Shown here: piece by piece, positions 1-64,000 of the stretch
How the letters are laid out: each line of letters begins with the position of its first letter
Numbering within the stretch: position 1 is the stretch's first letter
Assembly: GCF_001278705.1 (NCBI RefSeq)
Contig: NZ_CP012600.1
Location: forward strand, 2,915,917 to 2,979,916
DNA: 64,000 nucleotides
Reading direction: 5' to 3'
Source: Bacillus gobiensis
Lineage (GTDB): Bacteria > Bacillota > Bacilli > Bacillales > Bacillaceae
Program-made: the position numbers and the translations under genes
Notes under the pieces: generated by a model
Databases searched by the model: none
What the model was told of the DNA's origin: nothing
What the model saw: only the letters and a program-made list of their open reading frames with translations

Positions 1-17
1 TGTTATTGGTTAAATTT

Positions 18-119
18 GGAGCGAGTGGTTTATCAGGCGGCGAGCTGCACCTTCGGTTTCACACCTTACCAGTCCTTTAAAAGCAAGGTAATCTTCGGCA
101 ATTCTGCTGCTCTCGCTCC
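18..119 (+). ncRNA. Putative EAR/epsC-type structured leader RNA
   Basis: The first 120 bases hold no convincing gene but can fold strongly. GGAGCGAG (18-25) pairs perfectly with CTCGCTCC (112-119) and closes the domain. Inside, TTACC (66-70) can pair with GGTAA (87-91), and TTCGG occurs twice, near 51 and 94. A structured RNA on the sense strand just ahead of exopolysaccharide genes is what is known for the eps-associated RNA (EAR) of Bacillales, which promotes processive antitermination through long eps operons. The family assignment rests on context and on remembered shape, not on an alignment. It could be another cis-regulatory RNA. The 180 bases between it and the next gene show nothing else clear. 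Confidence 0.5.
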
Positions 120-307
120 CTATCCTTTTATTATTGCACCCCCGGGAAAGCCCCCCCGAGCCTGCCACTACCTGTGCTTTTATTCCTATTGAATCCGCTT
201 CTTGATCGTGTCATGATTAATACAAATTGTAAGTATTTCATCAGAGTTTGACGATTCTACTTTTTTCTTGCAAATAAAGATGGCTTATTCCAAAGGAGCG
301 ATTGAAT

Positions 308-1624
308 TTGAAAGATGCTTACTACTCACTCATTCAAAACCAAAAGATGCCGTTGATGGTATTCATTATTATATGTATTTCTTTAACTGCTTCCTCGGAT
401 TTATTTTTGGTTTTTCAGCCTGGAGGTTTCACCCTGCGAGGCGCCCAAATCTTAACCCTTTTAATAGCTGGCTGGTGGGCTTTCGCATCCTTACAATCCG
501 GTACACTTAAATTACCGTTAGGAAGCATCTATTTACTCTTCTGGACGTTTATTGTTTTGGCCACTATTCCAAATACGACGTTTCTTACGAGAAGCCTTGG
601 GTACGCCTTTTGGCTGCTGCTCAACGTTCTGATGCTTTTTGCGATCGTATACTTTATCAATAGTAAGGACAAAGTGGATACGATGTTCCGCTGGTATATT
701 TACTCCTATCTTATTATCTCATTGTTTGGGATTCTGCAATTTGTTATGGGCATCGCGGGAATTACTCCCCCGTTTGTTACCCAGTGGTGGATACAAGGGG
801 TCTTGCCGAGAGTAAACGGGTTCTCCTATGAACCCTCCTATTACGCTACATATTTAATTACCGGCTGGGTTCTCGTATCCTATATGTTTTTTGAATCGAA
901 AACGAAGCTGTTCACGAAAAAAAGACTGGGCATCTTTTTCCTCATTATTACAGCAGCTTTGATTTTAAGCTCTTCCCGAATGGGATTAGTGCTAATGGCG
1001 ATTTGGCTGTTAAGATACATTTGGCTGTTTATCAAGGGGTTTTTAATAGGAACCGTTTATATGAAATATTTAGCCATCGTATTCATTGCTTCTCTTGCTG
1101 CTGGTGTTATCGTGATTTCTCTTCTTTCAAGTTCCGGCGCGGAAACGTCATTGCTCAGCGGGACAGGTATCGGCGGTACACCTGCCCATTCCGTGGTATA
1201 CAGGTTAGAAGACTTCTTTAGCACACTGCAGGTGTTTCTCAATAATCCGATATATGGGGTGAGCCTTGGCGGTGTTGCACCAGCGATCGGCCAGCTATAC
1301 GGTGTGACCGTGACAGATCAAGAAGTAGCTTCCACGTTTGAAGGGCAATCCGTATTTGCGGAAATTTTAGCCGCAACTGGAATTATCGGCTTTGTGATCT
1401 TTATAGCTTACCTGATAACAATCATGGTAAAGCCATTTAAATTAAGCAAACTTTTACGCAATAGCGAATACAGTGTCATGATGCGCTCGATGGTTTTTTC
1501 ACTTATCTGCTTGCTGCTCATCCTGCAATTCAACCAAAACATTTTACGGCCTTACTTATGGTTCCATATCGCTTTGTTGTCCGCCATATATTCTGTGTCA
1601 CGTAAGGAATTGCGAAACAAATGA
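308..1624 (+). CDS. O-antigen ligase / Wzy-like polysaccharide polymerase
   Basis: A polytopic membrane protein of about 438 residues with roughly ten or more hydrophobic segments and a large central extracellular loop (about residues 280-350), the usual build of O-antigen ligase and Wzy polymerases that join polysaccharide repeat units on the outer face of the membrane. Two in-frame TTG codons are candidate starts (302 and 308). The Shine-Dalgarno AAAGGAG at 292-298 lies 3 bases from the first and 9 from the second, so 308 is preferred. Its last codons overlap the following glycoside hydrolase gene by 4 bases, which indicates translational coupling. Together they look like the end of an exopolysaccharide operon that starts outside the window. 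The specific polymer cannot be inferred. Confidence 0.75.
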   Translation: MKDAYYSLIQNQKMPLMVFIIICISLTASSDLFLVFQPGGFTLRGAQILTLLIAGWWAFASLQSGTLKLPLGSIYLLFWTFIVLATIPNTTFLTRSLGYAFWLLLNVLMLFAIVYFINSKDKVDTMFRWYIYSYLIISLFGILQFVMGIAGITPPFVTQWWIQGVLPRVNGFSYEPSYYATYLITGWVLVSYMFFESKTKLFTKKRLGIFFLIITAALILSSSRMGLVLMAIWLLRYIWLFIKGFLIGTVYMKYLAIVFIASLAAGVIVISLLSSSGAETSLLSGTGIGGTPAHSVVYRLEDFFSTLQVFLNNPIYGVSLGGVAPAIGQLYGVTVTDQEVASTFEGQSVFAEILAATGIIGFVIFIAYLITIMVKPFKLSKLLRNSEYSVMMRSMVFSLICLLLILQFNQNILRPYLWFHIALLSAIYSVSRKELRNK

Positions 1625-2937
1625 ATCGATCGAGAAAAAGAATAGCCTTTTGGGCTATTCTCTTCTTCACCTTGATCCTCATTGCAAGGTTTTTTATTTT
1701 TCAGCCGGATCGTAGTGAAGAGAACATAGGTAAATACCGCGAGATCGAGGGTGGAATCAAGTTCGAGCCGAAAAGTGATCGTATTTATAATGAAAACACA
1801 CCGGTGCTGCCAAACGGAATAGGCGTGAATATTCATGACATAAACGAAGACGATATCAAGCAGCTTTCTACTTTGGGTGTAAAATTAGTGAGAATCGATT
1901 TATCATGGCACAAGGTTGAGACTTCCCCGGGACAATATGATTTCAGCCAATTTGATCGTTTTGTTGAGCTGCTTGATCGTTACGGGATGAAGCCTTATTT
2001 TATTTTCAGCTACAGCAATAAGCTGTATGAACAGGATAAGTCGATTCAAACGCAAGGCGGACTCAGCGGATTTTCTCAATTTGTAAAAACCGCTGCCGAG
2101 AGATACAAGGATCGCGGCGCGATATGGGAAATTTGGAACGAACCGAATGTTGATCTGCACTGGTCTCCTCAGCCGGGCATCGATGATTATGCAGCGCTGG
2201 TAAATGAAACTGCCCCGATCATCAAGCAGGCTGATCCTACAGGAACGGTCTCTGCTCCGGCTGCCCTTGCTTTAACGAATGAAACATTCGCTTGGCTAGA
2301 GAAGCTATTTCAAAAAGGAGTCCTTGAGCAAATCGACGCCGTTTCCGTCCATCCATATCGAAAGAAAGCGCCGGAATCGGTAATCAATGAGTACGCCCGC
2401 TTACGGGAATTGATTAAGAAATATTCGAATAAAGAACTGCCCGTCTTTTCTGGTGAGTGGGGATATTCGACGACAAGTATGCCGGCTGATTTTGCAAGAG
2501 AAAAGCAAGCGGAATATCTCGTTCGAATGCTGGCTGTGAATCAAATGGCGGAGATTCCCGTCAGCATCTGGTACGGTCTTCGCGACAACGGCACGGATCC
2601 AAAGGTAGAAGTGCATAACTACGGGCTGCTCGATTCAAAGGGAAAACAAAAGCCGGCCTATGCGGCATATAAAACCTTTACTGGGCAATTGTCTGGGTTT
2701 CACTTCAAAGAAAGGATCAATACAGGGAATGACGACGATTACGTGTTGGTGTTTGAAAAAGAGGGTAGACAGGTGATCGTTTATTGGACAACCTCGAAGG
2801 AGCACGATTACGAAATAGAGGCAAACGGCAATACAGGAAAACTGGTCTCACTCACAGGAGAGAGCCGCAACGTTCCCTTGAATGGAAAAGTGAAGCTTAA
2901 GCTAAAACAAAGCCCGTCTTATATAAGAATCTATTAA
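1621..2937 (+). CDS. Membrane-anchored clan GH-A glycoside hydrolase
   Basis: A 438-residue protein with an N-terminal hydrophobic helix (about residues 9-27) and an outer-surface catalytic domain. The motif IWNEPN near residue 173 carries the likely acid/base glutamate, and SGEWGYS near residue 278 the likely nucleophile, the paired glutamates of clan GH-A (beta/alpha)8 hydrolases such as GH39 and GH5-like cellulase-fold enzymes. A small all-beta C-terminal region follows from about residue 350. It overlaps the polymerase gene by 4 bases, so it probably trims or processes the polysaccharide made by that cluster. A strong terminator follows directly. The substrate is unknown. Confidence 0.8.
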   Translation: MNRSRKRIAFWAILFFTLILIARFFIFQPDRSEENIGKYREIEGGIKFEPKSDRIYNENTPVLPNGIGVNIHDINEDDIKQLSTLGVKLVRIDLSWHKVETSPGQYDFSQFDRFVELLDRYGMKPYFIFSYSNKLYEQDKSIQTQGGLSGFSQFVKTAAERYKDRGAIWEIWNEPNVDLHWSPQPGIDDYAALVNETAPIIKQADPTGTVSAPAALALTNETFAWLEKLFQKGVLEQIDAVSVHPYRKKAPESVINEYARLRELIKKYSNKELPVFSGEWGYSTTSMPADFAREKQAEYLVRMLAVNQMAEIPVSIWYGLRDNGTDPKVEVHNYGLLDSKGKQKPAYAAYKTFTGQLSGFHFKERINTGNDDDYVLVFEKEGRQVIVYWTTSKEHDYEIEANGNTGKLVSLTGESRNVPLNGKVKLKLKQSPSYIRIY

Positions 2938-2941
2938 AAAG

Positions 2942-2970
2942 AAAAACCGCAGCAATCTGCGGTTTTTCTT
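2942..2970 (+). terminator. Intrinsic terminator of the polysaccharide operon
   Basis: ACCGCAG and CTGCGGT form a stem with loop CAAT, flanked by A-run and T-run. It works on both strands and also closes the small gene converging from the right. Confidence 0.9.
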
Positions 2971-3114
2971 TTAGAGCGCGTATCCGTTTTTTATTTTCAA
3001 GATTAAATCTTCTAAGAGCTCTGTTGTTGTCATATCATGGGATTCTTCGCCAAGAGTATACGCATGCATAAGAATTTTTAAAAGTTGTTCTTGATTTAAA
3101 GACTTTTCACTCAT
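2971..3114 (-). CDS. Small hypothetical protein, 47 residues
   Basis: A short acidic protein, mostly helical by composition, starting MSEKSLNQEQ and ending KIKNGYAL. The ATG at 3114 is preceded by a plausible ribosome site (GAAAGGA, about 7 bases away). The gene ends exactly at a bidirectional terminator and is divergent from ywqB. I see no domain I recognise. The size and proximity to ywqB suggest a small accessory or regulatory protein, but no function can be claimed. Confidence 0.6.
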   Translation of the reverse strand: MSEKSLNQEQLLKILMHAYTLGEESHDMTTTELLEDLILKIKNGYAL

Positions 3115-3244
3115 TATTCTAGTTCCTTTCGTTTCCATTAGTGAAAACTATCTACAATTATAAGCTGTTATGAATCTGGATGCAATTTCTAAAACATATT
3201 TCGACAGGTCCCTTCAATTTATGTCCTTTCTTGAAGAAAAACTT

Positions 3245-3271
3245 TTGCGAAATTATGGATTACGTTATAAT
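3245..3271 (+). promoter_or_regulatory. Likely sigma-A promoter of ywqB-ywqA
   Basis: A perfect TATAAT lies at 3266-3271, with TTGCGA at 3245-3250 as a -35 (spacer 15, slightly short). It sits about 40 bases before the start codon of ywqB. Confidence 0.45.
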
Positions 3272-3313
3272 AGAACAATTGGGAACTTTTTTAAAAGATA
3301 AGGAGCGGGATCT

Positions 3314-4906
3314 ATGCTTCAGGAATCCTTTGATAAGAAAGATGTGCTGCAGGCCGCGGAAGACTTCGAGCAGGCTCTTCCATACAGTGAAGAAAATGTC
3401 CGTTTGGTAAAAGAAGCTTTGCAGCTCTATCGGCAGGATGCAGTCTACGGAGTAAAAGCCAAAAGCTTCTTTCAAGCGGCTGCTTACGTTCAGGATCAGG
3501 AGCCTGTACCGTGTCAGGTATTGGTGAATCTTCTGCACGTTTCTTCCGGCACATGCTCCTGCAAAGACGAAGGAATATGCCGTCACATTATTGCAGCGTT
3601 TCTTTATATTTATGCTCATTACCAGCCAATCGGTACATTTGTAGACTTATGGAAGGAAAAGCCGGCCAATCTGCTTTTTTCTGATAAGCAGCAAGCGTCC
3701 TTTTCACTGGAGACGCTGGAAGGATGGCTGTCATTTTTTCAAGTGGAGTTTGAGCGCTGGGAAGAGCGGACACCCGCACGGCAGCAAACAATGCAAAGCC
3801 TTTATTACGGCTATTTGTCCGCCATAAAAAAGCAGCAGCCACAAAAGGAAGAGCTAAAAGGCCTCTATCAAATCCATACGGCTCTCGCGACATGGAAAGC
3901 GATGCATACGTTAATTGACAAGGAACGGGTTGATCCGAAACGGGATTTTTACAGCTTAAATCCATACGTTGAGCAGCTGATGGACACCATTTTGTCCTCT
4001 CTCTCGCAAATGCAGGCTTATGCCATATCGTTTTCACTAGATCCGTTTTTAGAAAAAACTACGGGGGTTCTTCGCGAGCTTCTTTTGAAAAAGCGCCACT
4101 TTTATTATGAACGGGTATTTATTTATGAAGAACTATGGAGAAGTATTTTGAACCGGCCAAAATGGATCAAGGCAGAGATGGCCGCTCTTGAGCCAGTTCT
4201 TGAAAAAGACGATTATATCGAGCCAGATCTCGGCTTGTTGTTTTTGCACATTTTGCAAAAAAACGATGACCTTGTACTCGAACGGGTAAAGGGTTTTAAA
4301 CCTGCCGTTTTTCCGTTTGTCCTGCATTGGCTCGCTGAAATCACGCGCAGAAACGAGTGGAAAAGGCTCAGCAAGTGGTACGGACAGCTTGGCGGCATTG
4401 CCGAGGACTATTGCGGGGAGAATTTACCGTACAGGGAACTTCGCAGCACGGTGTCTGATTTCTTTGAGCTCCTGCAAAAATACACCGAGCAAACTGCGGA
4501 CAACAAAATGTTTGAGCACTTTTGCCGCAAATGCCTGCCGTATACCTTTACAGAATACAGCTATTTCTTATTTGACAAAGGCCGGTATACCGAATGGGTG
4601 GAAATTCACAGCATGATCGGGTTTTCTATTTCCGAGCTGGAACGGGATTTGCTGAAGGAAGTAGGCAAGTCAGCACCTGAAGCATTAATTCCATCCTACC
4701 ACCGGGAGATCGCTCACCTGTTAAGATTCAGAAATCGCAGCGTTTACAAGGAAGCGGTACGAAATTTAAAGAAGCTAAAGACCTTATATAAAAAGGCAAA
4801 GAGAGTCGAAATCTGGGATCAATACATCATACGTCTCTCGAAGCAGCATAAACGCCTCCGCGCTTTTCAGGAGGAACTAAGGAAAGGAAAGTTAATCGAT
4901 GGCTAG
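3314..4906 (+). CDS. ywqB: SWIM zinc-finger protein YwqB
   Basis: A 530-residue protein with a SWIM-type zinc motif CxCx5CxH (C81, C83, C89, H91) near its N-terminus, followed by a long, mainly helical region rich in aromatic and charged residues. SWIM domains bind DNA or protein partners. The ATG has Shine-Dalgarno AAGGAGCGG 7 bases upstream. Its 3' end overlaps the SNF2-type helicase gene by 8 bases, the same order and overlap as ywqB-ywqA in B. subtilis. The pair is therefore likely to form a functional unit acting on DNA or nucleoprotein. The exact role in Bacillus is not established. Confidence 0.9.
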   Translation: MLQESFDKKDVLQAAEDFEQALPYSEENVRLVKEALQLYRQDAVYGVKAKSFFQAAAYVQDQEPVPCQVLVNLLHVSSGTCSCKDEGICRHIIAAFLYIYAHYQPIGTFVDLWKEKPANLLFSDKQQASFSLETLEGWLSFFQVEFERWEERTPARQQTMQSLYYGYLSAIKKQQPQKEELKGLYQIHTALATWKAMHTLIDKERVDPKRDFYSLNPYVEQLMDTILSSLSQMQAYAISFSLDPFLEKTTGVLRELLLKKRHFYYERVFIYEELWRSILNRPKWIKAEMAALEPVLEKDDYIEPDLGLLFLHILQKNDDLVLERVKGFKPAVFPFVLHWLAEITRRNEWKRLSKWYGQLGGIAEDYCGENLPYRELRSTVSDFFELLQKYTEQTADNKMFEHFCRKCLPYTFTEYSYFLFDKGRYTEWVEIHSMIGFSISELERDLLKEVGKSAPEALIPSYHREIAHLLRFRNRSVYKEAVRNLKKLKTLYKKAKRVEIWDQYIIRLSKQHKRLRAFQEELRKGKLIDG

Positions 4907-7649
4907 TCTGAAGGAAGCTTATGTGCACGTTGAACAAACTGAAAATTTCTCGTTTCTTTTGACCTGCTATGATGAGGAGCAAATTCCGCTGCCATTGCCG
5001 TTAATGGAAAAGCTGCTCTTTCAGTGGCATGAGTCCTCGTATTACGGCACCTTTCTTGAAGATGTGGATTCTGCCATTCTGCTTACCCCTTGGATGGCTG
5101 TCGAGCTTCTTGGGAAAAGCTCGTTTAACTCCTTTTGCACGATTCATCTTACTGAAGAAACCGATTCTCTGATGGAGGCTGCATCGACGATTTATGAATT
5201 CATCGAGGATGGCGATTTTCTGCCTGATTATGAAGCTTGGAAGAATGGAGCCCTCCGCTGGAAGGACAAAGACGGTGTTCTTGAAGGATTTCAATTGGAA
5301 TGGTTTTCCTATGCTGTAGAGGATTATGTCGCTTTCATACCTTCTTTACATGAAAAATGGGAAACCGTCCGGAATCGGCAGCTTCACCTGCTGGAATTCA
5401 AAAGCTTATTTCTCGATGAGCAAGATTTTCTTGAATCGATTGGCTGGTATGAAGACGAGACCCCGTTTACTGTGGGACTTCGCTTGAACGAGCCCGAATT
5501 TGACGGCGACGAGTGGAAGCTTGAACAATTTTTACGAGACAAAAAAAACGGCGATCTCCGCTTTTTCACCGGACTGAACAAGTTGAAAAAATCGTGGCAG
5601 AAGCATGCAGATAAAATCGCAAGAGAGCAAGATCGATTTGCCCACGTCGTGCCCTGGCTTTCCTTTGATTCCGGTACGTCGCAGCTGACGGAGCAAGAAG
5701 CATGGCTGTTCCTTTCCGAGTATAGCGAAACACTCGTCAATATGGGCGTTGAGATTTTGCTGCCGTCCTGGTGGCAAATCGTGAAGGAATCATCCATGAT
5801 GCTAAAGGCGAAGGTTTCTTCCTCTCCCCGCGGTGAATCATTTGTCGGTATGAACGCGCTGATGGATTTTAACTGGCAGTTTGCCACAGGCGGCGTTGAA
5901 CTGACAGAAGAGGAATTTAACGAGCTCGTAGCAGGCAATCGCCGGCTCGTCAATATTCGCGGACAATGGGTGAAAATTGACCCGGAATTTATTAAGCAAA
6001 TGAAAAAGCTGATGGAGCGTGCAGAAATCGAAGGGCTTCATATGTCGGATGTGCTGGCGAGAGAGCTGTCAGAGCAAGACGAAGAGAATCTAGTCGGGAA
6101 CGCTGACGAGCTGCTTGATTCCTCGGCTTTCGCATCGATCCAGTTTGAGCTGTCGAACTCTTTACGGAAAATGATTCAAAAGCTGAAAAACAATGAGAAT
6201 TTGCCTTCCTACCCTGTTCCGGAAGGTTTTAACGGAAAGCTGCGCCCGTATCAGGAGCACGGCGTCAACTGGCTGCTTTTCTTACGGGAAAGCGGGTTTG
6301 GCGCTTGTCTTGCGGATGACATGGGACTCGGAAAAACGATTCAAATGATCACCTATTTGCTCCATGTGAAAGAAAAAGGCCAATCTGCGCCTGCCCTTAT
6401 CATCTGCCCGACGTCCGTACTCGGAAACTGGCAGCGGGAGCTTGAAACCTTTGCCCCCGACCTGAAGGTAAAGCTTCATTATGGAGGGAACCGGCCAAAG
6501 GAAGAGGATTTCGCTTCACATTATGCGGAAACCGATGTCGTTCTCACAACATACGGCTTATCACATTCAGATTTTGACGAGCTTGAAGGAGTCCGGTGGA
6601 GCACCATCTGTCTGGATGAAGCGCAAAACATAAAAAATGCTCATACGAAGCAATCGAGGGCGATCCGCAAGCTCGTCGGCGAGCATCACATCGCATTGAG
6701 CGGGACACCGATGGAGAACAGACTGACCGAATTATGGTCGATTTTCGACTTTATGAACAAAGGGTATCTCGGAAGTTTGGGCGCGTTCCATAAACGCTAC
6801 GTGCTCCCCATCGAAAAAGACCGCGATGAACAACGGATCGACAAGCTCCAGCAGATCATTAAACCGTTCCTGCTCCGCCGCACGAAGCAGGACGAAGAAG
6901 TAGCCTTAAATCTCCCGGAAAAACTGGAGCAAAAGGAATACATTCCGCTATCTGTCGAGCAGGCATCGCTCTATGAGCAGCTCGTAAAGGACACGTTTGA
7001 TCATATGGTCTCTCTTGCCGGAATGCAGAAAAAAGCTTTGATTTTGAGCATGCTGGGCAAACTAAAGCAAATTTGCGACCACCCGGCTCTTTATTTAAAG
7101 GAACAATCTGAGCTGTTGAACGGCCGTTCAGAAAAATTCACAAAGCTGATCGAACTGGCCGGAGCGATCAATGAGCAGGACGAAAGCTGCCTCATCTTCA
7201 CCCAATACATTCAAATGGGCGAAATGATGAAAAGCATTCTTGAAAAATCCTTTGGCGTGCCCGTCAAATTTCTGAACGGCAGCCTCTCAAAAACAGAACG
7301 AGACCAACTCGTTCAGCAATTTCAAAACAAAGAATTTCCGTTTTTGATTCTTTCATTAAAAGCGGGCGGCACCGGCTTGAACCTGACAGCGGCCAACCAC
7401 GTCATCCACTATGACCGCTGGTGGAACCCCGCCGTCGAAAACCAAGCGACTGACCGCGCCTACCGGATTGGGCAAAGCCGCTTCGTCCATGTCCATAAGC
7501 TGATCACAACAGGGACAATCGAAGAAAAAATCGACGGCATGCTCGAGAAAAAACAAAGCCTGAACAACCAAATCATCCAAAGCGAAAACTGGATCACCGA
7601 GCTCTCTACTAATGAACTAGAGGAGCTGTTTACGCTGGGGAGTAAGTGA
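4899..7649 (+). CDS. ywqA: SNF2-family DEAD/DEAH-box helicase YwqA
   Basis: A 916-residue Swi2/Snf2-type ATPase. The N-terminal half (about residues 1-440) is the bacterial SNF2-specific region. The Walker A motif DDMGLGKT is near residue 475 and the Walker B box LDEAQ near residue 573. The C-terminal helicase lobe ends with the characteristic QATDRAYRIGQ motif VI near residue 850. Such proteins use ATP to translocate along double-stranded DNA and displace bound proteins. B. subtilis YwqA has a similar length. Start ATG lies inside the end of ywqB. A terminator follows 20 bases after the stop. Confidence 0.93.
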   Translation: MASLKEAYVHVEQTENFSFLLTCYDEEQIPLPLPLMEKLLFQWHESSYYGTFLEDVDSAILLTPWMAVELLGKSSFNSFCTIHLTEETDSLMEAASTIYEFIEDGDFLPDYEAWKNGALRWKDKDGVLEGFQLEWFSYAVEDYVAFIPSLHEKWETVRNRQLHLLEFKSLFLDEQDFLESIGWYEDETPFTVGLRLNEPEFDGDEWKLEQFLRDKKNGDLRFFTGLNKLKKSWQKHADKIAREQDRFAHVVPWLSFDSGTSQLTEQEAWLFLSEYSETLVNMGVEILLPSWWQIVKESSMMLKAKVSSSPRGESFVGMNALMDFNWQFATGGVELTEEEFNELVAGNRRLVNIRGQWVKIDPEFIKQMKKLMERAEIEGLHMSDVLARELSEQDEENLVGNADELLDSSAFASIQFELSNSLRKMIQKLKNNENLPSYPVPEGFNGKLRPYQEHGVNWLLFLRESGFGACLADDMGLGKTIQMITYLLHVKEKGQSAPALIICPTSVLGNWQRELETFAPDLKVKLHYGGNRPKEEDFASHYAETDVVLTTYGLSHSDFDELEGVRWSTICLDEAQNIKNAHTKQSRAIRKLVGEHHIALSGTPMENRLTELWSIFDFMNKGYLGSLGAFHKRYVLPIEKDRDEQRIDKLQQIIKPFLLRRTKQDEEVALNLPEKLEQKEYIPLSVEQASLYEQLVKDTFDHMVSLAGMQKKALILSMLGKLKQICDHPALYLKEQSELLNGRSEKFTKLIELAGAINEQDESCLIFTQYIQMGEMMKSILEKSFGVPVKFLNGSLSKTERDQLVQQFQNKEFPFLILSLKAGGTGLNLTAANHVIHYDRWWNPAVENQATDRAYRIGQSRFVHVHKLITTGTIEEKIDGMLEKKQSLNNQIIQSENWITELSTNELEELFTLGSK

Positions 7650-7668
7650 ATTTTGGTGAAGTAGAAAG

Positions 7669-7703
7669 AACCGACTCGGCTGGTGCTGGGTTGGTTTTTT
7701 TTT
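7669..7703 (+). terminator. Terminator of ywqB-ywqA
   Basis: A 12-pair stem (AACCGACTCGGC with GCTGGGTTGGTT, including three G-U pairs), loop TGGT, then eight or more T. Confidence 0.85.
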
Positions 7704-7873
7704 GTGGGGGATGGGGTTGTGATGGGTGGTGGTAGCGATGGTTGCGGTTGCGATGGTGATTACGACTGGGTCTGAGGTGGTTGCGATTTTGGTTGCGGCG
7801 AGATGATGTTTAAGACTGGGATGGACGATGGTAGCGAGATGGATTCAAGTGGAAACGGTGTTTCGGCTGGGAA

Positions 7874-8008
7874 GTGCACAGAACTCATGTGGAATTGCAT
7901 AATTCCTACATTTAATTGCACAGATATTGACTTTATTTGCACAGATGCCGGGTTTATTTGCACAGATCTTAGCTATAATTGCACAATACACGGACATTAA
8001 TTGCATAG
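7874..8008. repeat. Degenerate tandem array, 21-bp period, TTTGCACAGAT core
   Basis: Copies of the core begin at 7874, 7895, 7916, 7937, 7958 and 7979, each exactly 21 bases apart, with a seventh at 8001. The best copies read TTTGCACAGAT followed by 10 variable bases. The outer copies are decayed (TTGCATAAT, TTGCATAGT). The array lies in the gap between the convergent ywqA and dioxygenase genes. The preceding 170 bases (7704-7870) are a GT-rich, purine-biased stretch with repeated TTGCGATGG-like words and no convincing gene. Translated, the array would give a 7-residue CTD-containing repeat, but there is no ribosome site, so I do not call a gene. Confidence 0.8.
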
Positions 8009-8050
8009 TTCCCCCTGATTAACCCTTTTCTAGAGATACTGCTAAATTAA

Positions 8051-8095
8051 ACGGCCCTCCCTCGAGTAAGAGTTCTCGAGAAAAGACCGTAGTTT
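8051..8095 (-). terminator. Weak hairpin at the 3' end of the dioxygenase gene
   Basis: Two CTCGAG boxes separated by 8 bases sit inside outer ACGG/CCGT arms. The stem is interrupted and the T-run short, so termination for the leftward operon is only plausible. Confidence 0.4.
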
Positions 8096-8140
8096 ACTAT
8101 ACCCGTTTTCCATAGATACATGACATGGCAATGTGCAGGT

Positions 8141-9118
8141 CTATTCTTTCACAAATTTTTTCGTACTTCGCACTGTATCAATCGGACGTACTATTTTTTC
8201 AATTTGCTCGCGTTTCGGTTCTAAAAATGGCGGCAGGGATAATTTTTCTCCCAGTGTTTCATACGGTTCGTCTCCCATAAAGCCCGGTCCGTCTGTGGCA
8301 AATTCAAATAAGATGTGCGGCGCAATTCTTGTGTACAATGATTCGAAAAAGTGTCGATTGACGTAGCCCGATGATTGGATTCCGAAGCTTTGCATCCGCT
8401 GAATCCATTCATTCAACACCGAACGATCTTCAACACGGAATGCCGCATGGTGAACTGTACCAAAGCCTTGTTGTGCTTGAGGAAGATTCACGTTTTGTTC
8501 CACGATGACTTGTGCACCGTTTCCTCCTTCACCGAATTCAAATAGATGAAAGGAATCTTCTTGCGCGATTTCTTTAAATAATAGAACCTTTTCCATCATT
8601 TCTTTAAAATGATCGAAATTCGCAATCGTGATAAAGATCGGGCCTAAACCGGTGATCGCATATTCCAGCGGGATCGGACCATTTTTCCACGGTGTACCGG
8701 AAGCAACTCCTTTATTGTTTTCGTCTGAGATGATTTGATATTGCTGGTCATCAAAATCGACAAAAGAAAGTGTCTTCTTGCCAAATTGTTCTTTGATGCC
8801 GGAGTGCTTTACTTCTAAGCGATCAAACCGTTTTTCCCAATAATCAAGTGCTACGTCGTCAGGAACTCGAAACGAGGTTTTTGAAATCTCATTGGTACCG
8901 TGAGTCCCTTTTGGAATGCCTGGGAAGTCAAAGAAGGTCATATCTGTTCCCGCACTGCCTTTATCATCTGCAAAAAACAGGTGATATGTTTGGATATCGT
9001 CTTGATTTACTGTCTTTTTCACTAAGCGCATCCCTAAAATATTTGTGAAAAAATCATAGTTTTTTTCCGCGCTGCTTGTAATCGCCGTTACGTGATGGAT
9101 TCCTTTTAAACCGTTCAT
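8141..9118 (-). CDS. Ring-cleaving dioxygenase of the VOC (glyoxalase) superfamily
   Basis: A 325-residue protein with two tandem VOC modules (about residues 1-135 and 150-320), starting MNGLKGIHHVTAIT. It belongs to the MhqA/MhqO/MhqE group of putative hydroquinone-specific extradiol dioxygenases, which bind a metal through His/His/Glu, seen here as the HH in the first motif, VHHAAF near residue 225 and a later Glu. It is last in a leftward operon behind an MhqR-like repressor, a second dioxygenase and a DoxX protein. The ATG at 9118 has a GGAGGGATG ribosome site. The role is inferred to be cleavage of hydroquinone- or catechol-type compounds. Confidence 0.85.
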   Translation of the reverse strand: MNGLKGIHHVTAITSSAEKNYDFFTNILGMRLVKKTVNQDDIQTYHLFFADDKGSAGTDMTFFDFPGIPKGTHGTNEISKTSFRVPDDVALDYWEKRFDRLEVKHSGIKEQFGKKTLSFVDFDDQQYQIISDENNKGVASGTPWKNGPIPLEYAITGLGPIFITIANFDHFKEMMEKVLLFKEIAQEDSFHLFEFGEGGNGAQVIVEQNVNLPQAQQGFGTVHHAAFRVEDRSVLNEWIQRMQSFGIQSSGYVNRHFFESLYTRIAPHILFEFATDGPGFMGDEPYETLGEKLSLPPFLEPKREQIEKIVRPIDTVRSTKKFVKE

Positions 9119-9139
9119 CGTTTCATCCCTCCATTTGAT

Positions 9140-9538
9140 TTAAAATATAAGCGCATCAATTGCATATTGTCCAGGCCCGGTCAATGTGATACCAATAGCG
9201 GCTGCTAATAGAACCAAATTATACTCGTAGCCATTTTCAGTCGCCCACAACCCGTTTGGTCCATGGACTTTCACAATAGCCATTACCATCGTTCCGGCAA
9301 TTGTTACTCCTGCCAGCGGTGTGAAAAGCCCCAAAGCGAATAATACCCCGCCAATCAATTCCGCCAGTCCCGCTGCTAACGCCATTGTAACACCCGGCTT
9401 CATGCCCATCGATTCAAACCAGCCGCCTGTTCCTTTTAAGCCATGCCCGCCAAACCAGCCAAACAATTTTTGCGCACCATGTCCGACAAAGAGCAGTCCA
9501 ATCACTAATCTTATCAACAATAATCCTGTATCTAACAT
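9140..9538 (-). CDS. mhqP: DoxX family membrane protein, MhqP-like
   Basis: A 132-residue protein with four predicted transmembrane helices and the glycine-rich DoxX signature (GHGAQKLFGWFGGHG near residue 22). In B. subtilis mhqP is induced by quinones together with mhqN and mhqO. The start is set at ATG 9538 because TAGGAG lies 8 bases upstream. A GTG three codons earlier would be too close. It sits between two dioxygenase genes, 21 bases from the distal one. The biochemical role of DoxX proteins is not settled. Roles in thiol or quinone redox balance have been proposed. Confidence 0.85.
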   Translation of the reverse strand: MLDTGLLLIRLVIGLLFVGHGAQKLFGWFGGHGLKGTGGWFESMGMKPGVTMALAAGLAELIGGVLFALGLFTPLAGVTIAGTMVMAIVKVHGPNGLWATENGYEYNLVLLAAAIGITLTGPGQYAIDALIF

Positions 9539-9556
9539 AATATTCACTCCTAATTG

Positions 9557-9578
9557 ATATATTATTAATTCGAGATAT
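9557..9578 (-). promoter_or_regulatory. MhqR-like operator half-site
   Basis: On the minus strand TATCTCGAATT (9578-9568) precedes the DoxX gene. This equals the left half of the known B. subtilis MhqR box (TATCTCGAATTCGAGATA), while the right half is decayed to ATAATATA. The position, about 20-40 bases before the start codon, suits repression of a mhqP-dioxygenase transcript by the neighbouring MarR protein. Confidence 0.55.
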
Positions 9579-9592
9579 ATAGCTAAAATTTT

Positions 9593-10534
9593 TTATCTTA
9601 ACGGTTTTAATTTGGCTTCGATTTCTTCCCTTTTTGGCTCAAGAAACGGCGGTAAAGCGAGTGATTCTCCTAAATGTTCGATATCTTCATCCGAATCGAA
9701 ACCCGGTCCATCGGTTGCTAGTTCGAAAAGAATCCCATTAGGTTCTCTGAAGTATAGCGAACGGAAGTAAAAACGATCAACAAACCCTGAATTAGGTATT
9801 TTCGCTTCACGAATTCGCTTTATCCATTCGTGCAGCTCTTCCTCATTATCTACGCGAAAGGCTACATGATGAACGCTGCCGCGTCCTTGGCGTTCGGGAG
9901 GGAAATCCGTCTTTTCTTCTACGTGAATTTCAGCACCAGTTCCGCCTTCACCCGTTTCAAGTACTACAGTGTCTTGCTCATTTCCTTTAATACGGAAGCC
10001 CAGCAGCTCTGTTAAAATGCCGATTGTAGCTTTTGCGTTTTTTACAGTTAATTTAACCGGACCTAAGCCGACAATTCCGTACTCTGCAGGGACCTGAGCT
10101 TTTTTCCATGGAATTCCGCCTTGGACTCCTTCATTATTTTCATCAGACACTAAAATCAAGTGCTGTCCCTCAAAATCCTTGAATGCTAAAGTGAAACGGC
10201 CAGCCTGATTGGCTATTTCTTCATGTTCAATATTCAATTCTTCGAAACGCTGCTTCCAGTAAGCGATCGCTCGATCATTTGGAACGCGAAGGGAAGTTGC
10301 GGAAATGCTGTTCGTCCCTTCATGCTTCTTCGCAATCATTGGGATTTCAAAAAAGGTCAATTCTGTACCGGGATTCCCTTTTTCATCTCCATAGAATAAA
10401 TGATAAACAGAAGTATCGTCCTGATTAACCGTCTTTTTCACAAGACGGAGACCTAATACCTTTGTGTAAAAATCAACGTTTTCACGAGCTTTTGCTGTTA
10501 ATGCAGATACGTGGTGAATTCCTTTTAATTCCAT
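9593..10534 (-). CDS. mhqO: Ring-cleaving dioxygenase, MhqO-like
   Basis: A 313-residue two-module VOC dioxygenase starting MELKGIHHVSALT, paralogous to the protein at 8141-9118 (same HH motif, VHHVAFRV near residue 215, ELATDGPGF near the C-terminus). The start is placed at ATG 10534 because AAAGGAGGGTG lies just upstream. The longer in-frame extension would run through the MarR stop codon. The stop of the regulator overlaps this ribosome site, so the two genes are translationally linked. Substrate is inferred from family to be methyl-hydroquinone-like or catechol compounds. Confidence 0.86.
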   Translation of the reverse strand: MELKGIHHVSALTAKARENVDFYTKVLGLRLVKKTVNQDDTSVYHLFYGDEKGNPGTELTFFEIPMIAKKHEGTNSISATSLRVPNDRAIAYWKQRFEELNIEHEEIANQAGRFTLAFKDFEGQHLILVSDENNEGVQGGIPWKKAQVPAEYGIVGLGPVKLTVKNAKATIGILTELLGFRIKGNEQDTVVLETGEGGTGAEIHVEEKTDFPPERQGRGSVHHVAFRVDNEEELHEWIKRIREAKIPNSGFVDRFYFRSLYFREPNGILFELATDGPGFDSDEDIEHLGESLALPPFLEPKREEIEAKLKPLR

Positions 10535-10547
10535 GAGACACCCTCCT

Positions 10548-10991
10548 TTATTTTTGAATTTTTTTGAGAAGCTCAAGCAGCTGTTTTTTTTCTTCATGGT
10601 TCAACTCGTTAAACTGAGCGGCTTGAAAATGCTCTTGCTTCGGAACTACTTCATCAAATAACGCTTTTCCGTTGTCAGTTAAGGAAAGATATTTTGTTTT
10701 CCATTCCTGCTCCCGTTTCACCAGCCCCAATTCTTCCATTTTGTTTAGTAGCTGCGTGATATTGCCTTTGGTGACAAGTAGCTTTTTAGCAAGCTCTTGC
10801 TGAGACAATCGCTTATGGGAGCCGACTTGAGCCAAAACATCAAATTGCGCTGCCGACAGGTCCCAATTTTTTAAATGCTGATTGGTTTCACGGATACTCT
10901 GATTATAAAAACGTGAAAGACGGAACCATAATAAAATACCGATTCGTTCATCTTGCTTCGATAAGGAGGAATCCGTTTTTCTTTCTTTCAC
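10548..10991 (-). CDS. mhqR: MarR-family repressor, MhqR-like
   Basis: A 147-residue winged-helix regulator. The recognition region (SQQELAKKLLVTKGNITQLL, about residues 63-82) and the basic wing (LVKREQEWKTKYLSLT) are typical of MarR. First gene of the leftward mhq-type operon, it probably represses its own operon and is relieved by quinones or hydroquinones, as MhqR is in B. subtilis. It contains no cysteine, in agreement with MhqR rather than with the thiol-switch repressors OhrR and YodB. The promoter upstream contains two similar operator-like repeats. Confidence 0.82.
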   Translation of the reverse strand: MKERKTDSSLSKQDERIGILLWFRLSRFYNQSIRETNQHLKNWDLSAAQFDVLAQVGSHKRLSQQELAKKLLVTKGNITQLLNKMEELGLVKREQEWKTKYLSLTDNGKALFDEVVPKQEHFQAAQFNELNHEEKKQLLELLKKIQK

Positions 10992-11007
10992 ACAATCACC
11001 TCTTTTG

Positions 11008-11071
11008 TTGTCAGTTAAGTACTAAACTTATATCTTGATGTCAGTTTATAACTAAATTGATTTGTTGTCAA
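11008..11071 (-). promoter_or_regulatory. Promoter with duplicated operator-like repeats before the MarR gene
   Basis: On the minus strand TTGACA (11071-11066) and TAAACT (11048-11043) are 17 bases apart. Two related 20-base segments, reading TTTAGTTATAAACTGACATC and TTTAGTACTTAACTGACAAC, lie 29 bases apart over and downstream of the -10. Each contains an imperfect AGTN5ACT-type inverted repeat, so they are probable autoregulatory MarR sites. Confidence 0.5.
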
Positions 11072-11206
11072 GCATGAATTTTCATAGCTGCTATTCCGTT
11101 GCACAGACTACATTATGAGTCAGAAAACCTCACAAAAAAATTGATTAGTTTATCATTTGCAAATAATATTAATACTTAAAGATAGTGAAATAGGTGAAGA
11201 GACATA

Positions 11207-11530
11207 ATGGATCAGGATTTTAAGAAGAGATTGGCCACCCTTTTCAACGAAATAAATAAAGAAATCTTTAGAGTCGGCGTGCATGATCAAAATATTGAAA
11301 TACAGGATGGAAAGATTCTTATTTTCTCCAGATCTAAGCGTATCCCGGCTTTGGATGCTTTAATGGATGAACATAGTGAACTAGTCTTTTCAATTGATTA
11401 TGCTTTATCGCTAAAGTATAAAAAACTACTGAAAAAGAAAGTAGAGCAGGAGTTTGATATAAAAATAACCGCCTTATTCAGAGATTATGATCCTGGAAAC
11501 GAGCGCTCTTGCACAGTTATTTGCTATTAA
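11207..11530 (+). CDS. DUF2294 / MpsC-like small protein
   Basis: A 107-residue cytoplasmic protein. The order of helices and strands, and the C-terminal RDYDPGNER segment, suggest the DUF2294 (now MpsC-domain) family, named after a subunit of the Mps membrane-potential-generating system. It stands alone here, with no MpsA or MpsB partner in the window, so a role in that system is not supported locally. The start ATG follows AGGTGAAGAGACATA, a weak ribosome site. The protein ends with two cysteines in the last six residues. Confidence 0.5.
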   Translation: MDQDFKKRLATLFNEINKEIFRVGVHDQNIEIQDGKILIFSRSKRIPALDALMDEHSELVFSIDYALSLKYKKLLKKKVEQEFDIKITALFRDYDPGNERSCTVICY

Positions 11531-11633
11531 CATTTGAATAACAAACTTTGATTGTTGGAAACTCGTCATACTCGTTTTTTCAGCAACCCACATAAAGTTT
11601 TGTAGCGGACGCTTATCCTCTGTTTACGGATGG

Positions 11634-11690
11634 AAAGAGCCGTGAAGATGGAAGAATATATTTCTTCTATCTTCACGGCTCTTTTTTATT
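11634..11690 (+). terminator. Strong hairpin-T run ahead of the Rieske operon
   Basis: AAAGAGCCGTGAAGAT pairs with ATCTTCACGGCTCTTT and is followed by T6. It can end the MpsC-like transcript (stop at 11530), or act as an attenuator, because the Rieske gene starts only 35 bases later and no other clear promoter is seen in between. Confidence 0.8.
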
Positions 11691-11724
11691 AGAGTCAAAG
11701 AAGTAGTGGAAAGGATGAAGAACG

Positions 11725-12771
11725 ATGAAAGGAACTCCTACATTTAAAAATAAGGCCGTAGATCTTCCACGTGACTGTACATTTAGCTATGAGGATTGGA
11801 CTGTTTTAAGTAAATATTGGTACCCTGTCGCGCAACAGACGGAAGTTACTGAGAAACCGTTAGCCGTTAAGCTTCTTGATGTAAACCTAGTCGTCTATCG
11901 CACGAACAGTAAAATCGTTGTTGCCCGTGATCTTTGTGTTCACCGCGGGACTCCTCTCAGTATGGGATGGGTTGAGGGTGAAGATATCGTCTGTCCTTAT
12001 CATGGGTTTCGATACGGAACGGACGGCAAATGCACATCGATTCCAGCTCATCCAGATGCCAAAATTAATCCGCGCTTGTGTATGTCCGTTTATCCTGTTG
12101 TCGAACGGTTTGGATTAGTGTGGACGTCTTTATCGGGCGAAATCGACAATATGCCGTCATTTTCTGCTTGGGATGATCCGGATTTCCAACAGATTGTTTG
12201 TCCCTCGTTTGATATTAAAGGATCTGCCGGGAGACAAATGGAAGGGTTTCTCGATGTAGCCCACTTTGCCTGGGTGCATACGGAAACGTTCGGTGACCGA
12301 AACAACGCTTTTGTTCCCCGTTATCAGGTAGACAATACTGATTACGGACTGCACGTCGAATATTTGAGTACGGTTAGCAATTATCCGAAGGAAATGCAGC
12401 ACCTGAATCCGGAAGATTTCAAATGGCTTCGTGTCTTTGATGTATATCCTCCGTTTACAGCTACATTAAAGGTTTATTTTCCTAACGGGGGAGAATTGTG
12501 GATTATGAATGCCGTTTGTCCGATTTCAGCAAGAGAAACTAGATTGTTCGCTCCAATTGCGAGAAACTTTGACAAGGATTCTCCTGTTGAAGATGTCTAT
12601 GCGTTTAATCTTCAAGTGTTCACGGAGGACAGGGAAATGGTTGAAAACCAAAAGCCTGAAGATTTGCCGCTGGACTTGCAGATGGAGGCTCATATTATGG
12701 CAGACAAAACATCGGTTGCTTACCGGAAAATTCTTAAACAATTAGGTCTCGGAACAATTTATACGAGTTAA
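11725..12771 (+). CDS. Rieske non-haem iron oxygenase, alpha subunit (first copy)
   Basis: A 348-residue oxygenase. The Rieske [2Fe-2S] ligands are C71, H73, C90 and H93 (CVH...CPYHGF). The mononuclear iron site is FLDVAHFAWVH, with H180 and H185 and D177 bridging to the neighbouring subunit's Rieske centre. A conserved Asp in the C-terminal TEDREMVENQKPE supplies the third ligand. The size and the C-terminal pattern resemble monooxygenases of the caffeine N-demethylase (NdmA/NdmB), vanillate and phthalate families. It has no fused reductase. Electrons should come from the ferredoxin and reductase encoded next. The substrate is inferred from the adjacent purine permease. Ribosome site AAAGGATG. 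Confidence 0.87.
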   Translation: MKGTPTFKNKAVDLPRDCTFSYEDWTVLSKYWYPVAQQTEVTEKPLAVKLLDVNLVVYRTNSKIVVARDLCVHRGTPLSMGWVEGEDIVCPYHGFRYGTDGKCTSIPAHPDAKINPRLCMSVYPVVERFGLVWTSLSGEIDNMPSFSAWDDPDFQQIVCPSFDIKGSAGRQMEGFLDVAHFAWVHTETFGDRNNAFVPRYQVDNTDYGLHVEYLSTVSNYPKEMQHLNPEDFKWLRVFDVYPPFTATLKVYFPNGGELWIMNAVCPISARETRLFAPIARNFDKDSPVEDVYAFNLQVFTEDREMVENQKPEDLPLDLQMEAHIMADKTSVAYRKILKQLGLGTIYTS

Positions 12772-12794
12772 ATCAATGATTGGAGTATTCAAAT

Positions 12795-13775
12795 ATGAAA
12801 TTATACGACATTACAATTATTGGCGGAGGACCTACAGGGTTATTTGCCTCCTTTTACGGAGGAATGCGAAATTCTTCTGTAAAAATTATCGAAAGCCTGC
12901 CACAGCTTGGCGGCCAGCTTTCTGCTCTTTATCCGGAAAAATATATTTATGATATTGCCGGATTTCCGAAAATTCGAGCGCAGGAATTAGTCAATCGCCT
13001 GAAAGAGCAAATGGCTCAGTTCAATCCGGCGATTTGTTTAGAACAAGTTGCAAAAGGCCTTGAGATTCAGGGAGACGGAACGATTAAGCTGACCACTGAT
13101 AAAGAGGAGCATGTTACAAAAACGATCATTATCACAGCAGGTAATGGCGCATTTCAACCTAGAAAAATTGAGCTTGCAGCAGCAGAACAATACGAGAGTG
13201 CAAACCTACATTATTTCATCGATGACTTGGAAGCATTCCGTGGTAAGAAAGTTATGATCTGTGGAGGCGGGGATTCTGCAGTAGATTGGGCACTCATGCT
13301 CGAGCCGATCGCGGAGAAAGTAACACTCGTTCACCGCCGGGATAGATTCCGGGCACACGAACACAGCGTTGAACAATTACACGGTTCTAACGTAACGATA
13401 AAAACGCCTTATGTTCCGGCAGAGTTCGCCGGCAATGACAAAATCACAAAGGTCGTATTAGAGCATGCAAAAGACAGAACGAAAGAAGCCGTTGAGGTTG
13501 ATGATGTCATAGTAAACTACGGATTCATCTCATCGCTCGGATCTATAAAAAATTGGGGATTGGAAATTCAGAAAAATTCGATTGTTGTCAATTCTCGAAT
13601 GGAAACAAACATTCCGGGAGTTTATGCAGCAGGTGATGTATGCACATTTGATGGAAAAGTGAAGCTGATTGCTACCGGTTTTGGCGAGGCGCCTACCGCA
13701 GTAAACAACGCGAAATCATACTTAGATCCAAAATCAAAAGTCCAGCCGCTTCATAGTACGTCGGTATTTGCTTAA
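12795..13775 (+). CDS. NAD(P)H-ferredoxin reductase, YumC/TrxR-like type
   Basis: A 326-residue flavoprotein with an FAD-binding GGGPTG near residue 10, a second Rossmann motif [10 protein letters not shown] near residue 156 for NAD(P)H and the C-terminal [14 protein letters not shown] motif. It lacks the CxxC of thioredoxin reductase, which identifies the thioredoxin-reductase-like ferredoxin-NADP+ reductases (YumC, YcgT). ATG 12795 is chosen because GGAG lies 9 bases upstream. A TTG at 12780 has no site. It sits between a Rieske oxygenase and a ferredoxin gene, so it very probably powers both oxygenases. Confidence 0.88.
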
Positions 13776-13790
13776 AAAGGAGATAAATAA

Positions 13791-14030
<240 letters not shown>

Positions 14031-14046
14031 ATTGGAGGAATAGAGG

Positions 14047-15042
14047 ATGGCTAAAGATCCGGTATTAGCAAATGATTGGCAGCCTGCAGCATATTCGCAC
14101 GAGCTGACAGATGATCCTATGCAAGTCGTCATTTTGGGAGAGCGGATTGTGCTATTTCGAACGAGTAATGGAATTCAAGCCTTTAAAGATTTGTGTATTC
14201 ATCGAGGTGCTGAGCTATCACTCGGAAAAGTAGAAAATGACTGTATTGTCTGTCCTTATCATGGCTGGGAATACAATACAGAGGGCAATTGTGTCAAAAT
14301 TCCGCAGCAGCCACCTGGCCGAGTCATACCGCCGAAAGCAAAAGCAGTCGTCTATAGCTGTACAGAAAAATACGGACTCATTTGGGTGAAATTATCAGCT
14401 AGTGAGAACCCTGTCCCAGAGTACGTCGAATTCGAGGATCCTTCGTTTAAGACTGTGTTTGCGAATCCGCATACGCTGCATGCTGCTGCACCTCGAGTTG
14501 TTGAAAACTTTTTAGATGTCAGCCATCTGGCTTTCGTGCATGAAGGCATTCTTGGTGACTCAAATTATGCTGAAATCCCTGATTACAAAGTACATTGGCG
14601 AGAAAACCGCTTCGTTACTGATGAAATCCCTGTCTATGCAGATGCCGATGGGACAGGAAATTATGCAACCATCCACTATACGTTTGAAATTTTAAGTCCA
14701 ACATTGGCTCGGTTGAAAAAAGTAAATTATGAAACGAAAGAGATTTTTTCCATGCTATTTGCCGTTCGCCCTGAGGAAGAGAGAAAATCAACGGTGTTTG
14801 CCTTAGTTTCAAGAAATTATGGATTTGATCAACCCGATCAATATTTTCGCGATTTCCAGCAGGTCATTATCGAACAGGATACAACGGTCGTCGAAAGCCA
14901 GAAACCTGAGGAGCTGCCGCTGGATTTACAGGCAGAGCTGCACCTTACACCGGACAGGCTTAGTATTGCTTATAGAAGATGGCTGGGCGAGTTAGGTATC
15001 ACGTTCGGAAGCGAAGCGGGACGTAAAAAGGTCACAACTTAA
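14047..15042 (+). CDS. Rieske non-haem iron oxygenase, alpha subunit (second copy)
   Basis: A 331-residue paralogue of the first oxygenase. Rieske ligands are C50, H52, C69 and H72. The iron site FLDVSHLAFVH has D157, H160 and H165. The third ligand is the Asp in EQDTTVVESQKPEE. Two different oxygenases sharing one ferredoxin chain would suit successive or position-specific reactions, as NdmA and NdmB remove different N-methyl groups of caffeine. The two could also form a hetero-oligomer. GGAGG lies 8 bases before the ATG, and the gene follows the ferredoxin after 16 bases. Confidence 0.87.
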   Translation: MAKDPVLANDWQPAAYSHELTDDPMQVVILGERIVLFRTSNGIQAFKDLCIHRGAELSLGKVENDCIVCPYHGWEYNTEGNCVKIPQQPPGRVIPPKAKAVVYSCTEKYGLIWVKLSASENPVPEYVEFEDPSFKTVFANPHTLHAAAPRVVENFLDVSHLAFVHEGILGDSNYAEIPDYKVHWRENRFVTDEIPVYADADGTGNYATIHYTFEILSPTLARLKKVNYETKEIFSMLFAVRPEEERKSTVFALVSRNYGFDQPDQYFRDFQQVIIEQDTTVVESQKPEELPLDLQAELHLTPDRLSIAYRRWLGELGITFGSEAGRKKVTT

Positions 15043-15066
15043 CTTTACATGATAAAAAGGAGGCGA

Positions 15067-16425
15067 ATGGAATTGCCGTTACATGAAAAAACGGAGAATG
15101 CTACGAATGCAAGCAACTGGTTAGATCAATTTTTTCGTTTAACAGAACGTCGCACGAATGTAAAAACTGAGGTTCTTGCAGGGATTACAACATTTATGAC
15201 AATGAGCTATATCATTTTTGTGAATCCTGCCATTTTAGCAGATGCAGGTATCCCAAAAGAAGCCGCCATTGCTGCGACAATTTTTGCCACTGTCCTTGCT
15301 ACCCTTCTCTTTGCATTATGGGCGAATATGCCAATTGCTGTAGCGCCGGGAATGGGACTTAATGCTTTTTTTGCGTATACGGTCGTATTAGGCCAAGGAT
15401 TAACCTGGCAAACAGGATTAGGGGCCGTTTTTATTTCGGGATTGGTATTTTTTATCCTGACAATCACCGGATTACGCAAAAAAATTATTGATGGAATCCC
15501 TTCGGTGTTAAAAAGTGCAATTGCTGTCGGAATCGGGTTATTTATCGCTTTTATCGGGTTTAAACAAGCCGGAATTATTATAAGCAATGAGGAAACCTTT
15601 GTTTCACTTGGTGAAATCACAAAGCCTGCCCCTTTACTCGCTCTCATTGGTTTTCTAATCGTCACCGTTTTAACGGCCAGAAAAATCAAAGGAGCAGCGC
15701 TAATTTGTATTTTGCTGCTTTCGATTGTCGGGATGTTTATAGGAATTGTAGAAGCGCCAAAAAGTGTGAATCATATTTTGTCTTTTTCGCTTCCAAGTAT
15801 GTCTGAAACTTTTTTACAAATGGATATAAAAGCTGCTCTCCATTACGGCCTCCTTTCTATCATTTTTTCTTTCACTCTTGTCGAGCTTTTTGATAATTTA
15901 GGCTCTATGATCGGGCTGTCTAAAAAGGCTGGATTAATGAACAAAAAAGGCGAGATTGAAGGTCTGGATAAAGCATTGGTTGCAGATTCTGTCGCTACGA
16001 TGGCAAGTGCCGCAATGGGGTCTACAGCGATGAATGCATATGTAGAAAATGCAACAGGTATTGCAGAAGGCGGAAGAACAGGGCTAAAGGCGCTCGTAGT
16101 AGCATTTCTTTTTCTGTTAAGCATTTTGTTTACTCCTTTAATCAGCATTATTCCAGCGTTTGCAACAGCTCCTATTTTAATTATGGTCGGAGCTTTTATG
16201 CTGACGGAAATAAAGAATATTCCATTAGGCGACGTAACAGATGCTGTACCTGCTTTTCTTACCATTATCCTTATGCCTTTAACGTTTAGTATTGGTGAAG
16301 GATTAACATTCGGTTTCTTATCCTTTACATTCATTAAGTTATTGACAGGAAAAGCGAAAGAGATTCATTGGATCATGTATGTGATTAGCGCTGCTTTTAT
16401 TGTCAACTTTATTTTTCATGTGTAA
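15067..16425 (+). CDS. AzgA-family purine base permease
   Basis: A 452-residue membrane protein with about 12-14 helices, clearly in the AzgA/PbuG/PbuO branch of the nucleobase-cation symporters: N-terminal NVKTEVLAGITTFMTMSYI, then ANMPIAVAPGMGLNAFFAYTV, and GSTAMNAYVENATGIAEGGRTG in the middle. Members import adenine, guanine or hypoxanthine. It follows the second Rieske gene by 24 bases in the same direction, the best clue that the oxygenases act on a purine. An ATG at 15067 directly follows AAAAAGGAGGCGA. TTG at 15073 would have a better 9-base spacing, so the exact start is uncertain. Confidence 0.87.
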   Translation: MELPLHEKTENATNASNWLDQFFRLTERRTNVKTEVLAGITTFMTMSYIIFVNPAILADAGIPKEAAIAATIFATVLATLLFALWANMPIAVAPGMGLNAFFAYTVVLGQGLTWQTGLGAVFISGLVFFILTITGLRKKIIDGIPSVLKSAIAVGIGLFIAFIGFKQAGIIISNEETFVSLGEITKPAPLLALIGFLIVTVLTARKIKGAALICILLLSIVGMFIGIVEAPKSVNHILSFSLPSMSETFLQMDIKAALHYGLLSIIFSFTLVELFDNLGSMIGLSKKAGLMNKKGEIEGLDKALVADSVATMASAAMGSTAMNAYVENATGIAEGGRTGLKALVVAFLFLLSILFTPLISIIPAFATAPILIMVGAFMLTEIKNIPLGDVTDAVPAFLTIILMPLTFSIGEGLTFGFLSFTFIKLLTGKAKEIHWIMYVISAAFIVNFIFHV

Positions 16426-16546
16426 TTGGAAAATTAATAGTTAAATAGTACTGAAAATATTTAATAACATCGTCCTTAGTTTTCGTATAAAAATTATATT
16501 ATACTCTATGAATTATTATATTTTTACTATTAGAAGGAGGATTTTT

Positions 16547-17392
16547 ATGAAAAAAAAGTTACTGGCATTGTTCACGATTGTTGCATTAATTTTAGGTTTT
16601 CAAGGATTCACTGCGCTTGCGAAAAACAATCAATCGCAGAAAGAGTCTTCTCAGCCTATTGCAGTTCAAGGCGCGATGGATATGGAGATTTCTGCTCTAC
16701 TTAAGAAAATGGGGGAATATAAAGAAGAAACCCACGGCAGCTACACATTTTATCGCGGGAAAATTAATGGTATACCCGTCATCGTTTCAAGAACTGAAGT
16801 AGGGATGGTTCACGCAGCTGCTTCTACTACATTGCTAATCGAAAAATACCATCCAAAAGCGATTATTAACCAAGGTACAGCAGGCGGCCATGATCCGAAG
16901 CTCCACGTCTTTGATACCGTAATCGGAACTGAAGTCATGAATATCGGCAGATTCATTACGGATCATAGGGATGACGGCGAAGGAATGAAGCCAGAATCAT
17001 GGAAATTTGATGGTACGGGCATGAGAGAAAACGGCGAACTAAAGACATACGAAACATTTAAGAGCGATCCCAAGCTAGTGAAGGCGGCATTAAGTGTAGC
17101 TGATAAGTATAAGCACGGAAAAGTGGTTAAAGGAAAAGTCGGCAGTGCAGACGTTTGGAACAGAGAAGTCGATCGCATTCAATGGTTCCATGAAAAGGCA
17201 GGAACAAGTGTAGAAGAAATGGAAGCTGCTTCAGTCGGCCAGGTGTCAAAAAGCTATGACGTTCCTTACTTATCTATCAGAACCGTGTCAAACTCTGAAG
17301 TATCCGGAGATAAAATTGAGGACTTGGAAACGGCGGGAAAATACGGCGCTGAATTTTCCGTGGAAATTGTGAAGGCTATTGGGAAAAAATAA
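16547..17392 (+). CDS. Secreted MTA/SAH-nucleosidase-like nucleoside hydrolase
   Basis: A 281-residue protein with a signal peptide (KKK, hydrophobic core to residue 20, FTALA|KNN cleavage near residue 25). The mature part is a PNP/UDP phosphorylase-superfamily fold of the MtnN type: INQGTAGG, VGSADVWN and a VEEMEAASVGQVSKSY motif with the ribose-binding Glu. MtnN proteins hydrolyse methylthioadenosine, SAH and 5'-deoxyadenosine to free adenine and are cytoplasmic, so secretion is unusual. Its position behind the permease suggests that it releases a purine base outside the cell for import. It has its own GAAGGAGG ribosome site and ends at a terminator. Confidence 0.82.
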   Translation: MKKKLLALFTIVALILGFQGFTALAKNNQSQKESSQPIAVQGAMDMEISALLKKMGEYKEETHGSYTFYRGKINGIPVIVSRTEVGMVHAAASTTLLIEKYHPKAIINQGTAGGHDPKLHVFDTVIGTEVMNIGRFITDHRDDGEGMKPESWKFDGTGMRENGELKTYETFKSDPKLVKAALSVADKYKHGKVVKGKVGSADVWNREVDRIQWFHEKAGTSVEEMEAASVGQVSKSYDVPYLSIRTVSNSEVSGDKIEDLETAGKYGAEFSVEIVKAIGKK

Positions 17393-17413
17393 TCTCAGAA
17401 GATTGATAGGAAA

Positions 17414-17453
17414 GCACCTCTTTTAGGCAATTTGTTTGAAGAGGTGTTTTTTA
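17414..17453 (+). terminator. Terminator of the Rieske-purine cluster
   Basis: CACCTCTT (17415-17422) pairs with AAGAGGTG (17439-17446) around a 16-base loop, followed by T6. Confidence 0.75.
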
Positions 17454-17461
17454 ATTAGAGA

Positions 17462-17550
17462 ATCGCCGGATTAGCGAAATTTTCCCTCCGCTTTTTTCCG
17501 CTTTTCTATCCGGGAAACACGGGAGCGAAATTCCCGATTCCTTCTGCGAT
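17462..17550. repeat. Weak degenerate array with GCGAAATT / TCCGCTTTT words
   Basis: GCGAAATTTTCCC (17474), GCGAAATTCCC (17525) and GCGATTTCACA (17546) alternate with TCCGCTTTTTT and TCCGCTTTTC. The spacing is about 21 in the best pair, less regular elsewhere. The rest of the gap up to 17830 is AT-rich with no recognised gene. Confidence 0.45.
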
Positions 17551-17831
17551 TTCACACCTGAGTTTTTCTTTTCTTAATCAAGTCCGAAGCATCCGACAAT
17601 GACTGCGTTTTCTCGGCCATCCAAAATATCCATGTGATTTTTCACAAAAGAAAAATCGGTATTTTTACAAATATCTAAGACTCCAATTATTTTAACTTAA
17701 CATTTTCATATTAAGATACATATGGGATCTTTAAGATGATTTTGGGGCGAAGAATACCACCTGTTAATCGATTTTTTACGGTCCGAATCATTTTAAAATT
17801 TTTTTACTCACTTAAAAATCAGGAGGATGAA

Positions 17832-18782
17832 ATGATGAAAAAAGCCATTTTTGTACTAGCTGCCATGCTTGTTATTGGAACAGGAGCAACAGTGCTTGCA
17901 AATCCTGACACGCTATCTTCTGATAAAGAAGGAAAACAACTGACAGAAAAATTCCAACAACTTACTCGAGATAATGGTTGGGAACAGAAAGAAGAAATCG
18001 ATCTGAAATTTAACACATATCATCCACAAGGATTGACGAAAGTTGGAGACTTGTACTACATGTCTTCTGTAGAAATCATTGAAAAACCTGTTAAATACGA
18101 CAAGCCGAAAGACGGTTATGATCGTACTACTGGTAAAGGTGTCGGACACCTTTTTCTTTTTAACAAAGAAGGAAAGCTTCTAAAAGATATAAAGCTTGGT
18201 GAAGGAGATATGTATCATCCCGGAGGAATTGCATTTGACGGTACATCGATCTGGGTTTCTGTTGCAGAGTATCGCCCAAATAGCAAGTCCATCATTTATA
18301 AAGTGAATCCGGAAACGATGGAGTCCCAAGAAGTATTTCGCACGAATGACCACATTGGAGGAATACTTCGTGATAGAAAAAAAGGAACTTTAAAAGCTAT
18401 TAGCTGGGGTTCAAGATCATTTTATGAGTTTAATGAAAAAGGAAAAATTCTTCGAAAATCAAGTAATCCTAGCCACTTTATTGATTATCAAGACTGCGAG
18501 AATGCTGGAAAAAACCATATGGTATGCAGTGGTATCACTGAATTGCCGCAACCAGCACCATCAACTGCGAAATATGAATTGGGCGGACTAGCCTTACTGG
18601 ATATGAAAACAATGGATATGGTTCATGAACTGCCAATTTCTCTGTTTTCTCCTAAAGGACATGTTGTAACACGTAATCCAGTATTTCTTGAAAATACAAC
18701 ACAAGGAATTAAACTGTACGCTGTACCTGATGATGATCAATCATCAATGCTAATTTATGAAACAAATATTAGTAAAAAATAA
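17832..18782 (+). CDS. Secreted DUF6454-like protein
   Basis: A 316-residue exported protein with signal peptide MMKKAIFVLAAMLVIGTGAT ending at VLA|NPD. The mature part has repeated beta-rich segments (HPQGLTKVGDLYYMSS, HPGGIAFDGTSIWVSV) like a small beta-propeller or SGL-type lactonase scaffold, and I believe it belongs to DUF6454. The ATG pair at 17832 and 17835 follows AGGAGGATGA. It stands alone between terminators, downstream of the nucleosidase but not in the same transcript. No catalytic function can be assigned. Confidence 0.65.
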   Translation: MMKKAIFVLAAMLVIGTGATVLANPDTLSSDKEGKQLTEKFQQLTRDNGWEQKEEIDLKFNTYHPQGLTKVGDLYYMSSVEIIEKPVKYDKPKDGYDRTTGKGVGHLFLFNKEGKLLKDIKLGEGDMYHPGGIAFDGTSIWVSVAEYRPNSKSIIYKVNPETMESQEVFRTNDHIGGILRDRKKGTLKAISWGSRSFYEFNEKGKILRKSSNPSHFIDYQDCENAGKNHMVCSGITELPQPAPSTAKYELGGLALLDMKTMDMVHELPISLFSPKGHVVTRNPVFLENTTQGIKLYAVPDDDQSSMLIYETNISKK

Positions 18783-18792
18783 TTTTCAGATG

Positions 18793-18826
18793 AAAACTTT
18801 GATGCCGAACATCAAAGTTTTCTTAT
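18793..18826 (+). terminator. Intrinsic terminator after the DUF6454-like gene
   Basis: Twelve-pair perfect stem AAAACTTTGATG / CATCAAAGTTTT, loop CCGAA. It lies between convergent genes. Confidence 0.75.
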
Positions 18827-18920
18827 TGGTACTCTCTTTAAATAGATGGATTTAGTATTACACAAGCCCCAATCTTAAAGGTCTTCAGCAGAGCAGATCC
18901 AATGATATGGTCCGCTTCTT

Positions 18921-20345
18921 TTACCCATCGATATGACGAACCGGCGTCTTCACCCCTCCCTCCTTCACTGCTTTTTCCCGGGTCTCATAACGTCCTTTAG
19001 ACATTCGCACAAAAAAGTAGACGCCAATTAGAGTCCATCCCGCGAGAATCAACCATTCATATGGCCAAACAAGTGCAGCCGGCATGCCCGGCATATACAG
19101 CACGATAAATCCGAAGCTTAAGACGAGGGCAATCCAGCCAACCGCTGGTCCTTTTCCAGCTCGAAAGGGGCGCGCCATGTCAGGCTCTTTTTTGCGAAGA
19201 ACAATAAATGATAGGACAACCATAAAGTAAGCAACAACCACTCCGAGACCTCCTGCGTCTACGATCCATACGAGTGCGGGTCTTCCAAGTAAAGGAGCAA
19301 GGACAGCTAAAATGCCGAGAAAGAGAATAGCGTTTGAAGGCGTTTTGTATTTTGGATGCAGTTTTCCGAACCATGAAGGAAGCATCCCGGATTCCGCCAT
19401 CGCATACAATACTCGGCTTCCACCGATAACAAATGCATTCCAGCTTGTGATAATTCCGGCGATTCCGCCAAGAATTAAGATATTAGCAAATATATCAGAA
19501 CCGAATAATACAGCCATTGCATCAGCTGTCGGCAAGGCGGATGTCCTTAAAGTTTCGGCATCGAGCGCCATAGATACGGCAAATACGGCACTAAGGTAAA
19601 AAATGACCGTGCAAATGACAGATACAATCAGGATTTTGCCAATTTCTTTATGAGGGAGATTTGTTTCTTCTGCTGTTTGCGGGATGACATCGAAGCCTAC
19701 GAACATGAACGGAACCATAATGAGAACAGCCATTATCCCGCCTGTTCCACCGACAAAAAACGGTTCAAGATTAGCTCCATCTCCGCCCGTAAATGATCCG
19801 AATATAAGCATGACTCCGATAAGAACGATCACAATGGTCAACACGGTTTGAAACAAGGCAGCCGGCTTTAACCCAATGTAATTGATTACCGTTAAAATTA
19901 CGGCGCCGATCATTCCGATCAATGCCCAAGTAGCATAGACGTCCCATCCAGCCAGTGTCCACAAATAGCCGGCTTGATAATTGGGCAAAAGATATTCCAC
20001 GACGGTTGGCAAGGCTACGGCTTCGAATGCGACAACCGAGGCATATCCGAACGTAATCGCCCACGATGCGATAAAAGAAGCCTTTTTGCCGAGCGCCCTG
20101 TCGACAAAAACGTGCTCTCCCCCGACTTCGGGCATGGCAGACGTTAGCTCGGAATAGGTGAGCCCAACGAATATGACAAGCAAGCCCCCGATGAGAAACG
20201 CCGTCATCGATCCGAACGAGCCCGCTGAGGTCACCCAATTTCCTGATAACACTACCCATCCCCAACCGAGCATTGCGCCGATCGCCATAAATAAAACGTC
20301 AAAACGACTGAGCACTTTTTTTAGTTCGCGTTCCTTTTTCTCCAT
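18921..20345 (-). CDS. APC-superfamily amino acid permease
   Basis: A 474-residue permease with about 12 membrane helices. The first helix carries MAIGAMLGWGWVV, the glycine-rich substrate loop of the APC family, and EVGGEHVFVDRALGKKA follows helix 2. The start is set at 20345 (MEKKERELKK), where GGAGGG and AAAGGA precede the ATG. A longer form from 20366 has no ribosome site. It is transcribed leftward, in the same direction as the LysR gene on its right, and may share its control. The substrate, presumably an amino acid or amine, cannot be read from sequence. Confidence 0.85.
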   Translation of the reverse strand: MEKKERELKKVLSRFDVLFMAIGAMLGWGWVVLSGNWVTSAGSFGSMTAFLIGGLLVIFVGLTYSELTSAMPEVGGEHVFVDRALGKKASFIASWAITFGYASVVAFEAVALPTVVEYLLPNYQAGYLWTLAGWDVYATWALIGMIGAVILTVINYIGLKPAALFQTVLTIVIVLIGVMLIFGSFTGGDGANLEPFFVGGTGGIMAVLIMVPFMFVGFDVIPQTAEETNLPHKEIGKILIVSVICTVIFYLSAVFAVSMALDAETLRTSALPTADAMAVLFGSDIFANILILGGIAGIITSWNAFVIGGSRVLYAMAESGMLPSWFGKLHPKYKTPSNAILFLGILAVLAPLLGRPALVWIVDAGGLGVVVAYFMVVLSFIVLRKKEPDMARPFRAGKGPAVGWIALVLSFGFIVLYMPGMPAALVWPYEWLILAGWTLIGVYFFVRMSKGRYETREKAVKEGGVKTPVRHIDG

Positions 20346-20563
20346 ATTATCCTTTCCCTCCGTCATATTTTTCTACCAATCATATCAGAAAATTCTAAAT
20401 ACTATAAAACAGACGGAAGATAATATGACGATATCTATCAGGCGAAAAGCATGCTGCCACTGTGTTTCATCAAGGCTAAGGCTATTACTATAAAATAATT
20501 TTATTAAACTATTAAAATATTCAATTTTATCTGAAAAATAGTTTATGCTACGATAAATTCAAT

Positions 20564-21448
20564 TTAAATGACATGCTTCATTGCTGGAATCGATAACCAT
20601 TTACTTCGGATGATGTCAGCTGCTAAAGAAATATCCGGACGATGCCCATTTTTCGATAATAACAGAGAGGTTGTGATCACGCCCGGGAATCGATGAAGAA
20701 TATGTAAAGCACCCGACTCAATTTCAGATTTCGCCATTGTTGCACTTAATAAGGTGATGCCTGTTTGGTTTAAAACAGATTTCTTAATCGCTTCTTCGCT
20801 TTCAAACTCAACGATTGAAGAAGGTAAAAAACCTAGTTGATTTAAACAATCATTCAAAATCTTTTTATAGCTATCTGTTGTCTGAAATGAAATATAAGGG
20901 TACGTTTTGAGGAAATCGATAGTTTTGTTTTTTCGATAAACTTCACTAGAAATTACAAGCAAGCAGTCTTCCTTCTCAAGTACGGTTGTTTCAAATTCGG
21001 CTGGAGAAACTGAACCAGCCACAACACCAATATCGGCCTTACCTTGAGAAATCAGCTCCATCACCCGATTGCTGCTGCATGTGATGAGTTGGAGATTGAT
21101 GTTTTGGCGAACAAGATCAGCTACTAAAAAAGGTAAATAGTGAATGCAGTAGGATTCCGGCGCAGCGATTATGATTGGTTTTACGGCCTGTTTCGTCTCA
21201 TTTATCTTTTCAGTCATGTCCTCCAGCAGCAATAACATTTGATCGACATACTGTTTCATAATGTTGCCGGAAGGAGTCAGGACGATTTGCCTTCCGACTC
21301 TCTCAAACAAATTTGTCCCTATTTCTCTCTCAAGTATTTTGATTTGGGTCGTTACTGCCGGCTGAGAGTATCCTAATTTTTCAGCTGCTTTCGTAATGTT
21401 TAAACAATCTGCGACACTATGAAAAGCCTTTAAATTTCTTAGTTCCAA
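20564..21448 (-). CDS. LysR-type transcriptional regulator
   Basis: A 294-residue LysR protein: N-terminal winged helix (LNITKAAEKLGYSQPAVTTQI, about residues 16-36), linker helix, and a C-terminal periplasmic-binding-like effector domain. The start is TTG 21448 with GGAGGTG 8 bases upstream. It is divergent from the amidohydrolase-aminotransferase-TRAP genes with about 110 bases between, the usual arrangement for LysR control of the neighbour. The effector is probably a substrate or intermediate of that pathway. Confidence 0.87.
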   Translation of the reverse strand: MELRNLKAFHSVADCLNITKAAEKLGYSQPAVTTQIKILEREIGTNLFERVGRQIVLTPSGNIMKQYVDQMLLLLEDMTEKINETKQAVKPIIIAAPESYCIHYLPFLVADLVRQNINLQLITCSSNRVMELISQGKADIGVVAGSVSPAEFETTVLEKEDCLLVISSEVYRKNKTIDFLKTYPYISFQTTDSYKKILNDCLNQLGFLPSSIVEFESEEAIKKSVLNQTGITLLSATMAKSEIESGALHILHRFPGVITTSLLLSKNGHRPDISLAADIIRSKWLSIPAMKHVI

Positions 21449-21556
21449 CCGTCACACCTCCGTCATTTCATTTAACTGTATATTTATACATTTAATTTAT
21501 CGAATTTTCAAACATCTTGGTAAATTTTCTATCAACTAATCGGGAGGGATGAAAGT

Positions 21557-23167
21557 ATGTATGCTGATGTCGTGATGTATAACGGTAGTATTGTGTCGAT
21601 GGATAAGAATAAAAGAGAGTACGAAGCGCTTGCAGCTAAAAATGGCCGAATCATCGGGCTTGGCACGAAAAAAGACATGGAAAAATGGCTGGGAGATCAG
21701 ACTGTTTCCATTGATTTGGAAGGGAAAACGGTTCTCCCCGGTTTCATTGATGCCCATCAGCACATGGTCAACTTCGGCTTTTATTTGTCACAGGTCAATT
21801 GTAACGTCGATTCTATCAAGGATCTTGTCAATGCCGTTAAAGAGAAGGCCGCAACGTTAAACAAGGACGATTGGGTGATTGGAATCGGCTTTAATGAAGA
21901 GAAACTCCAAGAAAAAAGAATTCCAACCGCTGCTGATTTTGCCGAAATCTCTAACCCGGTTTATATCTTAAGGAATTGCCTTCATACGGCTGTCGTCAAT
22001 CAAACTACGCTGCAGCTGGCAGGCATCAATGAAAATACTTCGGATGTAGCTGGCGGTGAAATCGTCCGAGATATGAACGGCAGGCCAACAGGCATTTTGA
22101 AGGAAAAGGCAGCCGACATCGTAAAACGCATACTCCCCCCTTTCACACTGGACGAAATCAAAGATGCAATCACCTTTGCAGATCGTGAGTATACAAGCCT
22201 CGGAATTACTGGCGTGCATGAAGCCGGCATGGGCTTTTTCACTAACTCGATGAACGAATTTCGCGCGTTCCAGGAAATGAGCATCGATCGGTCGCTGAAC
22301 GTGAGAGTGTACGGTATGATCCTTGATTCATTTTTTGAAGCTGCAAATGAATTGATGCTCACGACCGGATTCGGAAACGACAAGCTGAAAATCGGATCGA
22401 TCAAAATGTTTTCGGACGGCACCTTAAACGGCAGGACCGCCGCTGTTTCTGAAGAGTACATTAATCCTGCTGGAGAGCGCGGTGCCATGGTGATTAGCAC
22501 GGAGGAATTAGAGAAAAAAGTGTTAGATTACCATCGCGAAGGGTTTCAAGTGGCGATTCACGCAATAGGCGACCGTGCCATCCTTCAGGTGATTGCCGCT
22601 TACGAAAAAGCTTTGAACGCATTCCCGCGGGCCAATCACAGGCATCGAATCGAGCATACGAGCGTCACAACACCGGAAATTATCGAAAGATTAGCTGAAT
22701 TGAAGCTTATCCCCGTTCCTCAGCCAAGCTTTCTGAACGCTGCCGGGGATGTGTACAACAAAGTCTTGCAGCCGAAAGTCACGGAGCGTCTCAAACCATT
22801 AAAAACCTTTTTCGAAAGGGGGATAAAAGCAGCAGGAAGCTCGGATTGCCCGGTTGTAACCAGCTCACCTCTCTATGGCATGTATTGTGCGATGAAGCGG
22901 GAAACGCTAAAAGGTACTGTCCTGTCACCTAAAGAACGCCTTTCATTAGAGGAAGCTCTTCAAATGTATACCGTGAATGCGGCGTATGCGGCTTTCGCCG
23001 AGCATGAACAAGGGACGCTGGAAATTGGTAAATTTGCCGACGCAGTCGTCCTCCCTAAAGGGTTTATGTCTTTTTCTGCGGAAGAAGTGCGGGATACAGC
23101 GGTTGAGATGACGATAATTGGCGGCGAAATAATTTATAAAAAAGAAAGAGCAAAAATATTACATTAG
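21557..23167 (+). CDS. Amidohydrolase superfamily protein, YtcJ-like
   Basis: A 536-residue metal-dependent hydrolase. The beta-strand-1 metal motif is DAHQH (H67, H69). Later VAIHAIGDRAI, HRIEHTS and GSSDCPV carry the further His/Asp ligands. It is of the YtcJ/AepA type, which generally act on amides, N-acyl groups or cyclic ureas of unknown identity. The first gene of a five-gene rightward run, it has a GGGAGGGATG ribosome site and is followed by an aminotransferase after 14 bases. I infer that it releases an amine or amino acid that the aminotransferase then consumes. Confidence 0.85.
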   Translation: MYADVVMYNGSIVSMDKNKREYEALAAKNGRIIGLGTKKDMEKWLGDQTVSIDLEGKTVLPGFIDAHQHMVNFGFYLSQVNCNVDSIKDLVNAVKEKAATLNKDDWVIGIGFNEEKLQEKRIPTAADFAEISNPVYILRNCLHTAVVNQTTLQLAGINENTSDVAGGEIVRDMNGRPTGILKEKAADIVKRILPPFTLDEIKDAITFADREYTSLGITGVHEAGMGFFTNSMNEFRAFQEMSIDRSLNVRVYGMILDSFFEAANELMLTTGFGNDKLKIGSIKMFSDGTLNGRTAAVSEEYINPAGERGAMVISTEELEKKVLDYHREGFQVAIHAIGDRAILQVIAAYEKALNAFPRANHRHRIEHTSVTTPEIIERLAELKLIPVPQPSFLNAAGDVYNKVLQPKVTERLKPLKTFFERGIKAAGSSDCPVVTSSPLYGMYCAMKRETLKGTVLSPKERLSLEEALQMYTVNAAYAAFAEHEQGTLEIGKFADAVVLPKGFMSFSAEEVRDTAVEMTIIGGEIIYKKERAKILH

Positions 23168-23181
23168 AGGAGGAAATTAAA

Positions 23182-24513
23182 ATGAACAAAACAATAACGA
23201 ATGAAATGACACACAGCATTGAAGAATTACGGGAGCTGGATAAAAAGCACTATCTGCATCCTTCTTCTTCGATTAAACAACATCAGGAAGAAGGACCGGC
23301 CGTCATTTTTACGGAAGGCAGCGGAATCTATTTGAAGGATATACATGGAAACACGGTGATCGACGGACTTTCATGCCTTTGGAATGTCCATATCGGCCAC
23401 GGAAGACAGGAGCTTGGCCAAGTCGCTCTAGAACAAATGTCCAAGCTTGCTTACAGCTCAAGCTTTACCACATTCAGCCATGAACCCGCCATCCGATTGA
23501 CAGCCAAATTAGCGGAAAAGGCTCCCGGAAATTTGAATACCGTCTTCCTTACGTCAGGTGGCTCGGAATCAAACGATACAGCGTTCAAGCTGGTCAGACA
23601 CTACTGGATGCTGAAAGGGAAGCCGGAGAAAAAGAAAATTGTTTCGAGAAAACGGTCCTATCACGGGGTGGCAATGGGAGCAACGAGTGCCACAGGCCTT
23701 GAAGCGTTCCGCAAGTTTACCCCTTCAACCGCTCCGGATTTTTATCATATTGACAATTATTCCGTTGAGGCGTTTAAAGAGTTTATTGAATCAGAAGGTG
23801 CTGACACGATCGCCGCGTATATTTCGGAGCCGATTCAAGGTACGGGCGGGGTTATTTTCCCTCCTGAAAATTACTTTATAGAAATAAAAGCGCTTTGTGA
23901 GCAGCATGACATTTTGTTCATTGCCGACGAAGTCATTACGGGTTTCGGCCGGACAGGTACATATTTTGCCGTGGAGCAATTCGGAATCACGCCTGATTTG
24001 CTTTGCTTTGCGAAAGGAGTTACAAGCGGTTATATGCCTCTTGGGGGTGTGATCATTTCTGAAACGATCTACAACGATTTGATTGAGCTTTCTGAAGGAA
24101 CGTTCTTCCACGGATATACGTACAGCGGACATCCGACAGCGTGTGTTGTAGCCTTAAAAAACATGGAAATCATTGAGAGCGAGCAGCTCGTTGAGAATGC
24201 CAAAAGAATGGGTGAAGAATTATATAGAGGATTTAGAGAGTTGCAACAAAAGCACGCAATCATAGGGGAAGTAAGAACCTTCGGCTTGCTTGGCGCGATT
24301 GAATTGGTAGAAGACCAAGAAACGAACAAACGATTTTCAGAGCCAATCGCACCGAAGTTAGTTGCTGATTTGCAGCAGCGTGGACTGATTTGCCGCGGAA
24401 TTACGTATGAAGGAGCGGATTCGTTAGTATTTGCTCCACCGCTGATCATTACGAAGGAGCAAATAAGCGAAATCATTACTGTTTTAGACGATGCCTTTAC
24501 AGTTTTGCAATGA
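23182..24513 (+). CDS. Class III PLP-dependent aminotransferase
   Basis: A 443-residue fold-type I enzyme. The PLP lysine is K278 in CFAKGVTSGYMPLGG, the phosphate-binding TSGGSESND is near residue 131, and IADEVITGFGRTG holds the Asp that contacts the pyridine nitrogen. Class III enzymes move an amino group from omega-amino acids, diamines or amino sulfonates to pyruvate or oxoglutarate. The N-terminal LWNVHIGHG and the overall pattern are close to omega-amino acid:pyruvate and taurine:pyruvate types. The stop overlaps a possible start for the next gene, so they are probably coupled. Confidence 0.88.
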   Translation: MNKTITNEMTHSIEELRELDKKHYLHPSSSIKQHQEEGPAVIFTEGSGIYLKDIHGNTVIDGLSCLWNVHIGHGRQELGQVALEQMSKLAYSSSFTTFSHEPAIRLTAKLAEKAPGNLNTVFLTSGGSESNDTAFKLVRHYWMLKGKPEKKKIVSRKRSYHGVAMGATSATGLEAFRKFTPSTAPDFYHIDNYSVEAFKEFIESEGADTIAAYISEPIQGTGGVIFPPENYFIEIKALCEQHDILFIADEVITGFGRTGTYFAVEQFGITPDLLCFAKGVTSGYMPLGGVIISETIYNDLIELSEGTFFHGYTYSGHPTACVVALKNMEIIESEQLVENAKRMGEELYRGFRELQQKHAIIGEVRTFGLLGAIELVEDQETNKRFSEPIAPKLVADLQQRGLICRGITYEGADSLVFAPPLIITKEQISEIITVLDDAFTVLQ

Positions 24514-24536
24514 GCGATATCGGAAAGGAGAGTTTT

Positions 24537-25556
24537 ATGAGAGATAAAAAGGTATTCTTAGTCGCCATTTCCTTTTCACTCCTAACGATTTTATCTGCTT
24601 GCGGATCTTTAGGTTTAGCCAAATCAGAAAATTCCACAGCGAAAGGATATACCTTACGATTGACTCATGTTGTTTCAGAAAGCCACGCCTCCCACCGAGC
24701 TCTTGTCCAGCTGCAAAAAGGCTTGGAAGAAAAAACAGACGGAAGATTAAAGCTTGAGATTTATCCAGGAGGACAGCTGTACGGTTCTGATCGGGAAGCC
24801 GTTGAAGCTGTCCAGCTGGGCAATATTGAGATGACGGTTGTCGCAACGCCAACGATTTCAACGTTTAATAAAAAGTTCATGGTCTTCGATTTGCCGTTTT
24901 CATTTCAGTCGATTGAAGAAGCGAGAAAAGCCGTCGATGGAAAATTGGGAAAAAAATTAAACGAGGACCTTCTCTCTAATGGATTGGTGAGCCTGGGATA
25001 CGCTGAAAACGGGTTCCGCCAGATTGCCAATAATACCAAGCCGATTGAAACGCCGGATGATTTAAAAGGCTTAAAATTACGGGTTATTGAGAACAAGCTC
25101 TATCAGGAGACGTTTAACGAATTAGGAGCTAATGCGTCACCGCTTAGTTTTTCCGAAACATATTCTGCCCTGCAGCAAGGAACCTTTGATGGTATGGACA
25201 ATCCTGTTACGCTTATTTATTCGTCAAAATTTTATGAGGTGCAAAAATATTTGACATTGACTCACCAGGTGTACGCTCCTCTCATTACCGTAATAAATAA
25301 AGACTTTTTTGATCAATTGCCGAACGATCTTAAGCAAATCCTAAAGGAAGAAACAAGCAAAGCCAACCAAGTGCAGCGATCATTTACACAAGAGCAAGAA
25401 GAAAAAAATCTGGCGGAGTTAAAGGAAATAGGAATGAAAATCAATCAATTAACACCGGAGCAGGAAGCTGTATTTAAAAAAGAATTAGAACTGGTTATCA
25501 AAAAATATGAGAAACTCATCGGCCCTGAAACGATGAACTTGATGCAGCAACAGTAA
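24537..25556 (+). CDS. dctP: TRAP transporter substrate-binding lipoprotein (DctP family)
   Basis: A 339-residue solute-binding protein with a lipobox LSAC (C22) for membrane anchoring, as expected in a Gram-positive. The DctP fold is shown by LTHVVSESHASHRAL, GNIEMTVVATP and the arginine-containing KGLKLRVIENKLYQET near residue 180, the usual carboxylate-binding region. ATG 24537 is selected because GGAAAGGAG precedes it. It forms a complete tripartite TRAP system with the next two genes, which imports an organic acid by sodium symport. Confidence 0.9.
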   Translation: MRDKKVFLVAISFSLLTILSACGSLGLAKSENSTAKGYTLRLTHVVSESHASHRALVQLQKGLEEKTDGRLKLEIYPGGQLYGSDREAVEAVQLGNIEMTVVATPTISTFNKKFMVFDLPFSFQSIEEARKAVDGKLGKKLNEDLLSNGLVSLGYAENGFRQIANNTKPIETPDDLKGLKLRVIENKLYQETFNELGANASPLSFSETYSALQQGTFDGMDNPVTLIYSSKFYEVQKYLTLTHQVYAPLITVINKDFFDQLPNDLKQILKEETSKANQVQRSFTQEQEEKNLAELKEIGMKINQLTPEQEAVFKKELELVIKKYEKLIGPETMNLMQQQ

Positions 25557-25578
25557 AATAGTTGGGAGGGAAACGATC

Positions 25579-26055
25579 ATGCTTGCCCTGTTGGATAAAA
25601 AACTTGAAGAAATATTATTGGTAGCCGCTCTTGCCTTTATCGTCATTCTTGTCTCCCTTCAGGTTCTTACCCGATATGTTCTCGATGTCTCATTGGGATG
25701 GAGCGAGGAATTGTCCAGGTACATTCTTATATGGATTGCGTGGATTGGGACAAGCTATGCGGTTCGGGTAAACAGCCATATTCGGGTCGAGCTTATTAAA
25801 AAAATCATTCCGAAGCACTTGTTGAAATGGTTTGAGTGCTTCGTGTTGTTTATTTGGTTTCTGTTTGCTTTTTTCCTTGCGTATCAAGGAACCATCTTAA
25901 TTATGAAAATGAAAATGACGGGGCAATTAAGCCCTTCGATAGAAATTCCGATGTGGATCCTTTACTTGATCGTTCCGATTGGCGGGGGCTTAATGAGCAT
26001 TCGATTGCTTCAAAAAATGTATATAGTTCTCAGTTCCAAGGAAAGAGAGGGGTAG
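25579..26055 (+). CDS. dctQ: TRAP transporter small membrane subunit (DctQ)
   Basis: A 158-residue protein with four membrane helices and the DctQ signature LGWSEELSRYILIWIAWIGTSYAVR. It links the binding protein to the large permease subunit. It is placed between dctP and dctM with gaps of 22 and 3 bases. Confidence 0.9.
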   Translation: MLALLDKKLEEILLVAALAFIVILVSLQVLTRYVLDVSLGWSEELSRYILIWIAWIGTSYAVRVNSHIRVELIKKIIPKHLLKWFECFVLFIWFLFAFFLAYQGTILIMKMKMTGQLSPSIEIPMWILYLIVPIGGGLMSIRLLQKMYIVLSSKEREG

Positions 26056-26058
26056 CCA

Positions 26059-27390
26059 TTGATCACACTATTTTTGTTCATTGTCTTGTTGGCACTCATT
26101 TTTTTAAGTGTTCCGGTTGGAATCTCTATCGGGATGGCAACCTTGTTAACGATCGTGTTTTTCAGTGATAATATTCCTCTACTTACGATGGCACAAAAAG
26201 TATTTACCTCACTGGATTCGTTTCCGATTATGGCAATTCCGTTTTTTATGCTGGCTGGTATCTTGATGGGAAAAGGCGGCATTTCGAAAAGACTGCTTGA
26301 TTTAGCCGGCTCTCTGATTGGCTTTGTTAAAGGCGGCCTCGCGATGATGACGGTTCTTGCCTGTATGTTCTTTTCAGCCATTTCCGGCTCCGGACCGGCA
26401 ACTGTCGCAGCGATTGGCTCGTTTGTCATACCAGCGATGAAAAAGGAGCGCTACGGAGCAGGATTTGCATCAGCGTTAACCGCATCGGGAGGCGCAATCG
26501 GTGTTATTATCCCGCCCAGCATTCCTTTTGTTCTGTTTGGTGTGACAGGAAATGTTTCCATCGGCAAGCTGTTTATGGCAGGCATTCTGCCGGGAGTTCT
26601 TATCGGGATCTTGTTAATGGCAGTCTCGTATCTCATTCTTGTGAGAAAAGGCGTGGGAAACATAAAAACAGATATCGAAGTCGCTGCATCTTTAGAAACC
26701 GGGATGGCAGGCGCAAAAAAAGGAATTAACGTCAAACATCTATTAAAAACGATTTATGATGCGAAATGGGCGCTGCTTACCCCCGTCATTATACTTGGCG
26801 GGATTTACGGGAGTATTTTTACACCGACTGAAGCCGCGGCTGTTGCGATCATTTATGGGTTTGTCGTTGGTAAATTTCTGCACAAAGAGCTAAGCTGGAA
26901 GGATATCTACGACAGTATGGTTGAAACGCTTAAAATTGTTGGCGCTACGTTGTATTTAATCGCATTATCTGTGTGCTTCGCCTATGTTTTAAATATTGAG
27001 AATATTCCCCAAACGATTGCCGAAGCAATTACCTCATTTTCTGATAACAAGTATATCGTCATGCTATTGATCATTGGATTTCTACTGATTGTAGGATGTT
27101 TTATCGACACGATCCCCGCTATTCTGATTTTGACTCCAATTTTTCTGCCGATTACAACTCAGGTTGGGATTGACCCTGTTCATTTTGGAGTTATCATGGT
27201 GATGGCTTTAGCTATCGGCTTTATTACTCCGCCGTTTGGAGCCAACTTATTCGTTGCCACGGCGATCGGCAAGGTATCCATCGAACAAATATCGAAATCA
27301 GCCATCCCCTTCTTTTTAGTAATGGTGCTCGGGCTGTTAATTATCGGCTTCATTCCGTTTCTATCGATGTATTTGCCTTCTCTTCTTTGA
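26059..27390 (+). CDS. dctM: TRAP transporter large permease subunit (DctM)
   Basis: A 443-residue protein with about 12 helices and two DctM hairpin motifs, GSGPATVAAIGSFVIPAM and a later region with GFITPPFGANLF. It forms the transport channel. It starts with TTG at 26059, preceded by GAGAGGGG, and lies 3 bases after dctQ. Its transcript runs into the transposon-like element at 27420, whose internal hairpin at 27467 now serves as a terminator. Confidence 0.9.
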   Translation: MITLFLFIVLLALIFLSVPVGISIGMATLLTIVFFSDNIPLLTMAQKVFTSLDSFPIMAIPFFMLAGILMGKGGISKRLLDLAGSLIGFVKGGLAMMTVLACMFFSAISGSGPATVAAIGSFVIPAMKKERYGAGFASALTASGGAIGVIIPPSIPFVLFGVTGNVSIGKLFMAGILPGVLIGILLMAVSYLILVRKGVGNIKTDIEVAASLETGMAGAKKGINVKHLLKTIYDAKWALLTPVIILGGIYGSIFTPTEAAAVAIIYGFVVGKFLHKELSWKDIYDSMVETLKIVGATLYLIALSVCFAYVLNIENIPQTIAEAITSFSDNKYIVMLLIIGFLLIVGCFIDTIPAILILTPIFLPITTQVGIDPVHFGVIMVMALAIGFITPPFGANLFVATAIGKVSIEQISKSAIPFFLVMVLGLLIIGFIPFLSMYLPSLL

Positions 27391-27466
27391 CAGCGAAAAA
27401 CACAGGTGGATTCTTCATTTAACGGGTTCGGTTATGAGTACAAAAACTTAATCAGTGTATCTATTT

Positions 27467-27504
27467 TAGGTCCAAATCGCATATGATTTGGACCTATTAT
27501 TTTT
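27467..27504 (+). terminator. Terminator hairpin inside the element, downstream of dctM
   Basis: TAGGTCCAAATC pairs perfectly with GATTTGGACCTA around GCATAT, then TTATTTTTGTT. It would end the dctPQM transcript. Confidence 0.75.
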
Positions 27505-27714
27505 GTTGATTTAAGTTTTTTGGTGATTTAAGTATAAGCAGCTTAGTATTAAATACTCGTACAACCACCATCAAAAAGCGATACACAAACGCAATCGGAA
27601 TATCAGCGAGAACTGATTATTTAAAATAATTTATAAAGGTTTGTTCTGATTATCTATTAAAATATACCTATTAAATAAAAAAATGTCTTTATCATTAAAG
27701 GAGAGGAATAACCA

Positions 27715-27907
27715 TTGAACATTGGTTTAGGTCTCGTACTAATTACCCATCGCAATAATTTTTATTTCACTAGGGATATTCTCACGAAAAAAGAACGATA
27801 AAATTATTGGCAATGGATTGTTAATAGTAGGAACAATAATTTTATCAGGAAGCGTTGTATTACTTACGGGTTTATATGACCCGTATGCAAATCACATTCG
27901 ACAATAA
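27715..27907 (+). pseudogene. Frameshifted gene for a two-helix membrane peptide
   Basis: A TTG start with AAAGGAGAGG upstream reads MNIGLGLVLIT, then the frame is lost at ACCC (27745-27748). Skipping one C restores IAIIFISLGIFSRKKNDK and a second hydrophobic segment, ending YANHIRQ with a stop at 27905. The joined product would be about 63 residues with two membrane helices separated by a basic loop. The extra C is either a real inactivating mutation or a sequencing error. The gene lies wholly inside the transposon-like element and has its own terminator. Confidence 0.6.
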
Positions 27908-27923
27908 CTTTCAGCAATAAATC

Positions 27924-27957
27924 TAAAAAAGCATCGGAAATTAACCGAAGCTTTTTC
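27924..27957 (+). terminator. Terminator after the small membrane gene
   Basis: AAAAAAGC-A-TCGG pairs with CCGA-AGCTTTTT around a 7-base AT loop, with a T-run. Confidence 0.7.
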
Positions 27958-28213
27958 TGTTTCTATTTTTAATGTTAATTACGGTCAAAAACTTATGCTA
28001 AAACAGGTGTTATTTATTTAGCTAATTTAATTTTTGCACTTCAAAACCGAACCCGTTATTCTTCATTCTATTGTGTTTTCCATAATGCTGCTCTTGTGCA
28101 ATTTTTTTATTCCGGAGAAAGATAAACGATAATGATGGTTTTCCCTTCAATTTGAGAAAAATAAAAAACCACATTTCAGCCAAACGCTTGGAGTGCCCTT
28201 CTTTCATCTGCAT

Positions 28214-29134
28214 TTACTTTTTTTGATCCTTTAAATATCCATGTTGATAGAAATTTCTATAAGAACGTTTTATTTTCGAAAATAAGTTTTTATCGATTTG
28301 TGCAATCAAAATACCAAGTATGACGATAGCAGAACCAACAACATCTCTTAGCGTAAAAACATCCCCTAACATAAGAAAGGCAAACAAAGCAGCAAAAACA
28401 GGCTCCGTCGAAAAGATTAATCCAGTATTTGATGGTGTTGTGTATTTTTGCGTAACCGCCTGGGCAACAAAGCCGATCGCACTGCACAAAATCCCTAAGC
28501 CTAGTATAGCAATCCAGGCTTGCCCTGTAGATGGCAGGGAAGGAGTTTCAAAGAGAAAACTGCATATTAATCCTAGTATCCCTGCAAAACCGAGCTGAAA
28601 AATACCGAGTGTAACTGAATTAGCATGCCTTGTCGCTTTTCCGGTTAATAGGATATGGATGGCATAACAAAAAGCAGCACTGATACATAAAAGATCACCA
28701 GGATTTATACGAAACGAATGCTTTAACGTCAATAGTCCGATCCCGGTTAACGTAACCACTACCCCAATACGAATCGGCCAAGGCGGAAGACGCTTAATCA
28801 GTACACTATGAACGACTGGAACGAAAATGACAGTCATGCTGACAAGAAATCCTGCGTTCGAGGCAGACGTCATGCTAACGCCATATGTTACAAAAGTAAA
28901 AACGAGAAACAATAGTATCCCCAGCATAGCCGAATCAATCATTGTACGAACATTCACCTGAATGAGGTGTTTATACAGGATTATGCCTGCGATAAAAAAA
29001 GCAATCAGACACCTGAGTGCTATTATGTTAAAAGTTTGAAGAGAACTAAGACCCATCTTCATAAAAACATAAGATAAGCCCCAAAAGATATTTACGACAA
29101 CTAATACCATATTGGCTCTTGCTTGATAACTCAT
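28214..29134 (-). CDS. EamA-family (DMT) exporter
   Basis: A 306-residue membrane protein with ten helices in two EamA repeats (about residues 5-135 and 145-285). Motifs include ANMVLVVVNIFWGLSYVFMK at the start and SNTGLIFSTEPVFAALFAFLMLGD in the second repeat. Family members export amino acids or metabolites, or act as drug/metabolite transporters. ATG 29134 follows GGAGGAGA. Divergent from a LysR gene 118 bases away, which probably controls it. Confidence 0.87.
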   Translation of the reverse strand: MSYQARANMVLVVVNIFWGLSYVFMKMGLSSLQTFNIIALRCLIAFFIAGIILYKHLIQVNVRTMIDSAMLGILLFLVFTFVTYGVSMTSASNAGFLVSMTVIFVPVVHSVLIKRLPPWPIRIGVVVTLTGIGLLTLKHSFRINPGDLLCISAAFCYAIHILLTGKATRHANSVTLGIFQLGFAGILGLICSFLFETPSLPSTGQAWIAILGLGILCSAIGFVAQAVTQKYTTPSNTGLIFSTEPVFAALFAFLMLGDVFTLRDVVGSAIVILGILIAQIDKNLFSKIKRSYRNFYQHGYLKDQKK

Positions 29135-29252
29135 GCAGATCTCCTCCAATTTCCGTCATATCTATCCACAGTATAAAAGGAAAATTGACATTAATAAAAC
29201 GAATTTTTATAATCGTCTACATGAATTAATTTCATGTTAAGGAGGTACAGCC

Positions 29253-30122
29253 ATGAGCATCATTAAGTATGAAATCCTCAATAAAGTGGCCGAAGTAAAC
29301 AGCTTCACAAAAGCTGCAGATTTATTAGGCTTAACTCAATCTGCCGTCAGCCATGCGATTCATAGTCTTGAAAAAGAATTTGGTTTTGCCTTAGTAAACA
29401 GGAATCGTTCAGGCATTACATTAACCAATGAAGGAGATACGATGCTGCTGACAATACGGAAGGTGTTGCATTTTAACGAGAAAGTCCAGCAAGAAGCTGC
29501 CAATATCGTCGGCCTTACAAAAGGAACGATAAGAATCGGTATTTTCACCAGCGTCTCCACAAATTGGCTTCCTAATATTGTTAAATTAATGGAAGCGAAA
29601 TATCCTGATATTAGAATCGAACTACTAGAAGGTGATTATATTGAAATTGAACAGTGGCTATTGAGCGGAGAAATTGATTGCGGCTTTATTAACGTCAGCC
29701 ACTCTAATCAATTTGATGTCATCCCGCTAACAAAAGACCGGCTCCTGTGTATTGTTTCCAGCGAGAGTAAACTATACAATCAATCATCGATCTCATTTAA
29801 ACAATTAGAGACCGAACAGTTTATTATGCCTGCATATGGCGGTTATCATGATGTTAAGCTTTTATTCGAAAAACATCATGTCCAGCCGAATGTCCGCTTT
29901 GAATTAATGGAAGAAAGTGCAATTATGTCTATGGTAGCACATCATATTGGCATTAGTATTTTACCGGAAATGGTATTAAATTCACTTTTGCCAGGTGTCC
30001 GTGCCATTCCATTAGAAATAGACAGCTATCGGTCGATTGGTCTTGCTACAAGATATAACCTTTCCCCCGCAGCAAAGAAATTTGCCGAATTAACAAAATC
30101 CTCGCTGAATAATGATCGATAG
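29253..30122 (+). CDS. LysR-type regulator of the EamA exporter
   Basis: A 289-residue LysR protein: winged helix with NSFTKAADLLGLTQSAVSHAIHS at about residues 15-37, then the effector-binding domain. It is of the CynR/GltC type. The divergent EamA gene is the likely target. The intergenic region (29135-29252) has AT-rich sequence with room for one LysR operator. GGAGG lies before the ATG. Confidence 0.86.
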   Translation: MSIIKYEILNKVAEVNSFTKAADLLGLTQSAVSHAIHSLEKEFGFALVNRNRSGITLTNEGDTMLLTIRKVLHFNEKVQQEAANIVGLTKGTIRIGIFTSVSTNWLPNIVKLMEAKYPDIRIELLEGDYIEIEQWLLSGEIDCGFINVSHSNQFDVIPLTKDRLLCIVSSESKLYNQSSISFKQLETEQFIMPAYGGYHDVKLLFEKHHVQPNVRFELMEESAIMSMVAHHIGISILPEMVLNSLLPGVRAIPLEIDSYRSIGLATRYNLSPAAKKFAELTKSSLNNDR

Positions 30123-30512
30123 GTCTATACTCATCATCGTTTTGTTAAATTGTCGTCATGTCTTCATGGCGACCTTCTATTTTTATTTCACCCACTTTAT
30201 CACTTCTCTTATTTCATTCTGCTTTTGGAGAAGATCCTCCATTCTTAACGTTTGACTCAGGACGAATGGCACTGGATTAACAGAATTGTCTTTTAATTGT
30301 CATATAAGAGGGGTTGATATGACTAGGAATGAAAGGAAAAAAAACGCTCGATATAAGTCGAATTGTACTTTTAAAAAATAATATTAAATATTACTATTTT
30401 ATAAGGTTAAGAAAACAGTAGAAAATTTATTTTCGACAGTCCTATAGGAGGTGTACTTTAAAAGTAAATATCCGATCATTCCGATCAATTTAAGGAATAA
30501 TAAGGAGGATCT
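30123..30512. other. Gene-poor gap before the acyltransferase pair
   Basis: A 9-base stem GTCGTCATG / CATGGCGAC (30152-30173, loop TCTT, followed by CTTCTATTTTTATTT) may end the LysR transcript. At 30319-30381 a 20-codon reading frame with a GAGGGG site (MTRNERKKNARYKSN...) is too short to call. The segment 30360-30470 is AT-rich and probably contains the promoter for 30513. Confidence 0.4.
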
Positions 30513-31721
30513 ATGAGACAGCTAAACACGGAATTTTTAGATGGAACCCGTTTTCTATTGGCTCTTTGGGTAGCGCTTTCTCATTTTAATAGTATGGTCG
30601 CCTACAAGCTTCCATTTTCTGTACCCGATGGGACGATAGCTGTAGATGGCTTTATTGTGATTACCGGATTTTTGATGATGTATAACTATATTTTAAGAGA
30701 ACATAAGGATCCTTATTATTTAAGAAGTACATTTTCTAAATTCTGGATCAAACGTTTTTTCAGGCTTTATCCCGTTTATTTGCTGGCAATTTTACTTGGG
30801 TTTTTCGCTTATGAGTTTATTATCTACTGCAGAAGCGAATCATTGATGTTCTTCGGCAATATTTCCTATGAAGAGTGGAGTGCTAAGTCTTCAATCGACA
30901 GAGCTGGAATGACATTATCGAATTTATTTAGCCATTTAACCTTTGTCCATGGGTTTATACCTTCTCATGTTTTAGGAATTATTGGACCCGCATGGAGCTT
31001 GTCGTTGGAAATGCAATTTTATTTTCTTTTCCCGTTTCTGTTCTTTGTATTTTTTGGTACAAAAAATGCGGTCAAATACCGTCTCGGTGTTTTTATCGTT
31101 TTAACTTCAGTATTATCACTTGTTACTATAAAGCTTTTCGGACATCATCCGCAGGAAGGGCTCTACGCAACCTTTAGAGCGCCGTCTATTTTGTTGTATA
31201 AGCTTCCATTGTTTTTGTTTGGCATGCTGCTGGCTTCAGTGGCTCTGAAAAAAACTCATATGCTATTTCTCATTCTTTCTATGGCGGTTGTATTGCCACT
31301 TCAAAGCAAATTAACAATATTGCTGCTGGGATTCCTATTCGTTATGACGATGTTAGAGGTATATCGGCCATATTTGCATAAAAGCATCTATTCTTTTCTT
31401 AACTTTTTCAAATTGGCTTTATCGATTAAACCATTTAAGATTGGCGCCGATATCTCTTACTCCTTTTATTTGCTGCATACGATCCTTATGCCGCCAATGA
31501 TCTTAGTCTCAATCCAATTATTGCAGCCTTATGTGAGCAGCAAGCAGGCAATTCTTGTTTTATCACTATTGATTTCCTTGCTTGTGAATTTCGTCATCTG
31601 TTACCTGCTTTATCTTTCAGTTGAAAAGAACGGTATCCAGCTTGGACGAACGCTGATCAATAAGCTGTATGGAAGAAAAGTCCAAGAACCTGTTATTAAT
31701 CAGGCAAAACAAACCTCATAG
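30513..31721 (+). CDS. Membrane acyltransferase 3 (OafA/YrhL family), copy 1
   Basis: A 402-residue integral membrane protein with about ten helices. It belongs to the acyltransferase-3 family: FLDGTRFLLALWVALSHFN near residue 8 has the conserved His, then WIKRFFRLYPVYLLAILLG with the RxxR-type motif, GPAWSLSLEMQFYFLFPFL, and DISYSFYLLHTILMP near residue 315. Such enzymes transfer acetyl or similar groups across the membrane to sugars or lipids. AAGGAGGATC precedes the ATG. It is followed after 14 bases by a paralogue, so a tandem duplication is evident. Confidence 0.88.
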   Translation: MRQLNTEFLDGTRFLLALWVALSHFNSMVAYKLPFSVPDGTIAVDGFIVITGFLMMYNYILREHKDPYYLRSTFSKFWIKRFFRLYPVYLLAILLGFFAYEFIIYCRSESLMFFGNISYEEWSAKSSIDRAGMTLSNLFSHLTFVHGFIPSHVLGIIGPAWSLSLEMQFYFLFPFLFFVFFGTKNAVKYRLGVFIVLTSVLSLVTIKLFGHHPQEGLYATFRAPSILLYKLPLFLFGMLLASVALKKTHMLFLILSMAVVLPLQSKLTILLLGFLFVMTMLEVYRPYLHKSIYSFLNFFKLALSIKPFKIGADISYSFYLLHTILMPPMILVSIQLLQPYVSSKQAILVLSLLISLLVNFVICYLLYLSVEKNGIQLGRTLINKLYGRKVQEPVINQAKQTS

Positions 31722-31735
31722 GAAAGGAGTAACCA

Positions 31736-32941
31736 ATGAAACCGATCGATACTAAGTTTTTAGATGGTACTCGTCTTCTATTGGCTTTGTGGGTCGCCGT
31801 AGGTCATTTCTATACGTACACGGGGGGAAAAGAGCTTATTTCCGTTCCGTTGATTAGTGATATTTTGCTAAGTGCAGGTCCTGCCGTTGATGGATTTATG
31901 ATTATAACCGGTTTCCTAATGATGTATCACTACCTACTAAAAGAAAAAAAAGAGCCGCCGAGTGATAAGACGACGATTTTTAAATTTTGGCTGAAGCGGC
32001 TTGTCCGATTATATCCTATTTATTTCGTCGCGATATTGGCTGCTTTCGTCTTATTTAAAACGAACTTTCAATATGTGCATTCTAACTATTCTTTTTTTAC
32101 TGGCAAGGAAGCAAGCTTCGGAACTACCTTTAATTCTGCAGCGATTCCAGGGATGAGTGACTTGTTCTCGCATCTCACATTTTTACATGGCCTGATTCCC
32201 GGGCAAAATACCAGCTTGCTAGGTCCGGCTTGGAGTCTTTCTTTAGAAATGCAGTTTTATCTTGTTTTCCCTATTTTGTTTTTGATTTTCTTCCGAAACG
32301 AAGCTTTAATTAACAAGACACTGCTTCTTTTTACCGGAGCTTCATTTGTCATCGGGTTTCTGGCGCCAAAGCTTTTCGGATCATGGGACAGCTCCGGAAT
32401 ACTGGCTGATTTCGGCGCACCTTCCCTCATAGTGTTTAAGCTTCACTTTTTTGTACTGGGAATGATTATGGCATGTGTTGCCTTAAAAAGAGCGAGCCGG
32501 TTTCATCTTGGCATGTGGATTCTTCTTGTCTTGCCCTTCCAGGGACGCTGGACGATACTTGTCACGATAGGCATCATTACGCTGATGTTTTCCGATGACG
32601 TAAAGCGCTTGGTTCACCCGCGGGTCAATTCGGTTCTTTACATAATCAAGCAATGCTTATCCAACAAAGCTGCAAAAATTGGCGCTGATATTTCGTATTC
32701 ATTGTATTTAACGCACATGATCATTATTCCGATAGTTGTCAATGCGGTTATATCATACACAGATTTAGGAGTGATACAGACTGCAGCCGTCTCATTACTT
32801 GCTTTCTTAGTCATCAACATTCTGGTTTCACTGATTTTATTTAAAGTCGTAGAGGAAACCGGAATCAAATTTGGAAGGGTATTGATTGGAAAGATATTCA
32901 GCAAACGGACGAACGAGATTCCTGTCAAACGAGAGGTTTAA
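31736..32941 (+). CDS. Membrane acyltransferase 3 (OafA/YrhL family), copy 2
   Basis: A 401-residue paralogue of the preceding protein with the same landmark motifs (TKFLDGTRLLLALWVAVGHF, WLKRLVRLYPIYFVAILAAF, GPAWSLSLEMQFYLVFPILF, DISYSLYLTHMIIIP). The pair has clearly diverged in sequence, mostly in loops. Encoded in one operon with copy 1 and ended by a terminator at 32947. The acceptor might be a cell-surface glycan, perhaps the exopolysaccharide of the left cluster, but nothing links them directly. Confidence 0.88.
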   Translation: MKPIDTKFLDGTRLLLALWVAVGHFYTYTGGKELISVPLISDILLSAGPAVDGFMIITGFLMMYHYLLKEKKEPPSDKTTIFKFWLKRLVRLYPIYFVAILAAFVLFKTNFQYVHSNYSFFTGKEASFGTTFNSAAIPGMSDLFSHLTFLHGLIPGQNTSLLGPAWSLSLEMQFYLVFPILFLIFFRNEALINKTLLLFTGASFVIGFLAPKLFGSWDSSGILADFGAPSLIVFKLHFFVLGMIMACVALKRASRFHLGMWILLVLPFQGRWTILVTIGIITLMFSDDVKRLVHPRVNSVLYIIKQCLSNKAAKIGADISYSLYLTHMIIIPIVVNAVISYTDLGVIQTAAVSLLAFLVINILVSLILFKVVEETGIKFGRVLIGKIFSKRTNEIPVKREV

Positions 32942-32946
32942 TAGAG

Positions 32947-32978
32947 AGACTGGGTCCACTTGGATCTGGTCTTTTTTA
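32947..32978 (+). terminator. Terminator of the acyltransferase operon
   Basis: AGACTGGGTCC pairs with GGATCTGGTCT (with G-U pairs) around ACTT, followed by T6. Confidence 0.75.
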
Positions 32979-33002
32979 ATTGTATAATCGTCGTAGTTGA
33001 TT

Positions 33003-33051
33003 TTGACTTGATCAACCGATAAGATAGGAATATAAGCTTACTTTTTGTAAG
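33003..33051 (+). promoter_or_regulatory. Promoter and YodB-like operator of the nitroreductase
   Basis: TTGACT at 33003-33008 is a -35 with a weak TAGGAA-type -10 about 16 bases later. CTTACTTTTTGTAAG (33037-33051) is an inverted repeat over the expected start of transcription. It resembles the known YodB/CatR operator TACTATTTGTAGTA, which represses yodC in B. subtilis. Confidence 0.5.
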
Positions 33052-33082
33052 TTCAATATGAAAAACTGTAGGAGGAACTGCC

Positions 33083-33700
33083 ATGACGACACTCACAGAT
33101 ACAATCGAAGTATTAAACACGAGAACTTCCATTCGAGCGTACGATCCTGATGTAAAAATTTCAAAAGAAGACCTTACGCAAATTTTAGAGCTTGCCACTA
33201 AAGCACCTTCCGCATGGAACCTGCAGCACTGGCACTTTACCGTATTCCACAGCGATGAGTCGAAGCAAAAGCTTCTTCCGATCGCCTTCAATCAAGATCA
33301 AATTGTCAAAGCTTCTGCTGTTGTTGCTATTTTGGGTGATGTGAAAGCGAATTTAAATGGAGAAGCAATCTACGGTCCGCTTGCAGAAGCCGGGTATATG
33401 ACAGAAGAAGTAAAAGACACTCTTTTAGGCCAGATCAATCGGGCTTACACCAATGAGACGTATCCGAGAGAAGCGGCATTTTCAAACGCTTCCCTTGCTG
33501 CTATGCAGTTTATGATCGCAGCCAAAGCAAAGGGATATGACACGTGTGCGATCGGCGGCTTTAATAAAGAAGCCTTTGTCGAAGCTTTCGATATAGATTC
33601 AAGATATGTTCCGGTTATGCTCATATCTGTCGGCAAATCAGTGAAACCCGCTCACCAAAGCGGTCGTTTTCCTGTCACAGAAGTATCTACCTGGTTGTAA
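33083..33700 (+). CDS. yodC: NAD(P)H nitroreductase, YodC-like
   Basis: A 205-residue FMN-dependent nitroreductase. RTSIRAYDPD near residue 14 binds FMN phosphate, APSAWNLQHWHFTVF near residue 40 is the flavin contact region and CAIGGFNKEAF is the dimer/active-site segment. Sequence and length follow YodC of B. subtilis, which is induced by quinones and diamide under YodB control, and a YodB-like operator is present upstream. It stands alone with its own terminator. No YodB gene is in the window. Confidence 0.87.
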   Translation: MTTLTDTIEVLNTRTSIRAYDPDVKISKEDLTQILELATKAPSAWNLQHWHFTVFHSDESKQKLLPIAFNQDQIVKASAVVAILGDVKANLNGEAIYGPLAEAGYMTEEVKDTLLGQINRAYTNETYPREAAFSNASLAAMQFMIAAKAKGYDTCAIGGFNKEAFVEAFDIDSRYVPVMLISVGKSVKPAHQSGRFPVTEVSTWL

Positions 33701-33708
33701 GAATCGTT

Positions 33709-33746
33709 GAAAAAAGAGGCTGGACTTTGTTCCGGCCTCTTTTTAT
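33709..33746 (+). terminator. Terminator of the nitroreductase gene
   Basis: AAAAAAGAGGC (33710-33720) pairs with GCCTCTTTTT (33735-33744) around a GG...CC loop. Confidence 0.85.
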
Positions 33747-33789
33747 AGTTGATAAATTGTATTCGTTTTTCTGACGGTTTGGCGGTAAA

Positions 33790-33860
33790 ATTGTAAAAAT
33801 GATAGGGATCGCCGGTATATCTGGAAGGTCGTCGATATATTGGAGGTTCGACGCTTCTCG
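33790..33860. repeat. Degenerate 20-bp direct repeats, TATATYTGGARGGT core
   Basis: GGTATATCTGGAAGGTCGTC (from 33814) and GATATATTGGAGGTTCGAC (from 33834) are imperfect copies 20 bases apart. Less clear units flank them. The whole 33750-33980 gap after the nitroreductase terminator has no gene I can support. Confidence 0.5.
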
Positions 33861-34000
33861 TTTTGCCTATCTTTATAAACTTTCTTTGTAAGTGCTACCT
33901 CTCTCTTCAGACCTATCACTCCCAAAAGTTTTTACTGTCGAAATTGAATCGATAAACATGCTAAAATTTATTTATCCTTCATTTAAAGGAGTTATGTTAG

Positions 34001-35650
34001 ATGAATCTTTTCGATTTCGAAAATCATTTTGATAAAGTTATTTTGGAACGCGGCTTCGATTATTTTAATCATGGTCAATTGAAACGATAGATGAAATAAA
34101 GCAAAATCAGTATCTTGTTCAAGTTGTCGGGACTTCAAATTACAATGTTGAAGTGTCTATTGACGGCGATAATGAGATTGTAGTTTCATTTTGTGACTGC
34201 CCTTATGATCGGGGAGATTATTGTAAACACCAAGCCGCAGCTTTTTATGCGTTAAGGCAGAAATTACATTTCACCTCTGAAAAATAAGAAAAGTGACATC
34301 AGAAAAACACTTGCTGATCTCTCTTATGATGAATTGCAGGAAATGATTATTAAGCTCTCGGAAGAAAATTATGATATTAAAAAAAATATTTTATTTCAAT
34401 ACGGAGCAAAAGAGGACGAGATTCAATCCAGCAAAAAATTAATTAAAGAATATATAAACAAAGCTAAAAGTCGCGGATTTATTGAGTGGAACCGTGTAAG
34501 CGATGCGCTGCGGGGAGCAGAGATGACGCTTAAAAAAGCTGATAAAAAGATGGAAGTTGGCGATACGGAAAGTGCAGTGTTCCTTTCAATCACTGTTTTA
34601 TCACCTGTTGTCGATATGCTGCAATATTGTGATGATTCAAATGGTTTTGTGGGCAGTGTTATCGAAGAGAGTTTTGACATAATAGATCAAGCATTAACTT
34701 CAAATATTCATCAATTAAAGGATTCTCAAAAGAAGGGTATTTTCAAAAAGTTGATGAAGGAAGCGCAGCATAAACGTTATGATAGCTGGGATGACTTGCG
34801 AATAAGACTTTTAGAAATTTGTATATACTTTTGCAGCATTTCAGATTTAAGGTCCAAATTAGAAAAACAGATTCATAATATGCTAGAGAATTTAAGCGGA
34901 GAGTCTTGGTTTTCCGAATATAAAAAAGAACAATTATTGCTTCTCAAGCAACAGCTAATTGAGCGTTTCGATGAAGAAGAAAAGGGATTAAAATTTATTT
35001 TTGAGCATTTGGGTTTAAACCCCTTTAGAGAAAAAGCGATTACTCACTTAATAGAAAAAGGTGAATTTTCACAAGTATTGTCCTTATGTGAAGAAGGAGA
35101 AGAAATTGACAAGGAATATCCGGGACTTGTTGATAAATGGAAAAAATATCAGCTGCTTGCTTATGAAAAACTTGGCGACGTCACCATGCAGAAGAAGTTA
35201 CTGCAAGATTTTGTATATAAAAATGAGTACACATATTATTCTAGGCTTAAAACACTATACAAACCAGAAGAGTGGAACAATGTCTTGCAAGAAATGATAG
35301 AAACTTTTGAAAAACAATCTTACCCTCCTTCCACATATGTTGAAATATTAAAAACCGAAAAAATGTCTGATAAACTTTTAAGGTATTGTCAAAATCATAA
35401 ACCGGAGATTGAATATCTTCATCCGTACCTTATTAAAGATTATTTTGAAGAAGTCATCAAATTATTTGCCGAATGGATAGAAATTGAAGCTCATGAATCG
35501 AGTAATAGAAAGCAATATAAAAAGGTGTGTAAGAAGATCAAAACATTCAAAAAAGCTAGCGGCGACATCCATGCCCATCTGTTAATTGAAAACCTTCAAC
35601 AAACATATAAAAGAAGGCCGGCATTCATTGATGAGCTTGAAAAGATATAG
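34001..35650 (+). pseudogene. SWIM zinc-finger protein gene with two frameshifts
   Basis: Start ATG 34001 (AAAGGAG, 9 bases upstream) reads MNLFDFENHFDKVILERGFD and stops at TAG 34088. One base missing near 34078 restores a frame encoding VSFCDCPYDRGDYCKH, a SWIM motif (CxCx7CxH). That frame stops at TAA 34285. One extra A in a five-A run near 34280 restores the frame that continues for about 440 residues, mostly helical and charged, to 35650. The joined protein would be about 550 residues, the size and layout of YwqB, though little else is alike. Both lesions look like single-base indels, one in a homopolymer. Confidence 0.8.
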
Positions 35651-35671
35651 TCAAGGAGTTGAGTCAACGCA

Positions 35672-36289
35672 ATGATCAAACAAATTGCTTATTATCTGGA
35701 TCGTGAAGACGAACAACCAAATATTGCTTTAGCCGAAGAATTATGTGCTGAGGAAAATGCTGCTGGAATTAAGGAGATCGTTGACGATTTAGCCAATACC
35801 AATAAAAAAATCGCTGCAGATTGCATAAAGGTGATAAGTGAAGTCGGCGAAAGAAAACCTGAACTCATTGCCCCGTATGTATCGATCTTAATTGAACAAT
35901 TAAACTCGAAAAATAACCGAATGGTCTGGGGTGCAATGACCGCACTATCAAAAATTGCCCACCTTAAACCGGCCCAGCTTTTTGAACAGAGAGAAACGAT
36001 CTTTCATGCCTATGAAAAAGGCAGCGTCATCACAAGAGACCACAGCATCACCCTGTTTGCCGAGCTGGCAAAAGCAAATAAAGAATATGAGCCGACCATG
36101 TTTCGAGCCATCATCGAACACTTGAACACGTGCAGACCAAAGGAAGTTGGCCAGCATGCAGAGCGGGCATTTGTATGTGTAACACCTGAAAATGTATTAG
36201 ACTTTAAGGAAGTTCTCATCAACCGAAGAGACATGCTATCGGATCCTCAAAAGAAGCGTGTGGATAAGCTGTTGAAGAAATGCAATTAA
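35672..36289 (+). CDS. HEAT/ARM-repeat-like protein
   Basis: A 205-residue all-helical cytoplasmic protein. Repeated helical pairs with the HEAT pattern are visible (RKPELIAPYVSILIEQLNSKNNRMVWGAMTALSKIA, then LFEQRETIFHAYEKGSVITRDHSITLFAELAKA). Such folds are protein-interaction scaffolds. It follows the broken SWIM gene by 21 bases and probably was its operon partner. If the SWIM gene is dead, this gene may be orphaned. Its last three codons fall in the first unit of a repeat array. Confidence 0.7.
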   Translation: MIKQIAYYLDREDEQPNIALAEELCAEENAAGIKEIVDDLANTNKKIAADCIKVISEVGERKPELIAPYVSILIEQLNSKNNRMVWGAMTALSKIAHLKPAQLFEQRETIFHAYEKGSVITRDHSITLFAELAKANKEYEPTMFRAIIEHLNTCRPKEVGQHAERAFVCVTPENVLDFKEVLINRRDMLSDPQKKRVDKLLKKCN

Positions 36290-36415
36290 TTTTGATAACG
36301 GTGCAATTATTCCAACAACCGTGCAATTATTCTCGAGTACGGGCCAATTATTCCAACAACCGTGCAATTCTCCACGTGAACGGCCACAATTATCCCGAGT
36401 ACAGTACAATTATTC
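36281..36415. repeat. Degenerate tandem array, 20-22 bp period, GTGCAATTATTCC core
   Basis: CAATT occurs at 36283, 36304, 36324, 36345, 36365, 36387 and 36407, steps of 21, 20, 21, 20, 22 and 20. Units read like GTGCAATTATTCCAACAACC and GTGCAATTATTCTCGAGTAC. The first unit includes the stop codon of the HEAT-like gene. It lies between that gene and a strong terminator. Confidence 0.8.
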
Positions 36416-36450
36416 CCTAAAACAGTTTCAAATGAAAAGAACTGCTGGGG

Positions 36451-36487
36451 AATGGCTTTCGCCGTCATAGCGGGGCCATTTTTTTAT
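36451..36487 (+). terminator. Terminator downstream of the repeat array
   Basis: AATGGC...CGC pairs with GCG...GCCATT and is followed by T7. It would end the SWIM-HEAT transcript after it has crossed the repeat array. Confidence 0.75.
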
Positions 36488-36531
36488 TAATTCCATACCT
36501 GCTCATTATCATTTTCTTTGATTTCAGCTAA

Positions 36532-36556
36532 AAAACTCCTTTTGATAAGGAGTTTT
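36532..36556 (-). terminator. Terminator of the VOC gene
   Basis: Perfect stem AAAACTCCT / AGGAGTTTT with loop TTTGATA. On the minus strand it ends in a T6 run. Confidence 0.8.
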
Positions 36557-36592
36557 AATAAATTTTCCCTACATACTCTCTCACATTTGTTA

Positions 36593-36958
36593 TTAAGCCT
36601 CTGTATTTTCTTCAGATACACCAAAAAGCAGCCCTTGATTATCCAAGCAATAAGCGAAGTAACCCATCCCCGGGACTGCTGTTTTTTGCACTACTACCTT
36701 GCCTCCATTATCTACAACAATCTTAAGATAGTCGTCAACCGAAGAGACTTCAATGGAATTTGTCGTTCTGGTAGCGCCATCAGGAGATTTCATTAATCCT
36801 CCATCGATACCAGGTCTATCACTTTCACCTGTCAAAATAAACCAATAGTCGTGCGTCCCAGGCATCTTTTCAAACTTCCAGCCAAAACAATTTGAATAAA
36901 ACTCAATTGCTTCTTCAGGATTTGGAACCTGAAATTCAAATCGTAAAACTTTACTCAT
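36593..36958 (-). CDS. VOC (glyoxalase/bleomycin-resistance-like) protein
   Basis: A 121-residue single-domain protein with two beta-alpha-beta-beta-beta modules, starting MSKVLRFEFQVPNPEEAIEFYSNCFGWKFE. It is close to the family of 'VOC family proteins' known from Bacillus without defined substrate. Metal ligands are not complete to my eye, so an enzyme or a binding protein are both possible. ATG follows TAGGAGGTTGTG. Single gene with its own terminator. Confidence 0.8.
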   Translation of the reverse strand: MSKVLRFEFQVPNPEEAIEFYSNCFGWKFEKMPGTHDYWFILTGESDRPGIDGGLMKSPDGATRTTNSIEVSSVDDYLKIVVDNGGKVVVQKTAVPGMGYFAYCLDNQGLLFGVSEENTEA

Positions 36959-37048
36959 ATCACAACCTCCTAATTTTTATAGAACTTACGTTCGTATTTC
37001 TATAATAATTGAAGATGCTTATTCTGGCTAGTCCATCTAATTTTTTTC

Positions 37049-37828
37049 TCACTTAATCTGCTTTAAAGCCGATTTAACGTTCATATACGTTTTTAATGAT
37101 TTAAACTCTACATGGAGCTGCGCCATAGCCATTGCGAGGTTTGGCTTTATTCCAGTAACTATGAGTTCTGTTCCTGTTAGATTAATTAAATTGTTCAGCT
37201 TAAAAATAGCGTCCGCAACAAATGAATCTACTTCAACAAGCCCCGAAAGATCAATGATAAAGTAGTCATCTTTCGCATCTGTTATGTAGGTTGACACAGT
37301 GGAAATTAAATTTTCGAAGCGAACTTCAGTTAGAGTTCCAATAATAGGAAGGATACTGAGTCCGTCTCTTACCGGTACAATTGGCGTCGAAAGCTTATAC
37401 ATTTCATCCGTAAATTCTGACAGCTGTTTTTGCCGATTGATATCCTCGGTAACGTCCTTTTGCAGCCCGACAAAATAAAGCTTTCCTTCCTCTTCCATCC
37501 AAAGAGGCTCAATGGTTAGTTCATTCCAAAATTCTGTTCCGTCTTTTCGATAATTTAACAGCTGAGTCTTAATGGAATTCCGATTATCAATTGCCTCCCG
37601 AATCTTTCGAACAGATTCCTTGTCCGTTCCCTGTCCTTGCAGAAGTCTGCAATTTTTTCCGATTAGCTCCTCTTCAGAATATCCAGTCATCTTTAAAAAA
37701 CCATTGTTCACATAAACAATTGGATTATCCTCGAGTGTAGGATCAGTGATCGTGACGCCTACTTCCGCGTAATCCAGAGCTTTATTTATCAGTTTCTGAT
37801 TTTTAGGAGTGTCAGATTCCAGGTTCAT
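37049..37828 (-). CDS. ytvA: LOV-STAS blue-light photoreceptor, YtvA-like
   Basis: A 259-residue protein: LOV (PAS) domain at about residues 10-125 with GKNCRLLQG carrying the photoactive cysteine C60, then a linker helix and a STAS domain (about 150-255) with DLSGLVEVDSFVADA. YtvA is a stressosome component that activates sigma-B general stress response in blue light by forming a flavin-cysteine adduct. One conserved position differs: the usual NCRFLQ is NCRLLQ here. AAGGAGAGACC precedes the ATG. Single gene. Confidence 0.92.
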   Translation of the reverse strand: MNLESDTPKNQKLINKALDYAEVGVTITDPTLEDNPIVYVNNGFLKMTGYSEEELIGKNCRLLQGQGTDKESVRKIREAIDNRNSIKTQLLNYRKDGTEFWNELTIEPLWMEEEGKLYFVGLQKDVTEDINRQKQLSEFTDEMYKLSTPIVPVRDGLSILPIIGTLTEVRFENLISTVSTYITDAKDDYFIIDLSGLVEVDSFVADAIFKLNNLINLTGTELIVTGIKPNLAMAMAQLHVEFKSLKTYMNVKSALKQIK

Positions 37829-38018
37829 TTTTCTTGGTCTCTCCTTCTTACTTGGTAAAAATGTAATACATAAAACTCGTACGATTTAATAACCTTTATG
37901 ATATTCCCTTATTCTTTATGTTTCAAACCATTTTTTTACCTTCCATCTTTTTGCGGAGAGTTTTTTATTTTATACTAAATGAAATAAACGTTTGTTTAAT
38001 GATTAAAGGAGTGGGGAT

Positions 38019-38678
38019 ATGGATATCCCAATTGAATTGTTTGATGCCTGCAAAAAAAGAATTTCTCCTTTTCAGGTAGAAGGTTTTCTTCTTGGCGGGG
38101 GTTCAGAAACAGCTGAAATTATGATTGTTGGCGAAGCACCCGGCGAACAAGAAATCATCAAAGAAATTCCTTTTTGCGGAAGAGCAGGTGTTGAGCTCGA
38201 TCGATTTCTTGAGCATGCCGAACTTAACAGAGAAGAAATCTACATCACTAGCACAGTCCGCAGCAGGCCATTTCGCGTGAAGGAAAAAATCATTCGGGGC
38301 AAAAAGGTGATTAAGAAAGAAAATCGAAAGCCAAATAAAAAGGAGATCATTGCCCATGCACCTTTGCTTGATTATCAAATCAAAAAAATCAAGCCGTACA
38401 TCATCGTCGCATTGGGTGCTGTCGCTTTTGAGCGGCTGACCGGAAAAAAGGAGAAAATGACGGAAATTCACGGGAAAGCCTGCCAAACTTCAATTCTTGA
38501 ACTTGACAGCCTAGAAAATAATCAGCTGGTGTTGGGAGAGGAGGAATATATCCTTTTTCCAACCTTCCACCCGGCCAGCATTTTTTACAATCGCTCATTA
38601 TTACCCCTTATTTATGAGGATTTTGAAAAATTGAAACAGCTTAGCGGAGGAACGAAAGATGACAAACGTAATGCTTGA
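38019..38678 (+). CDS. Uracil-DNA glycosylase superfamily protein (family 4-like)
   Basis: A 219-residue protein with motif A GEAPGEQEIIKEIPFCGRAG near residue 38 and motif B FPTFHPASIFYN near residue 182, the marks of family 4/5 uracil-DNA glycosylases that excise uracil from DNA. Family 4 uses four cysteines to hold a [4Fe-4S] cluster. Here only C11, C54 and one or two others are seen, with no N-terminal CxxC, so the cluster may be absent. A basic insertion (about residues 88-112) is unusual. GGAGTGGGG before ATG. The next gene overlaps by 20 bases. Confidence 0.75.
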   Translation: MDIPIELFDACKKRISPFQVEGFLLGGGSETAEIMIVGEAPGEQEIIKEIPFCGRAGVELDRFLEHAELNREEIYITSTVRSRPFRVKEKIIRGKKVIKKENRKPNKKEIIAHAPLLDYQIKKIKPYIIVALGAVAFERLTGKKEKMTEIHGKACQTSILELDSLENNQLVLGEEEYILFPTFHPASIFYNRSLLPLIYEDFEKLKQLSGGTKDDKRNA

Positions 38679-39129
38679 TTATTACCAATTAAAATATCTT
38701 CCTGCTTTAACGGTCTACGAGCTTCCTGAAGAACAAGCCAAATATACTGCTTTGCCAGCCAATATGCTTTATTCATCGGAAACAAAATCACCGATCGTCA
38801 TCTTAGCCAACGAAGAAGTAGTCGGTTTTTTTGTTCTACATACAGGAGAAATCGTCAAGAATTACACTGATATCTCAACAGCTATCCTATTAACCTCTTT
38901 TTCGATTGATTTTCGTAAGCAAAGAATGGGATTTGCCCATCATGGGCTGCTCGCCTTAAATGACTTTGTAAAAAAACATCATTCCGAAATTACAGATGTT
39001 GTTCTCTCTGTAAACCTAAAAAACATGCCTGCGCGGAGACTGTATGAACAGGTTGGGTTTCTCGATACAGGAAAACGAATGGAAGGCGTGATGGGCGAGC
39101 AGCTTGTGCTGAGGAAGAGGATTGTATGA
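38659..39129 (+). CDS. GNAT-family N-acetyltransferase
   Basis: A 156-residue acetyltransferase. The acetyl-CoA loop region RKQRMGFAHHGL near residue 93 replaces the canonical RxxGxG/A, and ARRLYEQVGFLDTGKRMEG near residue 117 is the typical C-terminal GNAT motif. It overlaps the glycosylase-like gene by 20 bases with GGAGGAACG as ribosome site, so both are co-translated. The substrate is unknown. Confidence 0.8.
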   Translation: MTNVMLDYYQLKYLPALTVYELPEEQAKYTALPANMLYSSETKSPIVILANEEVVGFFVLHTGEIVKNYTDISTAILLTSFSIDFRKQRMGFAHHGLLALNDFVKKHHSEITDVVLSVNLKNMPARRLYEQVGFLDTGKRMEGVMGEQLVLRKRIV

Positions 39130-39222
39130 GATTGTTCAATCTACGTGCCTAAGTCAGCTTTTTCATTAATCTTAAGCACGTAGGATTTGATCGCGACTGG
39201 CCAAGCTTGAGATGAGCATACC

Positions 39223-39963
39223 TCAGTCTTTATCCTCTATGCTCTCTAACATTGCCATCCCTTCAGCCTCTGCAATTAACTTGAGTACGTCTGGAGCTTG
39301 AGGGTCACTGCTAAAATTGATTTCTTTCATTGCCGCTTCCCTATCGTATGTCGTTCTCCGAAACTCATACTCTCCTGGGCCAAGTAAGAGCCAATAAGCA
39401 CCTGGGTGGTCAGCAAATGGCATTCCTACACTCCCGGCATTAAGAACACACACCCCTCCTACCTGCTGCTTAAACTGAATATGGGTATGTCCGCAAACAA
39501 CAATTTGCTGATCAACATTATTAAAGATGGCGGTAAGTCGTTCCATTGAGGTATTTGGTGTAAAGATCTCCTCGTCACTACGCGGTGTGGCATGGCAGAA
39601 TAAGATATCCCCTAATCCTTCAACACTAAGTGTTATATGTTCTGGCAGCTGGGCGAGGAAATCTCTGTGGGAATGTGTTAACTGTTTAGCGACCCATTGC
39701 TGACTCTTACGTCCTTTCTCCGTCAAATGGGAGAGAGACTGACCATCAAATGCAATGACAACTTCCCGATCTCCATTGCCGCGGATGAAGCGTACCTTAT
39801 CACCTTCTAAAGAAAGACGGTCCAGTGTTTGTACAGGCATGGGTCCAGAGACGATATCTCCTCCAATGATAATTAGGTCAGGTTGTACCTCCTTGAGCTC
39901 CTCAAACACTGCATTCAGTGCAGGCAGGTTCCCATGAATATCATAAAGTGCAGCAATTTTCAC
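39223..39963 (-). CDS. Metallophosphoesterase (YfcE/diadenosine-type)
   Basis: A 246-residue calcineurin-like phosphoesterase: MKIAALYDIHGNLPALNAVF carries the DxH metal ligands, GGDIVSGPM, GNGDRE, VVCGHTHIQF and NAGSVGMPF follow in order. The GTG at 39963 is used because GGAAGGAG is 9-10 bases upstream. An upstream TTG at 39981 lies over that site. Family members hydrolyse phosphodiesters or nucleotide polyphosphates. Substrate not predictable. Single gene. Confidence 0.87.
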   Translation of the reverse strand: MKIAALYDIHGNLPALNAVFEELKEVQPDLIIIGGDIVSGPMPVQTLDRLSLEGDKVRFIRGNGDREVVIAFDGQSLSHLTEKGRKSQQWVAKQLTHSHRDFLAQLPEHITLSVEGLGDILFCHATPRSDEEIFTPNTSMERLTAIFNNVDQQIVVCGHTHIQFKQQVGGVCVLNAGSVGMPFADHPGAYWLLLGPGEYEFRRTTYDREAAMKEINFSSDPQAPDVLKLIAEAEGMAMLESIEDKD

Positions 39964-40041
39964 TTCTCCAACTCCTTCCAAAAAGTGAGATCACCTAATA
40001 AGTTCTTCCATAGTTCATTTAATACCTTTTTTCTAGATTTA

Positions 40042-40082
40042 TTAAAAAAGCCTCTATCCAGGTTTACTCCTGGATAAAGGCT
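40042..40082 (-). terminator. Terminator of threonine synthase
   Basis: AGCCTCTATCCAGG pairs with CCTGGATAAAGGCT around TTTACT. On the minus strand a T6 run follows. Confidence 0.85.
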
Positions 40083-40089
40083 GTTCTCT

Positions 40090-41307
40090 TCATGAATTGC
40101 TGCTTATACTTTCATTCTTTTGCAAAACAGAAACTTCTACATTTACCGTATCAGGATATTTGATTCCTGCTCCAGTATTTAACGCAACTACGGTTTCGTT
40201 TTCTTTGATCCAATTTTTCTTTCTAAGTTCTCTGGCCGCAGCAAAGGTAGCAGCGCCTTCGGGACATATAAAGGCTCCATCAAGATAGGCGATTTTCTTT
40301 TGCTCCTCAAGAATCACAGCATCCTCAATCGAAATCGCACATCCGTCCGTTTCATAGATCGCTTCAAGCACGAGAAAGTCTCCGAGTGCTTTTGGAACGT
40401 TTATGCCAAATGCAATTGTTTGGGAGTCTTCCCAAAATTCCGATTCGGAGTTTCTTTCTTCCCAAGCTTTGACGATCGGGGCGCAGTTTTCTGCCTGGAC
40501 GGCCACGAGCCTCGGCAGCTCGCCTTTTACCCAGCCCAGCTCTTTTAGCTCTGAGAGTGCTTTGTATATACCAATAATGCCTACTCCCCCTCCGGTAGGA
40601 TAGAGAATGACATCAGGAAGCGACCAATTCATTTGTTCGGCAATTTCCAGCCCCATTGTCTTCTTTCCTTCTATACGATAAGGCTCTTTTAACGTTGAAG
40701 CATCGTAAAGACCGAAATCTTGTATAGCCTTTCCTACAATTTTTCCTGCATCGCTAATCAAGCCATCCACCAAATATAAGTTGGATCCGGAAATAGCAGT
40801 TTCATTTCTTGTGATCTTTGGAGCGTCCACAGGCATTACCACCGTTGATTTCAAGCCTGCTCTGGCTGCATAAAGCGCCCAGGCAGCTCCGGCATTTCCA
40901 TTGGTCGGCATAGCGAGTTCAGTAACGCCGAGCTCCTTTGCTTTTGAAACTCCTACCGCTGCCCCCCTTGCTTTAAAAGAACCGGTTGGCACGATGCCTT
41001 CGTCCTTCATGAAAAGCCGCTGAATATTCATATCCGCTTCCGAACGCTTCATTGGGAGAAGCGGTGTCATCCCTTCTCCGAGCGATACAATATGTTCAGG
41101 ATTCGTCACCGGCAAAAGCTCGTGATATCTCCAAAGGGAATTCTCTCTTTCTTTTAATTGATCTGGTTTTAATTTTGCCCGCAGCTCTTGCAGATGATAG
41201 CGGACAAGGAGCGGAGAACCGCAGCTGCATAACTGCTGAATTTCGTTATGAGGAAATTCCCGATTGCATTTAGGGCATTCCAAGTGTGAGATGTAGCTAT
41301 GTGTCAT
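40090..41307 (-). CDS. thrC: Threonine synthase (zinc-ribbon type)
   Basis: A 405-residue fold-type II PLP enzyme that converts O-phosphohomoserine to threonine. An N-terminal rubredoxin-like zinc ribbon (C11, C14, C27, C29) precedes the catalytic domain. K112 in TGSFKARGA binds PLP, and PTNGNAGAAWA is the substrate-carboxylate loop. This longer ribbon-bearing type differs from the 352-residue B. subtilis ThrC and is usually a second copy not linked to hom-thrB, as here. GGAGGCG precedes the ATG. Single gene with its own terminator. Confidence 0.87.
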   Translation of the reverse strand: MTHSYISHLECPKCNREFPHNEIQQLCSCGSPLLVRYHLQELRAKLKPDQLKERENSLWRYHELLPVTNPEHIVSLGEGMTPLLPMKRSEADMNIQRLFMKDEGIVPTGSFKARGAAVGVSKAKELGVTELAMPTNGNAGAAWALYAARAGLKSTVVMPVDAPKITRNETAISGSNLYLVDGLISDAGKIVGKAIQDFGLYDASTLKEPYRIEGKKTMGLEIAEQMNWSLPDVILYPTGGGVGIIGIYKALSELKELGWVKGELPRLVAVQAENCAPIVKAWEERNSESEFWEDSQTIAFGINVPKALGDFLVLEAIYETDGCAISIEDAVILEEQKKIAYLDGAFICPEGAATFAAARELRKKNWIKENETVVALNTGAGIKYPDTVNVEVSVLQKNESISSNS

Positions 41308-41399
41308 TGATACGCCTCCTGTTAGATGCTTAATGATATGATTGTGATTGCAGCATATTGCCGGAAAATCAGAAAAATCGCAGAGAGCTAACTTAATAG

Positions 41400-41434
41400 A
41401 AAAAAGCTGTTATTACACTTATAATAACAGCTTT
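41400..41434 (-). terminator. Terminator of the flavin reductase gene
   Basis: AGCTGTTATTA / TAATAACAGCT, 6-base loop, A-run on the left giving T-run on the minus strand. Confidence 0.85.
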
Positions 41435-41483
41435 TAACCCTATATTTGAAGCTCATCACATATTAGTTGCACGGGTATCTATC

Positions 41484-42059
41484 TTACTTTAACGGCTGTT
41501 CAGAAGCTGTCTGGTCCACTCCCCTAGGCTTGCTTTTTATTTCATGAATCAGTACGTCAAGTGAGGTTTCCAAACGATTCGTCAGTTCCTCCGTTAACTC
41601 AAATTGATTCGCATCAACTCTGGTAATCCATTGATCGAGGGCATAGACGCCGTTAAGAATATTGGTGGCCCCCAGTGCTGAGACAACCGGTTTTAGTGAA
41701 TAATCGATCGCTAAAAAGTGCGCGATCGTACCGCCGACAAATAACGGATAAACAATTTTTCCTTGAAGACCTTTTTGCGGGATTAAATCAAGGAATGTTT
41801 TTAATACGCCTGTGTATGAAGCTTTGTAAACAGGGCTTGCAATAATCGCGGCTGTCGCTTTTTCAACTTTTGCTTGAGCTTCCTTAATGGCCTCGCTGGC
41901 AAAATTGGCTTTGATTAAGTCTTCACTCGGGAGCTCTGAAACGATAAGATGGTCAACTTCAAAACCTGATTCCTCTAGTTTGTTTTGGCTGTAATCAATG
42001 ATTCCATTCAAACGTGACCCGGGAGTTGGACTGCCAGAAATAATTAGTACGTTACTCAT
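41484..42059 (-). CDS. NADPH-dependent FMN reductase, SsuE/MsuE-like
   Basis: A 191-residue flavodoxin-like reductase: ISGSPTPGSRLNGI near residue 7 binds FMN, ASPVYKASYTGVLKTFLDLIPQ near residue 94 is the SsuE signature including the pi-helix region, and GGTIAHFLAIDYSLKPVVSALGA follows. SsuE proteins deliver reduced flavin to two-component monooxygenases for sulfonate sulfur. No ssuD-like gene is in the window, so a general flavin or quinone reductase role is equally possible. Ribosome site TTAGGAGG. Confidence 0.85.
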   Translation of the reverse strand: MSNVLIISGSPTPGSRLNGIIDYSQNKLEESGFEVDHLIVSELPSEDLIKANFASEAIKEAQAKVEKATAAIIASPVYKASYTGVLKTFLDLIPQKGLQGKIVYPLFVGGTIAHFLAIDYSLKPVVSALGATNILNGVYALDQWITRVDANQFELTEELTNRLETSLDVLIHEIKSKPRGVDQTASEQPLK

Positions 42060-42208
42060 ATTTTTCTACCTCCTAATGAAAATACTCGTGAAATAATAAA
42101 CCAAGTAAATCAGTTGCTTTTTTCATACTATACCATGATCGTATTAGAAAGTGTAGGTGAATCAAAATATATAGCTAAAACAGACAAGCTAAAGATTGAA
42201 TCAGTAGA

Positions 42209-42233
42209 TAAAAAAATCCAGTCTAAGACTGGA
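42209..42233 (-). terminator. Terminator of ssbB
   Basis: CCAGTC-TAA-GACTGG (42218-42232), with A7 to the left as the minus-strand T-run. Confidence 0.8.
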
Positions 42234-42301
42234 AAATGGGGGATGATGAAGAAGGTATTGTGATTTTTTCTAAAGAGGTGATGGTAGGCCTGTTTAGTTC
42301 C

Positions 42302-42643
42302 TTACGTTTCGACCAGTTCGCGCGGCTTGCCGCTTAAGAATCGAACGGAATCGGCGACTACATCCGTTACATAGACGCGGTTGCCATCTGCATTTTCATA
42401 GTTGCGGGTTTGAATTCTTCCGCTTACGCCGACAATAGAACCTTTGCGACAGTAATTTGTTGTGTTCTCGGCCGTTTTTCTCCAAAGGGTGCAGTTGACG
42501 AAATCGGTTTCGATATCACCTTCGGAATTTCTGAAGTTGCGGTTTACAGCTAGTGTGACAGTGGCCACAGGTGCGCCATCAGACGTATAACGAAGCTCGG
42601 GGTCCTTCGTCAATCGTCCGACCAGCATGACTTGATTAAACAT
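42302..42643 (-). CDS. ssbB: Single-stranded DNA-binding protein SsbB
   Basis: A 113-residue OB-fold protein starting [20 protein letters not shown]. It equals SsbB of B. subtilis in length and lacks the long tail and acidic DDDLPF tip of the essential SsbA. SsbB protects incoming single strands during transformation. I looked for ComK boxes upstream (AAAAN5TTTT pairs) and did not find a convincing one. GAAAGGAGG before ATG. It marks the right border of the accessory block, since ywqA follows closely in B. subtilis. Confidence 0.93.
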
Positions 42644-42903
42644 TCACTTCCTCCTTTCAGCTAAGGTGGTACCATTGTAATCGAGATTGCCACAGAAGGA
42701 AAAAAGCGATAAAACGATTATACAGTCGTTAAACCAGAGGTTTTTCTCTCTTTATTGGTGCAGCTTTTACTTTCCTGTACTTTATTGAAGTGAAATCCTT
42801 ATTTTATTAAGTTTGCTATTTACATTCACGCTCTGTAGCTTTGCTTTCTCAATTCTGTGCTATAATGAACGAGGAGAAATTTACAGTCTGCGGGGTGAAT
42901 GTA

Positions 42904-43323
42904 ATGAAAACCTTTAAGCTGATCGACTTGGCGATTGAGGAACGAGTCGATGGCACCGAGACTCACAAAGAAATTCATATCGATCAAGGTCTTGTCATTA
43001 ATCAGGAGGAAAGCGATAATCATTGGTTGCTTGAATGTGTCATATCAAATGATCAGAGGGATACATTCGAAAAGTATCTGGACAAGAATGAAGAATTCAA
43101 TATATGGGTTACCATTACTAAAAAAACCAATCATCCTGCCCACTTATTAGTAACGGCTAAAAATATAATCACCCTGGATAAGGGCGTTTCCATTTTGCTT
43201 GATGGAAGAATGGTTTCCAATCGGTTCAAACAGGAATCTGAGGGAATCCTTGAAGAACTGCTTGAAGAAGGATATACCGGACAAGAGCTTTTGGAGAACT
43301 TTCGGAAAAATCTGTATTCGTAA
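42904..43323 (+). CDS. ywpF: YwpF-like family protein
   Basis: A 139-residue protein starting MKTFKLIDLAIEERV and ending with the EGYTGQELLENFRKNL helix. It belongs to the YwpF-like family, found at the same place next to ssbB in B. subtilis. No function is known. The ATG at 42904 has GGGGTGA upstream. A TATAAT at 42861-42866 marks the likely promoter. A strong bidirectional-looking terminator follows. Confidence 0.82.
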   Translation: MKTFKLIDLAIEERVDGTETHKEIHIDQGLVINQEESDNHWLLECVISNDQRDTFEKYLDKNEEFNIWVTITKKTNHPAHLLVTAKNIITLDKGVSILLDGRMVSNRFKQESEGILEELLEEGYTGQELLENFRKNLYS

Positions 43324-43332
43324 CCACCGAAT

Positions 43333-43385
43333 AAAAATAGTGGATCAGCCATGTTGTGTGAAACATAGCTGATCCACTATTTTTC
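43333..43385 (+). terminator. Terminator of ywpF
   Basis: Long perfect stem AAAAATAGTGGATCAGC / GCTGATCCACTATTTTT with an 18-base loop. Confidence 0.9.
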
Positions 43386-43499
43386 ATTTCGTCTGAACTA
43401 AAGCTTGTTTTCAAATGTCAAGCATTTTTTGTTTGCTATTATACTTTCGAAAATCGAATCAACCATGTAAAATGTAAGGCGATAATGAGGAGGTGTGTT

Positions 43500-44378
43500 A
43501 TGAAAAACATCATTTACATTGTGATTGGAACGTTTTTATTCGCCATTTCAGTTACGTTGCTTGCAATGCCTAACCATATCGCTGAAGGCGGAATTGTTGG
43601 TCTGTCTCTATTAATTTATTTCGGTTTAGGGATATCTCCCAGTATCTCTAACCTTGTTATATTTATTATATTATTAGCGGTTGGAATTAAATTCCTCCCA
43701 CGTCACATGATTTACAAAACGATATTAAATGTTCCCCTTTTGTCATTATTCATTTATCTTACAGAAAATCTGGGCAAGCCTATGGAAGATCCGTTGCTTG
43801 CTGCAATTTTTGCCGGTCTTTTAACCGGTGTAGGTTTTGGTCTCATTTATCAAGCAGGAAGTTCAGTAGGGGGAACTTCAATCATAGCATTGATGTTAAA
43901 AGTGCGTTTAGGCTGGAATTTAACCGGAACCGGATTTGCACTTGATGCACTTGTCGTGTTGGCCGGAATTTTTATTATCGGGCCTGTCTATACAATGTAC
44001 ACTTTAATCGCACTCTTTATCGGGAAATTAGCAACTGATTATGTTCTTGGCGGTTTTGATTCTAAAAAAGCAGTCAATATCATTTCTCCCAAAATCCAAG
44101 AGATTTCACATAGAGTCATGAATGAAATGTCTTCAAGTGCAACGATGTTTGAAGGTCATGGCGAGTATACCAAAGAAAAACGAAGTGTCCTTTATGTAGT
44201 TGTTCGCTCACATCGATTGTTGCATTTAAAAAGGCTTATAAAAGAAATTGATCCGAATGCTTTTGTTGTTATTCACAACGTCAAAGACGTCTCGGGAGGA
44301 ACTTTTTTTGCAACACATCATAGCTATTATGGGCAGGAATCAACAACTGTCCCTCAAAATAAAGGAAACAACATTTAG
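43500..44378 (+). CDS. YitT family membrane protein
   Basis: A 292-residue protein with an N-terminal membrane domain of five or six helices (IAEGGIVGLSLLIYFGLGISPS, GLIYQAGSSVGGTSIIALML) and a cytoplasmic DUF2179 domain (about residues 215-285, GHGEYTKEKRSVLYVVV). B. subtilis has several paralogues of unknown function. GAGGAGGTG sits just before ATG 43500. Single gene with its own terminator. Confidence 0.88.
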   Translation: MKNIIYIVIGTFLFAISVTLLAMPNHIAEGGIVGLSLLIYFGLGISPSISNLVIFIILLAVGIKFLPRHMIYKTILNVPLLSLFIYLTENLGKPMEDPLLAAIFAGLLTGVGFGLIYQAGSSVGGTSIIALMLKVRLGWNLTGTGFALDALVVLAGIFIIGPVYTMYTLIALFIGKLATDYVLGGFDSKKAVNIISPKIQEISHRVMNEMSSSATMFEGHGEYTKEKRSVLYVVVRSHRLLHLKRLIKEIDPNAFVVIHNVKDVSGGTFFATHHSYYGQESTTVPQNKGNNI

Positions 44379-44386
44379 TTATATAT

Positions 44387-44438
44387 GAAAAGCGGCTTTG
44401 TTCGTAAAATTAACGTCCTAAGCCGCTTTTCTTTTTTT
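44387..44438 (+). terminator. Terminator of the YitT gene
   Basis: GAAAAGCGGCTT / AAGCCGCTTTTC, 21-base loop, then T7. Confidence 0.9.
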
Positions 44439-44498
44439 ATAAAATTTCATGCTCTATAATTTGTAGAGAACTATATTTTAAGCAACGGAGGCATCATA

Positions 44499-45503
44499 AT
44501 GACACAAACATTTGACGCACTGATTGTTAACAAGCACGATGAAAAATTTACTGTAGGTATTGATAGATTGTCTTCTAAAGATTTACCTGAAGGCGAAGTG
44601 TTAATACGTGTCCATTATTCTAGTGTGAACTATAAAGATAGCCTTGCAGCAATTCCGAACGGTAATATTGTGAAAAAATATCCATTTGTACCTGGAATTG
44701 ATTTGGCTGGCGTTGTCGTCTCTTCCGATGACTCTCGTTTTCAAGAAGGAGACGCGGTTATCGCAACGAGCTACGATATAGGAGTATCTCATTATGGCGG
44801 TTACAGTGAGTTTGCCCGTATTCCGGCAGATTGGATCGTACCATTGCCGAAAGGACTCACTTTACGGGAAGCGATGATTATCGGCACGGCCGGCTTCACA
44901 GCTGCCTTATCAATTCAAGATTTAGAACAGAATCATCTCTCGCCGCAAAAAGGAAAAGTTCTAGTTACCGGCTCAACAGGAGGGGTTGGCAGCTTTGCTG
45001 TTGCACTTCTTTCGTCTCTAGGTTATGAAGTAGAAGCAAGTACTGGCAAAGAGTCTGAAGAAGACTATTTAAAAGGGCTCGGAGCCTCTTCTATCGTTTC
45101 TCGGGATAAGGTTTATAACGGGACATTAAAAGCTCTGGGCAAACAGGAATGGGCTGCGGCTGTCGATCCCGTTGGCGGGGAGCCTTTAGCTTCGATCTTA
45201 AGTCAGCTGCAAAATGGCGGAGCTGTCGCTGTAAGCGGGTTAACTGCTGGAACAAAAGTGCCTACCTCGGTGTTTCCGTTTATCCTAAGAGGGATAAAAT
45301 TGTTAGGAATTGATTCTGTCTATTGTCCGATGGAAACACGAATGAAAGTATGGGAACGGCTCGCAACAGATTTAAAGCCTGCAAACCTTGAAGACTTTAT
45401 CCACCAGGAGGTCACATTACATGAGCTTCCTGATGCTCTTCCTACACTATTAAAAGGGCAAGTTCGCGGAAGGACGCTTGTTAAAATCAGTTCTAACATC
45501 TGA
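44499..45503 (+). CDS. yhfP: YhdH/YhfP-family quinone oxidoreductase
   Basis: A 334-residue zinc-free medium-chain dehydrogenase. GTAGFTAALS near residue 129 and VTGSTGGVGSFAVALLSSLGY near residue 152 form the NADPH site. The pattern follows YhfP of B. subtilis and the acrylyl-CoA reductase AcuI/YhdH, enzymes that reduce activated double bonds or quinones with NADPH. GGAGGCATCATA precedes the ATG. The 200 bases after the stop hold only a terminator for the converging mscL. Confidence 0.88.
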   Translation: MTQTFDALIVNKHDEKFTVGIDRLSSKDLPEGEVLIRVHYSSVNYKDSLAAIPNGNIVKKYPFVPGIDLAGVVVSSDDSRFQEGDAVIATSYDIGVSHYGGYSEFARIPADWIVPLPKGLTLREAMIIGTAGFTAALSIQDLEQNHLSPQKGKVLVTGSTGGVGSFAVALLSSLGYEVEASTGKESEEDYLKGLGASSIVSRDKVYNGTLKALGKQEWAAAVDPVGGEPLASILSQLQNGGAVAVSGLTAGTKVPTSVFPFILRGIKLLGIDSVYCPMETRMKVWERLATDLKPANLEDFIHQEVTLHELPDALPTLLKGQVRGRTLVKISSNI

Positions 45504-45652
45504 AAAAGCAGGGGATCCAATGATTTCCTTTGATATTGACGGTATGCTGGAATGATCGGTATATGGTTTAAATAGATGGGATAAACAACGTCAGAAAGAA
45601 GTGATTGGCATACACTCACTTTCGAAACTGTTATCAGTTCTTCCCTAAATTA

Positions 45653-45695
45653 AAAAGAGAGTACATATTTATTGTTAATATGTGCTCTCCTTTTG
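45653..45695 (-). terminator. Terminator of mscL
   Basis: AGAGTACATATT / AATATGTGCTCT with G-U pair, flanked by A5 (minus-strand T-run). Confidence 0.75.
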
Positions 45696-45705
45696 CGTTT
45701 CTATT

Positions 45706-46071
45706 CTATGTTCTTTCCCGCTCATTTTTTAAAAGATCGCGGATTTCACGCAACAGCTCTTCCTGCGGATCAACAGGGGTCTCTTTGACTTCTTCTTTTT
45801 TCTTATGCCTCAATACGTAACGAATCACGATAAAAATTGAGAAGGCAACGATAAAGAAATTAACAACGGTCTGTATGAAGGCACCATATTTTATGTCGTA
45901 GTAAGTTAAAGATGAAAAATCAACCCGTCCAATAAGCAATAACACGACAGGCATGATGATATCATTTACCAAAGAAGTGACAATCTTACTAAATGCTGAT
46001 CCGATAATGACCGCGATAGCAAGGTCGATAATATTACCTTTGATTGCAAATGCTTTAAACTCTTTCCACAC
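45706..46071 (-). CDS. mscL: Large-conductance mechanosensitive channel MscL
   Basis: A 121-residue channel that opens on membrane tension to release solutes in osmotic downshock. Helix 1 [26 protein letters not shown], helix 2 [22 protein letters not shown]-terminal bundle [14 protein letters not shown]. The usual MWxEFKxFA N-terminus and an AGGTGA site set the start at GTG 46071, three codons inside a GTG at 46080. It matches ywpC of B. subtilis in position. Confidence 0.93.
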
Positions 46072-46148
46072 GGACTTCACCTGCTTTCATTTTATTTCCG
46101 TTACTAATATGACGGTTAATGAGAGCAGTGTCAAGGCGGGATGCTCCA

Positions 46149-46301
46149 TTATAGTTTTCTGTAGGCACGCCTTTCTGCGTATTCGCTGCAGGTCGGGCAG
46201 ACTTTTATGATCTCTCCACGATCATCTAGGTATTTCCTAAGGCCGCTCCGTTTTTTCTTGCAAATGGCACATTTGGATTGGAATAGAGAAAACATGCTCA
46301 A
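46149..46301 (-). CDS. Small zinc-ribbon-like protein, 50 residues
   Basis: A short basic protein with two CxxC pairs (CAIC and CPTC) 21 residues apart, the layout of a minimal zinc ribbon. The TTG at 46301 is the preferred start since GGGGAG lies 8 bases upstream. ATG 46295 would have 14. It lies upstream of mscL, same strand, 77 bases away. Partner and role unknown. Confidence 0.6.
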   Translation of the reverse strand: MSMFSLFQSKCAICKKKRSGLRKYLDDRGEIIKVCPTCSEYAERRAYRKL

Positions 46302-46499
46302 TTTTTTCACTCCCCTTTTATTGGCATTAACACGAAAGATTACAGACGAGCAATATTAATAAAAGGTTGTGTAACACTGACAGTTGAGGATACAAATTTC
46401 CTGATATGTATCTTTCTTCGATTTTAATACATTTCCCAGGAGGGCAACAGAAATTTGTAACTTATGCTATCGTAAAGTTCTAATTGGGATTCATTTAGA

Positions 46500-46712
46500 T
46501 AGATGAGTATTTCTTATTCCTGTGCCTAGCGACATCGTTAATGTAAGAGGCCTATTATTTAGTAGGTCTTTTATCATTTTCTTGTTTTGTGAACAAATTC
46601 CAATTGTATTTTTTCTGGGAAGGAACGGACGAAAGACTTATTACTGAGTAGGTCTTTAATTTCAAAATATTGTAAATAGATGGACTGAGTTGGTGCATAG
46701 TGCTATTGTTAA
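46500..46712. repeat. Two diverged copies of an intergenic repeat
   Basis: GTGCCTAGCGACATCGTTAA (46522-46541) and GTGCATAGTGCTATTGTTAA (46693-46712) are 15/20 identical, each preceded by TAGATGG/A. TATTATTTAGTAGGTCTTTT (near 46553) and TTATTACTGAGTAGGTCTTT (near 46638) form a second pair, each a weak hairpin before a T-run. The stretch 46304-46863 otherwise contains no gene I can support. Confidence 0.5.
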
Positions 46713-46863
46713 ATAGTTGGAAAATCAATCTACGTTGGTGCATAGGCATTTATTCGCAAAGATCAAGGATATGGGGTTAATGTTAAACATATTTGGGGAT
46801 ATCCAATCCCTGCGGTATGAAATACTTACTAATAGTAAAGTTAAATTTGTTTGGAGTGATAGC

Positions 46864-46968
46864 ATGCCTAATAATAACAACCGTGATATGAAAAAAAAGA
46901 TGCTTTTTTGGTTAATTATCATGATACTTTTCTTAGTTGCATGGTTTGTACAAAAGTCAATTAGTTAA
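46864..46968 (+). CDS. Single-helix membrane peptide, 34 residues
   Basis: MPNNNNRDMKKKML followed by a 17-residue hydrophobic helix (LIIMILFLVAWFV) and a short polar tail. GGAGTGAT lies 7 bases before the ATG, which decides this start over a longer in-frame extension from 46717 with no ribosome site. Too small to classify. Typical of orphan small membrane proteins in Bacillus. Confidence 0.55.
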   Translation: MPNNNNRDMKKKMLFWLIIMILFLVAWFVQKSIS

Positions 46969-47012
46969 CATAATCACCTATAGGATAGTAAAATCCAAGT
47001 CAATCGCTGTAT

Positions 47013-47096
47013 TCGCTCAAATAATCGAAAATGCGATCCTGTCCTTATTTTTGCGATCTTCATGATTTATTTGCGATCTTACGTTTTTGCGGTCTT
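47013..47096. repeat. Degenerate tandem array, 20-bp period, TTTGCGATCTT core
   Basis: GCGATC at 47033, 47053 and 47073 (exactly 20 apart), GCGGTC at 47089, with a decayed TTCGCTC unit before them at 47012. Units read ATTTTTGCGATCTTCATGAT and similar. Located between a rightward small gene and the terminator of the leftward fabZ. Confidence 0.7.
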
Positions 47097-47100
47097 CACA

Positions 47101-47140
47101 AAAACGGACTGCCAGCATAGCCGGCAGCCTGTTTTAGTTT
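47101..47140 (-). terminator. Terminator of fabZ
   Basis: AAAACGGACTGCC / GGCAGCCTGTTTT with one bulge on each side. It overlaps the last codons of fabZ. Confidence 0.7.
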
Positions 47141-47568
47141 TCTTTGTCTCCAAGCGCAAACATAATCTCTGTTTCGCAGACGATTTCTCCATCAACGGTG
47201 GCTACGCCTTTTCCTTTGCCGATCGGGCCGCGTACGCGCGTCATTTCAACCTCGAGATGAAGCTGGTCACCCGGTTTCACTTGCTTTTTAAAGCGGCAAT
47301 TATCAATTCCGGTAAAGAAGGCAAGCCTTCCTTTGTTTTCTTCCTTTATTAGCATCGCGACGGCACCTACTTGGGCAAGTGCTTCTACGATAAGCACACC
47401 CGGCATAACCGGATAGTCGGGAAAATGGCCATTAAAGAATTCTTCGTTGGCTGAAACGTTTTTGTAGCCGACCGCCCGTTTTCCTTCTTCAATTTCAGTA
47501 ATACGATCAACCAGAAGAAATGGGTATCGATGAGGAATGATTTCTTTAATTTGCTGAATATCAAGCAT
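47134..47568 (-). CDS. fabZ: (3R)-hydroxyacyl-ACP dehydratase FabZ
   Basis: A 144-residue hotdog-fold enzyme of fatty acid elongation. [24 protein letters not shown] carries the catalytic His and, 14 residues on, Glu; [13 protein letters not shown] is the N-terminal FabZ motif. ATG 47568 ([10 protein letters not shown]) follows AAAGGAGAT. A longer form is not needed. It corresponds to ywpB in B. subtilis, between mscL and flhP. Confidence 0.93.
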
Positions 47569-47739
47569 GTGTTTAAAATCTCCTTTACATATCAATCAGT
47601 TAGGGTTCGACGCACAGGTCGACGGGGTTTTTGCTATCATTCAATTATCTGATTGTCAGGTGAAGCCATTTTGCATGTAAGGGCAGTTGTTCCTCCCGTT
47701 TAATGCGAGGCATCGATACTTGCCGAATGAAGCGAACGA

Positions 47740-48012
47740 TCAATCCACTTTTTTATTCACGAGATCATACAGGTGCTGAAATGTGTCCCATTTCAACGCG
47801 TCTCCCGCGTTTCCATCACCTATCACGCTATAGCCGACGATCCATCCGCCAATAAGTGCCAAGACCATAAAGAAAGCAACCAAAATAAGCCGCAGCCAAA
47901 TTGGAATCAAACGCACCCGAACATTCCAAATCGTCGGCTTTTTTTCTTTTGTTTTTGCTGCTTTTCGTCTCTTGTATCTGGTGTTCACCTGCACTTCAGA
48001 ATTTGGGCTCAC
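47740..48012 (-). CDS. EpuA-type 'RNA polymerase subunit beta' small membrane protein
   Basis: A 90-residue protein: basic N-terminus (YKRRKAAKTKEKKPT), one membrane helix (LILVAFFMVLALIGGWIVGYSVIG), and a short outer tail ending DLVNKKVD. This matches the EpuA family, annotated in databases as 'DNA-directed RNA polymerase subunit beta' although it is a small membrane protein. GTG start with AAAAAGGAG. Follows flhP by 37 bases. Confidence 0.75.
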   Translation of the reverse strand: MSPNSEVQVNTRYKRRKAAKTKEKKPTIWNVRVRLIPIWLRLILVAFFMVLALIGGWIVGYSVIGDGNAGDALKWDTFQHLYDLVNKKVD

Positions 48013-48049
48013 TTGTAAAACTCCTTTTTACTGTTCCTAAAAGGTAATT

Positions 48050-48868
48050 TTACCTCACTCCGTTAATTAAGCCAAGCATTTGGTCACCTAAAGTTACGGC
48101 CCGTGCATTCATTTCATACGACCTTTGAGAAGTCATCAAATCGGTCATTTCTTCCATATGATCGACATTGGACATTTCGAGCGCTCCCTGCTTAATGGAT
48201 ACGTCTCTGCCAGCTCCGTTAAGGTTTATAAAAGCATCGCCCTCGGCGGGATCGATCGAGAAAAGATTTCCGCCTTCCTCTTTTAAGGCTTGAGGCTTCG
48301 TTACGGTTGCCACGCCAAGATCAAACTGTTCAGTAACACCTGCATCTTGAGGAACAACTGTCAGTCCGCCGTTCTCATTGACATTTAGTTCTTTATAGCT
48401 TCTGTTAAAGGAGATTGGGCTGCCTTGTGCATCCAGGACAGGGTGCCCGCTTTTATTTACAAGCTGCACAGTCTCAGGATCATTTTGAACAACGGACAAA
48501 TAGAAAGCACCATCTCTAGTGTAGCGGGTCTCTCCTTCTGCATTTACTTGAAAAAATTGATACGGCTTAGTCAAAGCAAAATCCAGCTTTCGTCCTGATT
48601 CTTTCAAGCTGCCCTGTGCTTGAAACAAACGTTCGTTTAACACTGCTCCCGTTCCTAGTCTGAGTCCTTCTGGAGTAAGCCTGTTTTCTGTTACTTGATT
48701 ATTTTCTTCCTGCACTTGCTCTAGCTCTTGCCTCATGAGTTCAGAAAAGCTTGTATTTTTGCTTTTGTATCCAGCTGTATCTATATTAGACATATTATGC
48801 CCAATGATATTCATTTGCTTCTGAAGCTCATTCATTGTATTGGATGCATTGACCATTGATCTGAGCAT
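48050..48868 (-). CDS. flhP: Flagellar hook-basal body protein FlhP
   Basis: A 272-residue rod/hook family protein. The N-terminal MLRSMVNASNTMNELQKQMNIIGHNMSNIDTAGYK segment and the C-terminal MSNVDHMEEMTDLMTSQRSYEMNARAV helix are the paired coiled-coil ends that assemble the axial structure. The middle is all-beta. In B. subtilis FlhO and FlhP form the distal rod. Here they are separate genes 43 bases apart. Confidence 0.92.
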   Translation of the reverse strand: MLRSMVNASNTMNELQKQMNIIGHNMSNIDTAGYKSKNTSFSELMRQELEQVQEENNQVTENRLTPEGLRLGTGAVLNERLFQAQGSLKESGRKLDFALTKPYQFFQVNAEGETRYTRDGAFYLSVVQNDPETVQLVNKSGHPVLDAQGSPISFNRSYKELNVNENGGLTVVPQDAGVTEQFDLGVATVTKPQALKEEGGNLFSIDPAEGDAFINLNGAGRDVSIKQGALEMSNVDHMEEMTDLMTSQRSYEMNARAVTLGDQMLGLINGVR

Positions 48869-48911
48869 TTTTGTTCCTCCGCTTCATAAACCTTGTTTCA
48901 TTCGGTGCAAA

Positions 48912-49751
48912 TTATCCGATTTTACCAATTTCATTAACAGCTTTGTCCATGCTTTTATCGTAAGCTTGAATCACCTTTTGGTTCGCTTCAAATGAACGAT
49001 AGGCCATCGTCATATCTGTATAAGCCCTAGAGACATCAACATTGGAGAGCTCGATCACTCCTTGCTTGATGGAGTAGGCCGCCTCTCCAGTCCCTGCAGC
49101 ACTTGGCAGCTCCTGATTATCCTCTGTGCGATAAAGATCGTTTCCTTCTCGTGCCAATACTCTTGTGTCCAAAGCCATCCGCACATCAATTTGTCCAAGA
49201 TTTTGCCCGTTTTCCGATACGACGCCATCCTGAGAAATCTGAAAATCCTCGCTGGCTACCGAAATTGGCTGTCCGTTTGTGGAAAGAACAGGATTTCCGT
49301 GAATCGTCAACTCATTGTTTTCATTAAGGGAAAAGGTGCTGCTTTTTGAATAACGGACTTCTCCGCCTTGAAGCTGGACGGCATAAAATAATGCTGCTTT
49401 TTCATTGGTTTCTTCATTTACAGGTACATCTGCTTCAATTAGTGCGTTATCCGTAGGCTGATTCGTCGTTTTCAAATTCCCTTGTGTAAACAACGGCTTC
49501 ATTTCTTGCATATAAACTCCAGTATTAAGAGAACCGATAATATTTTGCTTTGTAAAAGAACGGTTGCCATTCTCAGTTGCAAAAGAATCAGATTCCATTC
49601 GGCTTAGAAGCATTTCGGGAAAAGCGCGGATCGAACCTTGATCCTCTTTATATCCGGATGTATTGGCATTTGCGATATTATTCGAGAGCATTTCCGTTCT
49701 ACGTTGTTGAGCGAGCATGCCTGATGTTGCTGAATAAAGCCCTTTAAACAT
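48912..49751 (-). CDS. flhO: Flagellar hook-basal body protein FlhO
   Basis: A 279-residue rod/hook protein with start MFKGLYSATSGMLAQQRRTEMLSNNIANANTSGYK and the C-terminal LSNVDVSRAYTDMTMAYRSFEANQKVIQ helix, paralogous to FlhP. It is located just downstream of mbl, as in B. subtilis. It shows that the organism is flagellated. No other flagellar genes are in the window. Confidence 0.92.
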   Translation of the reverse strand: MFKGLYSATSGMLAQQRRTEMLSNNIANANTSGYKEDQGSIRAFPEMLLSRMESDSFATENGNRSFTKQNIIGSLNTGVYMQEMKPLFTQGNLKTTNQPTDNALIEADVPVNEETNEKAALFYAVQLQGGEVRYSKSSTFSLNENNELTIHGNPVLSTNGQPISVASEDFQISQDGVVSENGQNLGQIDVRMALDTRVLAREGNDLYRTEDNQELPSAAGTGEAAYSIKQGVIELSNVDVSRAYTDMTMAYRSFEANQKVIQAYDKSMDKAVNEIGKIG

Positions 49752-49865
49752 AATTTCACCTCAGGGAAGAAAATTTAAAACTTGTTGCAATAAAGGAACT
49801 CACGTTCTATAATAGATCTATCTTTTCTAGCATTTATATCGTCAAGGACAGCAATAATGTTTATA

Positions 49866-49900
49866 AAAAAATATAACCCCATCCAATAAATTGAATGGGG
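49866..49900 (-). terminator. Terminator of mbl
   Basis: CCCCATCCAAT / ATTGAATGGGG with one mismatch. On the minus strand an AT-rich T-run follows. Confidence 0.75.
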
Positions 49901-49907
49901 AATGACT

Positions 49908-50909
49908 TTAACCGAGCTTTCTCTTTGGAAGCCTGTCCATATTGTCGAGCATGACACCTGTTCCTATCGCAACGCAGTGCATTGGATTTTCTGCTACCAG
50001 AACAGGTACCTTCAACTCTTCGGCAAGCAATTGGTCGAGTCCGTTTAACAGGGCTCCGCCGCCGGTAATAATGACTCCTCTGTCAATAATATCAGCCGAG
50101 AGCTCAGGAGGGGTTCTTTCAAGCACCGATTTGGCAGCTTGTACGATCACTGAAACGGATTCACGAAGAGCACCTTCAACTTCTTTGCTCGTTACTGAAA
50201 TTGTTCTTGGCAATCCTGATACCATATCCCGGCCCCGAATGGAAATTTCTTCGTTACGTGCATCAGGGAATACTGTTGCCACCTTCATTTTAATATCTTC
50301 AGCGGTACGTTCGCCAATTAAGAGCTTGTACTCTTTCTTGATATAGTTTAATATTTCCAGATCAAATTTATCGCCGGCCATTTTTATTGAAGAGGCGGTG
50401 ACAATATCCCCCATTGAGATGACAGCGATATCCGTCGTCCCGCCTCCGATATCAACAACCATGTTTCCGGTTGGCTGGAAGATATCCATTCCTGCGCCAA
50501 TCGCGGCCACTTTAGGCTCTTCCTCAAGATATACTTGTTTTCCGCCGCTTTTTTCGGCTGCTTCCTTAATCGCTTTCTGCTCGACACTGGTTATGTTCGT
50601 CGGACAGCAAATAAGCATGCGTGGTTTTGAAAAAAGGCCTTTTACATTCAATTTGTTAATGAAGTATTTAAGCATGGCCTCAGTTACTTCAAAATCAGCA
50701 ATTACACCATCTTTTAAAGGCCTAATGGCAACAATATTCCCTGGTGTACGTCCAACCATCCGTCTTGCTTCTTCTCCAACAGCCAATACTTTGCCGCTGT
50801 TCTTATCAAGCGCTACAACGGATGGCTCATCTAAAACAATTCCTTTTCCTTTTACATGAATCAGTACGTTTGCCGTACCAAGGTCAATTCCAATATCCCT
50901 TGCAAACAT
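49908..50909 (-). CDS. mbl: MreB-like cell-shape protein Mbl
   Basis: A 333-residue bacterial actin. GIDLGTANVLIHVKGKGIVLDEPSVVA is phosphate loop 1, VDIGGGTTDIAVIS loop 2 and IITGGGALLNGLDQLL the adenosine motif. Mbl filaments guide elongation-associated peptidoglycan synthesis in the cylinder. Its position beside spoIIID is conserved in Bacillus, which separates it from MreB (beside minCD) and MreBH. Confidence 0.95.
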   Translation of the reverse strand: MFARDIGIDLGTANVLIHVKGKGIVLDEPSVVALDKNSGKVLAVGEEARRMVGRTPGNIVAIRPLKDGVIADFEVTEAMLKYFINKLNVKGLFSKPRMLICCPTNITSVEQKAIKEAAEKSGGKQVYLEEEPKVAAIGAGMDIFQPTGNMVVDIGGGTTDIAVISMGDIVTASSIKMAGDKFDLEILNYIKKEYKLLIGERTAEDIKMKVATVFPDARNEEISIRGRDMVSGLPRTISVTSKEVEGALRESVSVIVQAAKSVLERTPPELSADIIDRGVIITGGGALLNGLDQLLAEELKVPVLVAENPMHCVAIGTGVMLDNMDRLPKRKLG

Positions 50910-51082
50910 CTATATTTATCCTCCTTGAACTCTGTTTCACAGCAAAAATCCAACTTCTACCCTAATTAAATATTTTATCATATTTTTTTAAAATTGGCTT
51001 GATCTTGTAAAAGTTCTTTACAAATTTTTGTGGAATTTGCTAGAGAAATTAAGAAGGAGCATCGTGAAGATTTATGCGTCGA

Positions 51083-51358
51083 TTATTGTACAGGCTCTCC
51101 TTCTAAAATATCCTCTTTCTTATATTTGAGCTTTGTTGCCTCTCCTCCTCTTAAATGTCTAATGGATTTATGATAATCAAGAATTTCTTTTACCTCATTG
51201 GCCAAATCTGGGTTAATTTCGGGCAGCCTTTCTGTTAAATCCTTGTGGACGGTACTTTTGGAAACTCCAAACTCCTTCGCTATCACGCGAACTGTTTTCT
51301 TTGTCTCCACGATATACTTGCCAATCTTGATTGTACGCTCTTTGATGTAATCGTGCAC
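51083..51358 (-). CDS. spoIIID: Sporulation regulator SpoIIID
   Basis: A 91-residue DNA-binding protein, almost identical by eye to B. subtilis SpoIIID (MHDYIKERTIKIGKYIVETK, helix-turn-helix around EFGVSKSTVHKDLTER, and a basic C-terminal LRGGEATKLKYKKEDILEG). It switches mother-cell gene expression from early to late sigma-E targets. It starts with GTG at 51358 with GGGAGG upstream. The 400 bases to its right hold its promoter region and the start region of the next gene. No σE boxes were convincing there. Confidence 0.95.
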   Translation of the reverse strand: MHDYIKERTIKIGKYIVETKKTVRVIAKEFGVSKSTVHKDLTERLPEINPDLANEVKEILDYHKSIRHLRGGEATKLKYKKEDILEGEPVQ

Positions 51359-51711
51359 ACCACTCGACCTCCCTAAGATGGATGTGAGAAGTGTGAAATG
51401 AGACTCGTTTTCATATTTATTTCATGTGAACAGCTTCTTAGTTGTAGTCTATTTTTCAAATTAGGCATATGAAAATATTCCACGATCCCTCACCTCAAAC
51501 ACTCTCTTTATTAGGTTTGTAACAGTTTATTAGCCAAGGCAGGGATATATGCTACAAAAGTCAATAGGGACAAGGGGTTTCTCAAATTTCTCGTTAAAAT
51601 ACTGAAGGAAACCACGTCTTATTCAATAGAAAATGAACAATTGTTTGAACGATTCGTTAGAATGACTTTACATAAGATAAATATTTCGTTACACTAATCA
51701 AACGGATTTGT

Positions 51712-51723
51712 TTACCTAGGTAA
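51712..51723. promoter_or_regulatory. Perfect 12-bp palindrome, likely MarR operator
   Basis: TTACCTAGGTAA is located 33 bases before the MarR start codon and close to the expected promoter, as for autorepression by MarR. Confidence 0.55.
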
Positions 51724-51755
51724 GTAATATTGAAATCAAAGGAGTAATTATCCCA

Positions 51756-52190
51756 ATGGAGAGTATCAACCGAAAGCTCTTTCACATGTTTAATCAGGCT
51801 GCAAGATCCATTTCTAAAAAAACAAATGAACAGCTTGAGGAGTATGGACTTTACGGATCCCAATGGACGATCCTTTATTGTCTGCATAAATTCGGCCCCA
51901 TGACACAGAAGGAGATTTGGACATACCTTCATGTCGAGGCGCCTACTGTTACTCGAACCATAAAGCGTTTAGAAGAAAACGGCTGGATATATCGAACGCT
52001 CGGTAATGATAAAAGAGAGAAGGTTGTGGCGTTAACTGAAGAAGCAGTAAATAAATACCATGATATTCAACTTAAACTGAAGGAATTTGAAGATCACACA
52101 CTATCTTGCTTTAGCGAACAGGAAAAAGAACAAATGTATCAGTTTATCCTTAAATTTACTAAGCAAGGCTCGGAGATGAATACGAAATGA
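51756..52190 (+). CDS. ywoH: MarR-family regulator (YwoH-like)
   Basis: A 144-residue winged-helix protein ([24 protein letters not shown] at about residues 51-74, wing [16 protein letters not shown]). It overlaps the next MFS transporter gene by 4 bases (ATGA), so the repressor and pump are one operon. In B. subtilis ywoH and ywoG are in the same place. It probably represses its own operon through the palindrome upstream. Confidence 0.85.
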
Positions 52191-53380
52191 AACAACCATC
52201 ATCAGAACCCATTTGGACGAAAGATTTTATATTAGTCGTATTGGTAAATCTTTTGATATTTACCGTTTTTTATTCTTACATTACTGTGCTTCCTGTCTAT
52301 GTACTCGATGGGATGGACGGAACAGAATCACAGGCTGGGTTTGTGACTAGCGTATTTTTGCTTGCCGCTATCATTTTGCGGCCGCTTTCAGGCATGATTA
52401 TCGACCGGTTCGGACAGAAAAGAATAGCTATTATTTCAGTCACCTTATTCACTTTTTCAGCTTTTTTGTATGTATTTATTGATAATTTCTATATGCTGCT
52501 TGCTCTTCGATTTTTTCAAGGAATTTGGTTTAGCATTATTACAACGGTAACCGGAGCTATTGCAGCGAACATTATCCCTAAAAATCGCAGGGGTGAAGGT
52601 CTCGGTTACTTTGTCATGTCCATGAACCTTGCTGTTGTCATTGGACCGTTTATCGGATTGAACTTAATTGGCAAAGTAAGCTTTTCAAATTTGTTTTTAC
52701 TTTTTTCGATCTTTGCTTTGGTCAGCATTTTTTGCTGTCTCCCGTTGAAAGTTAAGGAAGTAAAAGGATCAACTTCATTCGCATTTACACTTTCAAATAT
52801 GTTTGAAAAAAAGGTGCTTCCGATCGCTATTGTAGGATTGTCCATATCCTTTTGGTATTCGTCTGTTATTTCATTCATATCCGTTTATGCACATTCACTT
52901 AATTTAATGGACGCAAGCGGCTATTTCTTTTTATGCTTTGCAGCGACAATGATTATCTCTCGGCCGTTTACAGGAAGATTGTTTGACAGGGTCGGCCCTG
53001 GAATTGTTATCTATCCTTCCATTCTATTGTTTTCGATTGGTTTATTGATGCTGGCTTTTACTTCATCCAGCGTAATGCTTTTATTATCTGGAGCGGTTAT
53101 CGGCCTTGGATACGGCACCCTCCTTCCATGCATGCAAACAATTGCGATCCAGTCATCGCCTGCAAACCGAAGCGGCTATGCAATTGCGACCTTTTTCACC
53201 TTTTTTGATACAGGCATTGCCACTGGTTCGTACATTCTTGGCATCCTGGTAACGTTTAGCGGTTTTTCCAATTTATATTTGCTTGCTTCAATTTTCGCGC
53301 TTATTTCACTTTATCTTTATCCGTGGAGCAGAAGAAAATCGAAAAGCGGTGCAAACAACCCCGCATCCGCTATTCATTAA
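52187..53380 (+). CDS. ywoG: MFS transporter (YwoG-like)
   Basis: A 397-residue major facilitator with 12 helices. Loop 2-3 has the motif [14 protein letters not shown] and loop 8-9 [10 protein letters not shown]. It is of the drug:H+ antiporter type with 12 helices. It is coupled to the MarR gene, ending at a terminator after 8 bases. The exported compound is presumably also the MarR ligand. Confidence 0.87.
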
Positions 53381-53387
53381 GTACCCG

Positions 53388-53413
53388 AAACCCAGCTTCT
53401 GAGCTGGGTTTTT
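53388..53413 (+). terminator. Terminator of the MarR-MFS operon
   Basis: Perfect stem AAACCCAGCT / AGCTGGGTTT, loop TCTG, T-run. Confidence 0.9.
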
Positions 53414-53463
53414 CAGCTTCCACGATAGTCCTATTCTACCAGGGTTAAAGAAGTAAACTGTTT

Positions 53464-53533
53464 TGTCAGAAAATATTTCATGTTAGAAAATATGACAACA
53501 ATGTGTTATCTTCTTTTACTTCATCTCTATAAT
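53464..53533 (+). promoter_or_regulatory. Two tandem TnrA boxes and promoter of nrgAB
   Basis: TGTTAGAAAATATGACA (53481-53497) fits the TnrA consensus TGTNANAWWWTMTNACA fully. TGTCAGAAAATATTTCA (53464-53480), directly adjacent, fits at 16 of 17 positions. TATAAT at 53528-53533 is the -10, so the perfect box is centred about 50 bases before transcription start, the known activating position. Confidence 0.85.
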
Positions 53534-53579
53534 AAGATTTATAGCAATTATGCATTTTTATTATAGGAGGTTACTAGTT

Positions 53580-54785
53580 ATGGAAATGGGAGATTCAGTT
53601 TTTATGTTTGTATGTACCATCATCGTATGGTTAATGACCCCGGCTTTGGCACTATTCTACGGAGGTCTGGTACGGGGTAAGAACGTTCTAAGCACGGCGA
53701 TGCACAGCCTTTCGACAATAGCTATCGTATCGATTGTTTGGATCCTCGTTGGCTACACTCTAGCGTTCTCATCGGGAAACGCATTTATCGGTGGACTTGA
53801 TTATATCGGCTTGAATGGAGTAGGATACGAGCCTCTTGAAGGCGGAACTATTCCTCACAGCCTGTTCATGTTGTTTCAGATGACTTTTGCTGTATTAACG
53901 ACAGCGATCGTTTCAGGTGGTTACGCGGAAAGAATTAAATTCCCTGCGTTTCTTGTATTCACAATCTTATGGGTTCTCTTAGTATACTCTCCTGTTGCCC
54001 ACTGGGTATGGGGCGGCGGTTGGATTATGTCAATGGGCGCATTGGACTTTGCCGGCGGAAACGTCGTTCATATCGCTTCAGGTGTTGCCGGACTTGTCGC
54101 TGCAATTGTACTTGGAAAACGCAAGGATGCAAGCGAAGCCTCTCCGCACAACCTGCTGCTTACCCTACTCGGCGGAGCTCTTCTATGGTTTGGATGGTAC
54201 GGCTTCAACGTAGGAAGCGCACTATCTTTAAGCAGTGTAGGTATGTATGCTTTTATTAACACAAGTACGGCTGCAGCTGCAGGTATTATCGGCTGGCTTG
54301 TCATCGAATGGCTAATAAACAAAAAACCAACCTTGCTTGGCGGAATATCTGGTGCTATTGCCGGACTTGTAGCTATAACTCCTGCTGCAGGTTTCGTTAC
54401 TCCAATGGCTTCCATTTTAATCGGACTTATCGGAGGCGCAATATGCTTCTGGGGTGTATTCTCCCTTAAGAAGAAATTCGGTTATGACGATGCGCTTGAC
54501 GCGTTCGGACTTCACGGTATCGGCGGAACTTGGGGTGGTATAGCAACTGGTTTATTCGCTACAACAAGCGTAAACGATGCCGGAGCAAATGGACTATTCT
54601 ACGGAGATGTGAGCTTAATTTGGAAGCAGCTTGTTGCCATTGTGGCCACCTATCTTTTTGTAGGAATTGTAACATTTGTTATTATTAAGGTGGTAAATAT
54701 CTTCTTTACATTCCGTGCAACCGACGAGGAAGAGTCTACTGGCTTAGATTTGACGATGCACGGAGAGCGAGCATATCAAGACTAA
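53580..54785 (+). CDS. nrgA: Ammonium transporter NrgA (AmtB)
   Basis: A 401-residue Amt protein with 11 helices. VVHIASGVAGLVAAIVLGKRK carries the first pore His and FGLHGIGGTWGGIATGLF the second. It takes up ammonium when nitrogen is poor, under TnrA control as shown by the boxes upstream, and is gated by the next gene product. Start ATG 53580 follows ATAGGAGGTTA. Same locus as in B. subtilis. Confidence 0.94.
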   Translation: MEMGDSVFMFVCTIIVWLMTPALALFYGGLVRGKNVLSTAMHSLSTIAIVSIVWILVGYTLAFSSGNAFIGGLDYIGLNGVGYEPLEGGTIPHSLFMLFQMTFAVLTTAIVSGGYAERIKFPAFLVFTILWVLLVYSPVAHWVWGGGWIMSMGALDFAGGNVVHIASGVAGLVAAIVLGKRKDASEASPHNLLLTLLGGALLWFGWYGFNVGSALSLSSVGMYAFINTSTAAAAGIIGWLVIEWLINKKPTLLGGISGAIAGLVAITPAAGFVTPMASILIGLIGGAICFWGVFSLKKKFGYDDALDAFGLHGIGGTWGGIATGLFATTSVNDAGANGLFYGDVSLIWKQLVAIVATYLFVGIVTFVIIKVVNIFFTFRATDEEESTGLDLTMHGERAYQD

Positions 54786-54805
54786 TTTATTAGGGAGTGA
54801 CAAAA

Positions 54806-55156
54806 ATGAGCGGTCAAATGTATAAAGTGGAAATAATCACGCGTCCTAACAATGTGGTGAAATTAAAAGCAGAGCTGGCGCAAATCGGTGTTTCCGGTAT
54901 CACATTCACACATAGCCAAGGCAGCGGTTTACAAAAGCCTTATACCGAGCTATATCGCGGAGTGAAGAAAGAACAAAATGTATATGATCGTTTAAAAATT
55001 GAGATTGTTGTCAGCTCGGTACCTGTAGATGATGTCATTGCAGCTGCCCGCAAGGCTCTAAGCACTGGAGAACCCGGAGATGGTAAAATCTTCGTCTACG
55101 AAATCGGTAGAGTGATCGATATTCGCACGGGCAACGAGGGTCCATCCGCTCTTTAA
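54806..55156 (+). CDS. nrgB: PII-like nitrogen regulatory protein NrgB (GlnK)
   Basis: A 116-residue PII protein. The T-loop lies around YTELYRGVKKEQNVYDRL, and the PII signature near the C-terminus includes GEPGDGKIFVYEIGRVIDIRTG for ATP and 2-oxoglutarate binding. It binds NrgA and TnrA in response to nitrogen supply. ATG 54806 with GGGAG 8 bases upstream, 20 bases after nrgA. Confidence 0.93.
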   Translation: MSGQMYKVEIITRPNNVVKLKAELAQIGVSGITFTHSQGSGLQKPYTELYRGVKKEQNVYDRLKIEIVVSSVPVDDVIAAARKALSTGEPGDGKIFVYEIGRVIDIRTGNEGPSAL

Positions 55157-55163
55157 GAAAATT

Positions 55164-55196
55164 AAAGCCAATCCTATCACAGGATTGGCTTTTACT
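55164..55196 (+). terminator. Terminator of nrgAB
   Basis: AAAGCCAATCCT / AGGATTGGCTTT, loop ATCAC, T-run. Confidence 0.9.
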
Positions 55197-55233
55197 ATTT
55201 TCTCCAACATTAAGACTCCCACAGATTAAAGGT

Positions 55234-55665
55234 TCACTTTAAGGAAGATCGGTTCATCGGTGTCATCCGATTCAGCGAAAATACCGTATAAATAATTACA
55301 AATAACAAAATGCCGATGCTATCAATAATGACATCTCTCAAACACCCATGCCTTCCGAAAAACATTTGAACAATTTCCGTAAAAAATGCGAAAGCGATTG
55401 AAACGGCAACCGCACTTTTAAGACTTCGAAAGTACAAGGTAAACAGGATCACCAAAATGAAAAAACAGAGGGTATGCCCAGCTTTTTGGATTACCACGTC
55501 ATTTGATTGAAATTCAGCAAAGTTGAAGTCAAAAAAAGAAGACAAGTTCGGGTTTTTATGAAGATTAAAGGAAACATGATGGTATCTCATTAGCAGCTGA
55601 AAGCTCTCAGTGCATATGAGAACGAGCATAAAACCCATAAATAAAAGAATTAATGCAAGAAGCAT
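55234..55665 (-). CDS. ywnJ: VanZ-family membrane protein (YwnJ-like)
   Basis: A 143-residue membrane protein with four helices. Its AFFTEIVQMFFGRHGCLRDVIIDSIGI is the VanZ signature (Glu in helix 3, R-D-V-x-x-D in the next). VanZ proteins are linked with teicoplanin resistance in some species. The role in Bacillus is unknown. It sits next to spoIIQ exactly as ywnJ in B. subtilis. Confidence 0.82.
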   Translation of the reverse strand: MLLALILLFMGFMLVLICTESFQLLMRYHHVSFNLHKNPNLSSFFDFNFAEFQSNDVVIQKAGHTLCFFILVILFTLYFRSLKSAVAVSIAFAFFTEIVQMFFGRHGCLRDVIIDSIGILLFVIIYTVFSLNRMTPMNRSSLK

Positions 55666-55800
55666 ACACTCGGACCCCTTTGTAGAAATATCTATATTTA
55701 TCCATTATATAAAAATCAAAAGCAAAATATGTACAAGTTTTCCAATGAAAGATGTTTGTCAGTAGACGAAATGAAAACCAGAAATGTTTACCGTCTATTT

Positions 55801-55829
55801 AAAAAACACCCGTCATTTGACAGGTGTTT
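55801..55829 (-). terminator. Terminator of spoIIQ
   Basis: AACACCCGTC / GACAGGTGTT with one mismatch, loop ATTT, A6 on left (minus-strand T-run). Confidence 0.75.
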
Positions 55830-55838
55830 CCACAATTC

Positions 55839-56714
55839 TTACGATTCAGATGAACCTTCTTCTACTTGGCTGCTGTCTTTTGATCCAGATTTATCTTCTG
55901 TACCTTTTTCGTCAGCTTTGCCCTTTTCTTCAGTATCTTCCTTCGCAGGCTCCTCTGATGGTGCAGGCTCTTCTGATGGTGCAGGCTCCTCTGCCGGCTG
56001 CTTCTCTTTTGCTTCTTCAGACGCCTGCTCAGTTGAAGCTTGTTTAATGCTTGTCACAGGCTTATTGAAGAATTCCTCTGGATTTAAAGCAACTCCGTCT
56101 TTGCGAATTTCAAAATGAACATGGTTTCCGGCTTCTTCATTGTAAAGGTTTTTACCTGAAGTACCGATGACTTGGCCTTGTTCAATTTTGTCACCTTCTG
56201 CAACGCTTACAGCAGCAAGAGACTGATACACAGTAGCCAATCCATCTTCGTGGTCAACTTCAACAACATGTCCCAGCACTGGATCTTTTGAAGCTTTAGC
56301 AACCGTACCACTCAAGGAAGCGGAAATCTCAAATTCTTTTCCGTCTTTCTCAGCTAAGTCGATTCCTTTGCTTAAGCTGTATTGGTTTTTATAGTTTACA
56401 AGTGCTGCTTCTTTGTCTTCTTGAGTTGCGTCTGCTTCATAGAATTTCGTAATCACAGAAACACTTTCCGGAGTCGAAACTGGCATTTTTACATTTTCAA
56501 CCTGCTTGCTTACTTCCAACGCATCGTTCGTATTTGATTCCGATGTTTCGTTGCCATTGTCCGTAATCTGATCCTTTACATCGTTTGAACTTGCTTGATA
56601 CCAAAGAACTGCTGTTAAAACAACTGCTGCACTGAGTAAATAGATTGCTGGGAATACCCAACGTTTACGGAAAAACCGTTGAAGAGAAGTTCGTTTCTTT
56701 TCTTCCTCTCTCAT
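55839..56714 (-). CDS. spoIIQ: Forespore engulfment protein SpoIIQ
   Basis: A 291-residue bitopic membrane protein with one helix (about residues 21-39) and an outer LytM/M23 fold (about 110-215). It binds SpoIIIAH to form the channel between forespore and mother cell. The HxH pair is present (H198, H200) and D119 is kept, but the first zinc ligand His is S115 (SKGID), as in inactive B. subtilis SpoIIQ. The C-terminal tail (from about 230) is a low-complexity acidic Pro/Ser/Glu repeat (EEPAPSEEPAPSEEPA), longer than I would expect. Confidence 0.93.
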   Translation of the reverse strand: MREEEKKRTSLQRFFRKRWVFPAIYLLSAAVVLTAVLWYQASSNDVKDQITDNGNETSESNTNDALEVSKQVENVKMPVSTPESVSVITKFYEADATQEDKEAALVNYKNQYSLSKGIDLAEKDGKEFEISASLSGTVAKASKDPVLGHVVEVDHEDGLATVYQSLAAVSVAEGDKIEQGQVIGTSGKNLYNEEAGNHVHFEIRKDGVALNPEEFFNKPVTSIKQASTEQASEEAKEKQPAEEPAPSEEPAPSEEPAKEDTEEKGKADEKGTEDKSGSKDSSQVEEGSSES

Positions 56715-56732
56715 TGTTCATCACCTCAGCAA

Positions 56733-56762
56733 CATTCTGAACACTTTTCAGAAAATATATAC
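56733..56762 (-). promoter_or_regulatory. Candidate sigma-F promoter of spoIIQ
   Basis: On the minus strand GTATA (56762-56758), 15 bases, then GTTCAGAATG (56742-56733), close to the sigma-F pattern. spoIIQ is known to be sigma-F dependent. Confidence 0.5.
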
Positions 56763-56946
56763 ATATTGAAAAATTTTTTTCTTCATAGTGTTTGCAGAAG
56801 CACGAAAAAAATTCATGATGATGAAAAAAAGTTTGAAGTTTTTACTGACAATTGTGCTATTACTATATATGATTATCGTATGGATTTTTACCTTCTTCAG
56901 CAAGGAGCAGGAGTTCAAATACACAAAATATATCGGAGGGGGTGTC

Positions 56947-57447
56947 ATGATGAACGATAAATTCCGAAAAGCAACAATAGAAGATCTCCCTAAGATTGTT
57001 GAAATTTACAATTCAACGATTGCATCACGAATGGTCACTGCCGATACGGAGCCGGTGACGGTAGAGGATAGAATGGATTGGTATTCGAGACACAATGAGA
57101 AACGTCCTCTCTATGTCATGGAGGACGAAGAGAATAATATATGCGGGTGGTTAAGCTTCGAATCCTTTTACGGAAGGCCTGCCTACGATAAAACGGCGGA
57201 AATAAGCATTTACATCAGTGAAAAGCATCGGGGACAAGGACTTGGCACTTTATTTATTGAAGAAGCATTGTCAATGGCACCTGCACTCGGCATTCGCTCG
57301 ATCATGGCGTTTATTTTCGGCCACAATCAACCGAGCATCAAACTGTTTGAAAAGTTCGGGTTTGAAAAGTGGGCACACATGCCTGGCATCGCAGAAATGG
57401 ATGGACAAAGGTACGATCTCGTGATACTTGGAAAAGAAATCGAGTAA
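56947..57447 (+). CDS. ywnH: GNAT acetyltransferase YwnH (phosphinothricin-type)
   Basis: A 166-residue GNAT enzyme: RKATIEDLPKIVEIYNSTI at the start, then EISIYISEKHRGQGLGTLFIEEAL with the acetyl-CoA loop RGQGLG near residue 96, and NQPSIKLFEKFGFEKWAHMPGI. The family acetylates phosphinothricin, methionine sulfoximine or sulfone. The start follows GGAGGGGGTG. The same frame stays open upstream to 56815 and encodes a hydrophobic helix, discussed separately. Position next to spoIIQ is conserved. Confidence 0.88.
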   Translation: MMNDKFRKATIEDLPKIVEIYNSTIASRMVTADTEPVTVEDRMDWYSRHNEKRPLYVMEDEENNICGWLSFESFYGRPAYDKTAEISIYISEKHRGQGLGTLFIEEALSMAPALGIRSIMAFIFGHNQPSIKLFEKFGFEKWAHMPGIAEMDGQRYDLVILGKEIE

Positions 57448-57457
57448 GGTTATATTT

Positions 57458-57493
57458 GAAAGCCGGCCTGCGTTAGGCCGGCTTTCTAGTTTT
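57458..57493. terminator. Shared terminator between ywnH and the DsbA-like gene
   Basis: Perfect 12-pair stem GAAAGCCGGCCT / AGGCCGGCTTTC, loop GCGTT. It overlaps the stop codon of the converging gene. Confidence 0.8.
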
Positions 57494-58184
57494 CTTTTGC
57501 TTCTTTCTCGACCATCTCTTTTAAGTCGTTAAAGTCTTGCCCCTCAAACTTCTTTCCGTTTACAAGGATCGTCGGGGTACTTTCTATACCCGCTTCTTTG
57601 ACTTGAGACATGTCCTTATCCCATTCGTCATCATACGACCCCTTTTGAACTGCATCTGTTACCTTAGCAGCTTCTTCGTCAGTTGCTATTTCCTTCAAAG
57701 TTTCCTTAAGAAGTGAATCCGTGTAGAAATCGATTTGCTCATAGCTTGGATCATCCGGTTGTTTATCGTACAAAAGGTTATGAAACTTCCAATATGCATT
57801 GTTTCCCAATTCGTGATATACCGTTTCTGCATACTTCGCAGCACGAGTGGAGTCGACATTAATAAAGGAATAATTCATAAAATAGAATTTTGCCTGTCCT
57901 GTTTCCACTAATTCCTTTTCAATTAATGGTTTAAAGGATTTATTAAAATCTTTGCAATACGGACACTTATAATCACCGAATTCAACGATGCTCACAGGGG
58001 CTGATTCATCACCGATAAACGGTTGGTCGGTATAATTGATAGCAGACGCTTCTGTTGAACCTGAATTTTTCACAACAAAGATGAGGGCAAGAAAGCATAC
58101 GAAAATTAGGGCAAGAACCCAGAACATGATCTTGGATGATTGATTCGATCTTGTTTTTTTGACTTTTATATTTGGCTTGGCCAT
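57486..58184 (-). CDS. bdbD: DsbA/BdbD-like thiol-disulfide oxidoreductase
   Basis: A 232-residue membrane-anchored thioredoxin-fold protein: basic N-terminus, one helix (about residues 19-39), then the DsbA fold with CPYC (C74, C77) and the cis-Pro loop STPTILV near residue 207. BdbD of B. subtilis introduces disulfides in exported proteins and needs BdbC. No bdbC is present here. It follows an M56 protease gene by 45 bases in the same direction, so it is the likely effector of the BlaI/M56 regulatory pair. The bdbD symbol is by similarity only. Confidence 0.82.
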   Translation of the reverse strand: MAKPNIKVKKTRSNQSSKIMFWVLALIFVCFLALIFVVKNSGSTEASAINYTDQPFIGDESAPVSIVEFGDYKCPYCKDFNKSFKPLIEKELVETGQAKFYFMNYSFINVDSTRAAKYAETVYHELGNNAYWKFHNLLYDKQPDDPSYEQIDFYTDSLLKETLKEIATDEEAAKVTDAVQKGSYDDEWDKDMSQVKEAGIESTPTILVNGKKFEGQDFNDLKEMVEKEAKEN

Positions 58185-58229
58185 TGTTATCCTCCTAAAT
58201 TCTTTCGGTCGTGCAATGATTGAATAAAA

Positions 58230-59090
58230 TCAGGCGATAGCTATAATAATCATCGCCATTAAGAAAATCAAAACCTGAATGGATATGAAAACTGATCGTT
58301 TGTTAAGGCTTACCGGAATGGAATTTTTCGGACTCACCAATTGCTGCAGCCGATAATTGACAGATTCATCCGAGAAATGAACTAACACAGGCCTGGCGTT
58401 TTCTTTGAAGCATATTTTAATCAGCTTTACCAAAGCACTGCTCAATCCAAGCTCGGACCCTGTTTTACTGATCGCATATTTGTCGGCAAGCAGCTCACTG
58501 ATGATTTTATAATTCTGATAAGACCACTTCGTTATTGGGATAAACCACAATCCTTGTGATATCAATTGAAGGATGAATATTTTCAGTGAATCATAATTCT
58601 TTTGATGATAAGTTTCATGCTGGACTACCGCTTCAAGCTCATGATTCTCAAGAATTTTAATCAAGCTGGTGGATAGAACAATTGTAGGCTTTATGAACCC
58701 ATGCGTAAATGCCAGCGATTGGTCATGATCGATCACCAAAATATCGTTCTTCTTACGGTTAAATTTCTGATTGAAAAGAGTCGTCAATTCATGATTATTT
58801 AAATGAGAAAGTTTCGTCTTAAACCTTTTGGACAACACGTACTGTTCGGCCACTTTATATAAAGTGAGCAGAACAGTATAAGCAATAAAGGCATTCAAAA
58901 GAAAGATAACTAAAAAGTAATAAAGAGACTCTTCTTTAAATAAGCTGATGCATAGCTTAAAGAAATTCACTTCAACGTCGACTCCAAAAAGGAGATGCGC
59001 TATGTACATTCCCATCTGGCTCCAGACGAAAAATGCAATGGCAAAACTTAATGCGACAACAAAAACAGATCTCCTCTTCCAGCACATCAT
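58230..59090 (-). CDS. M56-family (BlaR1-like) membrane metalloprotease, sensor domain absent
   Basis: A 286-residue protein with membrane helices at about 9-29, 55-80 and 265-285 and a zinc protease motif HETYH (H158, E159, H162). BlaR1/MecR1 are about 590 residues with an outer penicillin-binding sensor after the protease. This one ends after the last helix, so it must sense something else. It overlaps the BlaI gene by 4 bases and is presumed to cut that repressor when induced. Confidence 0.83.
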   Translation of the reverse strand: MMCWKRRSVFVVALSFAIAFFVWSQMGMYIAHLLFGVDVEVNFFKLCISLFKEESLYYFLVIFLLNAFIAYTVLLTLYKVAEQYVLSKRFKTKLSHLNNHELTTLFNQKFNRKKNDILVIDHDQSLAFTHGFIKPTIVLSTSLIKILENHELEAVVQHETYHQKNYDSLKIFILQLISQGLWFIPITKWSYQNYKIISELLADKYAISKTGSELGLSSALVKLIKICFKENARPVLVHFSDESVNYRLQQLVSPKNSIPVSLNKRSVFISIQVLIFLMAMIIIAIA

Positions 59091-59506
59091 GACGATTGTT
59101 CCTTTTTTAATTGCTGAATTTTGTGTTCTAATTTATCGAGCAAGGACTTATCAACCTCATCGAGAACGTCAATCATATGGTTAATAACAACGCCGCCAAA
59201 TTCATCTAGCAGATTTTCTGTTAATTTTTTCGATTGTTCTTCGATAAAGCTTTCTTTTGACTGAATCGGCCGAAACAGAGAAAGCCTGCCCTCGACTCTC
59301 TTTTGCAAAACTCCTTTGTCTATTAAACGGGTCATAACGGTCATAACCGTATTAAAATTATGGGGCTTTTCTTGTTCCAGACGCTTTTGAACATCCTTAA
59401 TGCTCAGTTCATCCGCTCCCCAAAGAATTTCCATAATTTTGGCTTCCAAAGGACCGAAAAAACGATTAAGCCCTGCCTCACCGTATCTGAAATTCTTAAT
59501 GTTCAT
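59087..59506 (-). CDS. BlaI/MecI/CopY-family repressor
   Basis: A 139-residue winged-helix repressor: GPLEAKIMEILWGADELSIKDVQKRL, NFNTVMTVMTRLIDKGVL, and a C-terminal helical dimer domain. The start ATG 59506 has GGAGTG upstream. First gene of a three-gene operon with the M56 protease and a DsbA-like protein. A perfect palindrome at 59521 lies just before the start codon and is its probable operator. Confidence 0.87.
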   Translation of the reverse strand: MNIKNFRYGEAGLNRFFGPLEAKIMEILWGADELSIKDVQKRLEQEKPHNFNTVMTVMTRLIDKGVLQKRVEGRLSLFRPIQSKESFIEEQSKKLTENLLDEFGGVVINHMIDVLDEVDKSLLDKLEHKIQQLKKEQSS

Positions 59507-59520
59507 ACTCACACTCCGTT

Positions 59521-59537
59521 CACTACAGATTGTAGTG
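59521..59537. promoter_or_regulatory. Perfect BlaI-type operator
   Basis: CACTACAGATTGTAGTG has 7-base perfect arms around GAT and the TACA/TGTA core of BlaI/MecI/CopY sites. It begins 15 bases before the BlaI start codon, so it should block the operon promoter. Confidence 0.8.
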
Positions 59538-59775
59538 CATAGTTCTTTTTTTTGCAAGCATGGAGGATAAACTGTTCCGTATTAGTGAACGAGGTGCTTA
59601 TTGAAAAACTGGGAGATCTGGCGGAAAACTTTGATTTCATTTTCTTTTTTGGAAAAGAAGCGTCCTTCATCCACCAGGACAAGGTATTCAATATCCACGC
59701 CTCTGAATGGCTTTTTTTGATCCTTTTCTTCCAGTCGGGTAAACTAAGAAGAAAAGAATGTGGAGGACTTATCTT

Positions 59776-60486
59776 ATGAACCCAACAATAGAAACCTTAC
59801 ATAATCATCGATCGTACCGCAGCTATAAGGATAATCCTGTCGAAGCTGAAAAACTAGACTTGATTATAAAAGCAGCTCAATCTGCTCCATCATGGATTCA
59901 TGGCCAGCAGGTTTCAATCATTGCTATCAAGGATGAACAACGAAAAAAAGAGCTCGCCCGCCTTTGTGGCAATCAAAAGCACATAGAAGAGGCTCCGTTA
60001 TTCCTCGTGTTTTGTGCGGATTTTTATCGAGCTTCGCTTGCTGGAGAAATCGAGGGGAAAACGCTGGAGGCTCTAAACGATGTAGATTCCTTGCTTGTCG
60101 GAGCAACTGATGTGGGTCTTGGAATGGGTTATGCCATCGCTGCAGCCGAATCTGTAGGGCTTGGAACCGTCCCTATTGGCGGCGTCAGACGAAACTCTCT
60201 CGAAGTCGTTGAATTCCTACAGTTGCCAAAGCATGTCATTCCTATCTCAGGACTGTGTGTCGGATATGGTGCAGAAGATCCTGGACAGAAGCCGAGATTG
60301 CCAGTCGAAGCAGTTCTTCACGAAGAAACCTATAAGCAAGATCAAAAGGCTATTCTTGAGCAGTATAATAAAATAATGCCTGCCCCGTGGACCCAGCGTG
60401 TCGCAAGCTTTTATGAAAAAAGCTATTATGCCAATATTGCAAAGATGCTAAAGCAGCAAGGGTTTTCCTGTGACGATCTAAACTAA
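59776..60486 (+). CDS. nfrA: NADPH-dependent nitro/flavin oxidoreductase, NfrA-like
   Basis: A 236-residue nitroreductase family A protein: TLHNHRSYRSYKDNP near residue 6 for FMN phosphate, SAPSWIHGQQVSIIAI, and GLGTVPIGGVRRN near residue 136. NfrA of B. subtilis is about 249 residues and detoxifies oxidised or nitro compounds with NADPH. GTGGAGGAC precedes ATG 59776, three codons into a longer frame. The gene follows the BlaI operator region divergently. Confidence 0.85.
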   Translation: MNPTIETLHNHRSYRSYKDNPVEAEKLDLIIKAAQSAPSWIHGQQVSIIAIKDEQRKKELARLCGNQKHIEEAPLFLVFCADFYRASLAGEIEGKTLEALNDVDSLLVGATDVGLGMGYAIAAAESVGLGTVPIGGVRRNSLEVVEFLQLPKHVIPISGLCVGYGAEDPGQKPRLPVEAVLHEETYKQDQKAILEQYNKIMPAPWTQRVASFYEKSYYANIAKMLKQQGFSCDDLN

Positions 60487-60511
60487 ACTGCAGAGAAATC
60501 TGCAGTTTTTC
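60485..60511 (+). terminator. Terminator of the nfrA-like gene
   Basis: Perfect stem AAACTGCAGA / TCTGCAGTTT with loop GAAA, T-run. Confidence 0.85.
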
Positions 60512-60533
60512 TATTGAATGGAGAGGAATAAGA

Positions 60534-60881
60534 ATGAAGATTACCAAACAAACTGCTGAACATTATAATTGGGGAGATAATTGTGACGGTTGGCATTTAG
60601 TCAAAACAAAGCACCTAAGTGTAATCCATGAACGAATGCCAGCCCATACAGAGGAAGAAAGGCACTATCGTTCTGCAGCACGGCAGTTCTTCCTTGTTTT
60701 GTCAGGAAGCGCGGTATTAGAAGTGGATGGTGAACGCATAACAATTCATTCGCAGGAAGGCGTGGAGGTTCCCCCTCAAGTTCCCCCTCAAATGATGAAC
60801 GAATCTGATACAGACGTTGAATTTATAGTCATATCCCAGCCTGAGAGCAGAGGAGACCGAGTGATTGCACAAAGTATTTAA
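60534..60881 (+). CDS. Cupin-domain protein
   Basis: A 115-residue single cupin domain (jelly roll): MPAHTEEERHYRSAARQFFLVLSGSAVLEVDGE holds the first metal motif, though the HxH is not complete, and VPPQMMNESDTDVEFIVIS the second. It has an in-frame 12-base tandem duplication (VPPQVPPQ at 60766-60790). Function may be metal-dependent or ligand binding. Follows nfrA by 47 bases but behind a terminator. Confidence 0.75.
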   Translation: MKITKQTAEHYNWGDNCDGWHLVKTKHLSVIHERMPAHTEEERHYRSAARQFFLVLSGSAVLEVDGERITIHSQEGVEVPPQVPPQMMNESDTDVEFIVISQPESRGDRVIAQSI

Positions 60882-60893
60882 TATAGAACATAA

Positions 60894-60922
60894 ATAGGTT
60901 CTCATATTAACAGAGAACCTAT
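60894..60922 (+). terminator. Hairpin after the cupin gene
   Basis: Perfect stem ATAGGTTCTC / GAGAACCTAT, 9-base loop. The following T-run is poor, so efficiency is doubtful. Confidence 0.5.
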
Positions 60923-61023
60923 CTTAGAGAGAGCGAAGATTATTTTTCATGAAGTCATAATTTCGGCATCGTCTTATTTAGTCCTATTCCCGTTCCTGTT
61001 ACCACGAGACATGCTAGAGAGTA

Positions 61024-61503
61024 TTAATGAGTGGCCTGTTGCCGCTCTCCGTATTTAAGCACCTTGAATATCGCCATCCCATCACTTAAATGGTCTTTTG
61101 AATATTGAACAGGGATAAGTGCGAAAAACGTATAATAGGCTGAGAAATACGAAAACTGATAGAAAAAAAGATGTGGCTCTAGTACGTTGTTGATAATCAA
61201 ATTGTTGATCAAAAAAATTGTACCAAGATTAAAAATCGCCCCTCCAGCATAGACGAGAGCATTGGTTAAACGATTATCCAATTTCAATGAATTGTACTGA
61301 CACAATGAATCAATAAAATACATGCTCTTTACTTTGATCGGGCCAATTTTCACCAAAAGATTTCCTAAGCCGATTTCCATTGAAGCCTTCCCGCCAAAAA
61401 TAAAAGCGAAGAAGCTGTGCCCGGCAACATGGACAAGTGAAACGATCGGCAAGATGAGAAAAAACGACCAGAAAAACGTAATCAAATCTTTTAATTCAAA
61501 CAT
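61024..61503 (-). CDS. Degenerate M50-like membrane protein (catalytic Glu absent)
   Basis: A 159-residue protein with four or so helices. VSLVHVAGHSFFAFIFGGK near residue 21 mirrors the HELGH...FGG motif of M50 site-2-type proteases, but the catalytic E is V26 and the sequence HVAGH. GGAIFNLGTIFLIN and LIPVQYSKDHLSDGMAIFKVL occupy the places of the second-half motifs, NPDG/LDGG. The zinc His pair is kept (H25, H29) but it should not be a protease. AGGGTGATG site. The role is unknown. Confidence 0.7.
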   Translation of the reverse strand: MFELKDLITFFWSFFLILPIVSLVHVAGHSFFAFIFGGKASMEIGLGNLLVKIGPIKVKSMYFIDSLCQYNSLKLDNRLTNALVYAGGAIFNLGTIFLINNLIINNVLEPHLFFYQFSYFSAYYTFFALIPVQYSKDHLSDGMAIFKVLKYGERQQATH

Positions 61504-61599
61504 TTCATCACCCTCTCTCTTGCTGAAAACATATTTTTCTTTTCCCGGTTTTCAACTACGAGATGCATGATGCGGGAAATGAATATGCTCCGAAATTCA

Positions 61600-62616
61600 T
61601 TATCCCCCAATATAAGACATTTCAATTTTCTTTTTATCCACTGGCTTTGAAAGTGTACGGTCCACTGAGTATTGGTCGGTTCGGTTTTTCCAGATCCGGC
61701 TGATGAATTCAGTGATCTCTTCCTCTGTTTTTTCGCTTCGAATTAACTTCCTTAGGTCATGCCCGCTTGAAGCAAATAAGCAGGTAAACAGTTCTCCCCT
61801 GGCTGATAGCCTGGCTCTGTTGCAGGTTGAGCAAAACGCATCAGAAACGGAAGAAATGACACCTATTTCACCGTCCCCATCTGTGTAGCTGTATCTCGTC
61901 GCGACTTCCCCCTTATAATTTGGTGCAATCGGAGTGATTGGCATTTCTTTATGAATTCGCTCGATGATTTCTTGTTTCGTTAATACCGCTTTACGATTCC
62001 ATTCGTTTGTATTTCCGACATCCATAAATTCGATAAATCGGAGGATTAGCCCTTGTTCTTTAAAATAATGAGCCATCGGGAGAATATCCTCTTCATTCAC
62101 CCCTTTTTGGACGACCATATTGATTTTTACTCCTAAACCTGCCTTCCTGGCTGCTTCGATACCTTCCAGCACCTTTTTAATCGGGACACCGCGGCCGTTT
62201 ATTCTTTTAAATCGGTCATCATCTAATGAATCGAGGCTGATCGTCACCCGGTTTAGACCGGCTTTTTTTAACCGCTCTGCATATATAGGGAGCAGCGTAC
62301 CGTTGGTTGTCATCGCCAGATCGTTCAAACCTTCTATACGCGCTAGCATCTCTACTAATTGAGGCATATCCTTTCTCATTAAAGGCTCCCCGCCTGTCAG
62401 ACGAATCTTTTCAACGCCAAACTTTTGAACGAATAAACGGGCAAGCCGCTCTAATTCTTCAAATGAGAGAAGTTCTTTTTTCTCAAGAAACGGATAATCC
62501 GGTCCGAATATTTCAGCTGGCATACAATACGTACATCGTAAGTTGCAGCGGTCTGTGACAGATATTCTTAAGTCCCTGAGCGGACGGTTTAGTTGATCAG
62601 TGATTGACTTTTCCAC
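61600..62616 (-). CDS. moaA: GTP 3',8-cyclase MoaA
   Basis: A 338-residue radical SAM enzyme in the first step of molybdenum cofactor synthesis. N-terminal cluster CNLRCTYC (C24, C28, C31). C-terminal cluster CSTC...C near residue 257. It ends MSYIGG, and the final double glycine is essential. Start GTG 62616 has GGAGGTGAG upstream. An upstream ATG at 62673 would extend it by 19 residues with no such site. No other moa gene is in the window. Located between ywnH and spoIID as in B. subtilis. Confidence 0.93.
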
Positions 62617-62840
62617 GAAGCTCACCTCCACTTTTTCTGTTCTTGATTGAACAATTTCTGACGAATCCGACAATTCTTCAGCAATTTTGTCATTGCAAGC
62701 CGAAAAGCCTGTGCTTTCATCTATTGTAAACTGTCTCTGATAAGTTCTTCACATAACAAACTCGTTAATGTTAATTATTATAAAAGTGTTTTACATTACT
62801 ATACTCGTACATCCATGGTTTTTTCAAGTTATGGACAGAA

Positions 62841-62878
62841 AAAAACCGCTTATCTTTTGGATAAGATAAACGGTTTTA
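62841..62878 (-). terminator. Terminator of spoIID
   Basis: AAAACCG-CTTATCTT pairs with AAGATAAACGGTTTT around TTGGAT-like loop, A-run on the left (minus-strand T-run). Confidence 0.8.
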
Positions 62879-62880
62879 GG

Positions 62881-63882
62881 TTATTTTTTCGCCGTATACG
62901 TGTTGAGGAATTGATCGGATGGAGAAATTTCCACCCCTTTATAATAATACTTCACTATTTCTTCCGCGGTCTTGCCATCTTCGGCCAAATAATGTGCACC
63001 GTACTGGCTCATTCCGATGCCATGCCCGAAACCCTTTGTAGTAATTGTGATCGTGTCATTATTTCGTACCCACTGAAAGTCAGCTGATCTTAACCCTAGC
63101 TTTTCACGAATTTCTCTTCCGGTTAAGCTTTTTCCATTGATGACTGCTGTGGCCACCCTTTTGCCTGGTGTACGTGCAGTAATTTCGCCAATGCTGTTCC
63201 CGTCCTTCAGATTTACGCCAAGCTTTTGTTCAAATTCTGCGACAGAGAACTTTTTTGTATCCTTAAATTTTGGTGATTTTTCATCCCAGCTGCTTTTTAC
63301 GCTTTTCAAATACTCGATTTTATTTTGCCAATAAGCTTCGGAATTTTCCGTATAACCATTGCTTGTAGAAAAGAATGAAGGTGAAATAGGCTTTCCATCA
63401 TATGTAAGGATTTTCCCCTGGGTAGAAGCAACCGCGTCTGTAACTTTTTTGATTTTCTTATCAAAATTTTTCTTCCATGCTTTCTTCAATTCGGAATTGT
63501 TTTTATAAACTTGAAACATTTGTGTATCATCGACAAGCGACCCTTTTGGCGAGCTTACTGCTTTATTACCGGTCATTTGCCTGACAATATAGGTTCTTGC
63601 CGCCAGCGCTTGAGCTTTTAGCGCTTCCTCTTCGAAATCTGCAGGCATTTCGGATGCGACGACTCCTATAACGTATTCCTCCAATGGAATATTTTCCACT
63701 TCCTGCTTTGCTGTTCGGTACACAGAAACCGAAACTGATGAATCTTCCAGCTTAGGTACCCCCTTAGCTTGATTTTTCGGTGCCGCTCCGTTCGAACCTT
63801 CATGGAAAGGTAGGACAAGGATCGTCGGGATGAGAAGAATGATTAGACTTAATCCTGATAGTACTAGTGCCAATTTTTTCAT
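62881..63882 (-). CDS. spoIID: Stage II sporulation lytic transglycosylase SpoIID
   Basis: A 333-residue protein with an N-terminal membrane helix (about residues 7-26) and an outer catalytic domain. The motif VIGVVASEMPADFEEEALKAQALAARTY includes the catalytic Glu (E78), and GHGIGMSQYGAH is near the C-terminus. It cleaves glycan strands so that the mother cell membrane can engulf the forespore. Start ATG 63882 follows GGAGG. A sigma-E promoter precedes it. Confidence 0.94.
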   Translation of the reverse strand: MKKLALVLSGLSLIILLIPTILVLPFHEGSNGAAPKNQAKGVPKLEDSSVSVSVYRTAKQEVENIPLEEYVIGVVASEMPADFEEEALKAQALAARTYIVRQMTGNKAVSSPKGSLVDDTQMFQVYKNNSELKKAWKKNFDKKIKKVTDAVASTQGKILTYDGKPISPSFFSTSNGYTENSEAYWQNKIEYLKSVKSSWDEKSPKFKDTKKFSVAEFEQKLGVNLKDGNSIGEITARTPGKRVATAVINGKSLTGREIREKLGLRSADFQWVRNNDTITITTKGFGHGIGMSQYGAHYLAEDGKTAEEIVKYYYKGVEISPSDQFLNTYTAKK

Positions 63883-63915
63883 AACAGCTGCCTCCATATT
63901 TTTTGTCTCTACTTT

Positions 63916-63946
63916 ATTCATATGGGGGAGGACAAGCTAATATGAC
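63916..63946 (-). promoter_or_regulatory. Sigma-E promoter of spoIID
   Basis: On the minus strand GTCATATT (-35, 63946-63939), 14 bases, CATATGAAT (-10, 63924-63916), an excellent sigma-E match. The rest of the window to 64000 has no gene. Confidence 0.85.
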
Positions 63947-64000
63947 ATCCAGTCCTTTTTGCAGTCCGATTGTTTTCATTATTTACGTATTCTTTTTTGC

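Follow-up and report, generated by a model that had tools for sequence, protein, structure and literature searches.

What do two Rieske oxygenases do in a Bacillus, packed against electron carriers of their own and a purine permease? In textbook accounts of purine breakdown, the molybdenum enzyme is xanthine dehydrogenase (XDH), and the locus of Bacillus gobiensis that we discuss here, part of a window of 64,000 nucleotides (the whole stretch of DNA analysed), may encode another way to the same product. Judging from sequence and from distribution across genomes, we give about three chances in four to the view that this operon is a molybdenum-independent purine hydroxylase, where the first oxygenase, Rie1, would oxidise xanthine to urate via its own electron chain.

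Gene order and neighbourhood

Six close-packed open reading frames, all rightward (+ strand), fill positions 11725–17392. Reading frames, Pfam models over cut-off (Rieske and VanA_C for both oxygenases, Pyr_redox_2, Fer4_13, Xan_ur_permease, PNP_UDP_1) and solved-structure matches all confirm the families named by the first-pass annotation. Rie1 (11725..12771) is followed by a ferredoxin-NADP reductase with a thioredoxin-reductase-like fold (12780..13775), a Fer-type ferredoxin (13791..14030), a second oxygenase, Rie2 (14047..15042), an AZG/AzgA-type purine-base permease (15049..16425; PF00860, 174.8 bits) and a protein resembling MTA/SAH nucleosidases (16508..17392; PF01048; 5b7g, 233.6 bits), exported to judge by eye from its signal-like N terminus.

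The annotation also proposed looking for this six-gene order in relatives. From Rie1 to the permease it recurs: Bacillus sp. 03113 (locus L008) keeps Rie1, reductase, ferredoxin, Rie2 and permease in the same order at 82–88% identity, while locus L011 has Rie1, ferredoxin, Rie2 and permease, with the reductase further along. Given these two gene orders, the grouping is more than chance. The nucleosidase, like the DUF6454 gene that follows it, has no match of at least 150 amino acids in any related locus searched, and for this reason we consider the sixth gene as a local neighbour outside the conserved unit. A pathway that begins with secreted nucleoside cleavage finds no support for its first member in these loci, whereas the permease, whose gene also lies downstream of Rie2 in L008, L011 and L057, remains linked to the oxygenases in some relatives; its match to the adenine/guanine permease AZG1 (221 bits) fits import of purine bases.

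Upstream of Rie1 lies a small MpsC-like protein (11207..11530, + strand), possibly part of the same network: homologues (59–70%) precede Rie1 in L008, L010 and L011, and it is 42% identical to a protein annotated as MpsC family whose gene clusters with uraD, uraH and FAD472. Between the two genes, a conserved element (11603–11690), recurring in the same three loci, contains a strong intrinsic terminator (11636..11682, + strand; fold z −9.2), found by a pattern scan that gave 8 such sites in the region against 6.8 expected. We considered this element as a leader of Rie1 and rejected the idea: its copy in the FAD472 locus of Priestia aryabhattai (L172/L174) also adjoins a homologue of the MpsC-like gene, and the element may be the 3′ end of that gene. 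In a search for riboswitches, no Rfam family attained its gathering score, either in the window or in L089, L008, L142 and L018; the last of these loci holds a protein placed in the deaminase family only, which we take to be a putative guanine deaminase. As a separate observation, a palindrome (TGTnAGA-N4/5-TnACA) stands upstream of Rie1 in several Priestia, in Sporolactobacillus-like and in one Paenibacillus locus; none is found near the present operon, the two matches of the window (at most three mismatches) lying elsewhere.

The oxygenases and their probable electron supply

By sequence, Rie1 is close to HpxD, which in Klebsiella is a (hypo)xanthine hydroxylase that works without molybdenum cofactor: Rie1 is 53% identical to the Klebsiella protein over 96% of its own length and 55% to that of Paraburkholderia, these two annotated proteins being themselves 55% identical to each other. 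In a tree of 43 rows, for which we deliberately omitted ten rows and a motif filter removed L018, Rie1 sits inside the HpxD clade with support 100/99; long-branch attraction may affect the join between ndm and HpxD, and the grouping of Rie1 with HpxD is independent of that join. Rie1 belongs by sequence to the HpxD family and is probably not an N-demethylase. The dealkylation that had been proposed for it gives way to this HpxD-like sequence and clade, with the absence of PucD, the XDH subunit discussed below, as genomic signature. HpxD is annotated as hydroxylating xanthine, and the excerpted text of PMC7373994 reports both steps, hypoxanthine to xanthine and xanthine to urate, for HpxDE. No publication dealing with HpxD in Bacilli turned up in a literature search that left most subscription journals uncovered; the closest prior mention, in an excerpt of PMC8055839, is of 'ndmA' homologues in Bacillus aryabhattai, with function not established there.

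Rie2 is a more distant relative, 35% identical to Rie1 and 32–35% to HpxD. It forms with its orthologues a clade of its own (support 100/99), grouping in the 43-row tree neither with HpxD nor with Ndm, and its best solved structures are SxtDIOX (205 bits), then NdmA (168 bits). Its surroundings elsewhere speak of purines. The wider clade includes an archaeal member adjoining a PnrA-like (Bmp) substrate-binding protein and ABC genes, as well as one near an adenosine deaminase in a Chloroflexi genome, while members of the sister clade lie beside purine permeases, in genomes mostly devoid of the urate route. A tree placing both proteins in a non-purine group had been named as the result that would tell against a purine substrate; we find Rie1 in the HpxD clade and Rie2 in this purine-linked one. 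The catalytic residues announced for the pair are in place: Rieske motifs (CxH...CxxH) at C71/H73/C90/H93 in Rie1 and C50/H52/C69/H72 in Rie2, mononuclear-iron motifs (DxxHx4H) at D177/H180/H185 and D157/H160/H165, and in Rie1 D302, invariant in 43/43 aligned rows.

The electron carriers distinguish this operon from its models. The reductase matches best 3lzw, 'Ferredoxin--NADP reductase 2' (549.5 bits), and 6gas (550 bits); we take it to be of the YumC/FNR2 type. The ferredoxin aligns all four of its cysteines (C12/C15/C18/C62) with 1iqz (113.5 bits), so that it probably carries a [4Fe-4S] cluster. A ferredoxin gene lies within 2 kb of Rie1 in half of the places where Rie1 is found (15/30), the reductase near it in only 3/30 besides the window. 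Pfam and sequence comparison find neither an HpxE-like nor an NdmD-like reductase in the operon; the Paraburkholderia gene annotated hpxD is also without HpxE, and a rubredoxin adjoins it. The first-pass annotation saw a possible novelty for the whole enzyme class in the Fer-type partner. This was too wide a claim, since in the excerpted text of PMC2358900 type V Rieske systems (Kweon classification) already use single-cluster [3Fe-4S] ferredoxins, yet the partner does differ from HpxE and from the Paraburkholderia rubredoxin. Type V systems, as that excerpt describes them, likewise combine an oxygenase with a small single-cluster non-Rieske ferredoxin and a flavin reductase; they differ in having a three-cysteine ferredoxin and a GR-type reductase, where the operon has four cysteines and a TrxR-like enzyme. 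With the Klebsiella HpxD-HpxE system the operon shares the oxygenase family, and relatives of Rie1 have, as in Klebsiella, uraD, uraH and a nucleobase permease as gene neighbours; unlike that system, it has a ferredoxin and a ferredoxin-NADP reductase in place of HpxE, and adds a second Rieske protein and an AZG-type permease.

Distribution against molybdenum xanthine dehydrogenase

Is Rie1 found where the molybdenum enzyme is missing? We scored 397 genomes of its order for Rie1, OHCU decarboxylase and PucD. Rie1 is present in 21 of them (all confirmed at no less than 63%), each with OHCU decarboxylase, and in 0 of the 314 OHCU-negative genomes; these 21 genomes fall in five genera, so that the counts are not independent. 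PucD is absent from 20 of the 21, the exception being B. gobiensis, though eight of those 20 encode a molybdenum-hydroxylase relative whose weaker match stays under the PucD cut-off. Among the 62 OHCU-positive genomes that lack Rie1, 52 have PucD and ten have neither. The same pattern is seen in gene neighbourhoods: Rie1 is in 11 of 81 around OHCU decarboxylase, XDH being in none of these 11, and of the 30 places where Rie1 lies, 16 have OHCU decarboxylase no more than 6 kb away and none has XDH.

B. gobiensis itself keeps an XDH set, some 490 kb from the Rie1 operon, with PucD at 1013 bits, over cut-off, and matches to the pucE, pucC and pucB models that narrowly miss their cut-offs; a further gene, for which no model scores over cut-off, is putatively PucG. 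In a set of 48 genomes, a MoCoBD_2 protein is present alongside Rie1 in four of the 12 that have Rie1 (G002, G006, G023, G047), and in G047 Rie1 is near the puc cluster. Two further Rie1 genomes probably retain the XDH set, which, with B. gobiensis, weakens a simple story of replacement. Rie1 would share with the PucABCDE enzyme of Bacillus its proposed reaction and does share neighbouring urate genes, but the latter is an unrelated molybdenum enzyme, nearly exclusive of Rie1 in the order and nonetheless present here.

A proposed route from purine base to urate and beyond

From these genes we infer an electron path and a chemistry. NAD(P)H would reduce the ferredoxin-NADP reductase, which in turn would reduce the Fer-type ferredoxin, and this would pass electrons to Rie1, to its Rieske cluster and its mononuclear iron. 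With O2, Rie1 would hydroxylate xanthine at C8, giving urate, and perhaps convert hypoxanthine to xanthine, as reported for HpxDE. The permease would import the base, and urate would enter the OHCU/HIU/allantoin route, whose genes lie in another part of the chromosome. Rie2 would draw on the same carriers to oxidise a related purine, most simply hypoxanthine. The broader claim of a Gram-positive purine-oxidation system having its own electron chain and permease is supported.

The role of Rie2 is where another view competes seriously, at somewhat less than even odds: Rie1 would be the xanthine hydroxylase, and Rie2, demethylating or hydroxylating a modified purine, would merely share electron chain and permease. 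Eleven of the 21 Rie1 genomes have no Rie2, so that Rie1 seems enough alone, and both steps are reported for HpxDE in the excerpt cited above; the archaeal and Chloroflexi neighbourhoods of the wider clade also fit a separate substrate. Against this, every genome of the order set that has a Rie2 orthologue also has Rie1 (10/10), as would be expected if the two worked along one route that leads from hypoxanthine to urate.

The urate step led us to another idea. B. gobiensis, and 10/11 of the genomes examined that have a Rie2 orthologue, encode OHCU decarboxylase with no Pfam uricase, and Rie1 adjoins HIU hydrolase in Terrilactibacillus: might Rie1 itself make 5-hydroxyisourate from urate, feeding OHCU decarboxylase directly? 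We think this improbable, and dropped the Rieske pair as a uricase substitute. Uricase coexists with Rie1 in five order-set genomes free of PucD, as well as in G023 and G047, and those five indicate that Rie1 swaps with XDH; the activity annotated for HpxD is moreover that on xanthine. The missing uricase is better matched by a flavoprotein, FAD472, found in 12/12 OHCU-positive, uricase-negative genomes and sitting at the uricase position in related clusters. Sequence comparison shows no homology between FAD472 and HpxO, which takes the urate step in Klebsiella, and FAD472 may be a new urate oxidase. Least probable of all is that both oxygenases N-demethylate methylated purines as NdmA and NdmB do: they share the Rieske and VanA_C architecture and would share purine-type substrates, NdmA is the top solved structure for Rie1 (167 bits) and among the best for Rie2, and in the genomes of the Rie2 sister clade, most of which lack the urate route, a salvageable product would be plausible. 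But Rie1 is only 33–34% identical to the ndm pair of the caffeine degrader Paraburkholderia caffeinilytica (identified from its cluster, not its record name), its identity to ndm proteins and Rie2 is 33–35% against 53–55% to HpxD, it co-occurs with urate-route genes and its operon has no NdmD-like reductase; in the tree, that pair belongs neither to the Rie1 clade nor to that of Rie2.

Returning to Rie1 as a xanthine hydroxylase, we may tentatively extend the scheme, although as a whole it is rather unlikely: some Bacilli would oxidise the purine ring with neither molybdenum nor uricase, Rie2 converting hypoxanthine to xanthine, Rie1 xanthine to urate, both fed by the dedicated ferredoxin and reductase, and FAD472, an unrelated flavoprotein, urate to 5-hydroxyisourate. 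The exchange of molybdenum for iron is already known from Klebsiella; what differs here is most likely the electron-supply proteins and the second related enzyme. This suggests no fewer than three electron partners for the HpxD oxygenase family: HpxE, rubredoxin and Fer ferredoxin. Should FAD472 prove to be a urate oxidase, it would add a new family to an enzyme activity that matters medically in hyperuricaemia. And since PucD and HpxD-type oxygenases nearly exclude each other in five genera of a single order of Bacilli, the replacement of one cofactor by another can be tested in hosts that are easy to work with, Priestia megaterium among them.

A xanthine hydroxylase-like operon

The six rightward genes have the coordinates and families given in the first-pass annotation: a first Rieske oxygenase (Rie1, 11725-12771), a reductase (12780-13775), a ferredoxin (13791-14030), a second Rieske oxygenase (Rie2, 14047-15042), an AZG-type permease (15049-16425) and a nucleosidase (16508-17392), with gaps of 6-16 bases between the first five. 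NdmA is the best solved-structure match of Rie1 (167 bits), which accounts for the N-demethylase-type enzyme first proposed. A search of plasmid records matched a Paraburkholderia gene annotated 'hpxD: molybdenum cofactor-independent xanthine hydroxylase subunit HpxD', and a second search met the HpxD annotation also in Klebsiella, Pantoea, Erwinia and one Acinetobacter record. Rie1 shares 53% identity over 335 residues with Klebsiella HpxD and 55% with that of Paraburkholderia, which are themselves 55% identical. In a 43-row tree Rie1 falls within the HpxD group (support 100/99), while Rie2 and the ndm-like pair of a caffeine degrader both lie outside it. Judged from sequence, the operon would be a Bacilli counterpart of the HpxD xanthine hydroxylase systems, differing in its electron chain and in having a second Rieske oxygenase.

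In Klebsiella the neighbourhood contains uraH, uraD, NCS2 permease, hpxO, hpxR, hpxD, hpxE, and HpxE is the partner of HpxD, whereas the window operon has a Fer-like ferredoxin with four cysteines and a reductase matching ferredoxin-NADP reductases at about 550 bits. Downstream of Paraburkholderia hpxD come a rubredoxin and an FAD oxidoreductase (locus L287:9956-12379), which gives this oxygenase family an electron partner of a third type. Single-cluster [3Fe-4S] ferredoxins being already established in type V Rieske systems (PMC2358900), the novelty first ascribed to the ferredoxin does not hold for Rieske enzymes generally and narrows, within the literature searched, to HpxD-like enzymes at most.

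A small MpsC-like gene (11207-11530) lies upstream of Rie1, as it does in related loci L008, L010 and L011; homologues occur in urate loci (L303:2225-2569; L172) with FAD472, a flavoprotein whose gene occupies the position of uricase in urate clusters of Bacilli. Between this gene and Rie1 we noted a conserved element, GCGGAYGCTTA...TCTGTT...ACGGA (11603-11690), common to L008, L010, L011 and one FAD472 locus (L172/L174), without a match in Rfam and possibly an attenuator or a conserved 3' end. A strong terminator then stands just upstream of Rie1 (11636-11682; fold z -9.2 against shuffles) and another follows the DUF6454 gene (18792-18822), both from a pattern scan whose total of 8 sites, where 6.8 were expected, is close to chance. 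A palindrome, TGTnAGA-N4/5-TnACA, possibly a shared operator, is found about 90-140 bases before Rie1 in L155, L156, L255, L266, L285, L286 and L289-L291; none was found near the window operon.

Rie1 and xanthine dehydrogenase

Among the best 80 of 355 confirmed matches of one scan for Rie2 relatives, 13 loci reach at least 65% identity to Rie2, and 11 of their genomes were searched further. OHCU decarboxylase, of the urate route, is present in all 11, Pfam uricase in one, a MoCoBD_2 protein in three, and a Rie1 orthologue (at least 62%) in ten, the one without it being a draft assembly in small contigs. Among 48 genomes searched, Rie1, uricase and a MoCoBD_2 protein occur together in two further ones, G023 and G047.

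A second set, 397 genomes of the order to which B. gobiensis belongs, was searched for OHCU decarboxylase (83 genomes, 82 over cut-off), PucD, a subunit of the molybdenum xanthine dehydrogenase XDH (59 over cut-off), and Rie1 (21). The Rie1 calls, initially second matches of the Rie2 query (E 1e-57 to 1e-67), were all confirmed in genomic stretches at 63% identity or more to Rie1, four of them by way of a locus that has the same contig coordinates under a different handle. Within the 83 OHCU-positive genomes, Rie1 and PucD co-occur only in B. gobiensis; 20 have Rie1 without PucD (8 of these with a molybdenum-hydroxylase relative that matches more weakly, below the PucD cut-off), 52 PucD without Rie1, and 10 neither, while none of the 314 OHCU-negative genomes has Rie1. 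The Fisher p of this exclusion, 7e-11, is descriptive only, because the 21 Rie1 genomes fall in 5 genera. We read the surroundings of OHCU in 81 of the 83 OHCU-positive genomes (all but G231, whose OHCU copy is broken, and G412, whose match is below cut-off) and found Rie1 in 11, XDH in 30 and both in none. Since, in addition, uricase is present and PucD absent in five Rie1 genomes, Rie1 tracks the loss of XDH rather than that of uricase.

The gene order, with HIUH for HIU hydrolase, is PucR, OHCU-HIUH-Rie1-ferredoxin in Terrilactibacillus, Rie1-ferredoxin-NCS2 with HIUH-OHCU in a Sporolactobacillus-like genus, and Rie2-Rie1-OHCU/HIUH-allantoinase-AllC-PucG-FAD472-deaminase in Paenibacillus, where the PucG assignment is tentative, no model being over cut-off. 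Outside the window 30 Rie1 places were compared, with two genomes entering twice. In 15 of them a ferredoxin homologous to that of the operon is found no more than 2 kb from Rie1; at distances up to 6 kb the reductase occurs in 3, Rie2 in 9, OHCU in 16 and XDH in 0. Where no ferredoxin is near, a housekeeping one would presumably supply electrons.

Rie2 and the remaining genes

Rie2, 35% identical to Rie1, forms a clade of its own in the tree with orthologues from Rie1-bearing Bacilli. Rie1 is present in 10/10 Rie2 genomes of the order set and Rie2 is absent from 11 Rie1 genomes, so that Rie2 looks like an accessory. Its substrate is likely a purine. In the sister clade (about 50% identity) a divergent NCS2 permease adjoins in 36 of 41 scorable loci; the one scanned (L064) is PbuX-like, yet below the PbuX model's cut-off. 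OHCU is found in 5 of the 35 sister-clade genomes searched, and in 1/20 within the order set. A distant relative in a Chloroflexi genome has adenosine deaminase nearby. In a Desulfurococcaceae archaeon (L059:8001-13454), genes for a Bmp/PnrA-like substrate-binding protein and an ABC transporter come after that of a Rieske protein resembling Rie2 (47% identity).

The nucleosidase, which resembles MTA/SAH nucleosidases and had been counted as a secreted member of the pathway, is not supported in that role: neither it nor the DUF6454 protein after it (17736-18782; signal-like N terminus by eye) has a match of at least 150 aa in any related locus compared, and both are taken as local additions. 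Further along, an amidohydrolase, a class III aminotransferase and a TRAP transporter (DctP, DctQ, DctM) stand in a row with a divergent LysR gene ahead (21557-27390), in what looks like a separate catabolic operon. At 8141-10991, DoxX lies between two glyoxalase-family ring-cleavage-like proteins, with a MarR regulator.

FAD472 and purine oxidation in B. gobiensis

FAD472 (for example L018:15064-16482; B. gobiensis copy, L292:9265-10701) is an FAD/NAD(P) protein without homology to HpxO detectable by sequence comparison. The 81 OHCU neighbourhoods hold uricase in 42 cases, FAD472 in 13, both in none and neither in 26. FAD472 was found in 12/12 OHCU-positive uricase-negative genomes tested (in two pieces in two of them), and at full length in 1/6 uricase-positive ones. 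In two genomes (G346, G159) it lies between OHCU and HIU hydrolase, and a Priestia filamentosa plasmid carries it behind uraD-uraH. Four alphaproteobacterial relatives (41-43% identity), one adjoining an XDH-family gene, have no uraD, uraH or uricase nearby; it is therefore the Bacilli form only that we consider a candidate non-homologous urate oxidase.

The B. gobiensis genome has OHCU decarboxylase, a HIU-hydrolase homologue, allantoinase and intact FAD472, and no Pfam uricase was found in it. In its XDH gene set PucD is over cut-off, the pucE, pucC and pucB models being slightly below theirs. On paper, the Rie1 system is redundant there with XDH; it may come into use when molybdenum is scarce, or act on another purine.
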